Shown: positions 1 through 64,000 of the stretch, in pieces
How the letters are laid out: every line of letters starts with the position of its first letter
Position numbering within the stretch: position 1 is the first letter of the stretch
Origin: Diphasiastrum complanatum
Lineage: Eukaryota; Streptophyta; Lycopodiopsida; Lycopodiales; Lycopodiaceae
Length of the DNA stretch: 64,000 bases
Reading direction: 5' to 3'
Assembly (NCBI GenBank): GCA_029204225.1
Contig: CM055097.1
Span: forward strand, 46,870,617-46,934,616
Notes under the pieces: model-generated
What the model saw: the letters and a program-made list of their open reading frames with translations, nothing else
Told to the model about the DNA's origin: nothing
Databases searched by the model: none
Position numbers and translations under genes: made by a program

Positions 1-118
<118 letters not shown>

Positions 119-120
119 TT

Positions 121-340
121 TAACTCTGAGGAGTCACATACTGTGAAACCAATTTTGGTCATTTGATCTATGTTGTTTGATGATCATACATCTCATCATC
201 CTGTCTTTGATCACTCAGTTCCTTATATAGATGTTGGATGATCTTGTGTTATTCTAATTTTACAATTACAAGATCATTAATAGCTGTTTAATTGACCGAT
301 AGATCGGTTACTAACTGGAGCGTGAAGACGGAAGTAGGCG
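121..340. repeat. LTR-like segment, dispersed repeat copy 1
   Basis: This segment is clearly similar to 31016-31222. Both contain the gaggagtca box, a stretch around ttggatgatcttgtgttatt, the agatcggtta box and ggagcgtgaagac. The two copies lie next to Copia remains, so I infer an LTR fragment of one Copia family. No primer site or TG...CA ends could be assigned. Confidence 0.55.
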
Positions 341-779
341 GTAACTCAAAATTCTGTCAAAAATATTGTTAATACTCAAGGCAATCTAAATCGATAAATC
401 GATATTCAATTTAATTCCTAAAGTCACTAAGCCAATGCCTTCACTGCTATGCACAGCGTGCAACATCAGTCACCGATCATCATTATGGAATCTTTACGTA
501 AATCCCAATCACCTAGATTCCACTAGCCACTTTCACTAGCCTATGACAGAACCATTAGAGTTCCCATTTGTATAAGAATTCATAACAATGCATGTCAGAA
601 TCACTCACATAATCGCCATGCACCCAATTTTCACAAGCATAGTATCATGAGTTGGAAAAAAACATACATGCATCAGAACAATTTGCGTTTTAAGCACATT
701 TTACTCACAAAATAGCAAAACTTTCCATGGTGATATCTTGAAGTATAGTGCAAAATGATAACATCTCTACTAAAATTAA
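341..779. other. Unassigned non-coding stretch
   Basis: AT-rich sequence between the LTR-like segment and the integrase remnant. I find no reading frame with recognisable domains on either strand. It may be the decayed 3' part of the neighbouring minus-strand Copia, whose reverse transcriptase should lie here but is not visible. Confidence 0.5.
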
Positions 780-1380
780 TCTTCTGAGTTACTGAATTAT
801 AAATCCTATAAGCTTTAATATTCAAAGAGTATCCAACAAGGAAAAACTCGGAACTAGTAGTATCTAGCTTCTTATGAGTTAACGTTGGAATCTGTGCGAA
901 AACGATACAACCAAAAATTCAAATATGCCTTAATGAAGATTTTGAATCTGTCCATACCTCTTTGGGTGTTTTGTTCACTGAGGCTTTGGTTTTAAATTGA
1001 TTTTGAAGATATGCAGCTGTTGAGACGACTTTTGCACAAAAGGTCTTCGATAATCCTGCATGTAGAATCATACTTTTCACACTTTCAACAAGTATACGAT
1101 TTTTAAGTTTAGCCACTCCATTCAACTGAGGAGAATAGTTGGTGGTATACTGCATAAGAATGCCTTGAGTTTTGCAATCAATCTTTGAATTCAACCGAAA
1201 TGAATTCGCCTCCACCATGAATCTGAATTGTCTTGAGTTTCTTGGAAGTTTGATTCTCAGCTTCTTGCTTGAATTGCTTAAAATACTTGAAGGTTTCTGA
1301 TTTATTCTTTAGAAAATAGACTATTGTCCTCCTTGAATGATCGTAGATGAAGGTCAAAAAATATTTTGCTCCCCCTATCG
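780..1380 (-). pseudogene. Copia integrase fragment
   Basis: The minus-strand translation follows the Copia integrase core in several frames. QIHGGGEFIS stands where the RSDNGGEF motif belongs, so the second catalytic Asp is replaced by His. It is followed by YSPQLNGVAKLKNRILVE (the QNGVAERKNRTL block), then FGCIVFAQIP and FFLVGYS from the C-terminal part. Stops and frame shifts separate the pieces, so it cannot make a working integrase. It continues the pre-integrase and gag pieces at higher coordinates. The reverse transcriptase expected next is absent. Class assignment is firm from family knowledge; the exact limits are approximate. Confidence 0.85.
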
Positions 1381-1387
1381 AGAGAGT

Positions 1388-1950
1388 CTACATGGGTCCA
1401 CATATGTCATTGTGCACAATATCTAACACAACTTTGGATGTGTGATGTGAATCAAACTTGAAAGGAGTTCTAGCATGCTTGGCTAGAATACATCTTCGAC
1501 AAACTGTACAGTCTAAAATATTGCTGCAGTTGAGATACGAGACAATTTTTTTCACTAACATATTTCGAAGACAAGTAAGATTGACATGACCCATCTCATA
1601 ATGCCATAGTAAATCTCCATTTTCCAAAGTAGAAGTAGATAAAGCTTGGACAATCAAAGCATTGGAATGACTGAGCTTATAAAGATTGCCTTGTCTCTTT
1701 CCAAGCGTAAGTACCTATTTGCTTTTGTCTAGTATCGAACAAGTATTAGATCGAATTTGACTTTATGGCCCAAATTAGTGATTCTACTAATTGAAAGTAC
1801 ATATTTGGTAAGATTCAGAACATGAAGAACATTTGGAATGAAAATAGCACTATCAGAAAGCGATAGTGATGATACCATTAACATTGTGAGTCATAACTTG
1901 ACTGTACTCATATTTCGCTGGCTTGTCATGTGCTGAGTAGCACTTGAATC
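1388..1950 (-). pseudogene. Copia protease and GAG-pre-integrase fragment
   Basis: The protease motif reads DSSATQHMTS at 1921-1950, against the family pattern D-S-G-A-T-x-H-M. The catalytic triad Gly has become Ser. Downstream are FIPNVLHVLNLTKYVLSIS and then the pre-integrase block LWHYEMGHVN with the C..C zinc-binding region and LDIVHNDICGPM, where the integrase begins. Several stops and shifts interrupt it. Order on the minus strand (gag, protease, integrase) is normal for Copia, so this is one element with 780-1380 and 2085-2510. Confidence 0.85.
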
Positions 1951-2084
1951 TTGATATTTTGTCGATCTTCATTTGCCATAAATGCTTCTTCATCGGCTTC
2001 TTTGTCAAAGTCTTTCAAACCTTTTGCATTAGCATAATGCTGCTGTGATTGTTGCTACTGTTGTCTTTTTTATTTGAAAATTTG

Positions 2085-2510
2085 ACAATCCTCCAACAAA
2101 TGTCCGGTTCGTTTGCAATATCTACAAAGCAACTTTGATTTTGATGAAGCTGAATTTAAATTTGCACCTTATTCTAAATTTAAATTATTATTTGACTTTC
2201 ATATTTTTTGTACATTCTTCAACCTCTTCTTATCGAATTTCTTCGAATAAATAGTTTTCAAATCTGATGCCAAATAAGAGAATGAAGATCTATTTATCTG
2301 GATCTCTTTATGTAGTAGCATAGATGAAACTCGTGCTAATGTAAGACCTTGTTGAGTAGAAATAATGATTACCCAATTTTAATAGGTGTCAAGAAGGCTC
2401 GACATAAGAGTCATGACGACATCTGCATTATTGATTTATGCAGACATTTGCTCAAGAAGATTTTTTAATATGTTCAGATGATTTGTAGTCAAATCTGTAT
2501 CAGCCATTTG
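2085..2510 (-). pseudogene. Copia gag fragment with intact zinc knuckle
   Basis: The zinc knuckle at 2085-2126 reads CRYCKRTGHLLEDC, a perfect C-x2-C-x4-H-x4-C nucleic-acid binding motif of the Gag nucleocapsid. Upstream on the minus strand, between about 2280 and 2510, the translation MADTDLTTNHLN... SSLLDTY... WVIIISTQQGLTLARVSSM matches the central part of Copia gag (UBN2-type), with in-frame stops. The 5' end of gag and the LTR upstream of it are not identifiable. Confidence 0.8.
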
Positions 2511-2839
2511 AATGAGAATTTTTTTTTTTCTCAAATGAAGTTTGGCAATCACATCTCTAATGTCAAAGAGAGTGCTTAGAATATTTCAAGCTTCTAATGA
2601 AGTTCAAGCGCTTCGAATATTACTGATATGATTATCTCTGGAGTTGAATAACTATTCGACAATGATAGTTCGATTGTGGGAAAAACAATAGTCAATGTAA
2701 TAACGAAAGTATTTTGATGCTAACATAAACACACAACTTATTATCATGCACATGTGCGAAAAATGAATGATAGAAAAAGATTGATTTCTTGATAATGGAA
2801 TACACTGGCATCCTATAGAGTAGGCCTACATTAATTAGG

Positions 2840-3033
2840 TGTGATAGCCAGAGTGTTATTCATCTAGCTAAGAATCATGTATTTCATGCACACACGAAGC
2901 ATATAGAAATTCAATATCATTTCATTAGAGAAAATTTGCCAATCAAATAAATGTAGTGCATCGTAGAAAAGAGGGTCAACTAGCAGACTTACTTGCTAAA
3001 GCTGTACATGTTGAGGACAACACAAACCCACTG
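2840..3033 (+). pseudogene. Copia RNase H C-terminal fragment
   Basis: Plus-strand translation CDSQSVIHLAKNHVFHAHTK followed by HIEIQYHFIRE is the conserved C-terminal block of Copia RNase H. After a frame shift, GQLADLLAKA matches the usual QLADILTKAL tail. It lies in the opposite orientation to the gag-integrase pieces at 780-2510, so it comes from a different copy. Nothing of its reverse transcriptase remains upstream. Confidence 0.85.
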
Positions 3034-5279
3034 TAAAGTAAGAGCATGAGATCCAAATTAGAAAAAAAATAAAAAACCACTTCAATCCACTTTAGATTAT
3101 ATTGAATGATTGAATGTCATACGATACTAGCAATCTCACCTTCAAATTGAATTGTCAATTAGTCAATGTAGGTATTAATCTTTTCTTAACAAGATTAGAT
3201 TTAGCTTATTATTACTATTGTGACATGCGACATATGTTAAGTATGCTTAGTTAAAAGCATTGTCTAATATTGGATAATTGATTACATGATTGTTTGGCAC
3301 CTAAATTTTATTGTTTTGATATTTTCATATATTTATTGTGTTAACTTGACATTAAGTCCACAAATAGGACAAAAAAACTTTTGTTGTCATGTTGTTTTGT
3401 GAAGACATTGGTGTTTTACCACAAAGTGGAATAGCCACAAGCAAACATGTGTTACATCTACGTCCTCTGCATATAGGATTTGACATAATCCTAGACTTGG
3501 ATACATGGTACTCTAGTACTCAAGATTATTGGTTACACCTCGTTATTCCGGACTAGGCCATGAATGTAATTAATAACTTTGTCAGGACCCAGTCACATGT
3601 CTAATGACACGTGGAGCTAGTACATGGGCTAGGATGGCTATTGGCATGGTGTAGAGTATCAAGCGTAATGAAAAGCATGTATGAAAATATTCTATATTAT
3701 ATTTCATGGAAGCATGCACACTAAAATATATCCATGGAGAAAGTTGCCCTCCTCTCTTTCCAGTTTTCGGTTTTCATTACTAGTTTCATCTCTCTACACC
3801 TGTATCCTATCTCTCTACAACTGCATCCTATCTCGTGGCTCGAGGGGTGAATTGGAGACTGATCAATAGATTTTTCTCTACTATTATTCCTTTGTGTGTG
3901 TCTTGTAAGCAAGATATTGAAGTGCTTTCTCTTATAGTGGTAGTATTAGAACAAGGCTTATGGAGATCGAAGGATTTGGAGTTGTGAAGCTTTTCAAAAA
4001 TCTATTTTCTCTTCCTGGTGGTGAACAAGATTTCAAGCGGGTGTTCTCTCAATATTTTCACTTAGTATTGGCCTTCTCAGTGGCAATATGAAAAATTGGC
4101 AGCCAGTTTTTAATAATTTCTTCAGTTTTCACCTGAATCTCTCACAATATATGGTATATCTAAAATTATAACAAGTGTACCTTCTATTAGGAATTCATTA
4201 ATTGTTGAATTAATGATTTCACGCTAGGATTATGCAAGATTTATGGTTCTAGGCTATGTTTTGGTCAAAAATTGCTTGATTTTTTAGGGTTTTTTTTGCT
4301 AGAAATATGTAGTAAGAGCTATGATCTAGTGATCTAGCAAAATTATTTGAAAGGCTTTTACAAATTATTTTGGGCTACTAATTATCAGTATGTGGATGCA
4401 TGAGGTAGAAATCTATTATGTAGGTGAAAAAACTCAAACAAAAAAGTCAAAATTCATGAATTTTGTAAAAAAATAACTGCATACCGCTAGAATTTGCTTT
4501 GTGCACCTTAATGAGTGTTTATCAGCATATTTTTAAGCTTTCCAAGGAGTAGAAACAAAGAAATCAATCCTTACAAGGTGTAGAAGGTTCCAAAAAAACT
4601 CAAAATTGCTTGTCTTCATGTTTTTTTGGTGATTTTTTGTGACAAATTTGTAAGAGAATCATTGATAGAGTCAATCCAGCCTATTTTTATCGCTCTTGGC
4701 CTTCTCAACAAGCTATAGCATCTTCAATTTGATTGTCGGAGGCTTATGCTCCATCTCTCCAAAGTTTGTAGCTAGTGCGCCTCCCATGAAGTAGTTTTTT
4801 TGTTATTCTCAGTGTATACTGAACCTCTAGATCTGATTGAAGGCTCCACGGAAGTCTAATAGGGTACTCTAAAGTTACTAAAAAACATATATGCATAAGA
4901 ACAATTTGAAATTTTGGCAAATTCCACATAGAAAATAGCAAAGCTCCAGTGATGAGATCTTCAACTGCAATGCACCAAATTGATCACTATAAAGCACAAT
5001 ACAAAGAATAGGCATGGTTTTGAGATGGCTGCTACCTTTTGCCCCACACATGCGCGTACAAACAATCCAAAGAATATGTAGGAGGGCACATTTTTCTTGG
5101 ATGTATTGATCAAGAAAAACTTGTCCTCAATGCATGCACCCCAAGAGCCATTGCCAATCGAAAAATTGGAGATAGTTTCTCAAATTCATCATCGCATGCT
5201 ATATAAGCAAATAAAGGCTCAAAATTTACAAGAATAGAATCTCTAAAAAAATTAGTATCGAATCGAAAGCCGACACAGA
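3034..5279. other. Gene-free stretch with decayed LTR remains
   Basis: No coding region is visible. Two weak signals stand out. First, tagtattagaac at 3941-3952 resembles a decayed iMet-tRNA primer-binding site and follows a promoter-like stretch, so 3250-3940 may be an old Copia LTR. Second, about 4600-4930 shows patchy similarity to 19271-19600 (aggcttatg, agtttgtagc and gaaggctccacgga-like words in the same order), which suggests an LTR or leader fragment of the chromovirus family. Both are inferences by eye. Confidence 0.35.
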
Positions 5280-5529
5280 ATACAAAATAATTATCGAGTT
5301 TACAACCGAAGAAGAAGACGTTTTATAAGTATTGCAAATGCACTAATTATGAGATTCAAAATTGCAAAATATTGAAAGCAAAGAACACCAGTAAGAAGAA
5401 ATCTGATCAACAAGCGAATGCAGTTGTAGAGACATCACAATTCCCTGTCCAAAGCATATATGAAGAAGTGTTTCTGATAAAGGATCAGAAAGCACAAGTC
5501 AGCATGAATTTTTTGGTCCTATACGTCTT
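5280..5529 (+). pseudogene. Copia gag fragment, left half of an interrupted element
   Basis: The reading frame from 5321 contains a decayed zinc knuckle at 5324-5365, YKYCKCTNYEIQNC. The first Cys and the His have both become Tyr, changes explained by single transitions. It continues into a basic linker (KNTSKKKSDQQ) and VETSQFPVQSIYEEVFL. The frame stops making Copia sense where the truncated LTR of the 5530-9481 element starts. The matching downstream part (pre-integrase and integrase) resumes at 9482, so the two halves were one element. Confidence 0.7.
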
Positions 5530-5869
5530 ACAATTCAAGCTCAGATCTGAGCATATTAGGGCACCTCTGAACTTATCATACCCTAATCCTAACATCTAAC
5601 CTAATAGATCATTGGATCCACCCTAGGGGTCAAGATCTTGAGATCCCAAAACAATGAAAAACATGCTATTTTCAGATGCTACTCTCTAGCTTATCAAAGC
5701 ACTATTTGGACTCACTCCAAAGGTGCCACTCCTATGCTAGGTTAGTAATGAGACTTACAAAGAGTATCCTATGCTATTTGGCACGTGTGACAAGCCACAA
5801 CATGACCATAATACAATTTACAAGCCATATGACCAAAATTGGTCAAGCTAGAATTGTGAAATTTTAACA
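5530..5869 (-). repeat. Truncated 3' LTR of the nested element
   Basis: Closely matches 9136-9481. On the minus strand it begins TGTTAAAATTTC, the same start as the 5' LTR, directly after the polypurine tract. About half of the LTR (its R-U5 side) is missing. Confidence 0.85.
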
Positions 5870-5879
5870 CTCCTCCTCA
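5870..5879 (-). other. Polypurine tract of the nested element
   Basis: Minus-strand GTGAGGAGGAG immediately precedes the 3' LTR start TGTT. Position and composition fit the plus-strand primer of LTR retrotransposons. Confidence 0.7.
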
Positions 5880-5897
5880 CAATTTAGCTTGATGAGA

Positions 5898-8111
5898 CTA
5901 TCCTAGATCAATAATCAATACATGGATAAAAACAATATAACTTCCAAGTTCTTGCTTTGTTGAGTGACTATAATCACTCATCATGATAAGAATATGATTT
6001 GAGCTCCAAGTTCTCAAATATAGTGAGAGCTCCATAAAGGTTGTCTTCAAGATCCAAGCTTTGTCTTTGGTAGGTTGTTGAATGATCACCTTGGGCTGCA
6101 AAATGTGAGTCTCCTCCTCAAAATAAACATGAAAAACAGCAGCTTTCCATAAGATCCAACTTTTGTATGAAGCACATACAATCAAAGCTTGATATATCAC
6201 CATCTTATCTTTATCCACCAAAACAATGAACTCCAACTTGGCATCCTTCCAATGAAGGTCTTCATTCTTTGGAAATTCAAGAGTGAATGGATCACAAGAT
6301 GAGGCCTTTGAATACATATTTTAAACTCTAATCAAAGTAGTAATGATCACTATTTCATCATCATAAGATATAGGATGAAAAACAATGTTCATATTAGCAT
6401 CAACAAAGGACTTTGTCAAATACCTGACATGTTTTCTATCAAACACAAAATAAGATGAGTAAAGGGAGATATGGATAAAATTCCTTGCTGCTCCTTTCTC
6501 TTTACCCAAACCTTCATATTGATGTAGATTCAGGTCTCTTTTGCCTTGAGACAAGTGCTCCTTCTCGGGTTCCTCCTTGATGTCTTTTTTCTTCATCATG
6601 CTCACTCCCTCTTGGTGTTGATGATGAAAACATGGATCCAAACCATGATCTTCTTCAAGACTCTCAAGGACTTTGTTTTCAAGTCTCCAAACCTGAATGT
6701 TCTCCTTCTCAATATGATCTTTCAAGTCAACAAAACAATCATGAAGATTATTTATACCAAATTTACTAGTCCACAACTGACTAATCAACAATTGCTTACC
6801 ACTAGCAATTTGCATTACGTACTTGTTGAACTTGAAAATAATGAGGCCAAATACTCTTGTATGGATATAAGTGTCCTTCAAGGATGATTCACTTATTCTC
6901 ATACAAGGTTCACAATATGCCTCTTTGAAAATGAAGTCAAATTCTTCCAACTTATGAATGAAAATGTCATGCTTACTTCTAGCATACTCAAGAGTAAGTA
7001 CATATGACAAACACCTTTCATTCCATACTTTAGAATTCAAAGGGACTTCATTACAAAACTCAGCAAATGAAGTACAAAATGTACACCCCTTTCCAACTTT
7101 CCTTTCCTTGTCCACAAAATTGAGCATTGATAGCTCCAACTTTGCTCTTGTGGCTCTCCTTGGAATAGTTGAAGCTCTCGGATTTTGATCCTCCTCTTGA
7201 TCAAGCTCCTCCTTGATCTCAACCATATCTTTGCCAATATGATTCTTAGAGGATTCATCATTCAATATTACAAACATTGTGGCTCTACCATTGCTCTTTG
7301 TGCTAGCAAAATGTACATCCAAATGAATCAACTTAAGAGGGTGACTGGTCTTAGTGATAGTGTTAGAGAAAGGCAACCTATGTGCTTTAGCCAAAGCACA
7401 TGCTTCACAAATCTTTTCCTCTTTTTCCATGGATATTGGAAGGCCTAGAGCAAGCTCCTCCTTGCACATGACTTCCATAGACTTGGTGTTGATGTGACCA
7501 AGCCTCTTGTGCCACAAATCATTTGTGGTAATCTTGTCCTCCTTGGCTACTATCACAAATTGGTTAGGATCAACAAAAGCATCAAGCTTAAACAACCTCC
7601 CAAACCTTCTTCCTCTTGCTATGATCTTCCCATTCTTCTTGAATAAGCCATTCAAAACTATTTGCACAAGCTCACTCTCTTTAATAGGTTCACCAACATA
7701 AGTAAGCTCCTTGTTCAAATCTTTTACTCTCAAAACAAATTGATGTCCACTCTCACTCCTCCCTTGGAAGCATTGAAGAACTTGGTTCTTGAGAGAAAGT
7801 AACCTTGAGGTATTCTTGGACTCATAGATCTTTTGAAGAGTCTCCCAAGCCTCTTGGGATGAGGTACATGCTCCTACTTCTTTGAGAAAATCATTTGCAA
7901 CATTCATCTTAATACAGTGGAGTGCAAGCTTGCACCTTCTCTAGTATTTAGTTGCTTCTTGTGGATGGATTGGCTCATCTTCCTCTCCATTCACAATATC
8001 CATCAAATTTTGCATGATAAGGATGGATTCCATTATTAACTTCCAAATTAAATAATTTGAAGAGTTCAATATATCACTAGAATCCAAAAGATAGGCACTT
8101 ATGGATGCCAT
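5898..8111 (-). pseudogene. Gag/pre-integrase fusion ORF with unclassified C-terminus
   Basis: One reading frame of 738 codons runs from ATG at 8111 to a stop at 5898, broken by only two stops (7941-7943 and 6321-6323). The N-terminal part is a UBN2-type Copia Gag (start MASISAYLLDSSD; LALHCIKMNVANDFLKEVGA; LVQIVLNGL). Gag then fuses directly to a pre-integrase domain (LWHKRLGHINTKSMEVMCKE, CEACALAKAHRLPF) and the first integrase strand (LIHLDVHF). Zinc knuckle, protease, integrase catalytic core, reverse transcriptase and RNase H are all absent. The last 390 or so residues match no domain I recognise; they contain a His- and Glu-rich stretch (HHQHQEG, KEEPEKEHL). Frame preservation through this tail suggests it was coding until recently. 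The Gag is a relative of the one in element B at 36336-37090. Confidence 0.75.
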
Positions 8112-8776
8112 CTTCAATGATAAGGAGATAGATTCAAAGAAACAAGATAGATTGTACAAGATATGATCACTACTAGCTATCACACTCACTTTGGGACCTG
8201 AGATAAATCACTCTCTAATTTCTCAACAAGATCTAAGGTGATCTTGAGCTTGATCTATCTTCAAGGTCCAAGCTAGATCCGAACTTACTATAGATTTGAT
8301 CAAACTAGTCTCCTCCTTGATCTCGATCACAAACCTATCCAAAACCGAGTAGAATAGAAACACAATTTTCACTAGTTTTGCATTTCTAGATGAAAACTCA
8401 TCAAAACACTTGATCTGAACCTAAAAGGTGTACTTTAGGACCTTAAAAAGCCTAAGAACAACCTAATTAAGCTCTCAAATGGCTTATCCAGACTTCTAAA
8501 GAGTGGTAGCATTCAAATCCTTATGAAAATCTCTACTAAAAGACATGTACTCCAAGATTCAACTCATAAGAACTTTCTAATTTGGTTTGGTTGAATCTCA
8601 GTTCCTGCAGCTATAACCCGGAAAACAAGTTCCCTTTGATCTATTATCACTCAAATGAAACCAAATTTGAAGGTACAATCACTAGATTAGCAACTAGTAG
8701 CAAGAGCAAAGCTAATACTACTCAAATCTAGGATCAAAGCTTGAGAAAATCAAATCTAAAGCTCACTTTTGATTAG

Positions 8777-8788
8777 GAGCTGATACCA
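8777..8788 (-). other. Primer-binding site of the nested element
   Basis: The minus strand reads TGGTATCAGCTC, close to the iMet-tRNA complement TGGTATCAGAGC used by Copia elements. It directly abuts the LTR end at 8789, which sets the LTR boundary. Confidence 0.75.
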
Positions 8789-9481
8789 TGACAAAAATTT
8801 ATAGCAAATTCAATCCCAATCAATCCTAAAAGTGATGGAGGATGTACAAATAAAAGATCTAGATCCAAACTATGAGCTAGAATCAAGACTAGTTACCAAA
8901 ACTAGCAAATTTGGCATTTAACTCCACATTAGGCACATAGATTTGATCAAATGAACCAAAGTAAAGTACATCAAGCTTCTCAGACCTATAAACAAGCTCA
9001 TAATCTTCCAATCCAAGCAATTGATTCATAAAAACACTCACATCCAATAGTTAGAACTCGCCGACAATGATGATAGAAGTGAAAAAACTCGATTTTTCTT
9101 GATTTTTGGATGCAAATCCCATCATACATTTATACTTTTCAAGCTCAGATCTGAGCATATTAGGGCACTTCTGAACTTATCATACCCTAACCCTAACATA
9201 TAACCTAATAGATCATTGGATCCACCCTAACTTGGGGTCAAGATCTCGAGATCCCAAAACAATGAAAAACATGCTATTTTTAGCTCCTATTTTCTCTCTA
9301 GCTTATCAAAGCACTATTTGGACTCACTCCAAAGGTGCCACTCCTATGCTAGGTTAGTAATGAGACTTACAAAGAGTATCCTATGCTATTTGGCACGTAT
9401 GACAAGCCACAACATGACCATAATACAATTTACAAGCCATATGACCAAAATTGGTCAAGCTAGAATTGTGAAATTTTAACA
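8789..9481 (-). repeat. 5' LTR of the nested element
   Basis: 693 bp, beginning TG and ending CA on the minus strand, between the primer-binding site and the flanking old Copia. The part from 9136 to 9481 is repeated at 5530-5869. Confidence 0.8.
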
Positions 9482-10100
9482 GCACTCAGCAAGAGACATA
9501 GATACTTATATAGATTGAGTTGTTGTTATTCTGACACAAGTCAAGTCTTGAATACTTCTGTTCTAGTTAATAAATCATTACTATGGCACTATGGGCTAGG
9601 GCACTTGAAATCATGCATCTATATCGAACATGTTTAGACAATCTCTTGCACTTGATCTCGATTATCCAAAAAAGAGAATCAAGCTCCCAGTTTGTTAGAG
9701 TTACATTGTCGGAAAGCATACTAGGATTCCATTTAGGTCAACTCATAAGCTTATAACAAGAGAAGTTTTAGATGTTGTTCATTCAGACATATGTGGCCTA
9801 ATGCAAACCTTATCTTTGGTTGGTGCAAAGTTTTTATTACATTTATCGATGAATTTTCAAGAAGAACAATTGTTTGTTTCATAAAGAAAAAGGCTTTCAA
9901 CCTCTTCAAACAATCATAAGGAGCATGCAGAACTCGTAATTAGTAAAATAATCAAAGCACTAAGATCAAACATCAGCAGAGAATACATCTCGATTGAATT
10001 CAAAGAGTATTCTTACTCATCTTAGTCTAATGGACTTGCTAAGAGAAAGAATCGCACCTTAGTCGAAGTAGCTAAGTGTATGCTCAGATAAAAGAAGGGA
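9482..10100 (+). pseudogene. Copia pre-integrase and integrase fragment, right half
   Basis: Plus-strand translation in shifting frames gives LLWHYGLGHLKSC (pre-integrase), DVVHSDICGL and FIDEFSRRTIVCFIKKK (integrase core start). ISREYISIEFKEY stands at the second catalytic Asp position, and NGLAKRKNRTLVEVAKCMLR near the third acidic residue. Many stops make it dead. It resumes the element whose gag lies at 5280-5529. Around 10095 the sequence jumps straight to the end of reverse transcriptase, so the polymerase core has been deleted. Confidence 0.8.
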
Positions 10101-10804
10101 AGGAGAAGATGCAAGAACCCATATCATTCGATAATAGATTCTCTCATGTATGCGATGATTTGCAACGGACTAGACATAGCTTTTGCAGTTAGTTCCTTAA
10201 GTTAATACATGGCAAATTTGAGTATTATACAATAGAAAACTTTTATCAGAGTTATGAGATATATTCAAGCTATGATAGACCAATGCATCTGTTATGGAAC
10301 ATTCAACAATGACAAACTCAACATACTCAATGGTTATTTAGATGCCAGTTGGGTAGGAGATGCAGACACTCGTAGATCTATATCCGAATTTACATTCTTC
10401 CTTAACAATGGTCCAATCTCGTGGAACAGTCACAAGCAAACCTCGATATCTCTTTCATCTACTTAATCAAAGTATATCGCTGCTTCTCAAGCGGCAAAGG
10501 AAGCAGTGTGGTTGAGAAATTTACCATCAAACGTTTGTCTAAAATAATATAATCCAACAATTATCTTTTGGAATAATCAAATTGCTATTGCTTTGTTAGC
10601 TAGCTCTAGATTTCATTCCAAGAGTAAGCACATTGATATTAAGTATCACTATATCAGAATCAAAGTTCTCAATCAAGAGGTAAGCTTGGAAAACTGTCGA
10701 ATGCAAGACATGACGACAAATATATTTATGAAAGCACTAAGCTTGGATGCACACAACAGATTTTGTGCAAAACTAAATTTGAATATTAAGGCATTCATGG
10801 ATTC
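10101..10804 (+). pseudogene. Copia reverse transcriptase end and RNase H
   Basis: SIIDSLMYAMICNGLDIAFA marks the end of the Copia reverse transcriptase. RNase H follows: LNGYLDASWVGDADTRRSIS, then ISWNSHKQTSISLSST, a stop, SKYIAASQAAKEAVWLRNL, and finally FHSKSKHIDIKYHYIR. The order and spacing are normal, with only a few stops. A close relative, more decayed, lies at 32471-33060. The polypurine tract and LTR follow directly. Confidence 0.85.
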
Positions 10805-10828
10805 AAATGAAAGGGAGGGAGGGGGGGG
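10805..10828 (+). other. Polypurine tract of the old Copia
   Basis: A 24-bp run of purines with a single T near its start, mainly G, follows the RNase H fragment and is followed at 10829 by TGGATT. This is the expected start of a 3' LTR. Confidence 0.65.
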
Positions 10829-11670
10829 TGGATTATTATCCTTATCACTCTAATCCGATTTTTAATATACATCCATTCATTTATCCAGTTGTTGTAGTTT
10901 TACTCACGTTATTGCACAGACTACAAAAATACACAGGAATCGCAAAGTAGCTTTACGATCATTACGGTCTCTTATGAGCTCATGGACTTTTTACGTCTGC
11001 TTACGACAACAACAAATATCTATCGAGCATCTTTCGAGGGGTCAACAAATAGTTGTCGAAGAATTAACAAAACATGTTACCTGTTTTAGCAAATAATTGT
11101 CATGTAACCGACTGGATAAGTGACAACGCAATATGGCTAAGTGACAATTGCGATCTACAACTCAATGTGGCTAAGTGCCAAGTGCGACTCAGTTCGATAA
11201 GCCTTCAACATTCCTAACTAATATAAATAGTTTGATCATTTTCTCAAGTTAAATAAGATAGAAGATCAAGAGTCAATTGACTTATGATCAATTTATCATA
11301 GAATATTGTTAGCGGCATTTCACTGCTTATTAGCGAAAGTGTGTCAAACAAAGACAATTAGTATTTAGAATTGTTTACGAGTACACAGTTGCATCCACTA
11401 TTGTCTTGTGCTCGTAATTCATCTAATTTATACATGCTACTTATTGAATTCAATCCTACAATTTTATTGTGTCCAATATTATGTCAAAATGAATGTATGT
11501 TTTTTTTATCAACTATTATCTTATTGTGTTCTCTTATAGTTTTGTCTGATCTATCAAACACTTACGTATATCAATACTTTCACTCTATTTACATTTGTCT
11601 ACGAATCAATCTCATAGATTCTGATGATTTCAAAATGAGAATCAAGTAGAATCAATCGTGACTCTTGTCA
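10829..11670 (+). repeat. Probable 3' LTR of the old Copia
   Basis: Starts TG after the polypurine tract and carries a TATA-like tataaatag near 11223, as expected for an LTR promoter. The right end is a guess because no 5' partner LTR was found. Confidence 0.45.
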
Positions 11671-12885
11671 TGATAGTATGGTTCAAATTTGATAGGCATA
11701 GTCATGCATTAAAGAAGGACCATTCCGCAAAGTCAGACATTTGCATCTATTGAATGTAATTTTTGTTTGTGTCAGCCCTTTTTCCTTTTTTCAACAGAGC
11801 TTGCATACACTAGTGTAAATCAATAGTGTACTTAAAGATTTCACAAGAATCCAAAGCACTTCGAACTAAGAAAATGTCTCCAACATACTGTAGTTGGTCC
11901 ATACAAGAATGCAAAGCAAGTTGTCTATGAGTCAAAACTTTTTTTTAGGGCTTTGCTTGCATCTAATGGTCCAAGAAAAAAATAACATGATGGAATAAAC
12001 AACTTGTTCCAAAAGGTGAGACTACTAAAGTTGAAGGACTTGACTATATTTCTCTAGAGAGCCATAGAGAGTCATGGACATTTAGCATCATAAGCCTACA
12101 AACCAGATTGGTTTCAGGTAGACGATTTGAATGAACAATCATCCCAAGGCTAACGATATTTGTATAGGGAGGATGAACTAAAGACAAGATTTCCTATGTT
12201 ACTCTTGGAAGATCAACTAAAGGAAAGGATATATATGTACCTAGTTTGAGTGCATACCAAGGCTCTCCACTCTAAGATTATAAGGTTGATTGACACCATG
12301 AAGCTATTGATTGAATCATCATGAATGAAATTGCAGATTTTGCATAAGCAAGTACAATGGATGGTATAAATGTTCATGAATCTATGTGTGGCAAAGGTCT
12401 CAAGATGGAATATTCTAATTGGATTGGTAGAAAGTATTTGTGCAAAAAAAAACAATTTGTGTACAATGCTCTAAGAAATACTCTTATACAGCCTAGGCTT
12501 CAGGGCACAAGACACTAACATCATAGGTTTTCATTAGCGGCCTTCTTGGACTCAAAAAGGACCTCTTCACTAATTATAATTAGTGTTAACGATGACATGT
12601 GTACCAATAAGAGAGTGACAATTGAAATGGAATGGTCCATATAACATGGCACATCCAATGGTGTAAATTAGATCTTAAATTCTAACTCACCCACCAACCC
12701 TCCTCTAACTCTACTTCCTCGACCCATATTAATGATGATATGACAAGGGATAAAATTTAAATTATAAATGAAAATATAACCATTTTTTGAAGCCCTTCAA
12801 AAATCACTTTTATTAGCTAGATTGAGTGAAAAGGGGGGCCGATATTTCTTTGGGCCCCCATTTTAAAAAAATTTGAAAAAAAAAA
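11671..12885. other. Unassigned non-coding stretch
   Basis: No recognisable domain, long frame or clear repeat on either strand. The sequence is AT-rich with some poly-A and poly-T runs. Probably old transposon or intergenic sequence. Confidence 0.5.
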
Positions 12886-13274
12886 TGGGGGGAGGGGGGA
12901 TGGGGGTACCCACCCACACACACACAGACACCCTTTTCCATCCCCCCCTTGTACCCTTCTCCCGCCCACCTCTTGCGCTCTAGGCTTGCTGGCCCACTCT
13001 CCCCCCTCCGGCGGGCAATGGGCAACCATCGAGGCGTAGGGCCCAAAGGTCCCGCTGTCCTGCGCGCCTGCCCCACTTGGGGCCCCGGACATGGGTGGGT
13101 GGGCGTTCAGCACGTGCCCCCACACTATCCCCCCTCCTCCTCTATCCAGGACAGCGGGGTAGGGGGAGGACTGATGGGGACCTCCGGGCCTTATGCCCCG
13201 ACGAGCCAACAAGCCTAGAGCACAACAAGGGGGGAGGGGGGGGTGGACTCCCATCCCCCCTCCCCCCTCCCCCC
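12886..13274. mobile_element. GC-rich fold-back element
   Basis: This is a strongly GC-rich block in AT-rich surroundings. The left arm at 12886-12915 (T, runs of six G broken by A, then ATGGGGGTACCCACCC) is the imperfect reverse complement of the right arm at 13241-13274. That gives terminal inverted repeats of about 30 bp around a 330-bp centre. An A-rich tract precedes the left arm. Open frames inside are a by-product of high GC. The right arm touches a Copia LTR end. I infer a MITE-like or fold-back element; no transposase is present. Confidence 0.5.
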
Positions 13275-13606
13275 TATGAAAAGTACAATACTAAGGACCA
13301 TAAATGGATCATTGAATGATCCACAAGGTTGATTTTGTGCTTGTTAAACAATCTATCAGATACTAGTCATCAGAAAACAAGATCTAGTTTAGCAGCTTGA
13401 TAGAAAACAAGTAGAGACAATCAGAAACTTGATCATAAACTATAATCCGAATTCCTACGTGTGAAGATCAAGCTGTAGTATGGCCTGTAGACAGAGTTTG
13501 AAGTGTGCCAAATCTGGGTTTCATTGGAATCAATAGCAATCACAATACATAGAGAGAAAATCTGAGTTTCTCCTTGAGGCTCCAAAAAGTTTCTATCTTA
13601 TGAACC
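13275..13606 (-). repeat. Copia family B LTR, isolated copy
   Basis: Aligns almost throughout with the LTRs at 37393-37721 and 40319-40647, sharing ctaaggaccataaatggat, tcatcagaaaacaagatcta and the gagtttctccttgaggctcc box. No element B coding region adjoins it, so it is a solo or broken LTR. Similarity ends near 13606. Confidence 0.8.
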
Positions 13607-14249
13607 TAGTGTCTGGGAAGATCAGCAAAGTACCAACATGGAGAACGAACTCCACAGATGATGCAGACGAACAATTGAAGCCGTTAGAATAGGCTTAATA
13701 TGTTCTTGTAATCATGTGATTAGAACAAAACCATTTTTTCTTGTTCTTATATAAACAGGGCGAACACGAGAGTTACGGTTGAGTAGTAAGTGTCCGCTAG
13801 TACGCAAGACCTGTCGATTGTTCATAAGAGGTAGAAATCTCTTGCGTCAACGCACTATGTGGTATGCCACACAACGCACAAAGATCATTGAAATAATACA
13901 ATTGCTACTTGCACATTTGTTTTGTGTATAATCTTGAATGCTTAATGCTAGTTCATTGTTCATGTCTATTCAACTTTGATTGCACATTCCGCACAAAGGC
14001 TCATTAATCTGAATGTTTTATAAATCAGTAGGAGGTTAGAAGTGTGTTAACAACTTGAAGATGATAAATCTCATAGATGCAACAATAGCCATAGTTGAGA
14101 GCTCAACTCTATCTAGGCAAAATAGGAAGTAGGGTTGAAAGCGTATTATCTGACACTCCATCTCTGGATTCAGACGGTCCGTCACCAACCGCAAACCGTT
14201 TCGTCACAACACTGGATTCCATTAGATGAACTAATCCTCAATAAAGACA
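13607..14249. other. LTR-like non-coding stretch
   Basis: No coding potential. A TATA-like box (tatataaac) near 13757, and a following stretch rich in short imperfect repeats, resemble an LTR promoter region. No partner copy was found in the window, so the assignment is tentative. Confidence 0.35.
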
Positions 14250-14757
14250 GTATTTTTACTGAATAAAATATGCTAGGTATTGGAGTCATACAACTTATAA
14301 GTATTGTCAGAGTAAGTGTAACCAATCAGGATGGTCTTAGACTTTGGAAGTCGAATTTTTTCCTTGTCTCCTTTGGGATCTACGTGTAGGCGATGCATCC
14401 AAATGCTTGTAGGTTCTTCACTGAAGGCTTAGATCCTTTCCAAACCTCAGAAGGTGTCTTTTCTTAAAGGGCTCTAGTCGAACATATGTTCTAGATATAA
14501 GCTGCAGTGGAGACAGCTTCAGCCCAGAAATTCTTCAGTAATAATGTTTGTGAGCCATCATGCATTTGGCTAACTTGTCCAGGGCACGATTCTTCCTCTC
14601 GGCTAGCCCATTCGATTGAGTTGTTGTTTGATGCGTTGGCTTTGGCAGTACTCCTTAAATTCGGTAGAGATGTACTCGCCACCATTGTCGGGACTAGGGC
14701 TTTGATCTTCTTACCAGTTTTCTTTTCTGCATGCTCTTTGAAGGTCACAATGACTTA
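14250..14757 (-). pseudogene. Copia integrase fragment
   Basis: The minus-strand translation gives GGEYISTEFKEYCQSQ (after the second catalytic Asp), then a shifted part of the NGVAERKNRT region, then FWAEAVSTAAYI, KTPSEVWKGSKPSVKNLQAFG and CIAYT. This is the Copia integrase core to C-terminal region. Frame shifts and stops are present and neither gag nor polymerase adjoins it. It resembles the piece at 780-1380 but is a separate copy. Confidence 0.8.
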
Positions 14758-14789
14758 ATTTGTACAAGTATCCATGCCTCTTTCTATTG

Positions 14790-15550
14790 GAGGGCTTGCG
14801 GATCCCAAGGCAATCCTAACCCTAGTTAATAAGTAAGAGGGATTTGGCACCCTGCGCGTGTAAGTCCAACCTGATGATCACATAGAGATTTAATTAATTA
14901 GAAAGTTAATAAAAGGACTTTAGGCCTTTTTGTGGGACTTCCAATGTTGCAAGGCCCAAAAGTCAAGTTAATGACTAAAATAGGGGTTCCCGCCAAAATT
15001 CATCTTCAAATTGGGTTCCTCCAATTAATGAATGGGTTTCCACTCTTTTTAAAATTTGAATAGTTAGGGAGGTAGGAAATGGCCAATATGAATTAAGGCC
15101 AAGACCCTCCAATCCACCATATAAGTGGTAGTTTTCAATCATTGTACATGCTCTCTCTTCATTTCAATACAAACATGTTGGCCCTCTTATGGAATGGATC
15201 AGAAATGTTCTTGCTCTCTATCTCTCTTCCTCCATCTCTCATGCTTTCTTTGCATTTGCTAGTTGTTGGATTTGATGTTTATAAGGATTGAATGTTCTTA
15301 TGCTTTTTGTGAGAGAGAAGAGGAGAGAGAGAGAAAGGCGAGTTTCTATCATCGTGGATTAGGGTTAATGGTTGTAGTGTTAATGCTTAGTGTTAATGGA
15401 TCTTAGTGTTAGTTTACACATGCTGGATTTTGGAATATGTTATCGCTCTCATGGGAACAAACCTCGGCGTGACAACTAACCTCATCTCCTTGATGCTTGT
15501 GTGCTTGGATTTAGGGTTGAGGCTAGAATAGAAAATAGCCAACTACAATT
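14790..15550 (+). repeat. LTR of an Athila/Tat-like Gypsy element
   Basis: The stretch ends directly before a tRNA-Asp type primer-binding site at 15552. It contains pyrimidine-rich microsatellite runs (ctctct, gagaga) and cttagtgttaatgg-like repeats. The left limit is approximate because no second LTR is visible. Confidence 0.5.
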
Positions 15551-15551
15551 T

Positions 15552-15570
15552 TGGCACTGTTGCTGGGGAG
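15552..15570 (+). other. tRNA-Asp type primer-binding site
   Basis: TGGCACTGTTGCTGGGGAG differs from the usual Athila/Tat site TGGCGCCGTTGCCGGGGA at positions that are CpG in the original (G to A, C to T). This is the pattern expected of methylated transposon DNA. Confidence 0.75.
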
Positions 15571-16274
15571 CTGCACCAATTTTTTAGTTTGCAGCATGTT
15601 TGGATGGATGTTAACTTGCATTTAGGCATCTTGTTTTGGCATTAGTAGGATAAAAATTGCATCTTAGGATTAGATTGGGGCTATTTTGCTTGATTTGTGG
15701 TATTGCATGTTTGAAATCAAATTTGATTGTTGAGCAAGGCAAGCGACATGGATTACAATTCTTAAGATCCATTTGGATTTGATAAATCAAAGAAAATAAC
15801 AAAAATCGCTCATTTCTACAGATTTGGTCAAGAAGAAGGCAATTTCGTCATCAGACTTGCCCCGAGAATTATATCTCAAAGATTTTCCCTAGTTTTTGTC
15901 AGAATATCATTTTTTCACTGTTTACCTTACTTGTCCAACAAAACTCTGTATCAGAAATCGTTGACCAAACCACGAAATCGCCCATAGACTGAACGATTTC
16001 CTTGCACCCTCTACGAATTCCATCCCTCGAAACAATTTCACAAAAACCAACAAAAAACAGTATTTTACAATGTAAAGAATTCACGAATACTATAAATTTA
16101 TTTTTCAACCTATCCACAATTTCTACTCTTGTCTGCGAATTCTATTACTACAGAAAACTCTAAGTTTTGTCAAAATCTCCTATTTTGCAAGAAAACTGTC
16201 TTTTTGACCTTTTCTGGCCAAGTACAGTACTGTACTGATCACCTGTACTGTTTTTCTTCCCCTCATACCACATC

Positions 16275-16760
16275 ATGTCTCGAGATTGTGCCGAATCTTT
16301 CAATCCTGCTCTTTCACGACTCGAACACAGAATCCCACGCATCGATGCGCCAAAGTACGATGGAGAATCTGACCCAATTAGATTTCTCCAAGACTTTGAT
16401 AATGCATGCCGCTTCTATGGAGACACCTCTGAAACTAAAAAGCTAAGACTATTCCCTGTGGTGCTCTATGAAATTGCAAAAGAGTGGTAAATCAACGTTG
16501 AAGCTCCTAATTTTGCTTCTTGGACTACCCTCAAGGACGCTCTCATCAAGCATTTTTCTAAATTGACTTAGAGCCCATTCATCCAAATCACACATATTAA
16601 GATGCGTCATGAAGAGTCTGTTAGGAGTTACATTAAGCGTTTTAAACGCCTCAAGGTAGAATGTATTGACAAAAATATCACCAAAAGAATGACCATCAAA
16701 CTGTTTCTGGTTGGACTTCCTAAAAATAGCCGCTGAGAACTAAACCACTTGACCTTTATG
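16275..16760 (+). pseudogene. Gypsy gag (retrotrans_gag domain)
   Basis: The frame starting near 16275 reads IDAPKYDGESDPIRFLQDFD, then KKLRLFPVVLYEIAKEW, a stop, and after it SWTTLKDALIKHFSK and VRSYIKRFKRLKVECI. This is the retrotrans_gag capsid domain of Gypsy elements in its normal order. One in-frame stop at 16488 and later shifts inactivate it. It follows the tRNA-Asp primer site by about 700 bp, normal for an Athila/Tat leader. Confidence 0.85.
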
Positions 16761-17147
16761 ATCAACTTCAGGATGTCATGACTGCCATTGGTGAAGAAGA
16801 CAAGGGGTCCGATGAGGACTTTGATCACAGAGAAAAAAAATAAAAAAATTCAGACCATCTTCATCAACAAAAGTTCGAAAATAGCGCCCAATTCTCCAAA
16901 CTTCTACAACAAATGGAAACTTGGCAGAAACCTCAACAAACCCATATGGATAGACTCACTACTTATTTTCAAACTGCCATAAAAAATATTGCTGATAAAT
17001 CTTTCCAACAAGAGAAAATATATGGTGTTCTATCTGTTCACAGAACCACACTGCCAATGAATGTCCTTGACTGAAACACCATTATCCAGTGGACCCTAGA
17101 CCCATTCATCGGCAATATCGTGCTTACAATCCACAACAGTCCATGCC

Positions 17148-17630
17148 ATGACAGGGCGTCTAACTCAACCAGGGTACACCACTGAGACAGTTGTTTATTA
17201 TGCGTATGATCCTAATGCTCAAGTGCTTGACCCCAATGCCCAAACTTATGATCCTAACCAAACTATGTTTGCCACACATCAACTTCCAGCAGTACACGGA
17301 TGTTTTATCTGCGCAGGTAAACATCCTAGTATTCGTTGCCCAGATAAACTTCGCTTTCCACCAGTTTGTGAAAATTGCGGCATTGAACACCATGTGAAGG
17401 ATTGTCTTTTCCGATCTAAACCAGCTACTCCTATCTGTTCCGTGCAAGTCAAGACATTGCCAGTCAAATCTCATCCAGCATGGGTCTTGAGTCGTGCACA
17501 AACCCAACGCCAAGCCCCTATTGTTGCACCCAACAAAACCCAGCAGCATAATGTACTTCCAAGTGAAGGTTCGACATCCATTGTATATCCTCACCCATCT
17601 GAAGAAATTAGGTTGCATCACCCGTATTGA
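17148..17630 (+). pseudogene. Gypsy nucleocapsid region with two zinc knuckles
   Basis: A 160-codon open frame. It has short DPNAQ repeats (residues 22-40), then two Cys/His clusters, CFICAGKHPSIRC and CENCGIEHHVKDC. The clusters are a double zinc knuckle with slightly irregular spacing, as seen in some plant Gypsy nucleocapsids. A Gln- and Pro-rich tail follows. It continues the gag at 16275-16760 after a decayed stretch and leads into the protease at 17739. Confidence 0.75.
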
Positions 17631-17738
17631 CAGCAAATTCAAAATGCAAACCAACACTCTTCCACCTCTCATAAAGTACCTTTTGATAACAAAACCTTTG
17701 AAGGCACTGATGTTTGGGAGGATCTATTACAAGCTAAT

Positions 17739-18209
17739 GTGACTCTCCCTTTCCACGTTCTCTGGAAACATGCAGGTAAGTGCAAACAACAAATCCAATC
17801 CACCAAAACCACCACCCTTGACGACCTACCCAAAATGCCATTACATCTCCCAAATCTGCTTAGTGAAAGGGGCAATATCAAGATTCCAATTACTCATCGC
17901 CAGTCTCGTGAAGTCTTGGCTGTACTAGATGGTGGCTCAGGTGTCAACATCATTTCCACATCCCTCATGTTAGAATGAAATCTGAGAGACAAACTCGCCA
18001 AACCCACTTGTCAACTCAGGATGGCTGATCAAAGTGTGGTCCGACCTACTAGTTTCCTACCACAAGTTTTGATCAAACTGGGAGGCCTGAAATTTTCTAT
18101 AGACCTAGTCGTACTCGATATCCCTAGTAATGCCTTTTCCTACGAGTTACTACTTGGTCGCCCATGGCTCACCAATGCAAAAGTCGTTCATGACTGTAGA
18201 AAAAGATGA
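17739..18209 (+). pseudogene. Gypsy aspartic protease
   Basis: VLAVLDGGSGVNIIS near 17920-17965 is the retropepsin active-site loop, with DGG in place of D-S/T-G. ELLLGRPWL near 18145-18170 is the conserved C-terminal strand. A stop at 17976 and a later one break the frame. This is the last enzymatic domain of the element that can be recognised. Confidence 0.75.
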
Positions 18210-19265
18210 GTCACCTTTGTAATAGAGACAACTCTGTTACCATTGATTCATCTGGCAAATTCAAACCTACATGTTTTCACGACAAGGGTAATTCAATGTT
18301 TGAGCCTACCAGTCCACCCAATGAAAAGGTCATTATATTGAATCTACTGATATCATAGACTAGAGTCACAATTTGGCTACCATTGATTGTGTGAATGTTG
18401 AATGATTATACCTATACTCCTCTGGCCGATAGCGAACAATTTCTTGATCTAGACGCACCTATCACTAATATCAATTTTATTGATATTCTTTCACACAATG
18501 ATGAGTTCTTAAATGTTGTATGGCTACCTACTGATGAATCAGAAAATTTATTCGTAGATGACAACAATGTCTTACGAATTTAGAATTTCTCAAAAGATTT
18601 AGACATTTCTAATATTCAGATCCTCGCAGTATTCATCCAAAGTGGAACCAGTTGCCAAAGTTACAGTTGAAAAACCTAATACCAAGCTATACCATGTCAA
18701 ATGACCAAATTATCCATGGGACCTTTGTGAGGAGGAAACAATTTTTCAAATTGACAACAAGATCCTCCATGATGTGCCACCACTTCCTCATTTGCACGCC
18801 TCATGTCCTCCGAAGCCACAACGTCGTGGCCATACCATGAAAGAAAAGATGAAGAAACCCCTTCAAATCCAGCCGCCTAGAGACCTTACCACTGATATTG
18901 CATTTGCTCCTACGCCAATCCTCAAGTCTCCCAAGTTACCATCCAGACAGTTGAAAGGCAAGGCAACCCCCTTGAATCCCCAACACATGATGTGCCTACA
19001 TATTTTAAAGACTATATGATCGAGGATGTAACCATCCAGTTACCACAAGTTCAATGTGAGCCAAATGGTAATTCACCCTACGAAGGCCATGTCCAAACCA
19101 TCACTCTCTCCTTGAGTGAACTCAATGAAAGTAACGAATACATTGTCCACATCGGGGGCCATCTCAATCGGGAACAACGTAGAAGGCTTGACAAGATTTT
19201 GAAAAAAGATGAATCATAGTCTTTTGAAGTTGTCCTAGAAGTTAGAGCCAAGAATTCCAGCAATT
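18210..19265 (+). pseudogene. Gypsy linker up to the start of reverse transcriptase
   Basis: Short open frames separated by stops, Pro- and Lys-rich in the middle (18774-19019). The segment ends with HIGGHLNREQRRRLDKIL, which resembles the region just before the reverse transcriptase of Athila/Tat elements. At about 19270 the sequence switches abruptly to chromovirus leader sequence, so reverse transcriptase, RNase H and integrase of this element are missing. Confidence 0.6.
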
Positions 19266-19270
19266 GGGAT

Positions 19271-19960
19271 TGTAGGAAGTCAAAAAATTGTCAAAAATTG
19301 ACCAATTTTGGTGAATTTTGAGGGGTGAATTTCTCTAAATTAATAAGAGGATCATTCTGGATTTTTTCCAACGTGATTTTTATTCCTTTTCACCTTCCCA
19401 GCAAGCTATCAGACCTGTAAATTGATGGGTAGAGGCTTATGTTTCAATTCCATCAAGTTTGTAGCAATTTTGACTTCTAGAAATCAAGAATTCATGGTTC
19501 TCAGCCCATACTGCTTCATAGGATCTGTATGAAGGCTTCATGGAACTCTTAGAGACCATTTAAGACTGTTTGGGTCATCACTTTTAGGCTTGGTTGAGTG
19601 TTTGCATGTTTTTAGGCTAATTGGACATGAAAAAGTGCACCCTCCTATAGGTTATTTGGTTGTTCTGAACTCGCACGTGTGAATCGAACAGTGAATTGAA
19701 TTTTTGATTTTGATTGCTTAATAATTGATAGTGGGTTTTTACTAATTTTTAGAAAACGTAAATTTTTTATTAAAAAAATTATTAAAAGTGCGAAAACTCA
19801 AAATTATTAGTTTTTTTCAGTTTCTTGTAATATCTATGAAATTGACTAAAATAGTGATTTGTCCATGCTGGAGTCAATTTCAGTCAATTTTTTGGTCAAC
19901 TGTACTTCACTATGAGTTAATATGATATTAACTAAATTTAGTAATTTCCAGAATAGATAT
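19271..19960 (+). repeat. Chromovirus LTR or leader
   Basis: Non-coding sequence upstream of the chromovirus gag. Part of it resembles 4600-4930, which supports a dispersed LTR or leader. No primer-binding site was recognised, so LTR and leader cannot be separated. Confidence 0.45.
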
Positions 19961-19967
19961 ATCGAGA

Positions 19968-20640
19968 TGGCCGAAGAAACTTCAAATCAAGCTGTGAATT
20001 CAGATACGCCATCTTATATGTTGATTTGTCAGCAGTTGAGTACAACATTCAATGATATGAATAATCGTAATCAGATGAGATATTAGCAAATGGAGGTTCT
20101 ATTGAATCAAGTCAAATTGATGTCTTCACCCAATCTCGGTTTTCAACTAGAGGTTTCTGAGGGGGAGAAGAAGGAGAAGAAACCTGAAGTCGTTGAAGAC
20201 TGGCTGGCCAAGTGGAGTAGTTACTTCAATCTGCATGGTGTTCCTGATAAGAAGAAAATTGAAAGTGTCATTTTGTTCTTATGCGGCAAAGCGTCATCGT
20301 GGTGGCGAGATTTACCGGTGAAGCCAACTACTTGGGATGCGTTTGCGAAAGTTTTCAAGAAAGCTTTTGTAGTTGCTGATGACGTTGTCTACTACCTGAA
20401 GTTCGTGAACTACAAGACGGGTACAAAGAGTTTAGACTCTTATATCTAGGAATTCATGGACCTATGGAATAGGGTTCCATCATTTGATGCGAAGTTGGCA
20501 GCAGTTTGTCCTAGGGTTGTCAACCAACTATTAAAATGAATGCAGCTGAAATGTGCTTCAAAACCTCGAGGATGCATTTCGGATTGCGAAAGCATATGAT
20601 TTCACAGCGGTGGCATCCAGGAAGTAGTTTGCGCAAATTC
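19968..20640 (+). pseudogene. Chromovirus gag
   Basis: The frame starts ATG at 19968 (MAEETSNQAVNSDTPS) and has a stop at 20085. It then continues in frame as a retrotrans_gag domain: VVEDWLAKWSSYFNLHGVPD, KIESVILFLCGKASSWWRDL and TTWDAFAKVFKKAF. A second stop near 20447 precedes EFMDLWNRVPSFD. These are typical capsid motifs of plant chromoviruses. A further frame shift leads into VLQNLEDAFRIAKAYDF-like sequence. Inactive as it stands. Confidence 0.85.
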
Positions 20641-20648
20641 CAACCACT

Positions 20649-21120
20649 TTGAAAACCAAGAAGGGTAAAAAGTATGGTCCAGACCAAGCAAAATATTTTG
20701 ACGAATTAGATCAAGCAGCATCGGAACCCAAGAAGCCGAAGAGAAAGAGATTTAAAAAATCTATGTCTCGAAAAAAGGCTAAGAAAGAGAACTTATGTTT
20801 CGTCTGTAAGAAGTCTGAACATAAGATGAAATTTTGTCGTGATAGGAAGAAAGTATCTGCTCACATGATTGAGATCCCAGGAGGCAATGGTAAGACTTTG
20901 AAAATTAACCTGACTGATTGTGAGTGTGAATATTCTTTTAGTACTACTTCTTTCTTGCCTAATGAGCTTTTCCGTTTAATTGGCACAGTTAAAGATCAAG
21001 AAGTGGGTATTTTTTTGGATAGTGGTTCAACTCATAATTTTATTAATTCTCGTCTTGTGCAAAAACTCAGCTTGGAAACTGAAGCCAGCAATCATAGATA
21101 TAAAGTTATCTAGCTTCATG
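20649..21120 (+). pseudogene. Chromovirus zinc knuckle and protease
   Basis: A 154-codon open frame. A Lys-rich basic stretch (about residues 25-48) is followed by an intact knuckle, CFVCKKSEHKMKFC, at 20796-20837. The protease active site is FLDSGSTHNFINS, with D-S-G at 21018-21026. Both motifs are complete, so this is the best preserved part of the element. The frame stops at 21111, within the protease domain. Confidence 0.85.
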
Positions 21121-21229
21121 AACAGAGTTGGAGACTTGGAACGTAAAAGTCTTGAAGCTCCCAATTTTGATGCAAGAACACATAGAATTAGTTAATTTTC
21201 ATATTTTAGACCTAGCTCGTACTGATTAG

Positions 21230-22303
21230 ATTACGAATGGTTATTTAGTAAGTCGCCTTCTCTATTAATTGATTTTGAGAAGCATGTTCTCACTTTCAAG
21301 GAGGGTGATAAGGTAGTTACATTATTTGGTAGTAATTTTGTACGTCCGTTGGATCAAATTTTTACAGTTAATGAAATGGAGACATTGGATTATTTTGAGT
21401 ATGAAATTTTTTCAATATGTGCTATTCCAGTTGTGGATGTTCTTGAAATGAATCTAAATGGTTGTGAATTCTCAACAATTTTTAACTCAGTAAATTTAGA
21501 TCATGAACAAGCAGTGAAAGAACAGATCATTAATAAATTTAGGGATGTTCTTCCATCTGAATTACCTCATGGTTTACCACCGTCTAGGTCAGGAGACCAC
21601 AAGATTGAGTTAATTCCAAGAAAGTCAACCTGTCTCTAGACAACCTTATAGGTTCTCTCAGAAAGAAGAGACAGAGATTTCAAATCAAATAGAAAACTAT
21701 CTGAGGATGGGACATATACAACCTAGTAAATCACCATGGGGTGCTCCTGTTCTTCTTAAAGTGAAGAAAGATGGAGGTTTTCGAATGTGTGTGGATTACA
21801 AGGGTCTTAATAAAATGACTATAAAAATAAATATCCGTTACCCAGGATGGATGACCTTGTAGATCGCTTGGGTGGAGCACGATATTTCACCAAGATAGAT
21901 CTCAGGATAGGATACCATCAAATAAGAATTAAGTCGGAAGATGTCCAAAAGACAGGATTTCGTTCTAGATTAAGTCATTATGAGTTCTTAGCAAATGCTC
22001 CAGCAAATGGTGAACTACTTATTTCGCCCATATTTGAGGAAGTTTGTGGTTGTATTCTTAGGCGACATTCTTGTTTACAGTAAATCCTTGGTGGAACACG
22101 TAAAACACTTAAAAATCATCTTGATAAAACTCCGTCGGGAGTTACTCTACGCCAAAGAGTCCAAGTGTGAATTCTTTAAGCAAGAGTTGCTTTATCTCGG
22201 TCATAAAATCACAGTAAATGGGATCAAGATTGATGGGGATAAAACCAAGATCGTGATTGATTGGCCAATTCCGGGAACTATGAGGCAAGTAAACTTAAAA
22301 TGA
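21230..22303 (+). pseudogene. Chromovirus reverse transcriptase
   Basis: A pre-RT segment (FRDVLPSELPHGLPPSR) leads to [20 protein letters not shown] and [30 protein letters not shown], with the first catalytic Asp, comes next. A small deletion removes the MPFGLT part of the next block (YEFLANAPA). The catalytic YxDD box reads [10 protein letters not shown], with FLGD at 22055-22066, so one of the two essential Asp is Gly. LGHKITVNGIKID then DWPIP ends the thumb. The connection domain before RNase H is deleted. Several frame shifts. Confidence 0.88.
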
Positions 22304-22890
22304 TGGTTGTTTCAACTCCCGTGTTACAAATTGCAAATCTAGATTTACCTTACGTCGTGAGAACGGACGCAAGTGATGTTGCAGTTGGAGTGGTTCTATT
22401 ACAAATGGATAGGCCACTAGCGTTTGAGAGCAAAAAATTCACTGGTCCTCAGTTGCGTTATACTATGTAGGAAAAGGAATTGTTTGATGTAATCCATGCA
22501 CTTAAAACCTGGAGATACTACTGGTATGGTGGTAAGTTTGTAGTGTATACGGATCACCAGCCTCTTAAGTATTTTTGTAATCAACATGATCTTCGGAGGA
22601 GAAAAGCTCGATGGGCTGAATTGATGCAAGAATTTGATCATGAAATCTGTTACATAAGGGGTAGCTCTAATCAAGTTGTAGATGCTCTTAGTCGGATCGG
22701 TGAACTGAACGAGTTGTCATTCACCCAAATTTCTACGGATATATATCTTTCGCTGAGAGGAAAATATGAATCAGATTCCCATTTTGGTCACATTTGGAAC
22801 ATTGTTCAGGCTGAAAGAAATGTGGATAGTGTTGAGTCAGAAACACAGGGGACTCAACTAACTAAGAAAGATAAGATTGTGGAATAGTTC
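22304..22890 (+). pseudogene. Chromovirus RNase H
   Basis: The order matches Ty3/Gypsy RNase H: LPYVVRTDASDVAVGVVLLQ (first catalytic Asp), PLAFESKKFTGPQLRYTM, one stop at 22468, EKELFDVIHALKTWRYYW, VVYTDHQPLKYF, and RGSSNQVVDALSRI at the end. Apart from the stop all acidic residues are in place. The preceding 70 or so residues that join it to the reverse transcriptase are missing (jump near 22295). Confidence 0.88.
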
Positions 22891-22899
22891 ACCATTTGA

Positions 22900-24020
22900 A
22901 ATGGATTATTATTTCGGAATGGGGAAGTTTGCGTACCTGGTGATGATGAGCTCAAACGTAAGATTTTGTTTGAATGTCATGACATACCCTGTGTAGGACA
23001 TCCGAGTATACACAGGACTCTGGACTTGGTTAAGAGGGAATTTTATCGGCCAAAGCTCAAGCCATATGTCGAATCATATGTTGTTAAATGCAAACTCTGT
23101 CAACTAGTAAAGGTTGAACTCCATAAGGCTGGTGGTTTGTTGCATCCATTAGATATCTCAGATAAGAAATGGAAAAGCATATCTATGGATTTTGTAGTTG
23201 GACTTCCAAAGACCCAATGGCAAAATGATTATATTTGGATTGTAGTGGATCGGTTAACTAAGTTAGTTGCATTCATGTCAGTCAAGTCAACTATAAAGGC
23301 TTCTGATTTAGCCCAAATCTTTGTTGAAAGATTTTTTTGGTTGTATGGTCTGCCTAGTGACATTGTTAGTAATAGAGATTCTAAGTTCACAGGTCACTTT
23401 TGGTCAGCAGTATTCCATAAACTGGAAACTTCTTTGAGTTTAAGTTCTTCTGATCATCCTGAATCAGATGGCCAGACATAAAGGACTAGTCAAACTATGG
23501 AAGATATTCTGAGGACGTATGTTTCTCACAGGCAATCTCATTGGAAAGATTATCTCCCACTGGTTGAGTTTGCATATAATAGTAGAAAACATTCTGCTAC
23601 AGGTTACAGTCCTTTTATGTTTATGTACGGTTTTCAACCTAGATCTCTAGTAAATGTTGAGACGAAGTCTATTAAGATCCAGAAGATTGCTAATTTTTTG
23701 CATGATATGCAAGAAATGTTGCAAGTGGCTAAGGATAGTATCCGAAGTGCTCAGGATAGAGCTAAATAGTATACCGATCTTAAGAGATCTCCAAGAGATT
23801 TGAACGTTGACGATTGGGTATATCTTAGGATTCCAAAAGATTCTAAGACATAACGTACAGGGAAGCATTATAAGCTGTCTACCCGTTATTGTGGACCTTT
23901 CAAGAATGTATGTAGAATTGGTTCTTTGGCGTATGAACTTGATGTTCAAGGAAAATTGACTGCACACCCAGTATTTCATGTAAGTCATTTGAAACTAAGT
24001 TTACATGATGGTGATATAGT
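22900..24020 (+). pseudogene. Chromovirus integrase
   Basis: The H2C2 zinc finger (GHPSIHRTLDLV...CKLCQ) at about 22990-23110 is followed by the catalytic core: SMDFVVGLPKTQ (first Asp) and VSNRDSKFTGHFW (second Asp). In the third acidic motif the sequence reads DGQT-stop-R. The codon for the catalytic Glu has become TAA at 23479-23481. The rest is well preserved: MEDILRTYVSHRQSHWKDYL, LVEFAYNS, TGYSPFMFMYGFQP, then the C-terminal YCGPFKNVCRIGSLAYELDV and HPVFHVSHLKLS. Confidence 0.9.
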
Positions 24021-24170
24021 TGGATCGGATGAGGATATATCCCATTTGGAATATTTGTTGCTTAGTGTACCTTTGGAACCTGAGAAAGTGCTCAGAACCA
24101 GAGATAAACAATTGAGAAATTGTTCTATCTGTGAGTGCTTAATTCGGTGGAAGGAGGACCTGAAAAACTT
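24021..24170 (+). pseudogene. Chromodomain remnant of the chromovirus
   Basis: PEKVLRTRDKQLRN then CECLIRWKEDLKNL matches the short chromodomain that ends chromovirus integrases (pattern VLDRR..., EYLVKWK). It identifies the clade. The 3' part dissolves into the tandem repeats that follow. Confidence 0.7.
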
Positions 24171-24645
24171 GAAGGTGCCCTTTAGACTGAAGGTATGCAA
24201 CTCCTAAAGGTGCCCTTAGACTTAAGGTGTGTAAATACTAAAGGCGCCCTTAGTTTTAAGACAACAAAGAAGGTTAAAAGCCGAAAGTGCCTTAGACTAA
24301 AGGCGACAAAGAAGCAGAAGGTGCCTTAGACTAAAGACAGCGAAGAAACCGAAAGTGCCTTAGGTTAAAGGCAGCGAAAATGCCAAAGGTGCCTTAGGTT
24401 AAAGGTAGTAAAAATGACCAAGGTGCCTTAGACTAAAGGCAGCGAAAAACCGAAAAAGTCAAAGGTGTCTTAAAAATGGTTTTTATGGCATTCTGGCCAC
24501 TTTGTCACATTTTTCACGAAGGGGCGAAAAAGGCGAAGGTGCCTTTAAGAATGGTTTCTAAGGTATTCTGGCCACTTGGCCACCGTGTCGCTTCTTTTGC
24601 TAATGTGGGAAAAAGACTAAGGTGCCTAAAAATGGTTAAGGCAAA
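24171..24645 (+). repeat. About 34-bp tandem repeat array after the chromovirus
   Basis: The word aaggtgccttag followed by actaaaggcagcgaaaa recurs at about 24171, 24204, 24238, 24285, 24319, 24352, 24386, 24420, 24461, 24534 and 24620. The five central units are spaced 33-34 bp; the outer ones are longer and more diverged. The array starts inside the chromodomain region (GGTGCCC encodes part of its last residues) and fills the 3' untranslated region. Confidence 0.85.
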
Positions 24646-24832
24646 AAAGATCTTAAATGGAAAAATGTGAAGGTCCGAAAACATGTAGTCGGCCTTTGGT
24701 TTTCAGGATGCTCATTACTTGAACGATTTTTTTAAGGCTGAGCATAAGAAATCTAATAGTTGACACATGTTAATCTCCCTATTAATGCATTTAGCACTCA
24801 TTTTGATCATGATAATTCATAAATTCATCTAT

Positions 24833-24959
<127 letters not shown>

Positions 24960-25330
24960 ACTAACAAATCTCATTGTACATAGGATTAAGTAGCTTAGTC
25001 TCTTTCAATCTTTTTCATATAAGCATTGCATTTGTTAATTCATAAAAAAAACTTCCTATGGTCAACAAAGTATTCATTTTTTCAAAATCAAAATTACACT
25101 TGAGATTGTACAGTCATCAGCTTTTGGTTGTTCATTTACTAGTTCATAAGTTTTAAAATAAATAGTCTTTAGCATGCTTATTTTTCAAGATTCTCAAATC
25201 AAATGCAAACATCAAAATGGCATCTTTAACGCACCTATTAAAACCATCATTGAAATAAAGATTCATTACTTGCATACTCTAACACATAAAAATCCTTTAA
25301 AGTCCAAGACTCCACGGTAGTTTAAGCAAA

Positions 25331-25461
<131 letters not shown>

Positions 25462-26926
25462 ATTATATTTAACATAGATGAACCTTTACTGCAATGCATA
25501 CCCAAACTTGTTCCGAACATTCAAGTTTGTATGGATGTAATAAATTCATCTTCTAGTAATGAAATATTAAAAAAAATGGCACTAGGAGCCCATTATCAAG
25601 CAAAACCTAGTTTAGAATGTAAATCAGTGCAAACTCAAAGTCCATTTACCATCGAAGAGAAATAAGCTCTTTCAAACCTCGTTGATGTAAAATGTGCATT
25701 CATCCTACCATGGTACTTTTTTCTCATCATAACTAACATCTAGTCATGTACTTATGATGGAACCACTTATCTTACACATAAACTTTTAATCCATTATTGA
25801 ACCATTTTCATGAAATACTACAAGTATACAGGTACCATCATGCATTAGTGTACCAACTTACCAAAAGGACTCTCTATAGCTATCATATATTGCAATGTTG
25901 TGCAAAAAGGAATCCTACTTTGTAGCTCATGTACTACTAGAAATAGATCTACCTACATGGATGTCAATCAATTATGAGGATGATCTTATTGCTCACCTAC
26001 AATAACCAAAAAATATGGAATAATTATATGGTTCTTTAACATTACTTAACTATTTTACATCATTAGTGTCTTAGTGATTGACATATACAAAAGAACTACC
26101 AAACTTTTTGAGTTTGTTGGAACATATACTTGTGAATCTAGGCAATTCCTCAACTATATTGTGGAGACATATCAACCTACCAATAACATAAAACCCAAAT
26201 TCGTCTAAATATGCATTTTATAAAAGTGCTCAAAGCAGAGAATATATGTTGTAGTTGTCTCATTATCAAAGAATAAAAAATCAACAACAAAACTTACACA
26301 CACACACTCACTCACTTACACACTTACAAGTTCAATTCCACCTTTCTACCACAACAATAATTCTCCAAAACTAGACATGCCAAAGCTTGTTATTGAGTTA
26401 GAACTTATGTTCATCTAAGTGTAATTGAGTAGTAGAAGAGTTTCGTATCAGCTTAAGTTGAACCTCAGAGTTACTTTTATGATTACCAAAATTTCAAATA
26501 TGCTCACAGATTAATAATAAGCTCTTAGAGTAAAGATGGAATCTGACTTTGCAAAACAAGGATATTGATTATATTTAAGTCTAGGACTAGAAAATATCAT
26601 AGAGACACCTATAGATAATAAAAATTGCAAATTCTAGAATAATTTTATACCTATCACGAATTCCATATGTAGTTGTTCTCTTAGGTGCATGTTATTTGTG
26701 ATGCATCTAAATCTTTCTCTAGTTGATATCCTTCATATGATATAGCTATCACATTGATAAGATTTGGGACAAGGATATTAATTGACTTCAGGCATTTAGA
26801 TTAACGTATAAAAGTCAGGAGATTGAAATATTTCAAGAAATTGTTTCCAATCAAAAGGATATGGTCTAATATGTCTAATTTTCTATTCGAAACTGTTATT
26901 TCATACATCTTACAATTACATGGGGG

Positions 26927-27555
<629 letters not shown>

Positions 27556-27559
27556 ATAT

Positions 27560-28458
27560 TTGGTTTCACCCATTTACCGTAAAGAGGAATAACTGAATTG
27601 AAACCATATTCTGAAGAAACGAAATGTTTCCAACTTCAAAGCCTTGCTAGCTTTCAGCCCTCAGCCTGACAAAGATGTTCGCGAACTCGAACATCTGGAG
27701 ACACAAAACACGAAGAGTTTCGCGAACACGAAAGTCAACGGAGACGAAGACGAATGCTTCGCGAACACGAAAGATCCACGAACGAGATTCCTTGGCGGTC
27801 CAGTACGGAAGAAGGCAGACGAGGTAAACGAAACTCGTTCAGCGCTCACGTCCCAAGGAGTACCACCAAAGATCATGCAAGTACCCAAAAGTACAGTAAT
27901 CTGATCTGATGGCATGACGTCAGCAGATACTCCCTAGGTCGTGGCTAATCTGCCACTCTTGTAATTCTCTAGTTAGTTGTAGATGCTTAATCACTCTAAT
28001 CTTAGATTTACACAGAGAGACCGTACTTACTAGATTATACTTGACATATAGATAAAAACAGAATACACAATGTGTAATGTAATAGAAAAAAGAAACTTGT
28101 AGCCTTCGTGCACATATCAATTCGTGTTGTGTTTGATCTCGAATGCAAATGCTTCTGTTGTTAATCACGTGTCTAAGTTTCTTCTTGTTCTTTTTGAATT
28201 CCACACTTTGGTTGAAACTATGTTGAATGTTGTATTAATTTTATGAACGTAGATCAATAGTGACTGACTACAGTCTAGAGGATTGTAGGAGTGATTCAGT
28301 TGGCAGTGTCTAGCGATCGCATCTGAATTCCATCCGAGTAGAAGAGAGTCGTGACTGATTCACCTTCGCAAAACTTTTGCGAATCCGTTGAATTCATCAG
28401 TCAATTACTTTTTCTTCTCATCAATGGTATAGAGCATATCACGATCCTCTTCTCATCA
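27560..28458 (+). repeat. 5' LTR of a Copia element
   Basis: It ends directly before a primer-binding site at 28460. Its middle part (27808-28090) is repeated at about 29816-30085 with few differences. The left end is uncertain. It contains two copies of ttcgcgaacacgaaag (near 27717 and 27757). Confidence 0.7.
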
Positions 28459-28459
28459 G

Positions 28460-28471
28460 TAGTATCAGAGC
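28460..28471 (+). other. Copia primer-binding site
   Basis: TAGTATCAGAGC differs by one base from the iMet-tRNA complement TGGTATCAGAGC and lies between LTR and gag. Confidence 0.75.
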
Positions 28472-28645
28472 CGGTTATCCTGTCATATTCTGACATAGCC
28501 AAGAAGCTAGCAGATCCAGGAGGCCAAGCATTCACACAGACAACCATCAACAAAGAAACAGACTTCAAGAAGCAATGGCTTCGATCAACAGCATGTAGAA
28601 CAAGATCTGCACTATACTTGATTCTTCAGGATCTAACTTTCTAGC

Positions 28646-29270
28646 CTAGAAAATTAAGACATCTTTAATACTCAAGGGTGAAGGACTCTTCCCCTGGGTG
28701 GATGGCACAGAAGAAATGCCTACGACAACAGGCAAGGAGCTACGTGAATGGAGGGAGAAAAACGACAAGGCAGTAGCCTTGCTATCATCTTCCATCGAAG
28801 ATAGCCCCACACTTGATGTGGCTACACTCTCCAAGGCCAAGGAGATGTGGGATGCATTACTCACCAGATTTCAGAAGAAATCAAGAAGTTAGATCATGAT
28901 GCTGGAAGATCAACTGACGAATTTGCAGTGGGATGGAAAAGACCTCACCTCCTTTGTGAGAAAGATGAAGGATCTGTTTCTATCTCTACACAACTCTGGA
29001 GCAGAGAATGCAGTATCAGCTGAGAAGCAGCTCACGTACCTGTTGAGAGCCTTACCCAGATCTTTCCAGACGACACGAACCCTGCTCACGAAATATCCTA
29101 CCATGAACCTCGAAAAGACGATTGTCAAGATTCGAGAGGAAGTCGAGGCTAGAGAACACTTGATCACAAGGATAGTTCTAACTAGGCCCTCTACGACAAC
29201 AGAGAAAAATTCAAGAAACAATTCAAGCCTAAGAGGGAGTCAAATCAGAGGCACCTCACACATGAGGTGA
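28646..29270 (+). pseudogene. Copia gag
   Basis: The plus-strand frame FPWVDGTEEMPTTTGKELR, WREKNDKAVALLSSSIEDS, KEMWDALLTRFQ is the UBN2-type gag N-terminal half. One stop at 28890 follows, then LEDQLTNLQWDGKDLTSFVR, LTYLLRALPRSFQTT and LEKTIVKIREEVEARE. The nucleocapsid zinc knuckle is missing; the frame ends at 29268. It follows the primer site by about 175 bp. Confidence 0.85.
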
Positions 29271-29833
29271 TCCTAGATTCAGGAGCCACCTCACACTTTG
29301 TGACATCAAGATGAATCATGTCTGATTTCAGAAGTGCAGATCCCTCAAGATTCATAGTTCTTGGAGATGGATCTAGACATTAAGTGAACGGCATTGGTTC
29401 ACTATGGCTCAATACCAACGGCAGAGACAGACGACTCGAAGACGTTCTGTTCATGCCAACCCTGCAGCAAGACTTGCTCTCTGTAGCAAGAATAGCAGAT
29501 GCAGGGATGCATGTGACATTTTCTAACGAAGCATGCAACGTAATTGACGCCAGCGCCAGCACTCTCATAGCTCAAGGCAGAAGGAAAGGCAACTTATATC
29601 ATCTGAAGGTGCGCCTACCTGAAGATCAGATGCATCAGACCCATGACGACTTGCCAGACACTCGGTGGCACAGAAGACTCTGCCACATGAACTCAATGGC
29701 ACTTTACCAGGCAAGTCATCAGGGAGCGATAACAGGGGTCAACATCTCGAATGCAACCAGTTCGACCACCTGTGATGCATGTTTGAAAGGCAAGATGTCA
29801 CGCACTCCATTCGTCAGAAGGCAGTCGAGGTAA
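29271..29833 (+). pseudogene. Copia protease and pre-integrase, cut off
   Basis: The protease active site reads VILDSGATSHFVTS, intact, followed by a stop. LEDVLFMPTLQQDLLSVARI is the conserved C-terminal part. The pre-integrase domain follows: RWHRRLCHMNSMALYQAS and CDACLKGKMSRTPF. The frame runs straight into LTR sequence at about 29816-29830. Integrase, reverse transcriptase and RNase H are all lost. Confidence 0.87.
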
Positions 29834-30085
29834 ACGAAACTCGTTCAGCACTCACACCCCAAGGAGTACCACCAAAGATCATGCAAGTATCCAGAAGTAC
29901 AGTAATCTGATCTGATGGCATGATGTCAACATATACTCCCTAGGTCGTGGCTAATCTGCCACTCTTGTAATTCTCTGGTTAGTTGTAGATGCTTAATCAC
30001 TCTAATATTAGATTTACACAGAGAGACCGTACTTACTGGATTATACTTGACATATAGATAAAAATAGAATACACAGTGTGTAATG
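29816..30085 (+). repeat. Truncated 3' LTR fused to the pre-integrase region
   Basis: Matches 27808-28080 of the 5' LTR. Both sides share gaaggcag-cgaggtaaacg at the junction. Similarity ends near the word tgtgtaatg. Confidence 0.85.
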
Positions 30086-31015
30086 ATTCAAGTCAGGGCT
30101 ACATCCACAATCATCCACAGACAGGCAGGTTATGGACTACCAGTCCAAGGAAAACTATTCCATCAATTACAGACCTGAATTCCGTTTATTTCATAGTAGG
30201 CATTTTACACTGCTGCAAGCAGGAATATCATCTAATTTTTTGCAGAAAATAGTAATTCCATACCAAAGGTTGCAAGTCCCAAACCTTGCTTATAGATTGC
30301 TTCATACCAGAGAACTGACAACTTTGCAATTTCATTCAATGTTTTTAATTTTGATTTGCATGTTTCACATGAGGATCAAATTTAAAGACAAAACTTAAAT
30401 CCTCTACATGCACCCATTAGTTCCACAAAAACAGCATCACTAATAGCTTATTCCATCGGATAAATTGACCTTTAAAGAAAAGTATGCTATAAACCGGAAT
30501 TAGTGAATCAAACTCCAGAATTCCCTTGGGAAAATAGCACTCCATCCGAGATGTAAATCCGCAACGGAAATGAAGGTCGTTATCCCATCACCAACAACGG
30601 AAGAACACGATGAAATGCGAGACAATAAGAACCGATAATATAAGGATCTGGATTACTTGGAGAACGGAATAGAGTAGTTCTGATTTGTGATGAACGTCAA
30701 TATAGGTGTCGTAGACAACCATAAAGAGAGATTGCTAAAACGATTATAGACGTCTGAGACAGCCGTGCAATTCTCTGATACTGATATTTTGAACATAAAG
30801 GATGGAGTACTTGATAGTAATGAAAGAAGAGCGAGAGTTAATAAACATTCAACACGAATGCAATGCGATAGAGCAATAGCAATTCTGTATATTCAATGTG
30901 TAATAACAACTATCAGATCACAAGACAACCGCGCTGATAAGCACGTGATCCTACTTATAGAAACAAATCAATTGCTATAGTTCTGAATACTTTTAATCTC
31001 TCTCTATGATCTCGA
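30086..31015. other. Unassigned, LTR-like in its right half
   Basis: No protein domain seen. From about 30500 the sequence has LTR-like character (balanced composition, many short imperfect repeats) and leads into the dispersed segment at 31016. Confidence 0.4.
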
Positions 31016-31222
31016 ACTATGAGGAGTCAGATACAATAAAGACTAGTTTTGACCATTAGATCTTTGTTTGTGTATGGATGATCGATTTCGATCTGTATCT
31101 CACATCATCTATATATAGTTGTTGGATGATCTTGTGTTATTCTAATTTTACAATCACAAGATCATTAACAGTTGTTTAGTTGATCAATAGATCGGTTATT
31201 GGAGCGTGAAGACATAGACAAG
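31016..31222. repeat. LTR-like segment, dispersed repeat copy 2
   Basis: Counterpart of 121-340, with the same boxes in the same order. It lies upstream of the Copia RNase H remnant at 32471. Confidence 0.55.
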
Positions 31223-32470
31223 CTGTACGTGAAATCCTGTGTAGATCTGTAGTTTGTCGTATTTTTTTTAGAAAATGTGACATTCTTTGAGGTGCCCGAA
31301 ATGGCTCGAAATCCCAAGTGAATACAAGTGTCACATTTTTCGCAAAAACCTTTTGTGCCCAGAATGCCCGAAAGTTAAGTAGACGACTTTGTCGGGTTTT
31401 TCGCATTTTTCGAATTTTCCGAACAATGTGAACTGTGCGAAAAATACTTCATTTCTGCAAACTCTGGAAAAAATACGAACTGTCCGAGAACAATTCATTT
31501 CTACAGACTGTTTGGAGAGAGTGATTTACTTAAGTGAATAGGAGGGCAGTTAGGATGAGTAGGAGAAAGATTCAACTCCAACACCCATGCAATCCACATG
31601 CAGGTCAACTATAAATAGGTCACTACTCTTCATGCAGTCCTCCTGTGTATATCCGTCACACATACATGCACTGTTCCATATGTCTTAATTAGAGTGTCTA
31701 GGTCCTCTCAAGGTAATTAGTCACATACAGGCCTTGACATGGAATTAAATCTCGACATGATCAATAATCTTGAACACTGGAGGGCCGATCTACCATATTA
31801 GGACTATTCCATGTCCTTAGCTTAATATGGCCATGACATTCACGCCTTGCCCATTTGCGTTTGTAGTGTCCAGATTCCATTATGAATCGCCCTCGTAAGT
31901 CTTGTCCTATTTAAAGACTCAAGTCCAATATGAAAGAGCTGCCCCCTGATAATCATCCTGTCATCCTACAGTCCAAACCCTATCAAATATTCCAATGCCA
32001 TCCTTGGTCACGAAGATCTGAACATCTACCCTATAGTGCCCCACCTGTATTCCCCCAAGCTCACTCCAAAGCTGCTTCTGAATGATTCCAAATCATTCCC
32101 TGAGAATACACTGAGATGTGAACTCCAAAACCACCATCAAGTCCCTCACATGATGTGACATGCCAATATCCCTCCAAGTGAACTTGTGAGATCTTCCATG
32201 GCCCAAACCAAATGATCTGCACTTTGCCACCATTGGAATCTACATCCCTACTTGATTTGAATTGACTTACCAACTACAAAATCCGCAAAATATCACACTT
32301 ATCACTCGTCACAAGCTAGCCCTAATCTCTCCCTCGAATGAGAGATTTCCAAGCTGCAGATGTGTGCGCCAATGCAGCTATCACCTGACTCGACACTGCC
32401 ACTACCGATCATGCTTGTGAGAGCATTCCCGCAAATGTCACCCCACATTGGTCGGTTCAAACTCCAATAA
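31223..32470. other. Unassigned stretch with a TATA-like box
   Basis: No coding domain. A TATA-like tataaatag near 31612 in an LTR-like context may be a retrotransposon promoter. The rest is featureless to me. Confidence 0.4.
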
Positions 32471-33060
32471 TCCTAAAATGATCGATTGGAAGGCTCTTAT
32501 CAGAGTCATGAGATACAATCAAGCTATGAAGGACCAATGCATCTACTAGGGAGGAGTCAACACCGACATACTCAATGAATATATAGATGCAAGTTGGGCA
32601 TGAGATGTAGACACTTGTAAATCCACATCTAGATTTACATTCTTCCTCAACAGCAATTCTATTTCTTGGAACAGTCGTAAGCAAACCTCTATAGCCCTTT
32701 CATCTACAAAATCGGGATATATAGTTGTCTCTCAAATAATTAAGTAGTAGTATGGCTGAAAAATTTGTTATTAGACATTTGTATTAAATAGCATGCTTCG
32801 ACAATTGTCTTATGTGATAATCAAAGTGCAATTCCTTTATCAGCCAATCATAGATTTCATTCTAGGAGTAAGCACATTGAAAATTAAATATCACTAGGTT
32901 AGAAGCAAGATTCTCAACAAGGAGATAAGCTTAGAGTACTATCAAAAATAATATATGATTGTAGATATATTTACTAAGGTGCTAAGCATATATGCACACA
33001 ACAGATTTTGTGCATCGCTAAGTCTGAAGATCAAGGCATTCATAGATTCAGATTAAGGGT
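32471..33060 (+). pseudogene. Copia reverse transcriptase end and RNase H, decayed
   Basis: Plus-strand RVMRYNQAMKDQCIY, LNEYIDASWA, STSRFTFFLNSNSISWNSRK and QTSIALSSTKSGYIV match RNase H of the element at 10101-10804 nearly step for step. SRSKHIEN-like sequence follows at 32850-32885. Stops and frame shifts are more numerous than in the other copy. Same family, older or faster-decayed copy. Confidence 0.85.
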
Positions 33061-33213
33061 GGTGTCCCTATCAAAAGCCACAATAGTTAATAAATTATTT
33101 GATTTAATATTTTTTGACCTAGTTGATTAGGTGCTTTATTTAGTGAAATCTATATTAAAAATGCGAATGAATTCTCTTTATGTTTTACCAAATGAGTTAG
33201 TAGAGGTTGAAAA

Positions 33214-33459
33214 ATGTATAGTGATGAAGATTTTATCATTTCCATGTCGAAGGAACCACAACCTCTAGCTAGTAAGAAAGTTGGTGATACAGGAGATTTT
33301 ACAAATGTCTTAGTTCAAGAATATAATGTGCTTATTGTTGACGAAGTTGATGAGGTAGCTATTGTTTCTATTGAAGCTCCTCCAAAGAAATATAAAAATC
33401 TAAATGACATTGATGACTTTTGGATTGATATACATTATGTACAATTTTGTTCACGATAA
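33214..33459 (+). CDS. Unrecognised 81-residue ORF
   Basis: ATG-started frame in an AT-rich region. The product is acidic (MYSDEDFIISMSKEP, IVDEVDEVAIVSIEAPP, LNDIDDFWIDIHY) and has no transmembrane segment or motif I know. The D/E-rich composition differs from random AT-rich translation, so it may be an exon or an orphan transposon fragment. No neighbour supports a role. Confidence 0.25.
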   Translation: MYSDEDFIISMSKEPQPLASKKVGDTGDFTNVLVQEYNVLIVDEVDEVAIVSIEAPPKKYKNLNDIDDFWIDIHYVQFCSR

Positions 33460-34576
33460 GTTTAAGAATGATCTATATTTTTAAAAATTATTTATCATAA
33501 AAAATATTTTGAATAAGTATAATGTCAAATTTTTTAATGCTTATATTAGAATTAAATGGCATTTGTATTTTTATGAATGTATTGGAAATTTTAAATTCAT
33601 ATTAAAAATGATGAACAATATTAAAATTGATCAAATTTTTATTATTTTCATTCCAAAAAAGAGATTGACATAATAGACTCTAATTTTCGAGACACTACAG
33701 CTAACAGCTAATTCTCTTGCAAAGAATTTGTTTTAATTATATAATCTTATTTATTTCGAAGTAATTTATCTTTCTATTATAGATTGTTTTATAATATCTT
33801 AAATTAGTTTTACAAAATATAGATTCATATAACTTTTGTGGAATATCGTTTAAAAAAAATCATTTTAAATATTCATATTTCAATTGTAGAGTTTGTTTAT
33901 TTAGAATACAAACAATTTTATTTCAAAATAATTTAAAAAGCTAGAATATTTGCAATAGAACAATGTTTCAAAGAAACAAAAATAAACTTTTCTATAATTT
34001 TTATTTTTTTAATGCTTAGTATTTTTTTTTGAATTTATTTATTATAAATATGTACAAATTCAAAAAATTTTAACAATAATTTATCAATCATCTTGATTAG
34101 CATGATTGCAATTGGCAAAATGAAATTTTTTGAGTATTACAAAATATCTTTGTTAAGCACTTTGAATATTGGCAATCTATCGAATTATTTTTTTAGAAAA
34201 AAATGGGTCTCCACATCATTTCTCTGTTTTTTTTTGTCACCATGGTTAATTTAGAGACCTTGTACATCATTTCTTTTATAGGGCCCAAAATTTGCCACTC
34301 AATCATCTTAAATACATCACCTTGGTTGTGAATACATGCCCTTTCATTGTGTCTTTTGCCCAGAACTTGCCAATATGGAGATTTCTTTCTTTCATTGTAA
34401 ATTTATATCTAGTTAGGATCCAACTTTGTTCTCCTATCTAACCAAAGCGAAGAACAACCTATAATCCCATCACCTCAGAAGATCTTTATATCACAATTCC
34501 TTGAGTCAATGGACACCATCATTTAAACACCTATTCCACACCCCACTTTAAGGGTATTATTAACTCCATTCAAAAC
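33460..34576. other. Very AT-rich gene-free stretch
   Basis: Mostly A and T with many homopolymer runs. No domain on either strand. The right part lies downstream of the truncated minus-strand Copia B and should have held its RNase H and 3' LTR, neither of which is visible. Confidence 0.5.
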
Positions 34577-35410
34577 TTAAAAAGTGCATAGTATGCACAA
34601 CAAACAAGCTAATGCCCACCTAAGAACTCTTTTGGCCATCTTCCAATGTGAAACTAGAGGACTTTGCATGAATTGGCTTAACTTTCCAACACTATAACTA
34701 AGATCAAGTCTAGTTATAGTTAAATAAATCAAGGAGCCAATAAGCCTTCTATATAATATGATGTCCTCAAAGAATGCTTCATCACCATCAATAGATGCTT
34801 TTACATGTTGCTCCATTGGTGTCTAAATGCTTTTACAATTCTTCATTTCCAATCTATCTAGGATGGATGTAGCATATTTAAATTGACAAATAAAGCTAAA
34901 ATCACATCCTCTAATAACTTTTATTCCAAATATAAAACTTAATAGGCCGAGATCTACCATCTTAAACTCTTTTGCCAAAGCAATTTTTATATCTCTAATT
35001 CCATTTAGATCATTACCACTCAATATAATATCATCTACATACAAAAACAAGAATAATGATCATGCCATCATGAAATCTTATGTACAATGATGGATCAAAG
35101 GCACTCATTACAAAATTGATGGAAATGAGAAAAGAGTTTAGCCTAGAGTACCATGCTCTAGGTGCTTGCTTGAGCCCATAAAGGCTCTTCTTCAAAAAAC
35201 ACACATTTTCTTCATGATTTGCCTTGATGAAGCCCTTGGATTGCCTCATGTAGATCTCTTCTTCCAAATAACCATTGAGGAATGCATTTGTGAAATCAAG
35301 TTGGAATAGCTCCCAATTGAAGGTTGTAGCAAGACTAATGATCAACCTGATAGTAACAAGCTTAGCCACATGAGCAAAAGTCTCATCATAATCAATGCCT
35401 TTGGCTTGTA
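34577..35410 (-). pseudogene. Copia B reverse transcriptase
   Basis: The minus strand gives LVTIRLIISLATTFNWELFQ, LDFTNAFLNGYLEEEIYMRQ, LKKSLYGLKQAPRAWYSRLN and FDPSLYI. The catalytic box is FLYVDDIILSGND (YVDD at 35030-35041). VDLGLLSFIFGIKVIR and YRRLIGSLIYLTITRLDLSY come next, ending with AKRVLRW. Both catalytic Asp of YVDD and the LDFTNAFLNG Asp are intact, but frame shifts split the domain. RNase H is missing beyond 34577. Confidence 0.9.
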
Positions 35411-36085
35411 AAACCTTTGGCTACAAGCCTAGCTTTATGCTTACTTATTGATCCATCTTAATTATACTTCAATCTAAATACCCACTTGCAATCAAGAGGT
35501 TTCTTCCCTTGAGGAAGATCCACAAGATCCCAAGTATGATTCTCAATGAGAGCAACATACTCTATTTGCATAGCATCCATCCAACTTTTAGATTTACAAG
35601 CATTTTCATAGCATGTTGGCTCATCTAACATTGAAGTAAGAAAGGTATAAGATGTGAAAGATGATGAGCCTTCCCTTTGATCACCTTGACTATCATAGGT
35701 GAGCCTCAATGGTTCGGTCCTTGCCCTTGTAGATCTTCTTGGAGTTCTTGGAGTTCTTGCATCTTGAGGTGGATCCTCAAGTTCTTCTTCACTTGGAAGC
35801 TCCTCCTCCATCCTAGCATGATCCTTGGCATCAAGATGATTAGTAGCATTATCATCCAAATCACAAGCATGTTCTTCATCAAAAATAACATCTCTACTCA
35901 CTATCATCGTGCTAGATGGGATTGAAGACTCTATATCCTTTGCTATTCTCACCATATCCCACAAAGATGCCTTTGATAGATGTTGCATCATCTATCCAAG
36001 GATTGGTGTACATAGCAAGTGGATCAAAAACTTTGAGATCCTTGAGATTGGGCTTCTCTCCAAATAGAGCTTCGCCTGGTTAACT
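35411..36085 (-). pseudogene. Copia B integrase tail and RT entry
   Basis: KPNLKDLKVFDPLAMYT and IFVGYGENSKGYRVFNP are the integrase C-terminal blocks. IVSRDVIFDEE and an acidic, Thr/Arg-rich linker (RTPRTPRRSTRARTEPLRL) follow. WMDAMQIEYVALIENHTWDL and CKWVFRLKYN then open the reverse transcriptase. The integrase zinc finger and catalytic core are absent: the sequence passes from protease straight to this tail near 36085. Confidence 0.85.
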
Positions 36086-36335
36086 TAGGAACATAAAGAA
36101 AATTCTCAAGATTCATCATTTTGGATGATCCAACATACAATGGAATGGTTCCTATTCCACTTATCTTACATTCTTGACTACTTGCAGTATAGATTGATCT
36201 ATGTAAATCATTGTAAGATAGTAAAGTGGAGAAAATGTCCTTTTGATATGTCATGTTGGAACTAGCCCCACTATCAATCCACCAAGAATCATTGGTGTTG
36301 CTCTTGGATGATGGTGATCTGTTGGAAACCATCAA
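36086..36335 (-). pseudogene. Copia B protease
   Basis: DSWWIDSGASSNMTYQKDIF contains the active-site D-S-G at 36267-36275. IGTIPLYVGSSKMMNLENFL and YVPKL are the conserved later strands. The domain is then fused to the integrase tail by deletion. Confidence 0.85.
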
Positions 36336-37090
36336 GGATGACTCTTCTTTATCCTCCTCCTGATGTGCAATGTTGTTTTGTTTGCTCTCTTGTGCCTTCT
36401 TCTTCTTGAGACATTCTGATGCAAAATGTCCTTTCTTTTCATAGAAAAAACATTTGTACTTTGACTTGTCTTTGACCTTGCTCTTTGAGCTTGAAGCCTT
36501 ATCCTCCTCCTTGGTCTCCTTGAAGTGTTTCTTCTTGCCATTGGTCTTCTTCTTGCCTTTAAATGAAAAATTAACTTTCTCATCACCATCCTACAGAGAA
36601 ATAACATTCATTCATGCATTGATATGCATCATCCTACACTCTTGAGCCACTAATACACTGTGAAGCTTTTCTATAGTGGGCAAAGTGTCTTGGATTGCAA
36701 AGCTTTGGATCAAATTTGAAAAGTCACTCCCTAGACCATTAAGGACTATCTGACAAGCTCATCATCTTGAATCTTCTCTCCAATGTAAGCTAACTCCTTA
36801 TTGAGAGACTTGATTTTGAGCACATAAGCCTGTGCACTCTGATCACTCCTCTTCATGCTTTGTAGAATCTTATTCCTAAGCATGAGAACCCTCGAAGTGT
36901 TACTAGACTCTCATAGATTGATTTTAAAGATTCCCAAGCCTCTTTAGCACTAATACAAGCTGATACTTCTCTCAGTAAATCATTGCTTACATTCATCTTC
37001 ACACAGTGAAGTGCAAGCCTAGATCTTCTCTTGTATTTAGCTAACTCATGTGCACCTAGAGGTTTATAGTTCTCATGAATCAAATCCAAA
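36336..37090 (-). pseudogene. Copia B gag
   Basis: LAKYKRRSRLALHCVKMNVS, NDLLREVSACISAKEAWESL and KSIYES open the UBN2 gag domain, followed after a frame shift by LNKELAYIGEKIQDDELV-like sequence. The nucleocapsid knuckle is CFFYEKKGHFASEC, in which the second Cys is Tyr, flanked by Lys/Ser-rich linkers. The same knuckle lesion is present in the duplicate copy at 39183-40016, so it predates the duplication. Related to the gag of the 5530-9481 element. Confidence 0.85.
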
Positions 37091-37380
37091 ACTAATTAAT
37101 GACAAATGATCTTGGTAGCTTATCCTAGGATTTGCACCAAAAATTACATCAAATTGACACCAAATGAAATTACAGTGATCCAATGAATATGGGATTTTAA
37201 ATGTTGGTTCAAAGTTGCCCACACGTGTGAACAATACGGATTTTGATCCACAGGAAGTTTGGAATCAAATCCCCTCACCAATTCCAGGATACCAACGCGC
37301 CCTTCCAATACTAGATTTTTGCACCAAAAACCTGCTAAAACTGGATTAGCTTTAAACACTGATCAATAGCCTTGTACTTG

Positions 37381-37392
37381 GCTCTGATACCA
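37381..37392 (-). other. Copia B primer-binding site, copy 1
   Basis: A perfect TGGTATCAGAGC on the minus strand, directly next to the LTR end at 37393. Confidence 0.9.
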
Positions 37393-37721
37393 TGCGAAAA
37401 GTACAGTACTAAGGACCATAAATGGATCTTTGAATGATCCACAAGGGTGATTGTGTGCTTGTTAAACAATCTATCAGATACTAGTCATCAGAAAACAAGA
37501 TCTAGTCTAGCAGCTTGATAGAAAACAAGTAGAGACAATAAAAAACTTGATCATAAACTATAATCCGAGTTCCCACATGTGAAGATCGGGCTGCAGTACA
37601 ACCTGTAGACAGAGTTTGAAGTGTGCCAAAGCTGGGTTTCATTGGAATCAATAGCAATCACAATACATACAGAGAAAATTCGAGTTTCTCCTTGAGGCTC
37701 CAAAAAGATTCTATCTTCTCA
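37393..37721 (-). repeat. Copia B 5' LTR, copy 1
   Basis: 329 bp with TG...CA ends. Nearly identical to 40319-40647 and clearly related to 13275-13606. Beyond 37721 lies the 3' flank of the host histidine phosphatase gene, so the element inserted about 0.9 kb downstream of the stop codon in copy 1. Confidence 0.85.
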
Positions 37722-38189
37722 TTATGGAGAATGGGAATACATAGTAAAAGACACTTCCTTTGCAAAGTTAGATAAGGAAGTAGACTCAACTTTCTTGCCC
37801 TAATGTGAAAACCCTAGCCTAGGTCCAAGAGTCATGCTTGGTAGGTGCATGGTAGGTACAAATCTCATCATAAATCAAGGTCTAGATTCTAAAAAGTAAG
37901 AATCACTACCAAATGGAGAGGAGTACAAGGTGGCCTTTGTATGTATGGTTCCACCCTATCAACTCTTGTGAATGAAACAACAAAAGCATTTGTCAAATGT
38001 TTCAAGTCTGTTTGGTTGCTACCATGGTGTAATTCAAATAACTATATTAGCTCACCACAAGCATACAGTACTTATACTTTGTTTGACTCGAATGTCAGCT
38101 TCTTACAAGTTATAGAGATGACAAGAGGAAATAACCCCATTCTGCAAATTGCCCTCCCAAAAAAAATCCATCCTCCATGCTCCTAATTA

Positions 38190-38192
<3 letters not shown>

Positions 38193-38259
<67 letters not shown>
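38193..38259. repeat. (GA)n microsatellite, duplication copy 1
   Basis: About 67 bp of GA. The counterpart in copy 2 (41119-41173) is about 12 bp shorter. Confidence 0.97.
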
Positions 38260-38261
<2 letters not shown>

Positions 38262-38622
38262 TATCAGTTGAATTGTGCCAGGTCAACTAGGTATGGTAGT
38301 TTTTTACTCTCCTTTTTAGCATCTGACTAATGATTCAAGTTCATAAAAGCAAAAATTATGCCACACAATCAAGTTCTCGTTGCATTTACTTTCACCCTGT
38401 ACAGGCCAATGTCTACCATTTATATGCAGAGCCTGCTTTTAAGCATAAGCAAAGATGTTGTGCTAAAATAACAATCACACACAAAATTCTTGTTGGACCA
38501 AAGCAACAATCACATGCCATAATCTTGCTGGACAGAAGTATGTTATTGCACCTCTTAACTGATCGAGATATATGCACATGATAACAGCTAATCTAACACT
38601 GCCTCAAGCCTTGAAGAATTTA

Positions 38623-38721
38623 TCATATCAGATTATCTATATCATCAGATGATTCATTGTTTTGGTCAGACTTAACAATCCCAAGAAGCTTCCAGCCACC
38701 TGTTCCTGCAGATTGGAACGT
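38623..38721 (-). pseudogene. Duplicated terminal exon of the SixA-like gene (distal copy)
   Basis: Same acceptor (TTTGTGCAG), same 99-bp length and same TGA stop as the proximal exon at 41533-41631. It encodes TFQSAGTGGWKLLGIVK and an acidic tail. It differs by Ser instead of Pro after IVK and Asn instead of Ser nearby. It could still be spliced as an alternative last exon, because acceptor and frame are intact, but splicing would have to skip the proximal copy 2.9 kb earlier. Pro at this position is what I expect for the family, so this copy is probably the decaying one. Confidence 0.7.
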
Positions 38722-39016
38722 CTGCACAAACCATCCAAGCATAAGCATCTTGAAGGGTAGCTTGATTTATGGTTCAAGGCGTATTGCGCCATCATTAAAT
38801 AGCAGGGACAAATGCTTAAAAACACTGTTAGAATCAGCATGAACTTTTGGCAATAAATTCATTCTGAAAATAGTGAAAACTCAAAACATCACTTCGAACT
38901 GCAGAAGGATCTCATCATTCAGATACTAAGACGTCATTGTGGGACAATGAAAGGACACCATAACTATTAACTTCTTTCCTCAGTGAACAAATGGTTTCAT
39001 AGTTGTTTACTATCAT

Positions 39017-39122
39017 GTTAAAGCTGCCATGTTTGATTGTAACTTGAACCATGTATTAGCATTCTGTCTACACACAAATAGGGTAGTCATCCTTGATGGT
39101 TTCCAACAGATCACCATCATCC
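39017..39122. other. Rearranged duplication junction with inverted fragments
   Basis: 39019-39084 is the reverse complement of 41933-42000, the sequence that follows copy 2. 39085-39122 is the perfect reverse complement of 39145-39182 (38 bp, 22-bp loop). The two inverted pieces join the end of copy 1 to the start of copy 2. Confidence 0.9.
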
Positions 39123-39182
39123 AAGAATCATCGGTGTTGCTCTTGGATGATGGTGATCTGTTGGAAACCATCAAGGATGACT

Positions 39183-40016
39183 CTTCTTTATCCTCCTCCT
39201 GATGTGCAATGTTGTTTTGTTTGCTCTCTTGTGCCTTCTTCTTCTTGAGACATTCTGATGCAAAATGTCCTTTCTTTTCATAGAAAAAACATTTGTACTT
39301 TGACTTGTCTTTGACCTTGCTCTTTGAGCTTGAAGTCTCATCCTCCTCCTTGGTCTCCTTGAAGTGTTTCTTCTTGCCATTGGTCTTCTTCTTGTCTTGA
39401 CTTGTCTTTGACCTTGCTCTTTGAGCTTGAAGTCTCATCCTCCTCCTTGGTCTCCTTGAAGTGCATTGGTCTTCTTCTTGCCTTTAAATGAAAAATTAGC
39501 TTTCTCATCACCATCCTACAGAGAAATAACATTCATTCTTGCATTGATATGCATCATCCTACACTCTTGAGCCACTAATACATTGTGAAGCTTTTCTATA
39601 GTGGGCAAAGTGTCTTGGATTGCAAAGCTTTGGATCAAATTTGAAAAGTCATTCCCTAGACCATTAAGGACAATCTGAACAAGCTCATCATCTTGAATCT
39701 TCTCTCCAATGTAAGCTAACTCCTTATTGAGAGACTTGATTTTGAGCACATAAGCCTGTGCACTCTGATCACTCCTCTTCATGCTTTGTAGAATCTTATT
39801 CCTAAGCATGAGAATCCTCGAAGTGTTACTAGACTCTCATAGATTGATTTTAAAGATTCCCAAGCCTCTTTAGCACTAATACAAGTTGATACTTCTCTCA
39901 GTAAATCATTGCTTACATTCATCTTCACACAGTGAAGTGCAAGCCTAGATCTTCTCTTGTATTTAGCTAACTTCTGTGCACCTAGAGGTTTATAGTTCTC
40001 ATGAATCAAATCCAAA
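39183..40016 (-). pseudogene. Copia B gag, duplicate copy
   Basis: Contains the same UBN2 gag as copy 1. Here the middle part is more open: MLRNKILQSMKRSDQSAQAY, VLKIKSLNKELAYIGEKIQD, DELVQIVLNGLGNDFSNLIQ. The knuckle is again CFFYEKKGHFASEC. The 3' remainder of the element (protease onward) is absent because copy 2 begins inside gag. The Lys/Ser linker is partly duplicated (97-bp spacing). Confidence 0.88.
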
Positions 40017-40306
40017 ACTAATTAATGACAAATGATCTTGGTAGCTTATCCTAGGATTTGCACCAAAAATTGCATCAAATTGACACCAAATGAAATTACA
40101 GTGAACTAATGAATATGGGACTTTAAATGCTGGTTCAAAGTTGCCCACACGTGTGAACAATACGGATTTTGATCCACAAGAGGTTTGGAATCAAATCCCC
40201 TCACCAATTCCAGGATACCAACGCGCCCTTCCAATACTAGATTTTTGCACCAAAAACCTGCTAAAACTGGATTAGTTTTAAACACTGATCAATAGCCTTG
40301 TACTTG

Positions 40307-40318
40307 GCTCTGATACCA
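40307..40318 (-). other. Copia B primer-binding site, copy 2
   Basis: A perfect TGGTATCAGAGC on the minus strand next to the second LTR. Confidence 0.9.
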
Positions 40319-40647
40319 TGCGAAAAGTATAGTACTAAGGACCATAAATGGATCTTTGAATGATCCACAAGGGTGATTGTGTGCTTGTTAAACAATCTAT
40401 CAGATACTAGTCATCAGAAAACAAGATCTAGTCTAGCAGCTTGATAGAAAACAAGTAGAGACAATCAAAAACTTGATCATAAACTATAATCCGAGTTCCC
40501 ACATGTGAAGATCAGGCTGCAGTACAACCTGTAGACAGAGTTTAAAGTGTGCCAAAGCTGGGTTTCATTGGAATCAATAGCAATCACAATACATACAGAG
40601 AAAATCCGAGTTTCTCCTTGAGGCTCCAAAAAGATTCCATCTTCTCA
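40319..40647 (-). repeat. Copia B 5' LTR, copy 2
   Basis: Same length and ends as 37393-37721 with a few substitutions. It is a copy by segmental duplication, not a second transposition, since flanks on both sides also match. Confidence 0.88.
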
Positions 40648-41115
40648 TTATGGAGAATGGGAATACATAGTAAAAGACACTTCCTTTGCAAAGTTAGATA
40701 AGGAAGTAGACTCAACTTTCTTGCCCTAATGTGAAAACCCTAGCCTAGATCCAAGAGTCATGCTTGGTAGGTGCATGGTAGGTACAAATCTCATCATAAA
40801 TCAAGGTCTAGATCCTAAAAAGTAAGAATCACTACCAAATGGAGAGGAGTACAAGGTGGCCTTTGTATGTGTGGTTCCACCCTATCAACTCTTGTGAATG
40901 AAACAACAAAAGCATTTGTCAAATGTTTCAAGTCTGTTTGGTTGCTACCATGGTGTAATTCAAATAACTATATTAGCTCACCACAAGCATACAGTACTTA
41001 TACTTTGTTTGACTCGAATGTCAGCTTCTTACAAGTTATAGAGATGACAAGAGGAAATAACCCCATTATGCAAATTGCCCTCCCAAAAAAAATCCATCCT
41101 CCATGCTCCTAATTA

Positions 41116-41118
<3 letters not shown>

Positions 41119-41173
<55 letters not shown>
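41119..41173. repeat. (GA)n microsatellite, duplication copy 2
   Basis: About 55 bp of GA at the position equivalent to 38193-38259. Confidence 0.97.
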
Positions 41174-41175
<2 letters not shown>

Positions 41176-41532
41176 TATCAGTTGAATTGTGCCAGGTCAA
41201 CTAGGTATGGTAGTTTTTTACTCTCCTTTTTAGCATCTGACTAAAGACGTTCAAGTTCATAAAAGCAAAAATTATGCCACACAATCAAGTTCTCGTTGCA
41301 TTTACTTTCACAGGGCCAATGTCTACCATTTATATGCAGAGCCTGCTTTTAAGCATTAGCAAAGATGCTGTGCTAAAATAGCAATCACACGCAAAATTCT
41401 TGTTGGACCAAAGCAGCAATCACATGCCATAATCTTGCTGGACAGAAGTATGTTATTGCACCTCTTAACTGATCGAGATATATGCACATGATAACAGCTA
41501 ATCTAACACTGCCTCAAGCCTTGAAGAATTTA

Positions 41533-41631
41533 TCATATCAGATTATCTATATCATCAGATGATTCACTGTTTTGGTCAGGCTTAACAATCCCAAGAAGCT
41601 TCCAGCCACCTGTTCCTGCAGATTGGAACGT
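41533..41631 (-). CDS. SixA-like histidine phosphatase, exon 5 (last, proximal copy)
   Basis: The acceptor TGGTTTGTGCAG is followed by ACG TTC CAA. The exon encodes residues 248-279: TFQSAGTGGWKLLGIVKPDQ, then an acidic tail ending DNLI and TGA at 41533-41535. The GGWKL-G-IVKPD pattern is the conserved C-terminus of plant SixA-like proteins. It is the first acceptor of this kind after exon 4, so it is the default last exon. The 3' untranslated region would run toward the Copia B LTR at 40647. Confidence 0.88.
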   Translation of the reverse strand, partial: TFQSAGTGGWKLLGIVKPDQNSESSDDIDNLI

Positions 41632-42167
41632 CTGCACAAACCATCCAAGCATAAGCTTCTTGAAGGGTAGCTTGATTTATGGTTCAAGGCGTATTGCGCC
41701 ATCATTAAATAGCAGGGAAAAATGCTTAAAAACACTGTTAGAATCAGCATGAACTTTTGGCAATAAATTCATTCTGAAAATAGTGAAAACTCAAAACATC
41801 ACTTCGAACTGCAGAAGGATCTCATCATTCAGATACTAAGACGTCATTGTGGGGCAATGAAAGGACACCATAACTATTAACTTCTTCCTCAGTGAACAAA
41901 TGGTTTCATAGTTGTTTACTATCATGTAGTTATACCCTATTTGTGTGCAGACAGAATGCCAATACATGGTTCAAGTTACAATCAAACATGGCAGCTTTTA
42001 CATAACGGACATAGGTTGACATTGTTGTGCAGATTGACTGTTTAGAGTGAGAAAACCTAAGATAAATTTACCAATGACATAGCAAACCTGATTATGGCTT
42101 CGTCTGCAATCAATGTGTCAGTATCCTATTTTGTAAACTTATGACATTTACTTGAGCAATCAATGTG

Positions 42168-42541
42168 CAATAGCAAGAGCAACTTAGAGCAACATAACGT
42201 GATAAGATTGGTGCAAAAAACCAAAACATTCAAACTCTTCTCGTGGATTTGTACTCAAATGCGACGAGAAAATAGAGAGTAATTTCTATAATAACTGCTA
42301 GAACAGCGACGAATGCTGACCAGATAATTCCTAGCTAGAAAAGCAATCTCAAAACAATAGCAAGAGCAACTTAGAGCAACATAATGTGATAAAATTGGTG
42401 CAAAAAACCAAAACATTGAAACTCTTCTGGTGGATTTGTACTCAAATGCGACGAGACAATAGAGAGTAATTTCTATAATAACTGCTAGAACAGCGACAAA
42501 TGCTGACCAGATAATTCCTAGCTAGAAAAGCAATCTCAAAA
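42168..42541. repeat. 187-bp tandem duplication
   Basis: Two head-to-tail units start at 42168 and 42355 (caatagcaagagcaactt) and differ at only a few bases. They lie inside intron 4. Confidence 0.92.
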
Positions 42542-43169
42542 ACTATCATGGAAAGTACAGAGAAAAACCAATTGCATGTAATTACAGCTAGTGGTGTGAA
42601 AGTTGGATGTTTAAAATGGACTTCTAGTCTTCTATACTCAGAGATCTCAATCTTGAGGGAAAGGTCGGTCAAAAGCTGTGTTTTCAGCTTGGAATGCTTA
42701 AGATAAATGGGCTGCGAGTGGTGTGGGACCGGCTGCAACTGAAGCCTTCGTATCTGCAGGTCTCCGCATAATTTATGGTCACTGATGATCACTATGAAGT
42801 ATCGTGGTGGCCAAGTATGAATTGTTGTGTGAGTCTAACTCCTCTTTGTATCACCAAGGGAACACATCTCTCATCCCATGACCAAGCTTCCTAGAATGCT
42901 TCACGTGTTGCCAACTGGATCAAATTGAATTTCTTAGGCCCTAGCTTTGGGGTCCTAAACAAAAGTTCCTTTCTATGGTGGGTCTAGGCACTTTGGGTAA
43001 AAGTACCTTGGCAATGGTTGTCATAACTCTAACTGGAAACAATTCTCCAATTACCACTACTCTAAGGAAACTCACATCAAGTTGGTTCCTTCAAAATTAC
43101 GTGAGACCCATGGGTTCAATATGATTGGGTCACCTCATCACATAGAAATGGCAACAGATTGCAAACTTG

Positions 43170-43640
43170 AAAATTGTGCTAAAATTGTTAACACATCAAC
43201 TTAAGGGGAAGGGCAAGGAGTTCTTATTGTATGTTTTTAATCATGGTGCAACTTTAGCTCTGATGTTAACAGTGTTGGATCCAAATCAATCATTTATGGT
43301 TGAGACAAATGCTAGTGAGTTTGCAAGAGCAGTAGTAACTGTGGGAGGCCAATCGCTATGGAAAGCTAGATATAGCTCAATAGAAGTATAGAGCGTATGA
43401 GAAGAAACTCTTCTCGATTGTTCACGCCTTGAATACTTTGAGGCAATAATACTATGGTGCTAAATTTGAAGTTTTAAGAGATCATAAAAGTGTTAAATAC
43501 TTACAGAACCAACCTGAACCTCGGGGTTGGAAAGCTCAAGGGACAAAGTTAATGTAAGAATTTCATAAGAATGTAAGGTATCATCAGCGGAAGTTGTTTG
43601 ATGCCCTTAGATGAAGGCCTAACTTTACCAGGTTGAGTTT
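43170..43640 (+). pseudogene. Gypsy RNase H fragment
   Basis: DPNQSFMVETNASEFARAVV is the first RNase H block, with its Asp changed to Asn (TDASD to TNASE). It is followed by EKKLFSIVHALNTLRQ, AKFEVLRDHKSVKYLQNQPE, KAQGTKLM and, after a stop, RKLFDALR in place of VADALSR. Two or more stops are present. Ty3/Gypsy, same orientation as the integrase pieces to the right and opposite to the host gene. Confidence 0.75.
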
Positions 43641-43989
43641 TATTCGATTTCTTAGTCACTTCTAGAGTCCTTGAGGGGGAATGTCAACATGATGCCCATT
43701 TTTATATGCAGAGCAGTTAAGGATATCAAGTTCACAAGTGCCTAAAGGCAATTATTGTTGAGGCAAAATTACAAGTTCATTGGTGCCCAAAAGCACTTAT
43801 TGCTGAGGTGTACTTTTTGATTGCTTACCTAACATTGAGGATGAGGCATTTAAGAGAATGCTTGCAAAGAGTGTTGAGGATACAACCTTAACTAACGATC
43901 CCCGAGGAAGTAGAAAAGGACACCAATGAGGATGGTTAGTAACCCACAAAATTAAAGTGTGTTTCCTAGCAGTTAATTGCATTATCCGC

Positions 43990-44880
43990 TGATTTCTTTA
44001 TGAGTGTCATGATACTACAAGTGTTGGGACATCCTAAATTTCAGAAGACTAATTGCTTTTGAAGAGGGAATTCTTCTATCATCATGTATGCAAAAGGATG
44101 TTCGAGTATGATTATGGACCAATTGACTAACATGGCTCATTTCACTCCAGCTAGGAAAATTGTGAAAACTCCCAAATTAGCGAGGTGGTTCATGGAGAAT
44201 TTTCAAGCTTTAAGGGCTACCAAATGGTATCCTTAGTGATCAAGACAACAAGTTTGACAACCTCTTTTGGAGAGTTGTGTTTAATAGGTTAGATACTAAG
44301 TATGGGCATGATAGAGCATCCAGGACTGGATGGCCACACAAAGAAAGTCAATCAAGTTAGGATGCTCAGAATATGTGCGTTAGAAGCAAGCTAATTGTGA
44401 AGAGTATTTATCAACTTTGGATTTCTCTTATGATAGTGCCAAGCTTTCCTCAACGAAATACAACCCGTTTATGTCGATGTGGTTTTTAGCCAAGAGAAGC
44501 AATAGCGATAGGTTGAGAGAAAGATAAAGTGCAAGCAACAAAGAAGCTTCTCAAAGAGATGAACCAAATGGAAAGCACGCTAGAAAAAGCAAAAGAGCTC
44601 AAGATAGAGCTAGTGGTTACGCGAATCCACGAAGGTAGAAAATTGTGTAAAATGGAAGAGAAAGTATTCTTGAAGGAGCTTGAATCCTCAACCTTAAACA
44701 TTCATATATGTGCTAAGTTATCTTTGAGCTATTGTCGCCCTTATATGATACAGAAGAGAGTTGGTGAGGTTGCTTATAAGTTCGTGTCATATCAAAAAGT
44801 TGCCATGCCCATTCAGTTCATATATGCAGACTACAGAAAAGTTTGGGTGTGTCAAATAACCTTGTAGGGGATGAGACCGG
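43990..44880 (+). pseudogene. Gypsy integrase fragments
   Basis: YECHDTTSVGTS opposite the HHCC finger (ECHD...GH), then LKREFF, DQLTNMAHFTPARKIVKTPK and LARWFMENFQALRA from the core. DGHTKKVNQ stands where DGQTERVNQ is expected, so the catalytic Glu is replaced by Lys. The open frame at 44529-44867 ends with LSLSYCRPYMIQKRVGEVAY, the C-terminal integrase block (LRYCGPY.I.KRVG.VAY), preceded by a charged helix. Decayed copy of a chromovirus-like element. Confidence 0.75.
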
Positions 44881-45625
44881 TAATTATACTCATAGGACAA
44901 GATATCGACATGAGAGAGATGTCTGCATGAGATGTTTCCTGATCTATTGCAAGAATGCAAACATTTCTAAGAGGAATGGATTGTTACAACAATACCTCGT
45001 ACCCAAGGGGCTAATCATGAAGAATTGGACAGTGAACATGGGAGTATGCCCTACTATTGGGTTTGCCCTTAGGTAAAGGTCAAGGTGGATATATATGAAG
45101 AACCAACAGGGCACATATAAGCAATTAGAGGAATGACATGCTAGGTTCAATGGGGTCGTCAAGTATGATGTATAATCTCTTTAATAGATAGTCAGTTCAG
45201 ATAGCAGTAACAAACTGAAACCTTGAAATGAATTATAAACAATTGATTTTCTTAATCATTTCCTTGAATTTGAGGAATCAATATCAACTGATTCCTTGGG
45301 AAATTTTACTTTCTTGGGCCAATCTATTTCAAGGTAATAGCTTGTGAAAATCAGAGTCTTTCTCTAGAATGGATACTAACCTCATGAACTATCATACATG
45401 CTTTAGGAAAAGCCCTGAGAAGTAAACTCTGATTCAGAAGTGGCTTACCATGATTGTAATAGTTCCCTGAGATTGAATGTTGGTCGATAAGGTATGGTGT
45501 CATGCAGTGAGAAGTGCCATTTTTCAGAGATTTATCGCCTTCTACAAGTGCTACAGACTTAATTAGGCATTGTGTCTGTCACTATTTATGGGTTATCAAT
45601 CATATTTAGATAGCAAACTACATAC

Positions 45626-45743
45626 TTCATCCCATGAGGCACCATAAGCTTCAAGAAGAGCGGCATTTGCTGTTTTCAGCTCAACTGGTACACCAGAAAA
45701 CATGCTAGCAGCTTCTTCCCATCCCCTGTTATGCCCCATACAC
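45626..45743 (-). CDS. SixA-like histidine phosphatase, exon 4
   Basis: Acceptor TTTTTTGCATGCAG before GTGTATGGGG; donor GAA|GTATGT. It encodes the end of Met208 and residues 209-247: CMGHNRGWEEAASMFSGVPV, ELKTANAALLEAYGASWDE. GHN carries the second catalytic His (His212), which completes the phosphate pocket with the RHA motif of exon 1. The exon is uninterrupted and strongly family-like, so I am confident. Confidence 0.93.
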
Positions 45744-47517
45744 CTGCATGCAAAAAACATGGATAAGAAGCCAGCTAGAACAGGATATATTCTGGTTAGT
45801 GAAGATTGTCTAAACACATGCTCCCCCTAATAATCTACTAATAACAATGGAAGTTATCAACCACCTTGGAGATCGATCGATCTCACTTTAGTATAGCCTT
45901 TCAGTAGCACCTATTACCAGCTAAATCCGTTCAATTTTCTATGCTTCTACAAATAGGTCACTTTAGATCTTATATTACTACAGCTCTTTCCATAGCATTT
46001 CTTATGAGCTCATTCCTTTCACTTCTCTATGCTTCTACAAAAGAATTACTTTGGAGGCTACCCCACGTGCTTCAGCAGGATAAATTCTGAATTGATGTAA
46101 AAGAGAACTTTTGCATCTGTCAAAAAGAAAGTTCCATGCATCTCTTTACTCAGCTAAAAAAGACACTCTCTTTAAGTACTTAAGAACTTGCAGGCATTCC
46201 ATAAATCTGGGACACAACAACAAAGCTAGTTGTCAGATATAAGCAGTCTCTCCTTGAGTTAAAAGCCTTCGAGCCCAATTTTCAAGAATACATCTCAGAA
46301 ATTAAGAATAACAATGCAGTTAGAGTAGACTGTTGCCAGTGGCCTCATAAAATACAACAACCAGAAGATGTAACCTCCGAAGCCATTGGTTAAATATGAC
46401 GGGCAGTTTAAACATCAAAGACTATTCTGAACATATTAGACAAGTGACACGGTGTTTAGAATGTCAACTGTCGAGGAAAATTTCTTAATTATGCCATTGT
46501 GAATGGGAGATTAATAAGTAACCTCAACTTATTAAAAAGAATTATTAGTTTCTAGGAGCTTGAGTAGCAAGTGCCATGAGACGTGTCAACATGAAAAATG
46601 TTCGGACTGAAAATGATGCGAATAGAAAGTGTTGCTAGGCTTCAGCAGCTATGAACATGGACTTATAAAGGCTTCAACGTCGAGCCGAATTAGATAAAGT
46701 GTCTGGTGGCTTACATATCTATAGCTTCATAGTTGGAACCATAATAGTCTTATGAAGGGTATTTTTCAACTTTCTCATTTTTCTCAATTCCAAATTCACC
46801 ATGTACCCTTTCATTAAATAGCCCTACTCTTGTACTACTTTGCTAGATCTTATTGGCTTATGGCTCTGGCCTGTTTAAAGAACATTTTAAAACTTGCTCC
46901 AAAAATTTCAACTTGATAAAACGGATCTGTACTCTAAAGCAAAGGTCATCATGAACCATAATGGACCTAAAAAGCCTTGTGATTGCAAATTTAGATACCC
47001 ATCATAAGGGATCCCCGAAAAAGTTCGCTATTGGATAAGAATTTTACTTGTTAAGAGATCATGAAGTCAATAACGCTTACTATGATGCATTGGTTTGAGT
47101 GCCTAGCTGTGTGATGCCATGAAATGTGAGTAGGAGTAACCATTATGTGGCTTAAAAAACGATCAGGACTGCAACCCACTTTGTTCATCAGAGACTTACA
47201 TCACCTTTTGTCATGAGCTGAAAAAGAGTACAATTGAAAACACACACGTTGCCTCCGCAAATTTTTTGGCAAATGTCATGTGAAGGCCATTGATCATGTA
47301 CTAAAGAAATCACGTCAAACTTAATTGACAGGTCACCCTAAATGCCAAATTTCAACATTATTTGAATCTGTCTTTCACTAATGAACCTTGATGACAAGCT
47401 GCTTATTTCACTACAATCACTACAATCTTTCTGTCATCTTACATCTCATTAACGACTACATGCTACTCTAGGCAAACACATAAAGAAACAGCGCAACAAG
47501 AATAAAGTCCTGCTTAC
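45744..47517 (-). other. Intron 3 (1774 bp)
   Basis: Donor AT|GTAAGC, acceptor GCAG|GTG. No transposon domain is visible in it. It is the only intron of the gene that looks free of recognisable elements. Confidence 0.85.
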
Positions 47518-47697
47518 ATTACTGTAGTTGTGTTGTCTTTAGAAAATCTGCAGACAGTTTCTTGTAAATGCTTAGTTGTTTCACCATCCATTGCTGCTAT
47601 TGCATAATAGCTGCCCAAAAAATGGACTTCTGCTTCCAAGTACTCCAAAAAGTGTTGCTGCATAATGCCTAAAGTCTCCCGGGTGCGGATGGAATCA
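47518..47697 (-). CDS. SixA-like histidine phosphatase, exon 3
   Basis: Acceptor TTCTGAATATGCAG before TGATTCC. The exon is 180 bp and completes Ser148, then residues 149-207 and two bases of Met208. It encodes SDSIRTRETLGIMQQHFLEY, EAEVHFLGSYYAIAAMDGE and TTKHLQETVCRFS. RTRET is the conserved Arg-containing turn after the SSDA segment, and SYYAIAAMDG with the following HL is typical of SixA-like phosphatases. The frame joins both neighbours exactly. Confidence 0.93.
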
Positions 47698-47829
47698 CTG
47701 CATATTCAGAAACTTGCATATGATCACTCTTCAACTCGAAATGAATCTGTTATTCTGGAATCTCTCTGCTTATGGACTGCATGATGGGAAACAACTGTTT
47801 TGATAATTACGTCCAAAAATTTACCAGGT

Positions 47830-48470
47830 TCTAAGCAAGGTACCCTTGTTTCATTCAAAGTTGTTGCAATGGAATTTTATTAGTGATTTGCCAGTCGATT
47901 ATCGGAATGAGTGCACGCGAAATGTGTTACAAGCTCTTGAGGATGCCATTTGGTGGATGGAGCAGAAAAACTCAATTTCTAACACCATGATAGTGGATCC
48001 AGGAGGTAAATTCTCAATATTGAAAATCAGTTTGATTGATGGTTGTTCATGTGGATGTCTCTTTAATATGAATTCTTTCAAACTTATTGATTTGTTTCAA
48101 GTGAGGCGCAAGAATTTAGGGGAGAAAGTGAAGTACTATTTGATTCCCGTTCCACTCACAACTTTATAAATTCTTCTGTTGTGCAGAGACTTAGATGGTG
48201 AAGAACAATCACAAATATAAGGTCAATTGGCAAAGGGTATAGATACCGAGGTGTGGAGCATTTAGGTTCCATACATGAAGTAAGATCTGCAACACATCAG
48301 CGAGAAAACTGATTTTAACATTATGAAATTAGATAGAACTTATGTTTTTTAAGAAATCTGATGGACTAAAGATAGATTATAAAAGCCATCAGCTGAGTTT
48401 CTCAGTTGATGGTAAGGTAGTTTCCATTATCGGAATAAAGAGTTCATGTACTGAGCCAACCATTTCGGTG
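47830..48470 (+). pseudogene. Chromovirus gag-protease fragment in intron 2
   Basis: NVLQALEDAIWW corresponds to VLQNLEDAFRIA in the chromovirus at 19968-20640. GGKFSILKISLIDGC corresponds to the pre-protease region. The protease loop, in a shifted frame, reads LFDSRSTHNFINSSVVQRL, with the D-S-G Gly changed to Arg. The knuckle region between gag and protease is deleted. A further open frame at 48342-48440 matches the protease-RT linker. Opposite orientation to the host gene. Confidence 0.75.
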
Positions 48471-48559
48471 AGTAGAAATAGAGTCCGCGGCATCTGTGGA
48501 CGGCTCGTCGGGCTCAGCAGCTGTCTCAGAATATGTCTCCATAATGCGAGCCCTCTCCG

Positions 48560-48717
48560 CAGCGGGGATGACCATACAAATGCCCTCCATCCCTCACACC
48601 CTCACACTCTCTGTCTCTTCCTCTCTCTCTCTCTCTCACACAGATCACCACACACACACAACTGAATGCACACAAATCAACACACAATTTTCACACACAC
48701 ACACACGCACACAAACA

Positions 48718-48775
<58 letters not shown>
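48560..48775. repeat. Compound CT/CA microsatellite
   Basis: Mixed ctctct and cacaca runs, ending in about 55 bp of pure CT (48721-48775). Confidence 0.95.
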
Positions 48776-48777
<2 letters not shown>

Positions 48778-49046
48778 GCTCTTCCGCCCTTGTCCACTCT
48801 CTTCCTGCTCTCGGGTTCTGCGGACTGTCCGCAGGGCCTGCGGGTTTTTGCTTTTTTTTTTTTTTTTTTTTTAAAAAAAAGCGCGTCCGGGGCCCCCAAC
48901 GCATCCGCGTCCAGACGCTGGACGCGTCCAGCCCTTAAAAAAAAAAAAATTTAAAAAAAAAGGACGCGTCCGACCCCGCGTCCGGGGGTCGGGTCGGACA
49001 CGTCCGGGTCCGGGCGTCGGACGCGGGCACTTCGGCCCGGACCCTC
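48776..49046. repeat. GC-rich palindromic block with A/T tracts
   Basis: CpG-dense sequence built around the words gcgtcc and ggacgcgtcc, interrupted by long T and A runs. 48917-48932 (GCTGGACGCGTCCAGC) is a perfect 16-bp palindrome. It abuts an AT microsatellite. Probably part of a non-coding DNA element; no transposase. Confidence 0.5.
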
Positions 49047-49053
49047 ATGTCTG

Positions 49054-49055
<2 letters not shown>

Positions 49056-49104
<49 letters not shown>
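49056..49104. repeat. (AT)n flanking the fold-back element, left
   Basis: About 49 bp of alternating AT immediately left of the terminal inverted repeat. Confidence 0.95.
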
Positions 49105-49108
<4 letters not shown>

Positions 49109-49360
49109 TAGGTCCCGTGGTACCGGGTACCGCAGATCTCGGTACCGGGGGACCATACTCGTACCGCTGTACCGTACCGGTCCCACGTTACCAAAAAAAA
49201 AAAAAAATTCTTTACAAAAATCTCGGGAAAAAATTTTAATTTTTTTTTTTTTATTATGGTACCACCCTGGTACTGCGGATCCCAGGGCGGTACCGTACCG
49301 GCGGTACCACTGTTATGGTACCGGCGGTACCATAACAGCGGTACCACAGGGCACTATGAT
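49105..49360. mobile_element. Fold-back element inserted in an AT microsatellite
   Basis: The ends ATCATAGGTCCCGTGGTACC (49105-49124) and, read on the other strand, ATCATAGTGCCCTGTGGTACC-like sequence (49340-49360) form imperfect terminal inverted repeats. The interior is full of ggtaccg words and has a poly-A/poly-T rich centre. AT dinucleotide runs lie on both sides. The arrangement is like the Micron MITEs of rice, which sit in TA microsatellites (family knowledge), though I claim no sequence relation. Confidence 0.65.
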
Positions 49361-49384
49361 ATATATATATATATATATATATAT
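49360..49384. repeat. (AT)n flanking the fold-back element, right
   Basis: About 25 bp of AT dinucleotides to the right of the element. Confidence 0.93.
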
Positions 49385-49900
49385 TTGAATGTCATGACAC
49401 ACCTTGTGTTGGTCACGCGGGCATACACAAAATATTAAATTTGGTGCGAAGGAACTTCTTTTGGCCAAAGATGAAACTTCTCATAGAATCTTATGTTGCT
49501 AAGTGTAAACAGTGCCAAATGGCTACAACCGATCGCTTTAAAGTTGGAGGACTGTTATTACCATTGGAGATACCATCTAAAAGGTGGGAGAGTATTTTGG
49601 TGGATTGTAATTGGTCCTCCCAGGACGTTGAAAGAAAATGATGTTATTTGGGTAATAGTTGATCACCTTACCAAGTTAGCCACCTTTATTCCTGTGAAAA
49701 TGACCATAAAAGCTTCTGATTTAGCCCAAATCTTTGTGGAATGTTGTTTGAGTTGTATGGTTTGCTTTTAGATATTGTTAATGATCATGATTCCAAATTC
49801 ACTAGACATTTCTACTCAGTCGTATTCATAAACACTTCAACTTGGAGCTGCCCTTAGGTTCAGTTCTTCTTATCATACAGAATCAGATGGTCAACTAACC
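49385..49900 (+). pseudogene. Chromovirus integrase fragment in intron 2
   Basis: ECHDTPCVGHAGIHKILNLV, FFWPKMKLLIESYVAKCKQC (H2C2 finger complete), GGLLLPLEIPSKRWESILVD (first catalytic Asp), WVIVDHLTKLATFIPVK and KASDLAQIFVE match the integrase at 22900-24020 closely. It has a frame shift after ILVD. ESDGQ near 49890 is the third motif; then sequence jumps into the region before reverse transcriptase. Confidence 0.85.
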
Positions 49901-51180
49901 TTACTAAGAACCTAGATCGTCATATTAGGGAAGAGTTCATGGATGTGTTCACGAGGGAACTTCCTTCTATTTTACCCCCTAAAAGATATGTGGAACATAA
50001 GATTGAGTTCATTCCTGGATCATCTCCTATTAATAGACCACCTTATGAAAGGAGTCTAAAAGAGGAGGAAGAGATGTGAAGCATGATTGAGGACTATCTT
50101 GCCAAAGGGCAGTCAAGATCTGGCTTCTTCCCCCTTTGCCTCTCTAATCATTCCGGTGAAAAAGAAGGATGGGTCTTGGAGGATGTGTGTGGATTTATCG
50201 AGGCTTGAAAAAGATAATTGTTAAGCATCAATATCATATGCCACGCATAGATGATCTTTTAGATGCCCTTCATGGTGCTACAATGTTTAGCAAAATTGAC
50301 TTGAAGAGTAGTTATCACCAGGTGAGAGTTCGCGAAGAGGATGTGTATAAGACTGCCTTCTGAACTCGCTTTGGACACTATGAATTTCTAGTTATGCCTT
50401 TTGGATTGACTAACGCCCCTGCAACATTTATGATATTAATGACCGATGTGCTTAGCCCATTTATTAACAAATTTGTGGTTAACTTTGTTGATGACATCCT
50501 TGTTACATTTGTGCTAATGTTGTGCATGTAAGTCACCTTAGAACTGTGTTGTCAACTTTGAGGGAAAACGTATTGCTAATGATAAAAAGAGTGAATTATT
50601 TAAAAGGAAATTGCATGTTTGGGTATATAGTGTCAGCGCATGGGATAAAACCAGATCCTTAGAAAGACTTTTGTTCTTCCAAAATTGTAGCTACATTCAC
50701 TCTAAAAATTGTTGACCTCATAAACTATTTGTTGTGGAAACGGATGCAAGTGACATTGTCGTTGGGGTAGTTCTGATGCAAGAGGGTAGGCCTGTGGCCT
50801 TTGAGAGCAAGAAGCTCAACCCTGCATAGAAGAATTATCCAACTCATGAGAAGGAATTGTATGCCATAGTCCACGCTTTGAAGGCATGGAGGCATTATAT
50901 GTGTACACCGATATGTTACAGAAAAATAAGTGAAAAGAATGGATGAAGGTTCAACAACAAAGTTTCAATGCTTTGCAACAAGTTGTGACTAACTTCGTCA
51001 CTCTAAAAATTGTTGACCCTCAGAAACCATTTGTTGTGGAAATGGATGCAAGTGACATCACCGTTGGGGCAGTTCTGATGCAAGAGGGTAGGCATGTGGC
51101 CTTTGAGAACAAGAAGCTCAACCCTACACACTTGGACACTTGGTCCAGTGAACGAGTGACATGTCATGGGTTGACATGAC
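49901..51180 (+). pseudogene. Chromovirus reverse transcriptase and RNase H in intron 2
   Basis: EFMDVFTRELPSILPPKRYV opens the pre-RT part; PRIDDLLDALHGATMFSKID, LKSSYHQVRVREEDVYKTAF, a stop, [19 protein letters not shown] and [11 protein letters not shown] follow. The catalytic box is FVDD, with both Asp intact. RNase H appears as KPFVVEMDASDITVGAVLMQ preceded by the normal connection WMKVQQQSFNALQQ. A second partial copy of the same RNase H segment lies 301 bp to the left (50698-50828 against 50999-51127). Confidence 0.85.
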
Positions 51181-51290
51181 ATGTCACAGGCTGACTAGAC
51201 CAAGTGAACGAGTGACATGTCATGGGTTGACTGGTCAAACATGACATGTCACGGGCTCACTAGACCACTTGGTCCAATGTATGAGTGACA
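51133..51290. repeat. Tandem repeats with internal 12-bp inverted repeats
   Basis: The phrase gaacgagtgacatgtcatgg occurs twice. Each unit also contains atgacatgtcac, the exact reverse complement of gtgacatgtcat. acttggtcca-like ends flank the array. Confidence 0.8.
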
Positions 51291-51429
51291 AATTTCAACT
51301 TACTCGCCTATGCGTTGGGAAACTGCCAAGTGGCAAGTGTCGACTGTGCATGGAATTGACCATGTGTTGACGTTAGGAGAGGGTTAGGGTTAAGGGGTGC
51401 TTGAGGATTGTGCATAAGTGAGATATTGG

Positions 51430-51431
<2 letters not shown>

Positions 51432-51491
<60 letters not shown>
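51432..51491. repeat. (CT)n microsatellite
   Basis: About 60 bp of CT. Confidence 0.97.
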
Positions 51492-51493
<2 letters not shown>

Positions 51494-51529
51494 AGACACT
51501 TAGACGCTCTTTTTTCTTTCCATACATGG

Positions 51530-52753
51530 TGGGATTTGCCAGTGAATGTGGCCAAGACTAAGGTTATGGTGTTCAACACCTCTAGGTCCTTCATGATGCA
51601 GCAGGAGCTTCTATGGGATGGTCATCCACTTGAGGTTGTTGATTCCTATACATACCTAGGGGTACTATTCTCGAAGCCCACGTTCAGCACGAGACTACTC
51701 TTCAGCTCACACATCAGGGATGCGACCAGTAGGTGCCGACTCTTTGACACTATGGTTGTGCCCTCAGCTATGTATGTCGCCGTGACAAGGAGTACTGGTC
51801 TAACAGCTACTGATTGGACATACATCTCCCGGCTCCAGATTCGAATGCTCTCTCGGATGATATAGGCTAAGCCCTCAGTACCACATCAGATTATATTGGC
51901 AGAGTTCACAGTCTCCCCCATTCATATTGAGGCCTTATTCCATATTGTCATATTTATACAGAGGTTGGAAGATTTTCAAGAAGGACGTACACACTATGTT
52001 GTTGCCGCTCTATCTTCATCTCGGTGTCTACGCTCAGAGGGACACCTCTTCTCATGGTATTCCTAGGCTTGTCGTATCCTCTACACATTGGGTATCCAAA
52101 TTATTGACCTACCTGCGGGCACCCATCAGTACATCAAAGGCCACCTCTACAGATTATATCTTCATAGCACCTGGCAGGGTCCACTGGGGACCAAGAGTGG
52201 GTTCTACCACACACACTTTCTATCTCTTGATCCAGCTGGCTGCCCCATAGTACGTGACTACTTACTGAGGAGTATATCACACAGACTGCGGAGAGTGATG
52301 GGTCAATTTCGGGTTTCCTCACATCAGTTGGCCATTGAGACCTAGATACAATGGCACCCCATGAGAGGGCCAGCTTTGTAGCATGTGTGTTATGCATGAG
52401 ATTGAGGACGAGTCACATTTCAAATGTCCAACCTACTATGAGATTCGGGGGATTGGGGGAGGCACTACTGCTTGTTCAGGGAGCACCCAGTTACGCTTTC
52501 TACCTTGATATCCTATGAGGACCCCAGATGTGTCGCACTGATGATCCGGGAGATGTCAGACTTGAGGAGGAGACTGGATATTGATGCACATTCCTTGTTA
52601 CAGCTGAGCATCAGTGAGTGCATATCCCGTCGGAGACAAAGATGTGAGGTACCTCTAGGCTATGATTCAGATGGAGAGGCCGAGATTTCGGATTCTTTAG
52701 CAGAGACAGTGTTAAAACCCAGAGCGCCACGGCAGCAGAGACGACAGCGATAG
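51530..52753 (+). pseudogene. LINE (non-LTR retrotransposon) 3' fragment
   Basis: VNVAKTKVMVFNTSRSF then HPLEVVDSYTYLGVLFS is the end of a non-LTR reverse transcriptase (K-T-K-VMVF and YLGV blocks). Further on, CVMHEIEDESHFKCPTYYEI matches the C-terminal Cys-His segment (C...E-x-E-x-HF..CP.Y..IR) of LINE ORF2 proteins. The frame is shifted several times. The tail ends with an Arg-rich segment at 52740. The 5' part, including endonuclease and the YxDD box, is missing, as is usual for truncated LINEs. Confidence 0.75.
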
Positions 52754-54650
52754 CCTACCAGGCGGCAGAGGTCCATGGCACATCCAGTGACAGCTTCACA
52801 GCATACCATCCATCATTTCTTCCATGTTGGTGGACATCATGATGTACTATTCTAGGCTGGTGGACCCTGACTAGGCCAGCCATCTCATGCATTGTATAGA
52901 CAGTTTTAGTTTGCAGTTATCGATTTTATAGGTGATTGAGCTTTAAGCTCCTATGACACTTGACATGTACCTTTTCTTAGTCCTACGTATCCTTAGGGTA
53001 TTCAAGGATGTTAATAAAATCTTTCTTTCTCTCTCCCCCTTAGAAAAGGAGAAAAACCTTGATTTTCAGCTCAAAAAAGCTCGTTTGACCTTACCTTTAC
53101 TTCAAATGGGACTCGCAGTGTACAAATATTGGGGAATCGAAGTGTCCCAAATACTTTGTGGACATGGAAATAAGACAAATGAGTGGATAGAAATCTTATT
53201 TTGCAATGGAACAATCATGTCCTCAATTTAATCCATGGAGATTTCACAAAAAGAGGAAACTATTTTGAACATAGGTCGCTTTGATCTTAGTTTTTAGTGG
53301 TGAGAGTGGGGGATGAATCATTACTAGAGCTAAGTGGGTCGAAATTGAGAGAGTGCAAAAGCAGTTTCTTACCACACATAAAAGTGAAGCAAATAACACC
53401 TAATCCTTCCCCTTGGGTGAAAGCAATTTCCTCCCATGGGGAGCCATAGACATCATGAGAACAATTAGTTATATAGAGAGGATTTCACATGGAGATCGCC
53501 TCTTGAAGGTAGCTATGTAAAGTTCCTAACAACCTCAAAGGAATGGTAGGCGTTCAGATTATTTAGAAGGAGCACTTATAGAGGAAAACACAATACTACA
53601 AGGATCAAATAAGTCCACATGTAGGATACTTGGTGCAATAGCAAAACAAAGGGGATGTTTCAATCAAGAGAAATGAACTGACCTAATTTGAAATGGAAGG
53701 GACACATTCATGGTATAGTATCAAGAAAATTTGCAAAGAGTAATAAATGTCAAGGTATTGACAACTTTCCAATGAACAAAGATAGAATGACCAATGATAG
53801 AGTACTTTTTAATGCTTCCTAGAAAAGAGCTTACTACCTCGGCTCTCCTGCATTCAAGGACTCCAAACATAACTAACAAGTTCGTTCGCCAAGGCAGTAT
53901 TTACAATGTACAAGCTCCTACAAGCTCCAATGCCTCTCAAAATGAACATATGAGCGTTTGATTGACTAGGGCCCTAACCTAGTGACCAGAAGTCAAAGTT
54001 TGGCCCATATTGTAGCTCTTATAGTTTGAAAACTAATGGGTATCCTAATGGCTCAAATCATAAAAATTCCTTGATTAACCATTGTGAACAAACAAGGTAC
54101 TTGAGTGTATTGAGAAAACGATGAAATGAATCAAGTAGAATGTGTATGTAAGCATCCACGGCTTGTAAATCAAAAACCTTATTACTACAAGGCAAGAACA
54201 ACAATGATTTGTATGCATTCCAAAAAAAATTTGAATTTTGAACATGAATGAGCCATTTCTTCATCTTGTGCAAGTGCCAATCAATTGCCATTGGATTTAT
54301 TGTCCAATCACATTTCGTTCTACTCCATAATTTATGCATGCCATAGTTCTTATAGTTGCTACTTTATGGGAATAAGCGGCATTTTTTTTCAATCTTCTAT
54401 GAGGGGGTCTTACACTTACCACATAAATCTCCAGTGGTCATGCAAAAAGTTTTTACAATATTTGTGTAACTTATGAGGATCTTGTTCATTGTGCAACACC
54501 GGAAGTGTCAATATAAACCAATAAGCTTATTTGTGTAAAATGGTAATATAAACAAATAAGTTGCTCATGTAAAACATGAATGTTTATTGCCTCATATACG
54601 ACAGATTTACTTAATTTCATGAATTGGTGCAAATTAGCCAAATAAACAAC
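52754..54650. other. Unassigned part of intron 2
   Basis: No known domain. Open frames at 52953-53231 (plus) and 54058-54339 (minus) have no recognisable motif and no coding-like neighbours, so I treat them as chance. Confidence 0.5.
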
Positions 54651-54750
54651 CTGCACAATATGATTTCTGGAATCCATCCTTTTTCTCTCAACTTGGCCGC
54701 TATATTGGCTGCTGCCCTACGCCCACGCGTGCTTAGAGGTCTTTCGTGAT
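54651..54750 (-). CDS. SixA-like histidine phosphatase, exon 2
   Basis: Acceptor GCTGATACAG before ATCACGAA; donor TTGTGCAG|GTTGTT. The 100-bp exon completes Asp115 and encodes DHERPLSTRGRRAAANIAAK, LREKGWIPEIILC and two bases of Ser148. DH-RPL-x-x-G is the signature that follows the RHA motif in SixA and related phosphatases, and GW-P--IL precedes the SSDA/RT turn. At 100 bp it is easily missed by ORF length filters. Confidence 0.93.
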
Positions 54751-57700
54751 CTGTATCAGCAATATGCATCATCAATATGCATCTCCATTAGCTAGAACTG
54801 ACATTCCTGTGAAACCAGATCCTTAATAAGAAGAGTTATGCAACCATTCAATCAAAACGTTTGTCTAATAAAAAGACAATGAATAACAGATAGAATATCA
54901 GCCAAGGAAGTGCTATATCCAAAAAGGCAAGGCATCAATCAAAACGTCAAGGATTATAAGAATCTCAAAGAGTTTTTCTTCCCACTACAAGACCTCAAGA
55001 TGTCATGATCTTTCTTAGGATTACGCTTCAGTAATCCTAAGAGGGTATTTGACTAATATCAAATCAATACAAGCTTGATTGATTGCAATTTTTGATGTTG
55101 GATTATTTCCTCAAAAGAAGTTTGAAAATGAAAGTAATCCATAAATAACAAAAAAGAGTTTCCAGGTGGAACAAGAAAAATTATCTGTAAACATCCAAGT
55201 ATAGTTTAGTAAATAGGGGTATGACAATCATGTTGCAAGCCAGCATCTTGATTTATTGATATTGTTTTTCATACTTGTCGTTTGAAAAAGGTCTTACATG
55301 ATGGACATAATTGGCTACTTCATGGTAAAGCTCTTCTGTAGGAATAGGGGAGAGTGAAGCATGAACTAGCAAAGTTACTGAATAGAAAGGAGGTAATTGA
55401 GAAGTTATTCTAGTGTGCATACTTAAAACACATGGCATGGCCTCGAGAGACTAGCCAACATATCTGTCACTTCTCCACAGGTGGAGGAAAGGTGCAAAAA
55501 TGAAGAAAATGTGCAGTATTGAAGGTAGCAATAAATATCAAATTCAATCATTGAAGCCTCAACTTCTCCATTGCAAATAAAAGAAAATTTGCATATCCAA
55601 CAAGGAACGTCTCTTCTATACCTTGAATTGCCACATCTACCCACATGTAGATGAGGGAGCTGAAAGAAAAAGATCTATCAATATTAAAGGTCTAGGATAG
55701 TGCTTCAACATAACAAAAAAGAGATGCACAATCTTTAGATCTATGTAGTCCACCATCGAAGTATCAGTCAAATGAGGTCCCTACTTCACCAGAGAACATA
55801 AAGGATACTACATAACATCAAGTCAACTTGCTCTATCAAAAGTAAACTAAGAGTTAGCTGGTGTAAAACATGCCACTAAAGATGGATAATATTAGAGCAA
55901 AGCAGACAGCCACAAATTGGACAAAGATCACAATGAGATCTTTGTGTCCTGAATATGGCAGAAACATATATTGTAGTGCCTGAAATTAGTAAAGAAGAAA
56001 GACGTGCAGGTTTTAACTCTATGAAGTTCACCCAAAAACATCAGACCATCAACTCCATCATGAATAACACAAACCAACTGTACATCTATACTCGTCATCA
56101 ATGACCAAAATTCCGTACTAATCACATGCATTAAAGACACATCTGCTATAGCTTTAATACATTCATACAAAGAGCTATGTGCTTAGCGTCTATCACTTTT
56201 CTCAAGCTCAAGTGCAGACTCAACCATGACGAAAGCTAGAAACAAAGGCAAAGCCAACCGTATAAAGTGCCTACTTTCTCACAAGAAGGTAAGGAGTATA
56301 ATGTATCATCAGCTCAACTTCCTTAATCAAAACTAAACCTAGACAAGGTAGCTAGTGGGCAAAAGGCACCACTAAAGATAGTATAAATGAACTAGCTAGC
56401 TACAACTTGGACAAACATCTAAAATGCGACAAAAAAATATATCAATGTTTAGAAAAGAACCTAAACATAACTTGAAAGAGACGCGCAATCTTTTAACTCT
56501 ATGGAGTACACACAAAATAGAACAATGCTATAGAATTCTTGCTCATGACATTAGTTTCCAAGAGTAGGTGCAAGTCACATGCATTGAAGATGCATTCGCT
56601 AGTTACATTCATAGAAATACCATTGTGTTGAGTTTCTATCGATTGTGAAGGGCCAGACTCAATCATGATGAAGGTTAGCACTAAAGAGCAAATGCAATGA
56701 AATGAGGCCTCTACTTCAGTCTTCATCATAGAGATGTAAGGATATTACATGTCATCACTTCAAACTTAAACTTGGAGACCGTAGATGGTGGAAAAAAATC
56801 ACCACTAGAACAAACCAATTTTCTACGACTTCGACAAAGGTCTCAAATGAGAACTGAGCTCTCACAAGCATCAAGATTCAGGATCACTTGTAGATATGAT
56901 CTCCACCAACTCACAAGACTTGTAAAACAAGTGATTAAGATTCAAGAACAACAAGCTAACATCTAGAAAGCAAGAAGAAACAAACTACTACTTGGCCTCC
57001 AAAGACAATGCAAATGTAGCACCAAATCACAACTTTGCATTAGCTTCTCAAAGAGGTTACGTGGATATACATACAACACGTCCTTAATCTGAGGTTTAGG
57101 GTTTCCAATAGCTCATTGTAGCCCAAAACCTAATTGCTAAACCCTAATATCAACGATCTCTATAGGTATTTGCCCATTCTATTGTTTACATCAAAATTGA
57201 CTATTTATCTACTTTCTAGACACATTGTCCAAAGTGAACTTTGTGCTTGGTCAAAGCTTGAGTTTGGAGGTGCTCCACGTTTACAAACAAGTTTAACACA
57301 ATGCATTTGAGCATATTAGAAAGTAGCTTGAGTGGCCAAGTGACCATGATTCTATCAAGTTAACTTTTACTATATTTTAAAACTTATAGCCTAATGCAGA
57401 CAATATGGGTTTGCTAAGTGCTTATGATTTCTCTCTCTCTTTCGAATTAGCTACTCCTTAAAAGTATACTTTTTCTCTTTAATCCTATAAAAGAAAAAAT
57501 AAAAGACACGAAAATAAAAGAGAAGATAGTGTCCATATTAGATGTGTCACTATCACCTATACCAATTTTCCATAATGTAATGGAAATGCAACATGAAAGA
57601 GAACATGTGCTGATAATATATGAGTTCCTCCATGCTTCCATTACCAAAGTCCAGCCACCATATGTGACATCATCCATTTAAATAAGTGCTTGACTGCCTT

Positions 57701-60054
57701 TGCCATATTGTACCTCACTTGAGGTGAGTACAACAACATGATTCATTCATGAGTATGAATCATCAGCTTTGTCATGAAATGTGTCACGCTTGGTGAGTAG
57801 GTGATTATATGACCCTTTTGACGGTCCCCTTTCATGAACACAACCTAAAACAAGTGTTGGATATCTTGATCATTCTCCGTAAGCAGAGCTAAAATCCCTA
57901 GAACATGAAATGTGAACAACTTGTCGTCCACCAATTTCCCCTTTTAGAATTTTGTATATCTTGAAATATAAGGAACTAGGTCAAAGATCATAAATGCGAA
58001 CTATCTGTTTGTTAAATACAAGACAAAGCATATCCATGTTAATTCTAGGAACACAACAACAAAGAGACATGCAAGCTTCACCCTATGGCGTCCACTGACA
58101 AAGCATGAAACCATAAACTTCATCACACAAAGCATGAACCAATACTATGGCATCCCAACTAATTTCGCCACCATGAGTAGGAACAAGCCTCATGCACATC
58201 CATATTCGCTTTTGTAAATCTAGACAAAGACTAGTGTGTTGAGATTATGTCCTTTCCCCAAAGTGAAGGATAGACTTAGCCATAAAGAAACCTAGCACTA
58301 AAGAGCAAAGTTAATCAAATAAAGAACTTTATTGGAAACATGTAAGGAATGTGACATATCATCACTTCAGCTTGCTCAATTAAGACTAAAAGTAGAGAAA
58401 GTATATGGTAAGCAAAACACACCACCAAAGATAGGAAATATTGGAACAAACTCATTGGCTACAACTTGGACTAATAAATACTACATGTTTGCAAATAAGA
58501 CCCAAAAAGTATATAGATGTTAAATTTAGCGGAAGAAATGTAGGTAATAAAAACGAGAGATGTACACATGGTTCCTAGGAACAAGCAACAGAAAGCCATT
58601 GCTTGTGTCCTATGTTTTGTGATGCATGTGAATGTAAAATTCTTTTGCTAGTCAATGCTAAAGTTCTTTTGCAGGAGCAATGCGAAGGGAATCAAGACAA
58701 AAAATGGTAGTGGGCATAAAAGAGAGATAGGTCACGAGTCTTTGCTGCATGATTTCTTGGTTGTTATATGCTATTATATACTTCTTCGGTGTTCTTGTAT
58801 TGCCAATGGTAAAAATATATCATTACACAAATGACTAAGTGACCGGTCTAGAGGAATGCACTCACATTTGATATGTAGATCCTTGGAGTTAACTGGATTT
58901 GATACATAAGCCTCCTCAAAATAGTTGAGTTAGCAACCAGTCACATGTCCTAAGAAATGTGGTTAGCATGAGAGAACCTAAGTGACATGATAGTTTTAAT
59001 TACTCCTAAAGCTCTTGCATGGTAGCCAAGGTAGTATCATGTAGCATGAGCTAATGAATGATGGGATGCAGTCTAGTAAGGTGCTGAGAAAAGAATGATG
59101 GCAATCTTTAAGGAGGCCTACGATTTCATTGGTCTAGCAAGGTGCTAAGAAAAAAATTGTGACAAATTTTGAAGACAGGCCTCCCGATGTGCAGTTGGGT
59201 GGGTGGTGCATGTTCTTATGTTGAAATCACTTAATTAACTTCTTTTTATTTCTTTTAAGATGGTCTTGTAGAACTCTTTATTCACATCCACTTCAGAGAA
59301 TGATACACTAATGATGGGAAAACAAAAGAATAAGTACTAAGTTCTAACATATAGTGTACATTCTCTCATATCACAACATGAACAAGAAAAAAAACTTATA
59401 AACGAGTAGAACAAAGAAAGAGAATTTCGCAACTGGCCATCCATGTCATTTTTACATGCATACCATTGCCAAGCCATCCACACTACTGAAAATTTGGACC
59501 TAACCACCTAGTCGAACCCAACGCTATGTCTATTTCTTATCATGTGTTCCTAAAAATGTAATGCCAAGTGTCATTTTTCCTTTTGATTTCAGAGGCACCT
59601 CAAACAACACAATATACTTCTGCTTGCCACACATTAAAACTTAATGTCAAAATGTTCATGTGGACCGTTAGAGATGGACACTTAGCGCTTGAACCTGAAC
59701 TAGGTGTGACTAAACAGTTGTCCAGAAGAACCTTCAGACAAAAGGTCTGACAGAATCAACAGCCAGTATTACAATTTCTAATTTTACATATGGTTATGCA
59801 AAAAAAAAAACCTCACATTTGGCATTACATGAGAGAAGGCCCCAGAGCTCATGCCTTCCTCCAAGGTCAGGCCTTACCCTCAGGCTCAAGCCTCAAGCAA
59901 AAGCCCTCCCTCAAAGGAAGGCCCTCAATCCTGGGCCTCTCCCCCCACAAAATGGCATCCTGATAGGCCAACAAAGGAAGCAAGCTTATGTAACAGCTAC
60001 AGGAGATCCTAATCTGTATTTTCTCTGGCAATTACAGAGGAGGGAAGGAGAAAC
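54751..60054 (-). other. Intron 1 (5304 bp) with degenerate long repeats
   Basis: Donor CGAG|GTTTCT, acceptor ACAG|ATC. No transposon protein is recognisable. Between 55700 and 58500 a block of a few hundred bases recurs in diverged form. Landmarks such as caccactaaagatag lie near 55865, 56372, 56807 and 58425, each preceded by acatatcatcacttcaact-like and agcactaaagagcaaa-like words. Confidence 0.75.
55740..58450. repeat. Diverged long repeats in intron 1
   Basis: At least four similar segments with landmarks near 55865, 56372, 56807 and 58425; spacing is about 507, 435 and 1618 bp. The unit is non-coding. Their origin (transposon or old tandem duplication) is unknown. Confidence 0.55.
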
Positions 60055-60397
60055 CTCGGAGCGAACGGTTAGTCCACGAACTCTTGGCATGTCGAAGGAG
60101 TATGAGGCGACGAGTACATGGCACCAAAATTGGCCCAGCCTTTCTGCCTCCCACCATTTTCTGCTGCACACTACGTTCCACATTCATCCTCCAAGAGGGT
60201 CGACAAACGGATGTATAGTTCGGCATGCTTGGCCAAAGCCCCTGCCCTCTATGCCCAAGTTGTGATGACATTTTCAAGTTTGTTAAGAAACCGAAGAATG
60301 CCCTTGGAGGGTTTGAGTTTTGCTCAGTTTGCACATTGTTAAGCCGTCCTCTGAAGCTGGCCCCTGTTGATGGAGCTAAAGCTGCTTTCGTAGCCAT
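60055..60397 (-). CDS. SixA-like histidine phosphatase, exon 1
   Basis: ATG at 60397-60395 is the first Met of the frame; an in-frame TAG lies 36 bases upstream (60434-60436), and the context AAT-ATG-G is favourable. The exon encodes residues 1-114 and the first base of Asp115. Residues 1-95 (MATKAALAPSTGASFRGRLN..., rich in Ser, Arg, Asn and poor in acids) look like an organelle transit peptide. RRLILLRHAKSSWTNRSLR (96-114) holds the catalytic Arg102-His103. Donor GAG|GTTTCT. A plus-strand open frame across the same bases is its antisense shadow. Confidence 0.92.
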
Positions 60398-60910
60398 ATT
60401 TAAATGAAACCTTAATGTCTGGAATTGATGATCCTACCCTACCTTCTACCTCCCAGCTCACTTCCAATACAGCCTAGATTTTCTACTAGCAGATTTGCCT
60501 GACGTCCAGACAGACGGACTTATTCATCTTGTCTGCATACCCCATTTGGATACCCGGCAAAATATTTCTCCCGGTTATAGGCTCTTTCTTATACATTGTG
60601 CCGCACAGAGTTGCCTTATTGCTTCCAAGAGCGATCAACCAGCTTGGTACTCCACAACATCAATGGTTTGCTTCCTCCTACCGAATTAAATCGCCACAGG
60701 GAAAGCTACTTCAGGCACAAAGCAAGTACAAAAGATAAAATTTTGGGTCTCACTCTAAACTCGAATCACACCGCTTTGTTCACATTTCTACAAGAATTTA
60801 GATTCTGGGTCCACTAGGGAGATTTTCAGAAGCTGTTACAAATAACTACGCTAGAATCAATTTTGGCTCATTTAACAGAATTTCAAACTCTCTCTTACCT
60901 CTTCCAACAG
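60398..60910. promoter_or_regulatory. Upstream region of the SixA-like gene
   Basis: Expected to hold the 5' untranslated region and promoter, judged by position only. No convincing TATA box was fixed. Short plus-strand frames here match nothing I know. Confidence 0.35.
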
Positions 60911-61182
60911 TGAGGGGAAGTAATAGTAGTAGCTTTGCCAGCAGCCCAACTGAATCCACAAATGTTTCAAGCCCAGATGCAGGTTATAACAAAACTCGGC
61001 ACTTTCCAAAGTGGTGGCAGATCTACAAGAACCCACATGCAGAAGTATTCGATTGCTGTAAATACCTGCAAATCCTCATCCAATTCGTGTGCTCTGATGA
61101 ACACAAGCAAACCTTTCACAAAGGGAGCTTGTTGGAGACAACTCTAAAAGCTGCTAGATTCTTCCAAGGTGTTCTTCTATGA
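60911..61182 (+). CDS. Possible terminal exon of a divergent gene
   Basis: A strong-looking acceptor (tctctcttacctcttccaacag) ends at 60910. An open frame of about 90 codons follows to TGA at 61180-61182, including SSFASSPTESTNVSSPDAGY and KWWQIYKNPHAEVFDCCKYL. The mix of a Ser-rich linker and an aromatic segment looks coding, but I do not recognise the family and find no upstream exon. It may be chance. Confidence 0.25.
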
Positions 61183-62319
<1,137 letters not shown>

Positions 62320-62475
62320 TAACCAAGCATTGCCAATTCCAATTTATACTTCAAGTTAGTGCAACAATCCTTTATAATTAGCACCTTGTATGTCGATGAT
62401 TCATTGCTTTTCAGCAACAATACCAATTTGGTGAAGGATGCTAAACAGATGTTGTCTTCCGCATTCTATGAAAAT
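62320..62475 (+). pseudogene. Copia reverse transcriptase fragment with YVDD
   Basis: IANSNLYFKLVQQSFIISTL, YVDDSLLFSNNTNLVKDAKQ and MLSSAFYEN match the Copia polymerase around the catalytic box; YVDD is at 62389-62400. No other domain of the element adjoins it. It stops at a primer-binding site of opposite orientation. Confidence 0.8.
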
Positions 62476-62476
62476 A

Positions 62477-62488
62477 GCTCTGATACCA
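62477..62488 (-). other. Copia primer-binding site, minus orientation
   Basis: A perfect TGGTATCAGAGC on the minus strand, followed at 62489 by TGTTGG, a plausible LTR end. Confidence 0.75.
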
Positions 62489-62798
62489 TGTTGGAGTAAG
62501 TGAGAGAGAACGAAGAAGAGAAGCTTATCAAAGATAGACAAAAGTAGAGTTAAAATAGCAATGATCGACTTATAGAGTGCTTTCCTATTTCGACGGCACC
62601 ACGTGTGCTTAGTTCTAGAGTTATCGGGCCATCTTTCTTTTACGAGCCCTTTGAGTGTTTTTAAGAAACTCATCTTTGTACTTACAAGTGAGTTTGGAAT
62701 ATACAGTTTGAAGAGAGCAATTCTGAATTCTTGTTGCACTTGACGTTGTGTTGTGGTGATTGATCAGGTCGGGTGTTTTCAATTGTGTTTTCTTAACT
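62489..62798. repeat. 310-bp LTR-like segment between two outward primer sites
   Basis: Begins TG next to the minus-strand primer site and ends next to the plus-strand primer site at 62799. It may be one LTR, or two short LTR pieces joined head to head. No second copy is in the window. Confidence 0.5.
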
Positions 62799-62810
62799 TG
62801 GTATCAGAGC
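62799..62810 (+). other. Copia primer-binding site, plus orientation
   Basis: A perfect TGGTATCAGAGC, preceded by ttcttaact as in many Copia LTR ends. Confidence 0.8.
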
Positions 62811-64000
62811 CCTTGGTGGCTGGAATCACCGGACAAGAACAGAGAGCTGCGAATTCACGACGGTTTGTTGGCTAGGAAGCACAAAACCGAGTCTGTGGAG
62901 ATTCGTGGAACAGCTCAAAACTGTAAAAAGGATTCAGAGACAGAAAATTGTTGGTTGAATCAAAAAGCAAGCAAGTTTGAAGCTGAAAAATTCTTCTGGA
63001 GGGTTGCTTGGCGTTTGTGATTGGTTTGAATACAAAGGAAAGCTCAGGGAAAGCCTGAGTAAAGCTCAATATATTCTTCTCTTCAAAATTATTAGAGTTT
63101 CAAGGGACAAAATTAGAGATATCTCCTTGTAGGAGGACATTTTTAAAGCTGTGAGAGGCTGTGAATGGGCGCCCTGGTAGCGCGATTCAGCGGTAGGGAG
63201 GCCGCGACTGGCCGTGGAGGAGGAAGGCAACTAGTGCGATTCATGAGGAGCTGCCATAGCCCGTGAAGGAGTAAGAAAACTCCATCGCTGGAAGAGAGAG
63301 GAGGAGGAGAGGTCACGAGAGTTGTCGCGCGCTCAGTCCTGATCACCAGCTAGCGGCCCAGAAGTGTTCAGTACTTCGAAGGCCTTTGATCAACGCGCAA
63401 ACGCGTTGACAGCCGTCTGATCTTGATTCATACAGATCGACGATGGTCATTTCACAATAGGTGGGTCGTTGGATCTAAAGGATCCGTTGGATTGAAGTGA
63501 AAAAGTCTGAAGGGGTCTGAAGTGCAAAGTGCATTGCAACTTCATTAAAAATCTTTAAGCTGAGAAAATTGTTGTGTCCCAAGTCTTTGAAGGGTGAAGT
63601 TTCTTCACACTGAAGAAACAGTTCAAAAACCCAAATTGCCCTTATTTTCACCTCCTTTAGCCTATTTTGACCAAACGAAAGGCTATAGCCTCCAAACGAA
63701 GGGCACCCTGACTGTACCTGCAAGTACGGTACACCAAAACAGAGTGATTGCCGTGGAGAAAGTGTTCGAAGTGCGCCAGAAGTGATTTCACCATTCCACT
63801 GGGCAGGATGCTGGGAGTTGGTGACGTGAAGCATTTTGGAAAACGACGCCAGTTTGGCTTTCAATTTGGCAAAAGAGCGGCGAGTGGCCTGGTAAGCTAA
63901 AAATTGCAAGTCATTATTATCGATTTCTGACATCACGGTTGGCTCTAGCATACACTTTATAGCCTACAGGTGAAGTTTTAAGCAGTTCGGAGATGGCAAA
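62811..64000 (+). other. Putative leader of a Copia element cut by the window end
   Basis: Follows a perfect primer-binding site, so a gag would be expected further right. No gag motif is visible within the window. A GC-rich part (63150-63350) and a minus-strand frame at 63475-63951 have no recognisable domain. Confidence 0.4.

Follow-up and report, generated by a model that had tools for sequence, protein, structure and literature searches.

A five-exon nuclear gene for a SixA-type histidine phosphatase with a duplicated last exon in the lycophyte Diphasiastrum complanatum

Gene structure and genomic context

The stretch of DNA analysed here (the window, 64,000 nucleotides) corresponds to positions 46870617-46934616 of contig C6 in the 1.74-Gb assembly of the lycophyte Diphasiastrum complanatum, and its minus strand carries a real and ordinary five-exon nuclear gene. 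The five peptide pieces quoted in an earlier note on this DNA were all located on the minus strand in the order claimed, and a splice model was built by listing the splice-compatible pairs around them. All four exon junctions were GT-AG with phases 1, 2, 2, and 0, and the exon lengths (343+100+180+118+99) summed to 840 nt, or 280 codons including the stop, so that the splice listing bore out the exon structure proposed in that note in full. The spliced product comprises 279 residues plus the stop, and introns 1 to 4 measure 5304, 6953, 1774, and 3994 nt, respectively. Other frame-compatible splice pairs were also present, among which homology and a public protein (see below) select. The coding exons, with the E values of a profile search described below, are as follows:

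60055-60397, minus strand: exon 1, 343 nt, ending in phase 1; the first ~94 residues form a leader, followed by RRLILLRHAKSSW, which includes R102 and H103 (profile E 1.2e-9)
54651-54750, minus strand: exon 2 (DHERPLS), 100 nt (profile E 8.6e-13)
47518-47697, minus strand: exon 3 (RTRET, R152), 180 nt, occurring once in the assembly (profile E 2.1e-29)
45626-45743, minus strand: exon 4 (GHNRGWEEAA, H212), 118 nt, ending in phase 0 (profile E 8.3e-23)
41533-41631, minus strand: exon 5A, 99 nt, the proximal of two terminal exons, which contains the stop and agrees with the public protein at P265 and S269 (profile E 6.6e-7)

Searches of the product against proteins and Pfam, which the earlier note had proposed as a check, returned an identical public protein, land-plant relatives, and a His_Phos_1 match. 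At an E value of 0.001 or lower, the protein search yielded 841 proteins, of which 120 were listed, and one of these, O6H91_06G092600 (hypothetical protein, P0001) of D. complanatum, showed 100% identity and coverage to the 279-aa product, in agreement with the claim of a complete gene. The 06G in its tag agrees with contig C6. The gene is already present in the public annotation and is thus not hidden, contradicting the expectation that annotation would call the region repeats only. Since no other locus of the assembly encodes the protein, the public model and that of the earlier note must have the same junctions, and the gene structure as modelled is virtually certain.

For the profile search, the identical public protein was excluded and a profile built from 31 relatives was run against 2071 six-frame stop-to-stop segments of the window of at least 20 aa. 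The five exons were matched together with a sixth segment at 38626-38766 (E 1.3e-5), the remaining four matches in the window reached only E 3.7 to 4.7, and the same profile found no match at E 10 or better in the reversed window (2141 segments). A chance assembly of motifs was ruled out by the identical public protein and this profile search. A six-frame His_Phos_1 scan of the whole assembly gave 18 matches, none of them in the window, indicating that exon-sized pieces escape simple scans, as the earlier note had anticipated. In addition, a tRNA scan found no genes, Rfam gave no matches at gathering cut-offs, and 65 pattern matches in viral contigs included no relative.

Retroelement debris and other repeats

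The Pfam scan of the window, covering 150 of 156 frames, was dominated by retroelement families among the 23 families listed in a table without frame names. Two introns contain recognizable material:

47698-54650, minus strand: intron 2, 6953 nt, with retroelement pieces in antisense orientation, namely Integrase_H2C2 (49360-49638, plus strand) and RT_RNaseH_2 (50934-51176, plus strand)
41632-45625, minus strand: intron 4, 3994 nt, with SH3_Tf2-1 at 44517-44864 (plus strand), below the cut-off (26.3 vs 30 bits), and a 187-bp tandem repeat at 42168-42541

The description of the region as transposon-rich holds for the 3' side and for introns 2 and 4, all of which have retroelement pieces; four intron-1 frames (55426-55674, 55931-56182, 56502-56744, and 57972-58214) had no Pfam match.

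Several further repeats were observed in the window. A 528-aa frame with Copia gag domains (6321-7907, minus strand) lies between direct repeats, 5529-5625/9133-9229 (95%) and 5682-5869/9294-9481 (99%), and the region 5529-9481 is possibly a short Copia-type element. A frame at 22966-23481 (plus strand), with Integrase_H2C2 above and rve below the cut-off, is a Ty3-type remnant. A 300-nt repeat is present in three copies 93-94% alike (13278-13577, 37396-37695, and 40322-40621), two of which sit in the duplication units described below, the third (13278-13577) lying 24 kb off. Related stretches 75-78% alike occur at 10321-10814 and 32566-33059, with 22.2 kb between them, and two adjoining arrays of 34-bp tandem repeats at 24172-24454. 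Moreover, 270-nt direct repeats at 27810-28079 and 29816-30085, 95% alike and 2 kb apart, are perhaps an LTR pair.

Tandem duplication of the last exon

The sixth segment matched by the profile belongs to a second terminal exon. Exon 5 lies in a tandem duplication, which the earlier note had missed, and a 551-base stretch around it occurred twice in the assembly, both times inside the window:

39121-41927, minus strand: tandem unit A, which takes in the terminal 296 nt of intron 4, exon 5A with its 3' flank, and gag sequence of a Copia-type element
36282-39018, minus strand: tandem unit B, with the same content but exon 5B in place of 5A; identity to unit A is 98.4% over ungapped columns, and there are 108 gap columns
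39015-39126, no strand assigned: unit junction, in which pieces from close to either end of the duplicated stretch (41933-42003 and 36302-36343) recur in inverted orientation
38623-38721, minus strand: exon 5B, the second terminal exon, with acceptor, frame, and stop as in 5A and the changes P265S and S269N (profile E 1.3e-5)

Between the two units, 43 substitutions were counted over 2718 ungapped columns, the main BLAST block being 97.1% identical, and Pol_BBD and RVT_2 pieces were found only beyond unit B, down to ~34826. The tandem duplication copied the last exon along with gag sequence of the neighbouring Copia-type element, and the junction may be the product of template-switching repair.

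Exon 5B is fully open, and its 20-nt acceptor stretch is identical to that of 5A. Both of its substitutions alter the protein, although two are too few for a selection test, and replacing 5A by 5B lowered the profile score only slightly, from 352.7 to 348.4 bits. Position 265 is Pro in all 120 listed family rows and Ser in exon 5B, indicating that 5A is the conserved form at that position and that 5B is probably a spare in decay. Exon 5A, the presumed working copy, is the one present in the public protein, and the distal 5B is most likely drifting; it is highly probable that 5B is essentially unused.

Protein family, predicted fold, and active site

The product matched Pfam His_Phos_1 (PF00300) with 32.8 bits against a cut-off of 21.7, residues 98-163 aligning to positions 1-66 of the 194-position profile. 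The best solved relatives by sequence were SixA chains, whereas the cut-off of the NCBIfam sixA equivalog (TIGR00249) was missed (30.5 vs 74.5 bits), and the product is therefore classed as SixA-like and not as SixA. The catalytic His with its preceding Arg, the second Arg, and the second His of branch 1 histidine phosphatases are all present: R102, H103, R152, and H212 were retained in 120, 119, 120, and 120 of the 120 listed rows, respectively (the public copy of the query counted), and presumably act in catalysis as in the histidine phosphatase superfamily.

A structure predicted with 32 sequences had a mean pLDDT of 75.5, with a confident domain at about residues 91-270 (block means 72-98) and a low-confidence leader. 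SixA chains occupied ranks 1-9 among the fold matches of this model, the order being the SixA proteins of Agrobacterium and Nakamurella, then Nostoc alr0221, RosC, and E. coli SixA (1ujb, rank 13). The top match, SixA 2rfl (2rfl_E), had E 1.8e-12 and a TM on target of 0.79, compared with 0.82 for 1ujb, and the predicted model displays the minimal core fold of SixA type. Judged by profile, active-site residues, and predicted fold, the product is a SixA-type branch-1 histidine phosphatase, as the earlier note had maintained on motifs, and confidence in the fold and active site is very high.

Weighing the locus

The locus might be a pseudogene, or a silent copy of a gene whose working paralogue lies elsewhere. 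Long introns with retroelement debris would suit such decay, but they are also a feature of active plant genes, and no other support for this reading was found; the frame is open throughout and keeps the active-site residues. Moreover, the protein gave six strong matches in its own assembly, all at the locus, with the next at E 0.034 (12 of 12 candidates scored), and the DNA of exon 3 is single. A second copy of the whole gene was not found by this protein search of the 1.74 Gb, nor was an intact paralogue, which the earlier note had named, together with silence of this locus, as a finding that would speak against it. A dead copy beside a working paralogue was accordingly rejected, and any such reading is extremely improbable.

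The duplication allows two further readings. The tandem units could be an assembly artefact, with two haplotypes placed end to end, given that haplotypes can differ at the level of 43 substitutions in 2718 columns; the two inverted junction pieces, on the other hand, form a pattern of repair synthesis that would be unexpected from an end-to-end join, which leaves an artefact quite unlikely. If the duplication is natural, exon 5B might serve as an alternative terminal exon, 5A being sometimes skipped to yield an isoform that carries P265S and S269N and has a separate 3' end. Its acceptor, frame, and stop are intact, and mutually exclusive use of tandemly duplicated terminal exons is reported for Drosophila pip (PMC9013439). 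Against this stand the proline at position 265 in every listed row, the change of the protein by both substitutions (too few, as noted, for a selection test), the use of 5A in the public protein, and the position of 5A: lying nearer and having a 3' flank of its own, it would normally be encountered first. Such use of 5B is unlikely, and it is decidedly improbable that a new alternative last exon has arisen here, through template-switch repair that also carried along a retrotransposon fragment, and yields an isoform altered at the otherwise invariant C-terminal proline. The best explanation as a whole, held with strong confidence, is an ordinary gene for a SixA-type, probably plastid protein with a duplicated last exon.

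Possible location and function

Removal of the four introns from the transcript would give a precursor with the leader followed by the SixA-type domain. By composition, the leader (95 residues) contains no Asp, 2 Glu, and 12 Lys+Arg, which would fit a transit peptide, and relatives are named chloroplastic by their sources; the leader is probably a plastid transit peptide, and a plastid location is considered likely.

The enzyme would probably remove phosphate via a phospho-His103 intermediate, and by analogy with E. coli SixA its likeliest substrate class may be phosphohistidine on a plastid protein, perhaps a plastid nucleoside diphosphate kinase (NDPK). Plants possess a plastid NDPK, which makes it the first candidate substrate, at low confidence. 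Plants would not be expected to contain NPr and the nitrogen PTS, on which E. coli SixA acts. In E. coli, SixA is reported to dephosphorylate the phosphohistidine of Ndk (PMC12934123), to target the phosphocarrier NPr (PMC7948535), and to affect the nitrogen PTS (PMC6282199).

The enzyme might instead have a small phosphate ester of the plastid as its substrate, like many members of the superfamily, since the lower fold matches include phosphoglycerate mutases, MutT1, RosC, and the riboflavin-pathway phosphatase 9mmh, and the sixA equivalog cut-off was missed. However, SixA proteins with the minimal core head both the sequence and the fold matches, and two of these are annotated only as putative phosphohistidine phosphatases. 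A small ester as substrate is given slightly under an even chance, and phosphohistidine as the main substrate is put forward tentatively, at rather less than even; the two are about as likely. Plastid phosphohistidine phosphatase is the best inference for the function. A role in riboflavin biosynthesis, though possible, was dropped: the 9mmh fold match ranked 38 (E 1.1e-7), and although a histidine-family phosphatase is described as performing a riboflavin biosynthesis step in Aquifex, the phosphatase reported in the same source for the Arabidopsis step is of HAD type (PMC12051542).

Comparison with known relatives

The second terminal exon is the one new detail at this locus, the gene and its family being already known. 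The last-exon duplication provides a modest natural example of a gene with two nearly identical terminal exons, and the locus as a whole illustrates that a split gene spread over 18.9 kb of plant DNA can be read from raw sequence with each splice site correct. In O6H91_06G092600, the protein is the same over all 279 residues and has its only strong genomic match at the window locus, whereas exon 5B and the tandem duplication are invisible in the protein record.

Judging by best matches, the gene appears orthologous to a family common among land plants, "uncharacterized protein At3g52155, chloroplastic", a name found in none of the open-access literature searched. All 119 other listed relatives, ranging from liverworts to flowering plants, were 62-72% identical over residues 95-266. 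The active-site residues are the same in this family (e.g., P0012 of Vitis riparia and P0006 of Selaginella moellendorffii), whereas the N-terminal leader is not conserved between the product and its relatives. Four insertion sites relative to the product lie inside the domain among these 119 relatives, and only two insertions exceed one residue, each in one row: 29 residues after position 114 in P0014 (a liverwort) and 2 after position 247 in P0052 (a flowering plant). These coincide exactly with junctions 1 and 4 and look like mis-spliced models at shared introns, which suggests that introns 1 and 4 may be old.

Bacterial loci were found by a scan with plant peptide patterns, and 80 of 183 relatives were kept, mostly with 29-42% identity, so that the product is closer to the At3g52155 family; the highest values were 42% over ~170 residues (L001, L002) and 61% over 62 residues (L019). 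Compared with bacterial SixA (2rfl of Agrobacterium, 4hbz of Nakamurella, and 1ujb of E. coli), the plant product has the predicted fold and the RHA and GHN motifs in common, but it falls below the NCBIfam sixA equivalog cut-off and carries an N-terminal leader.
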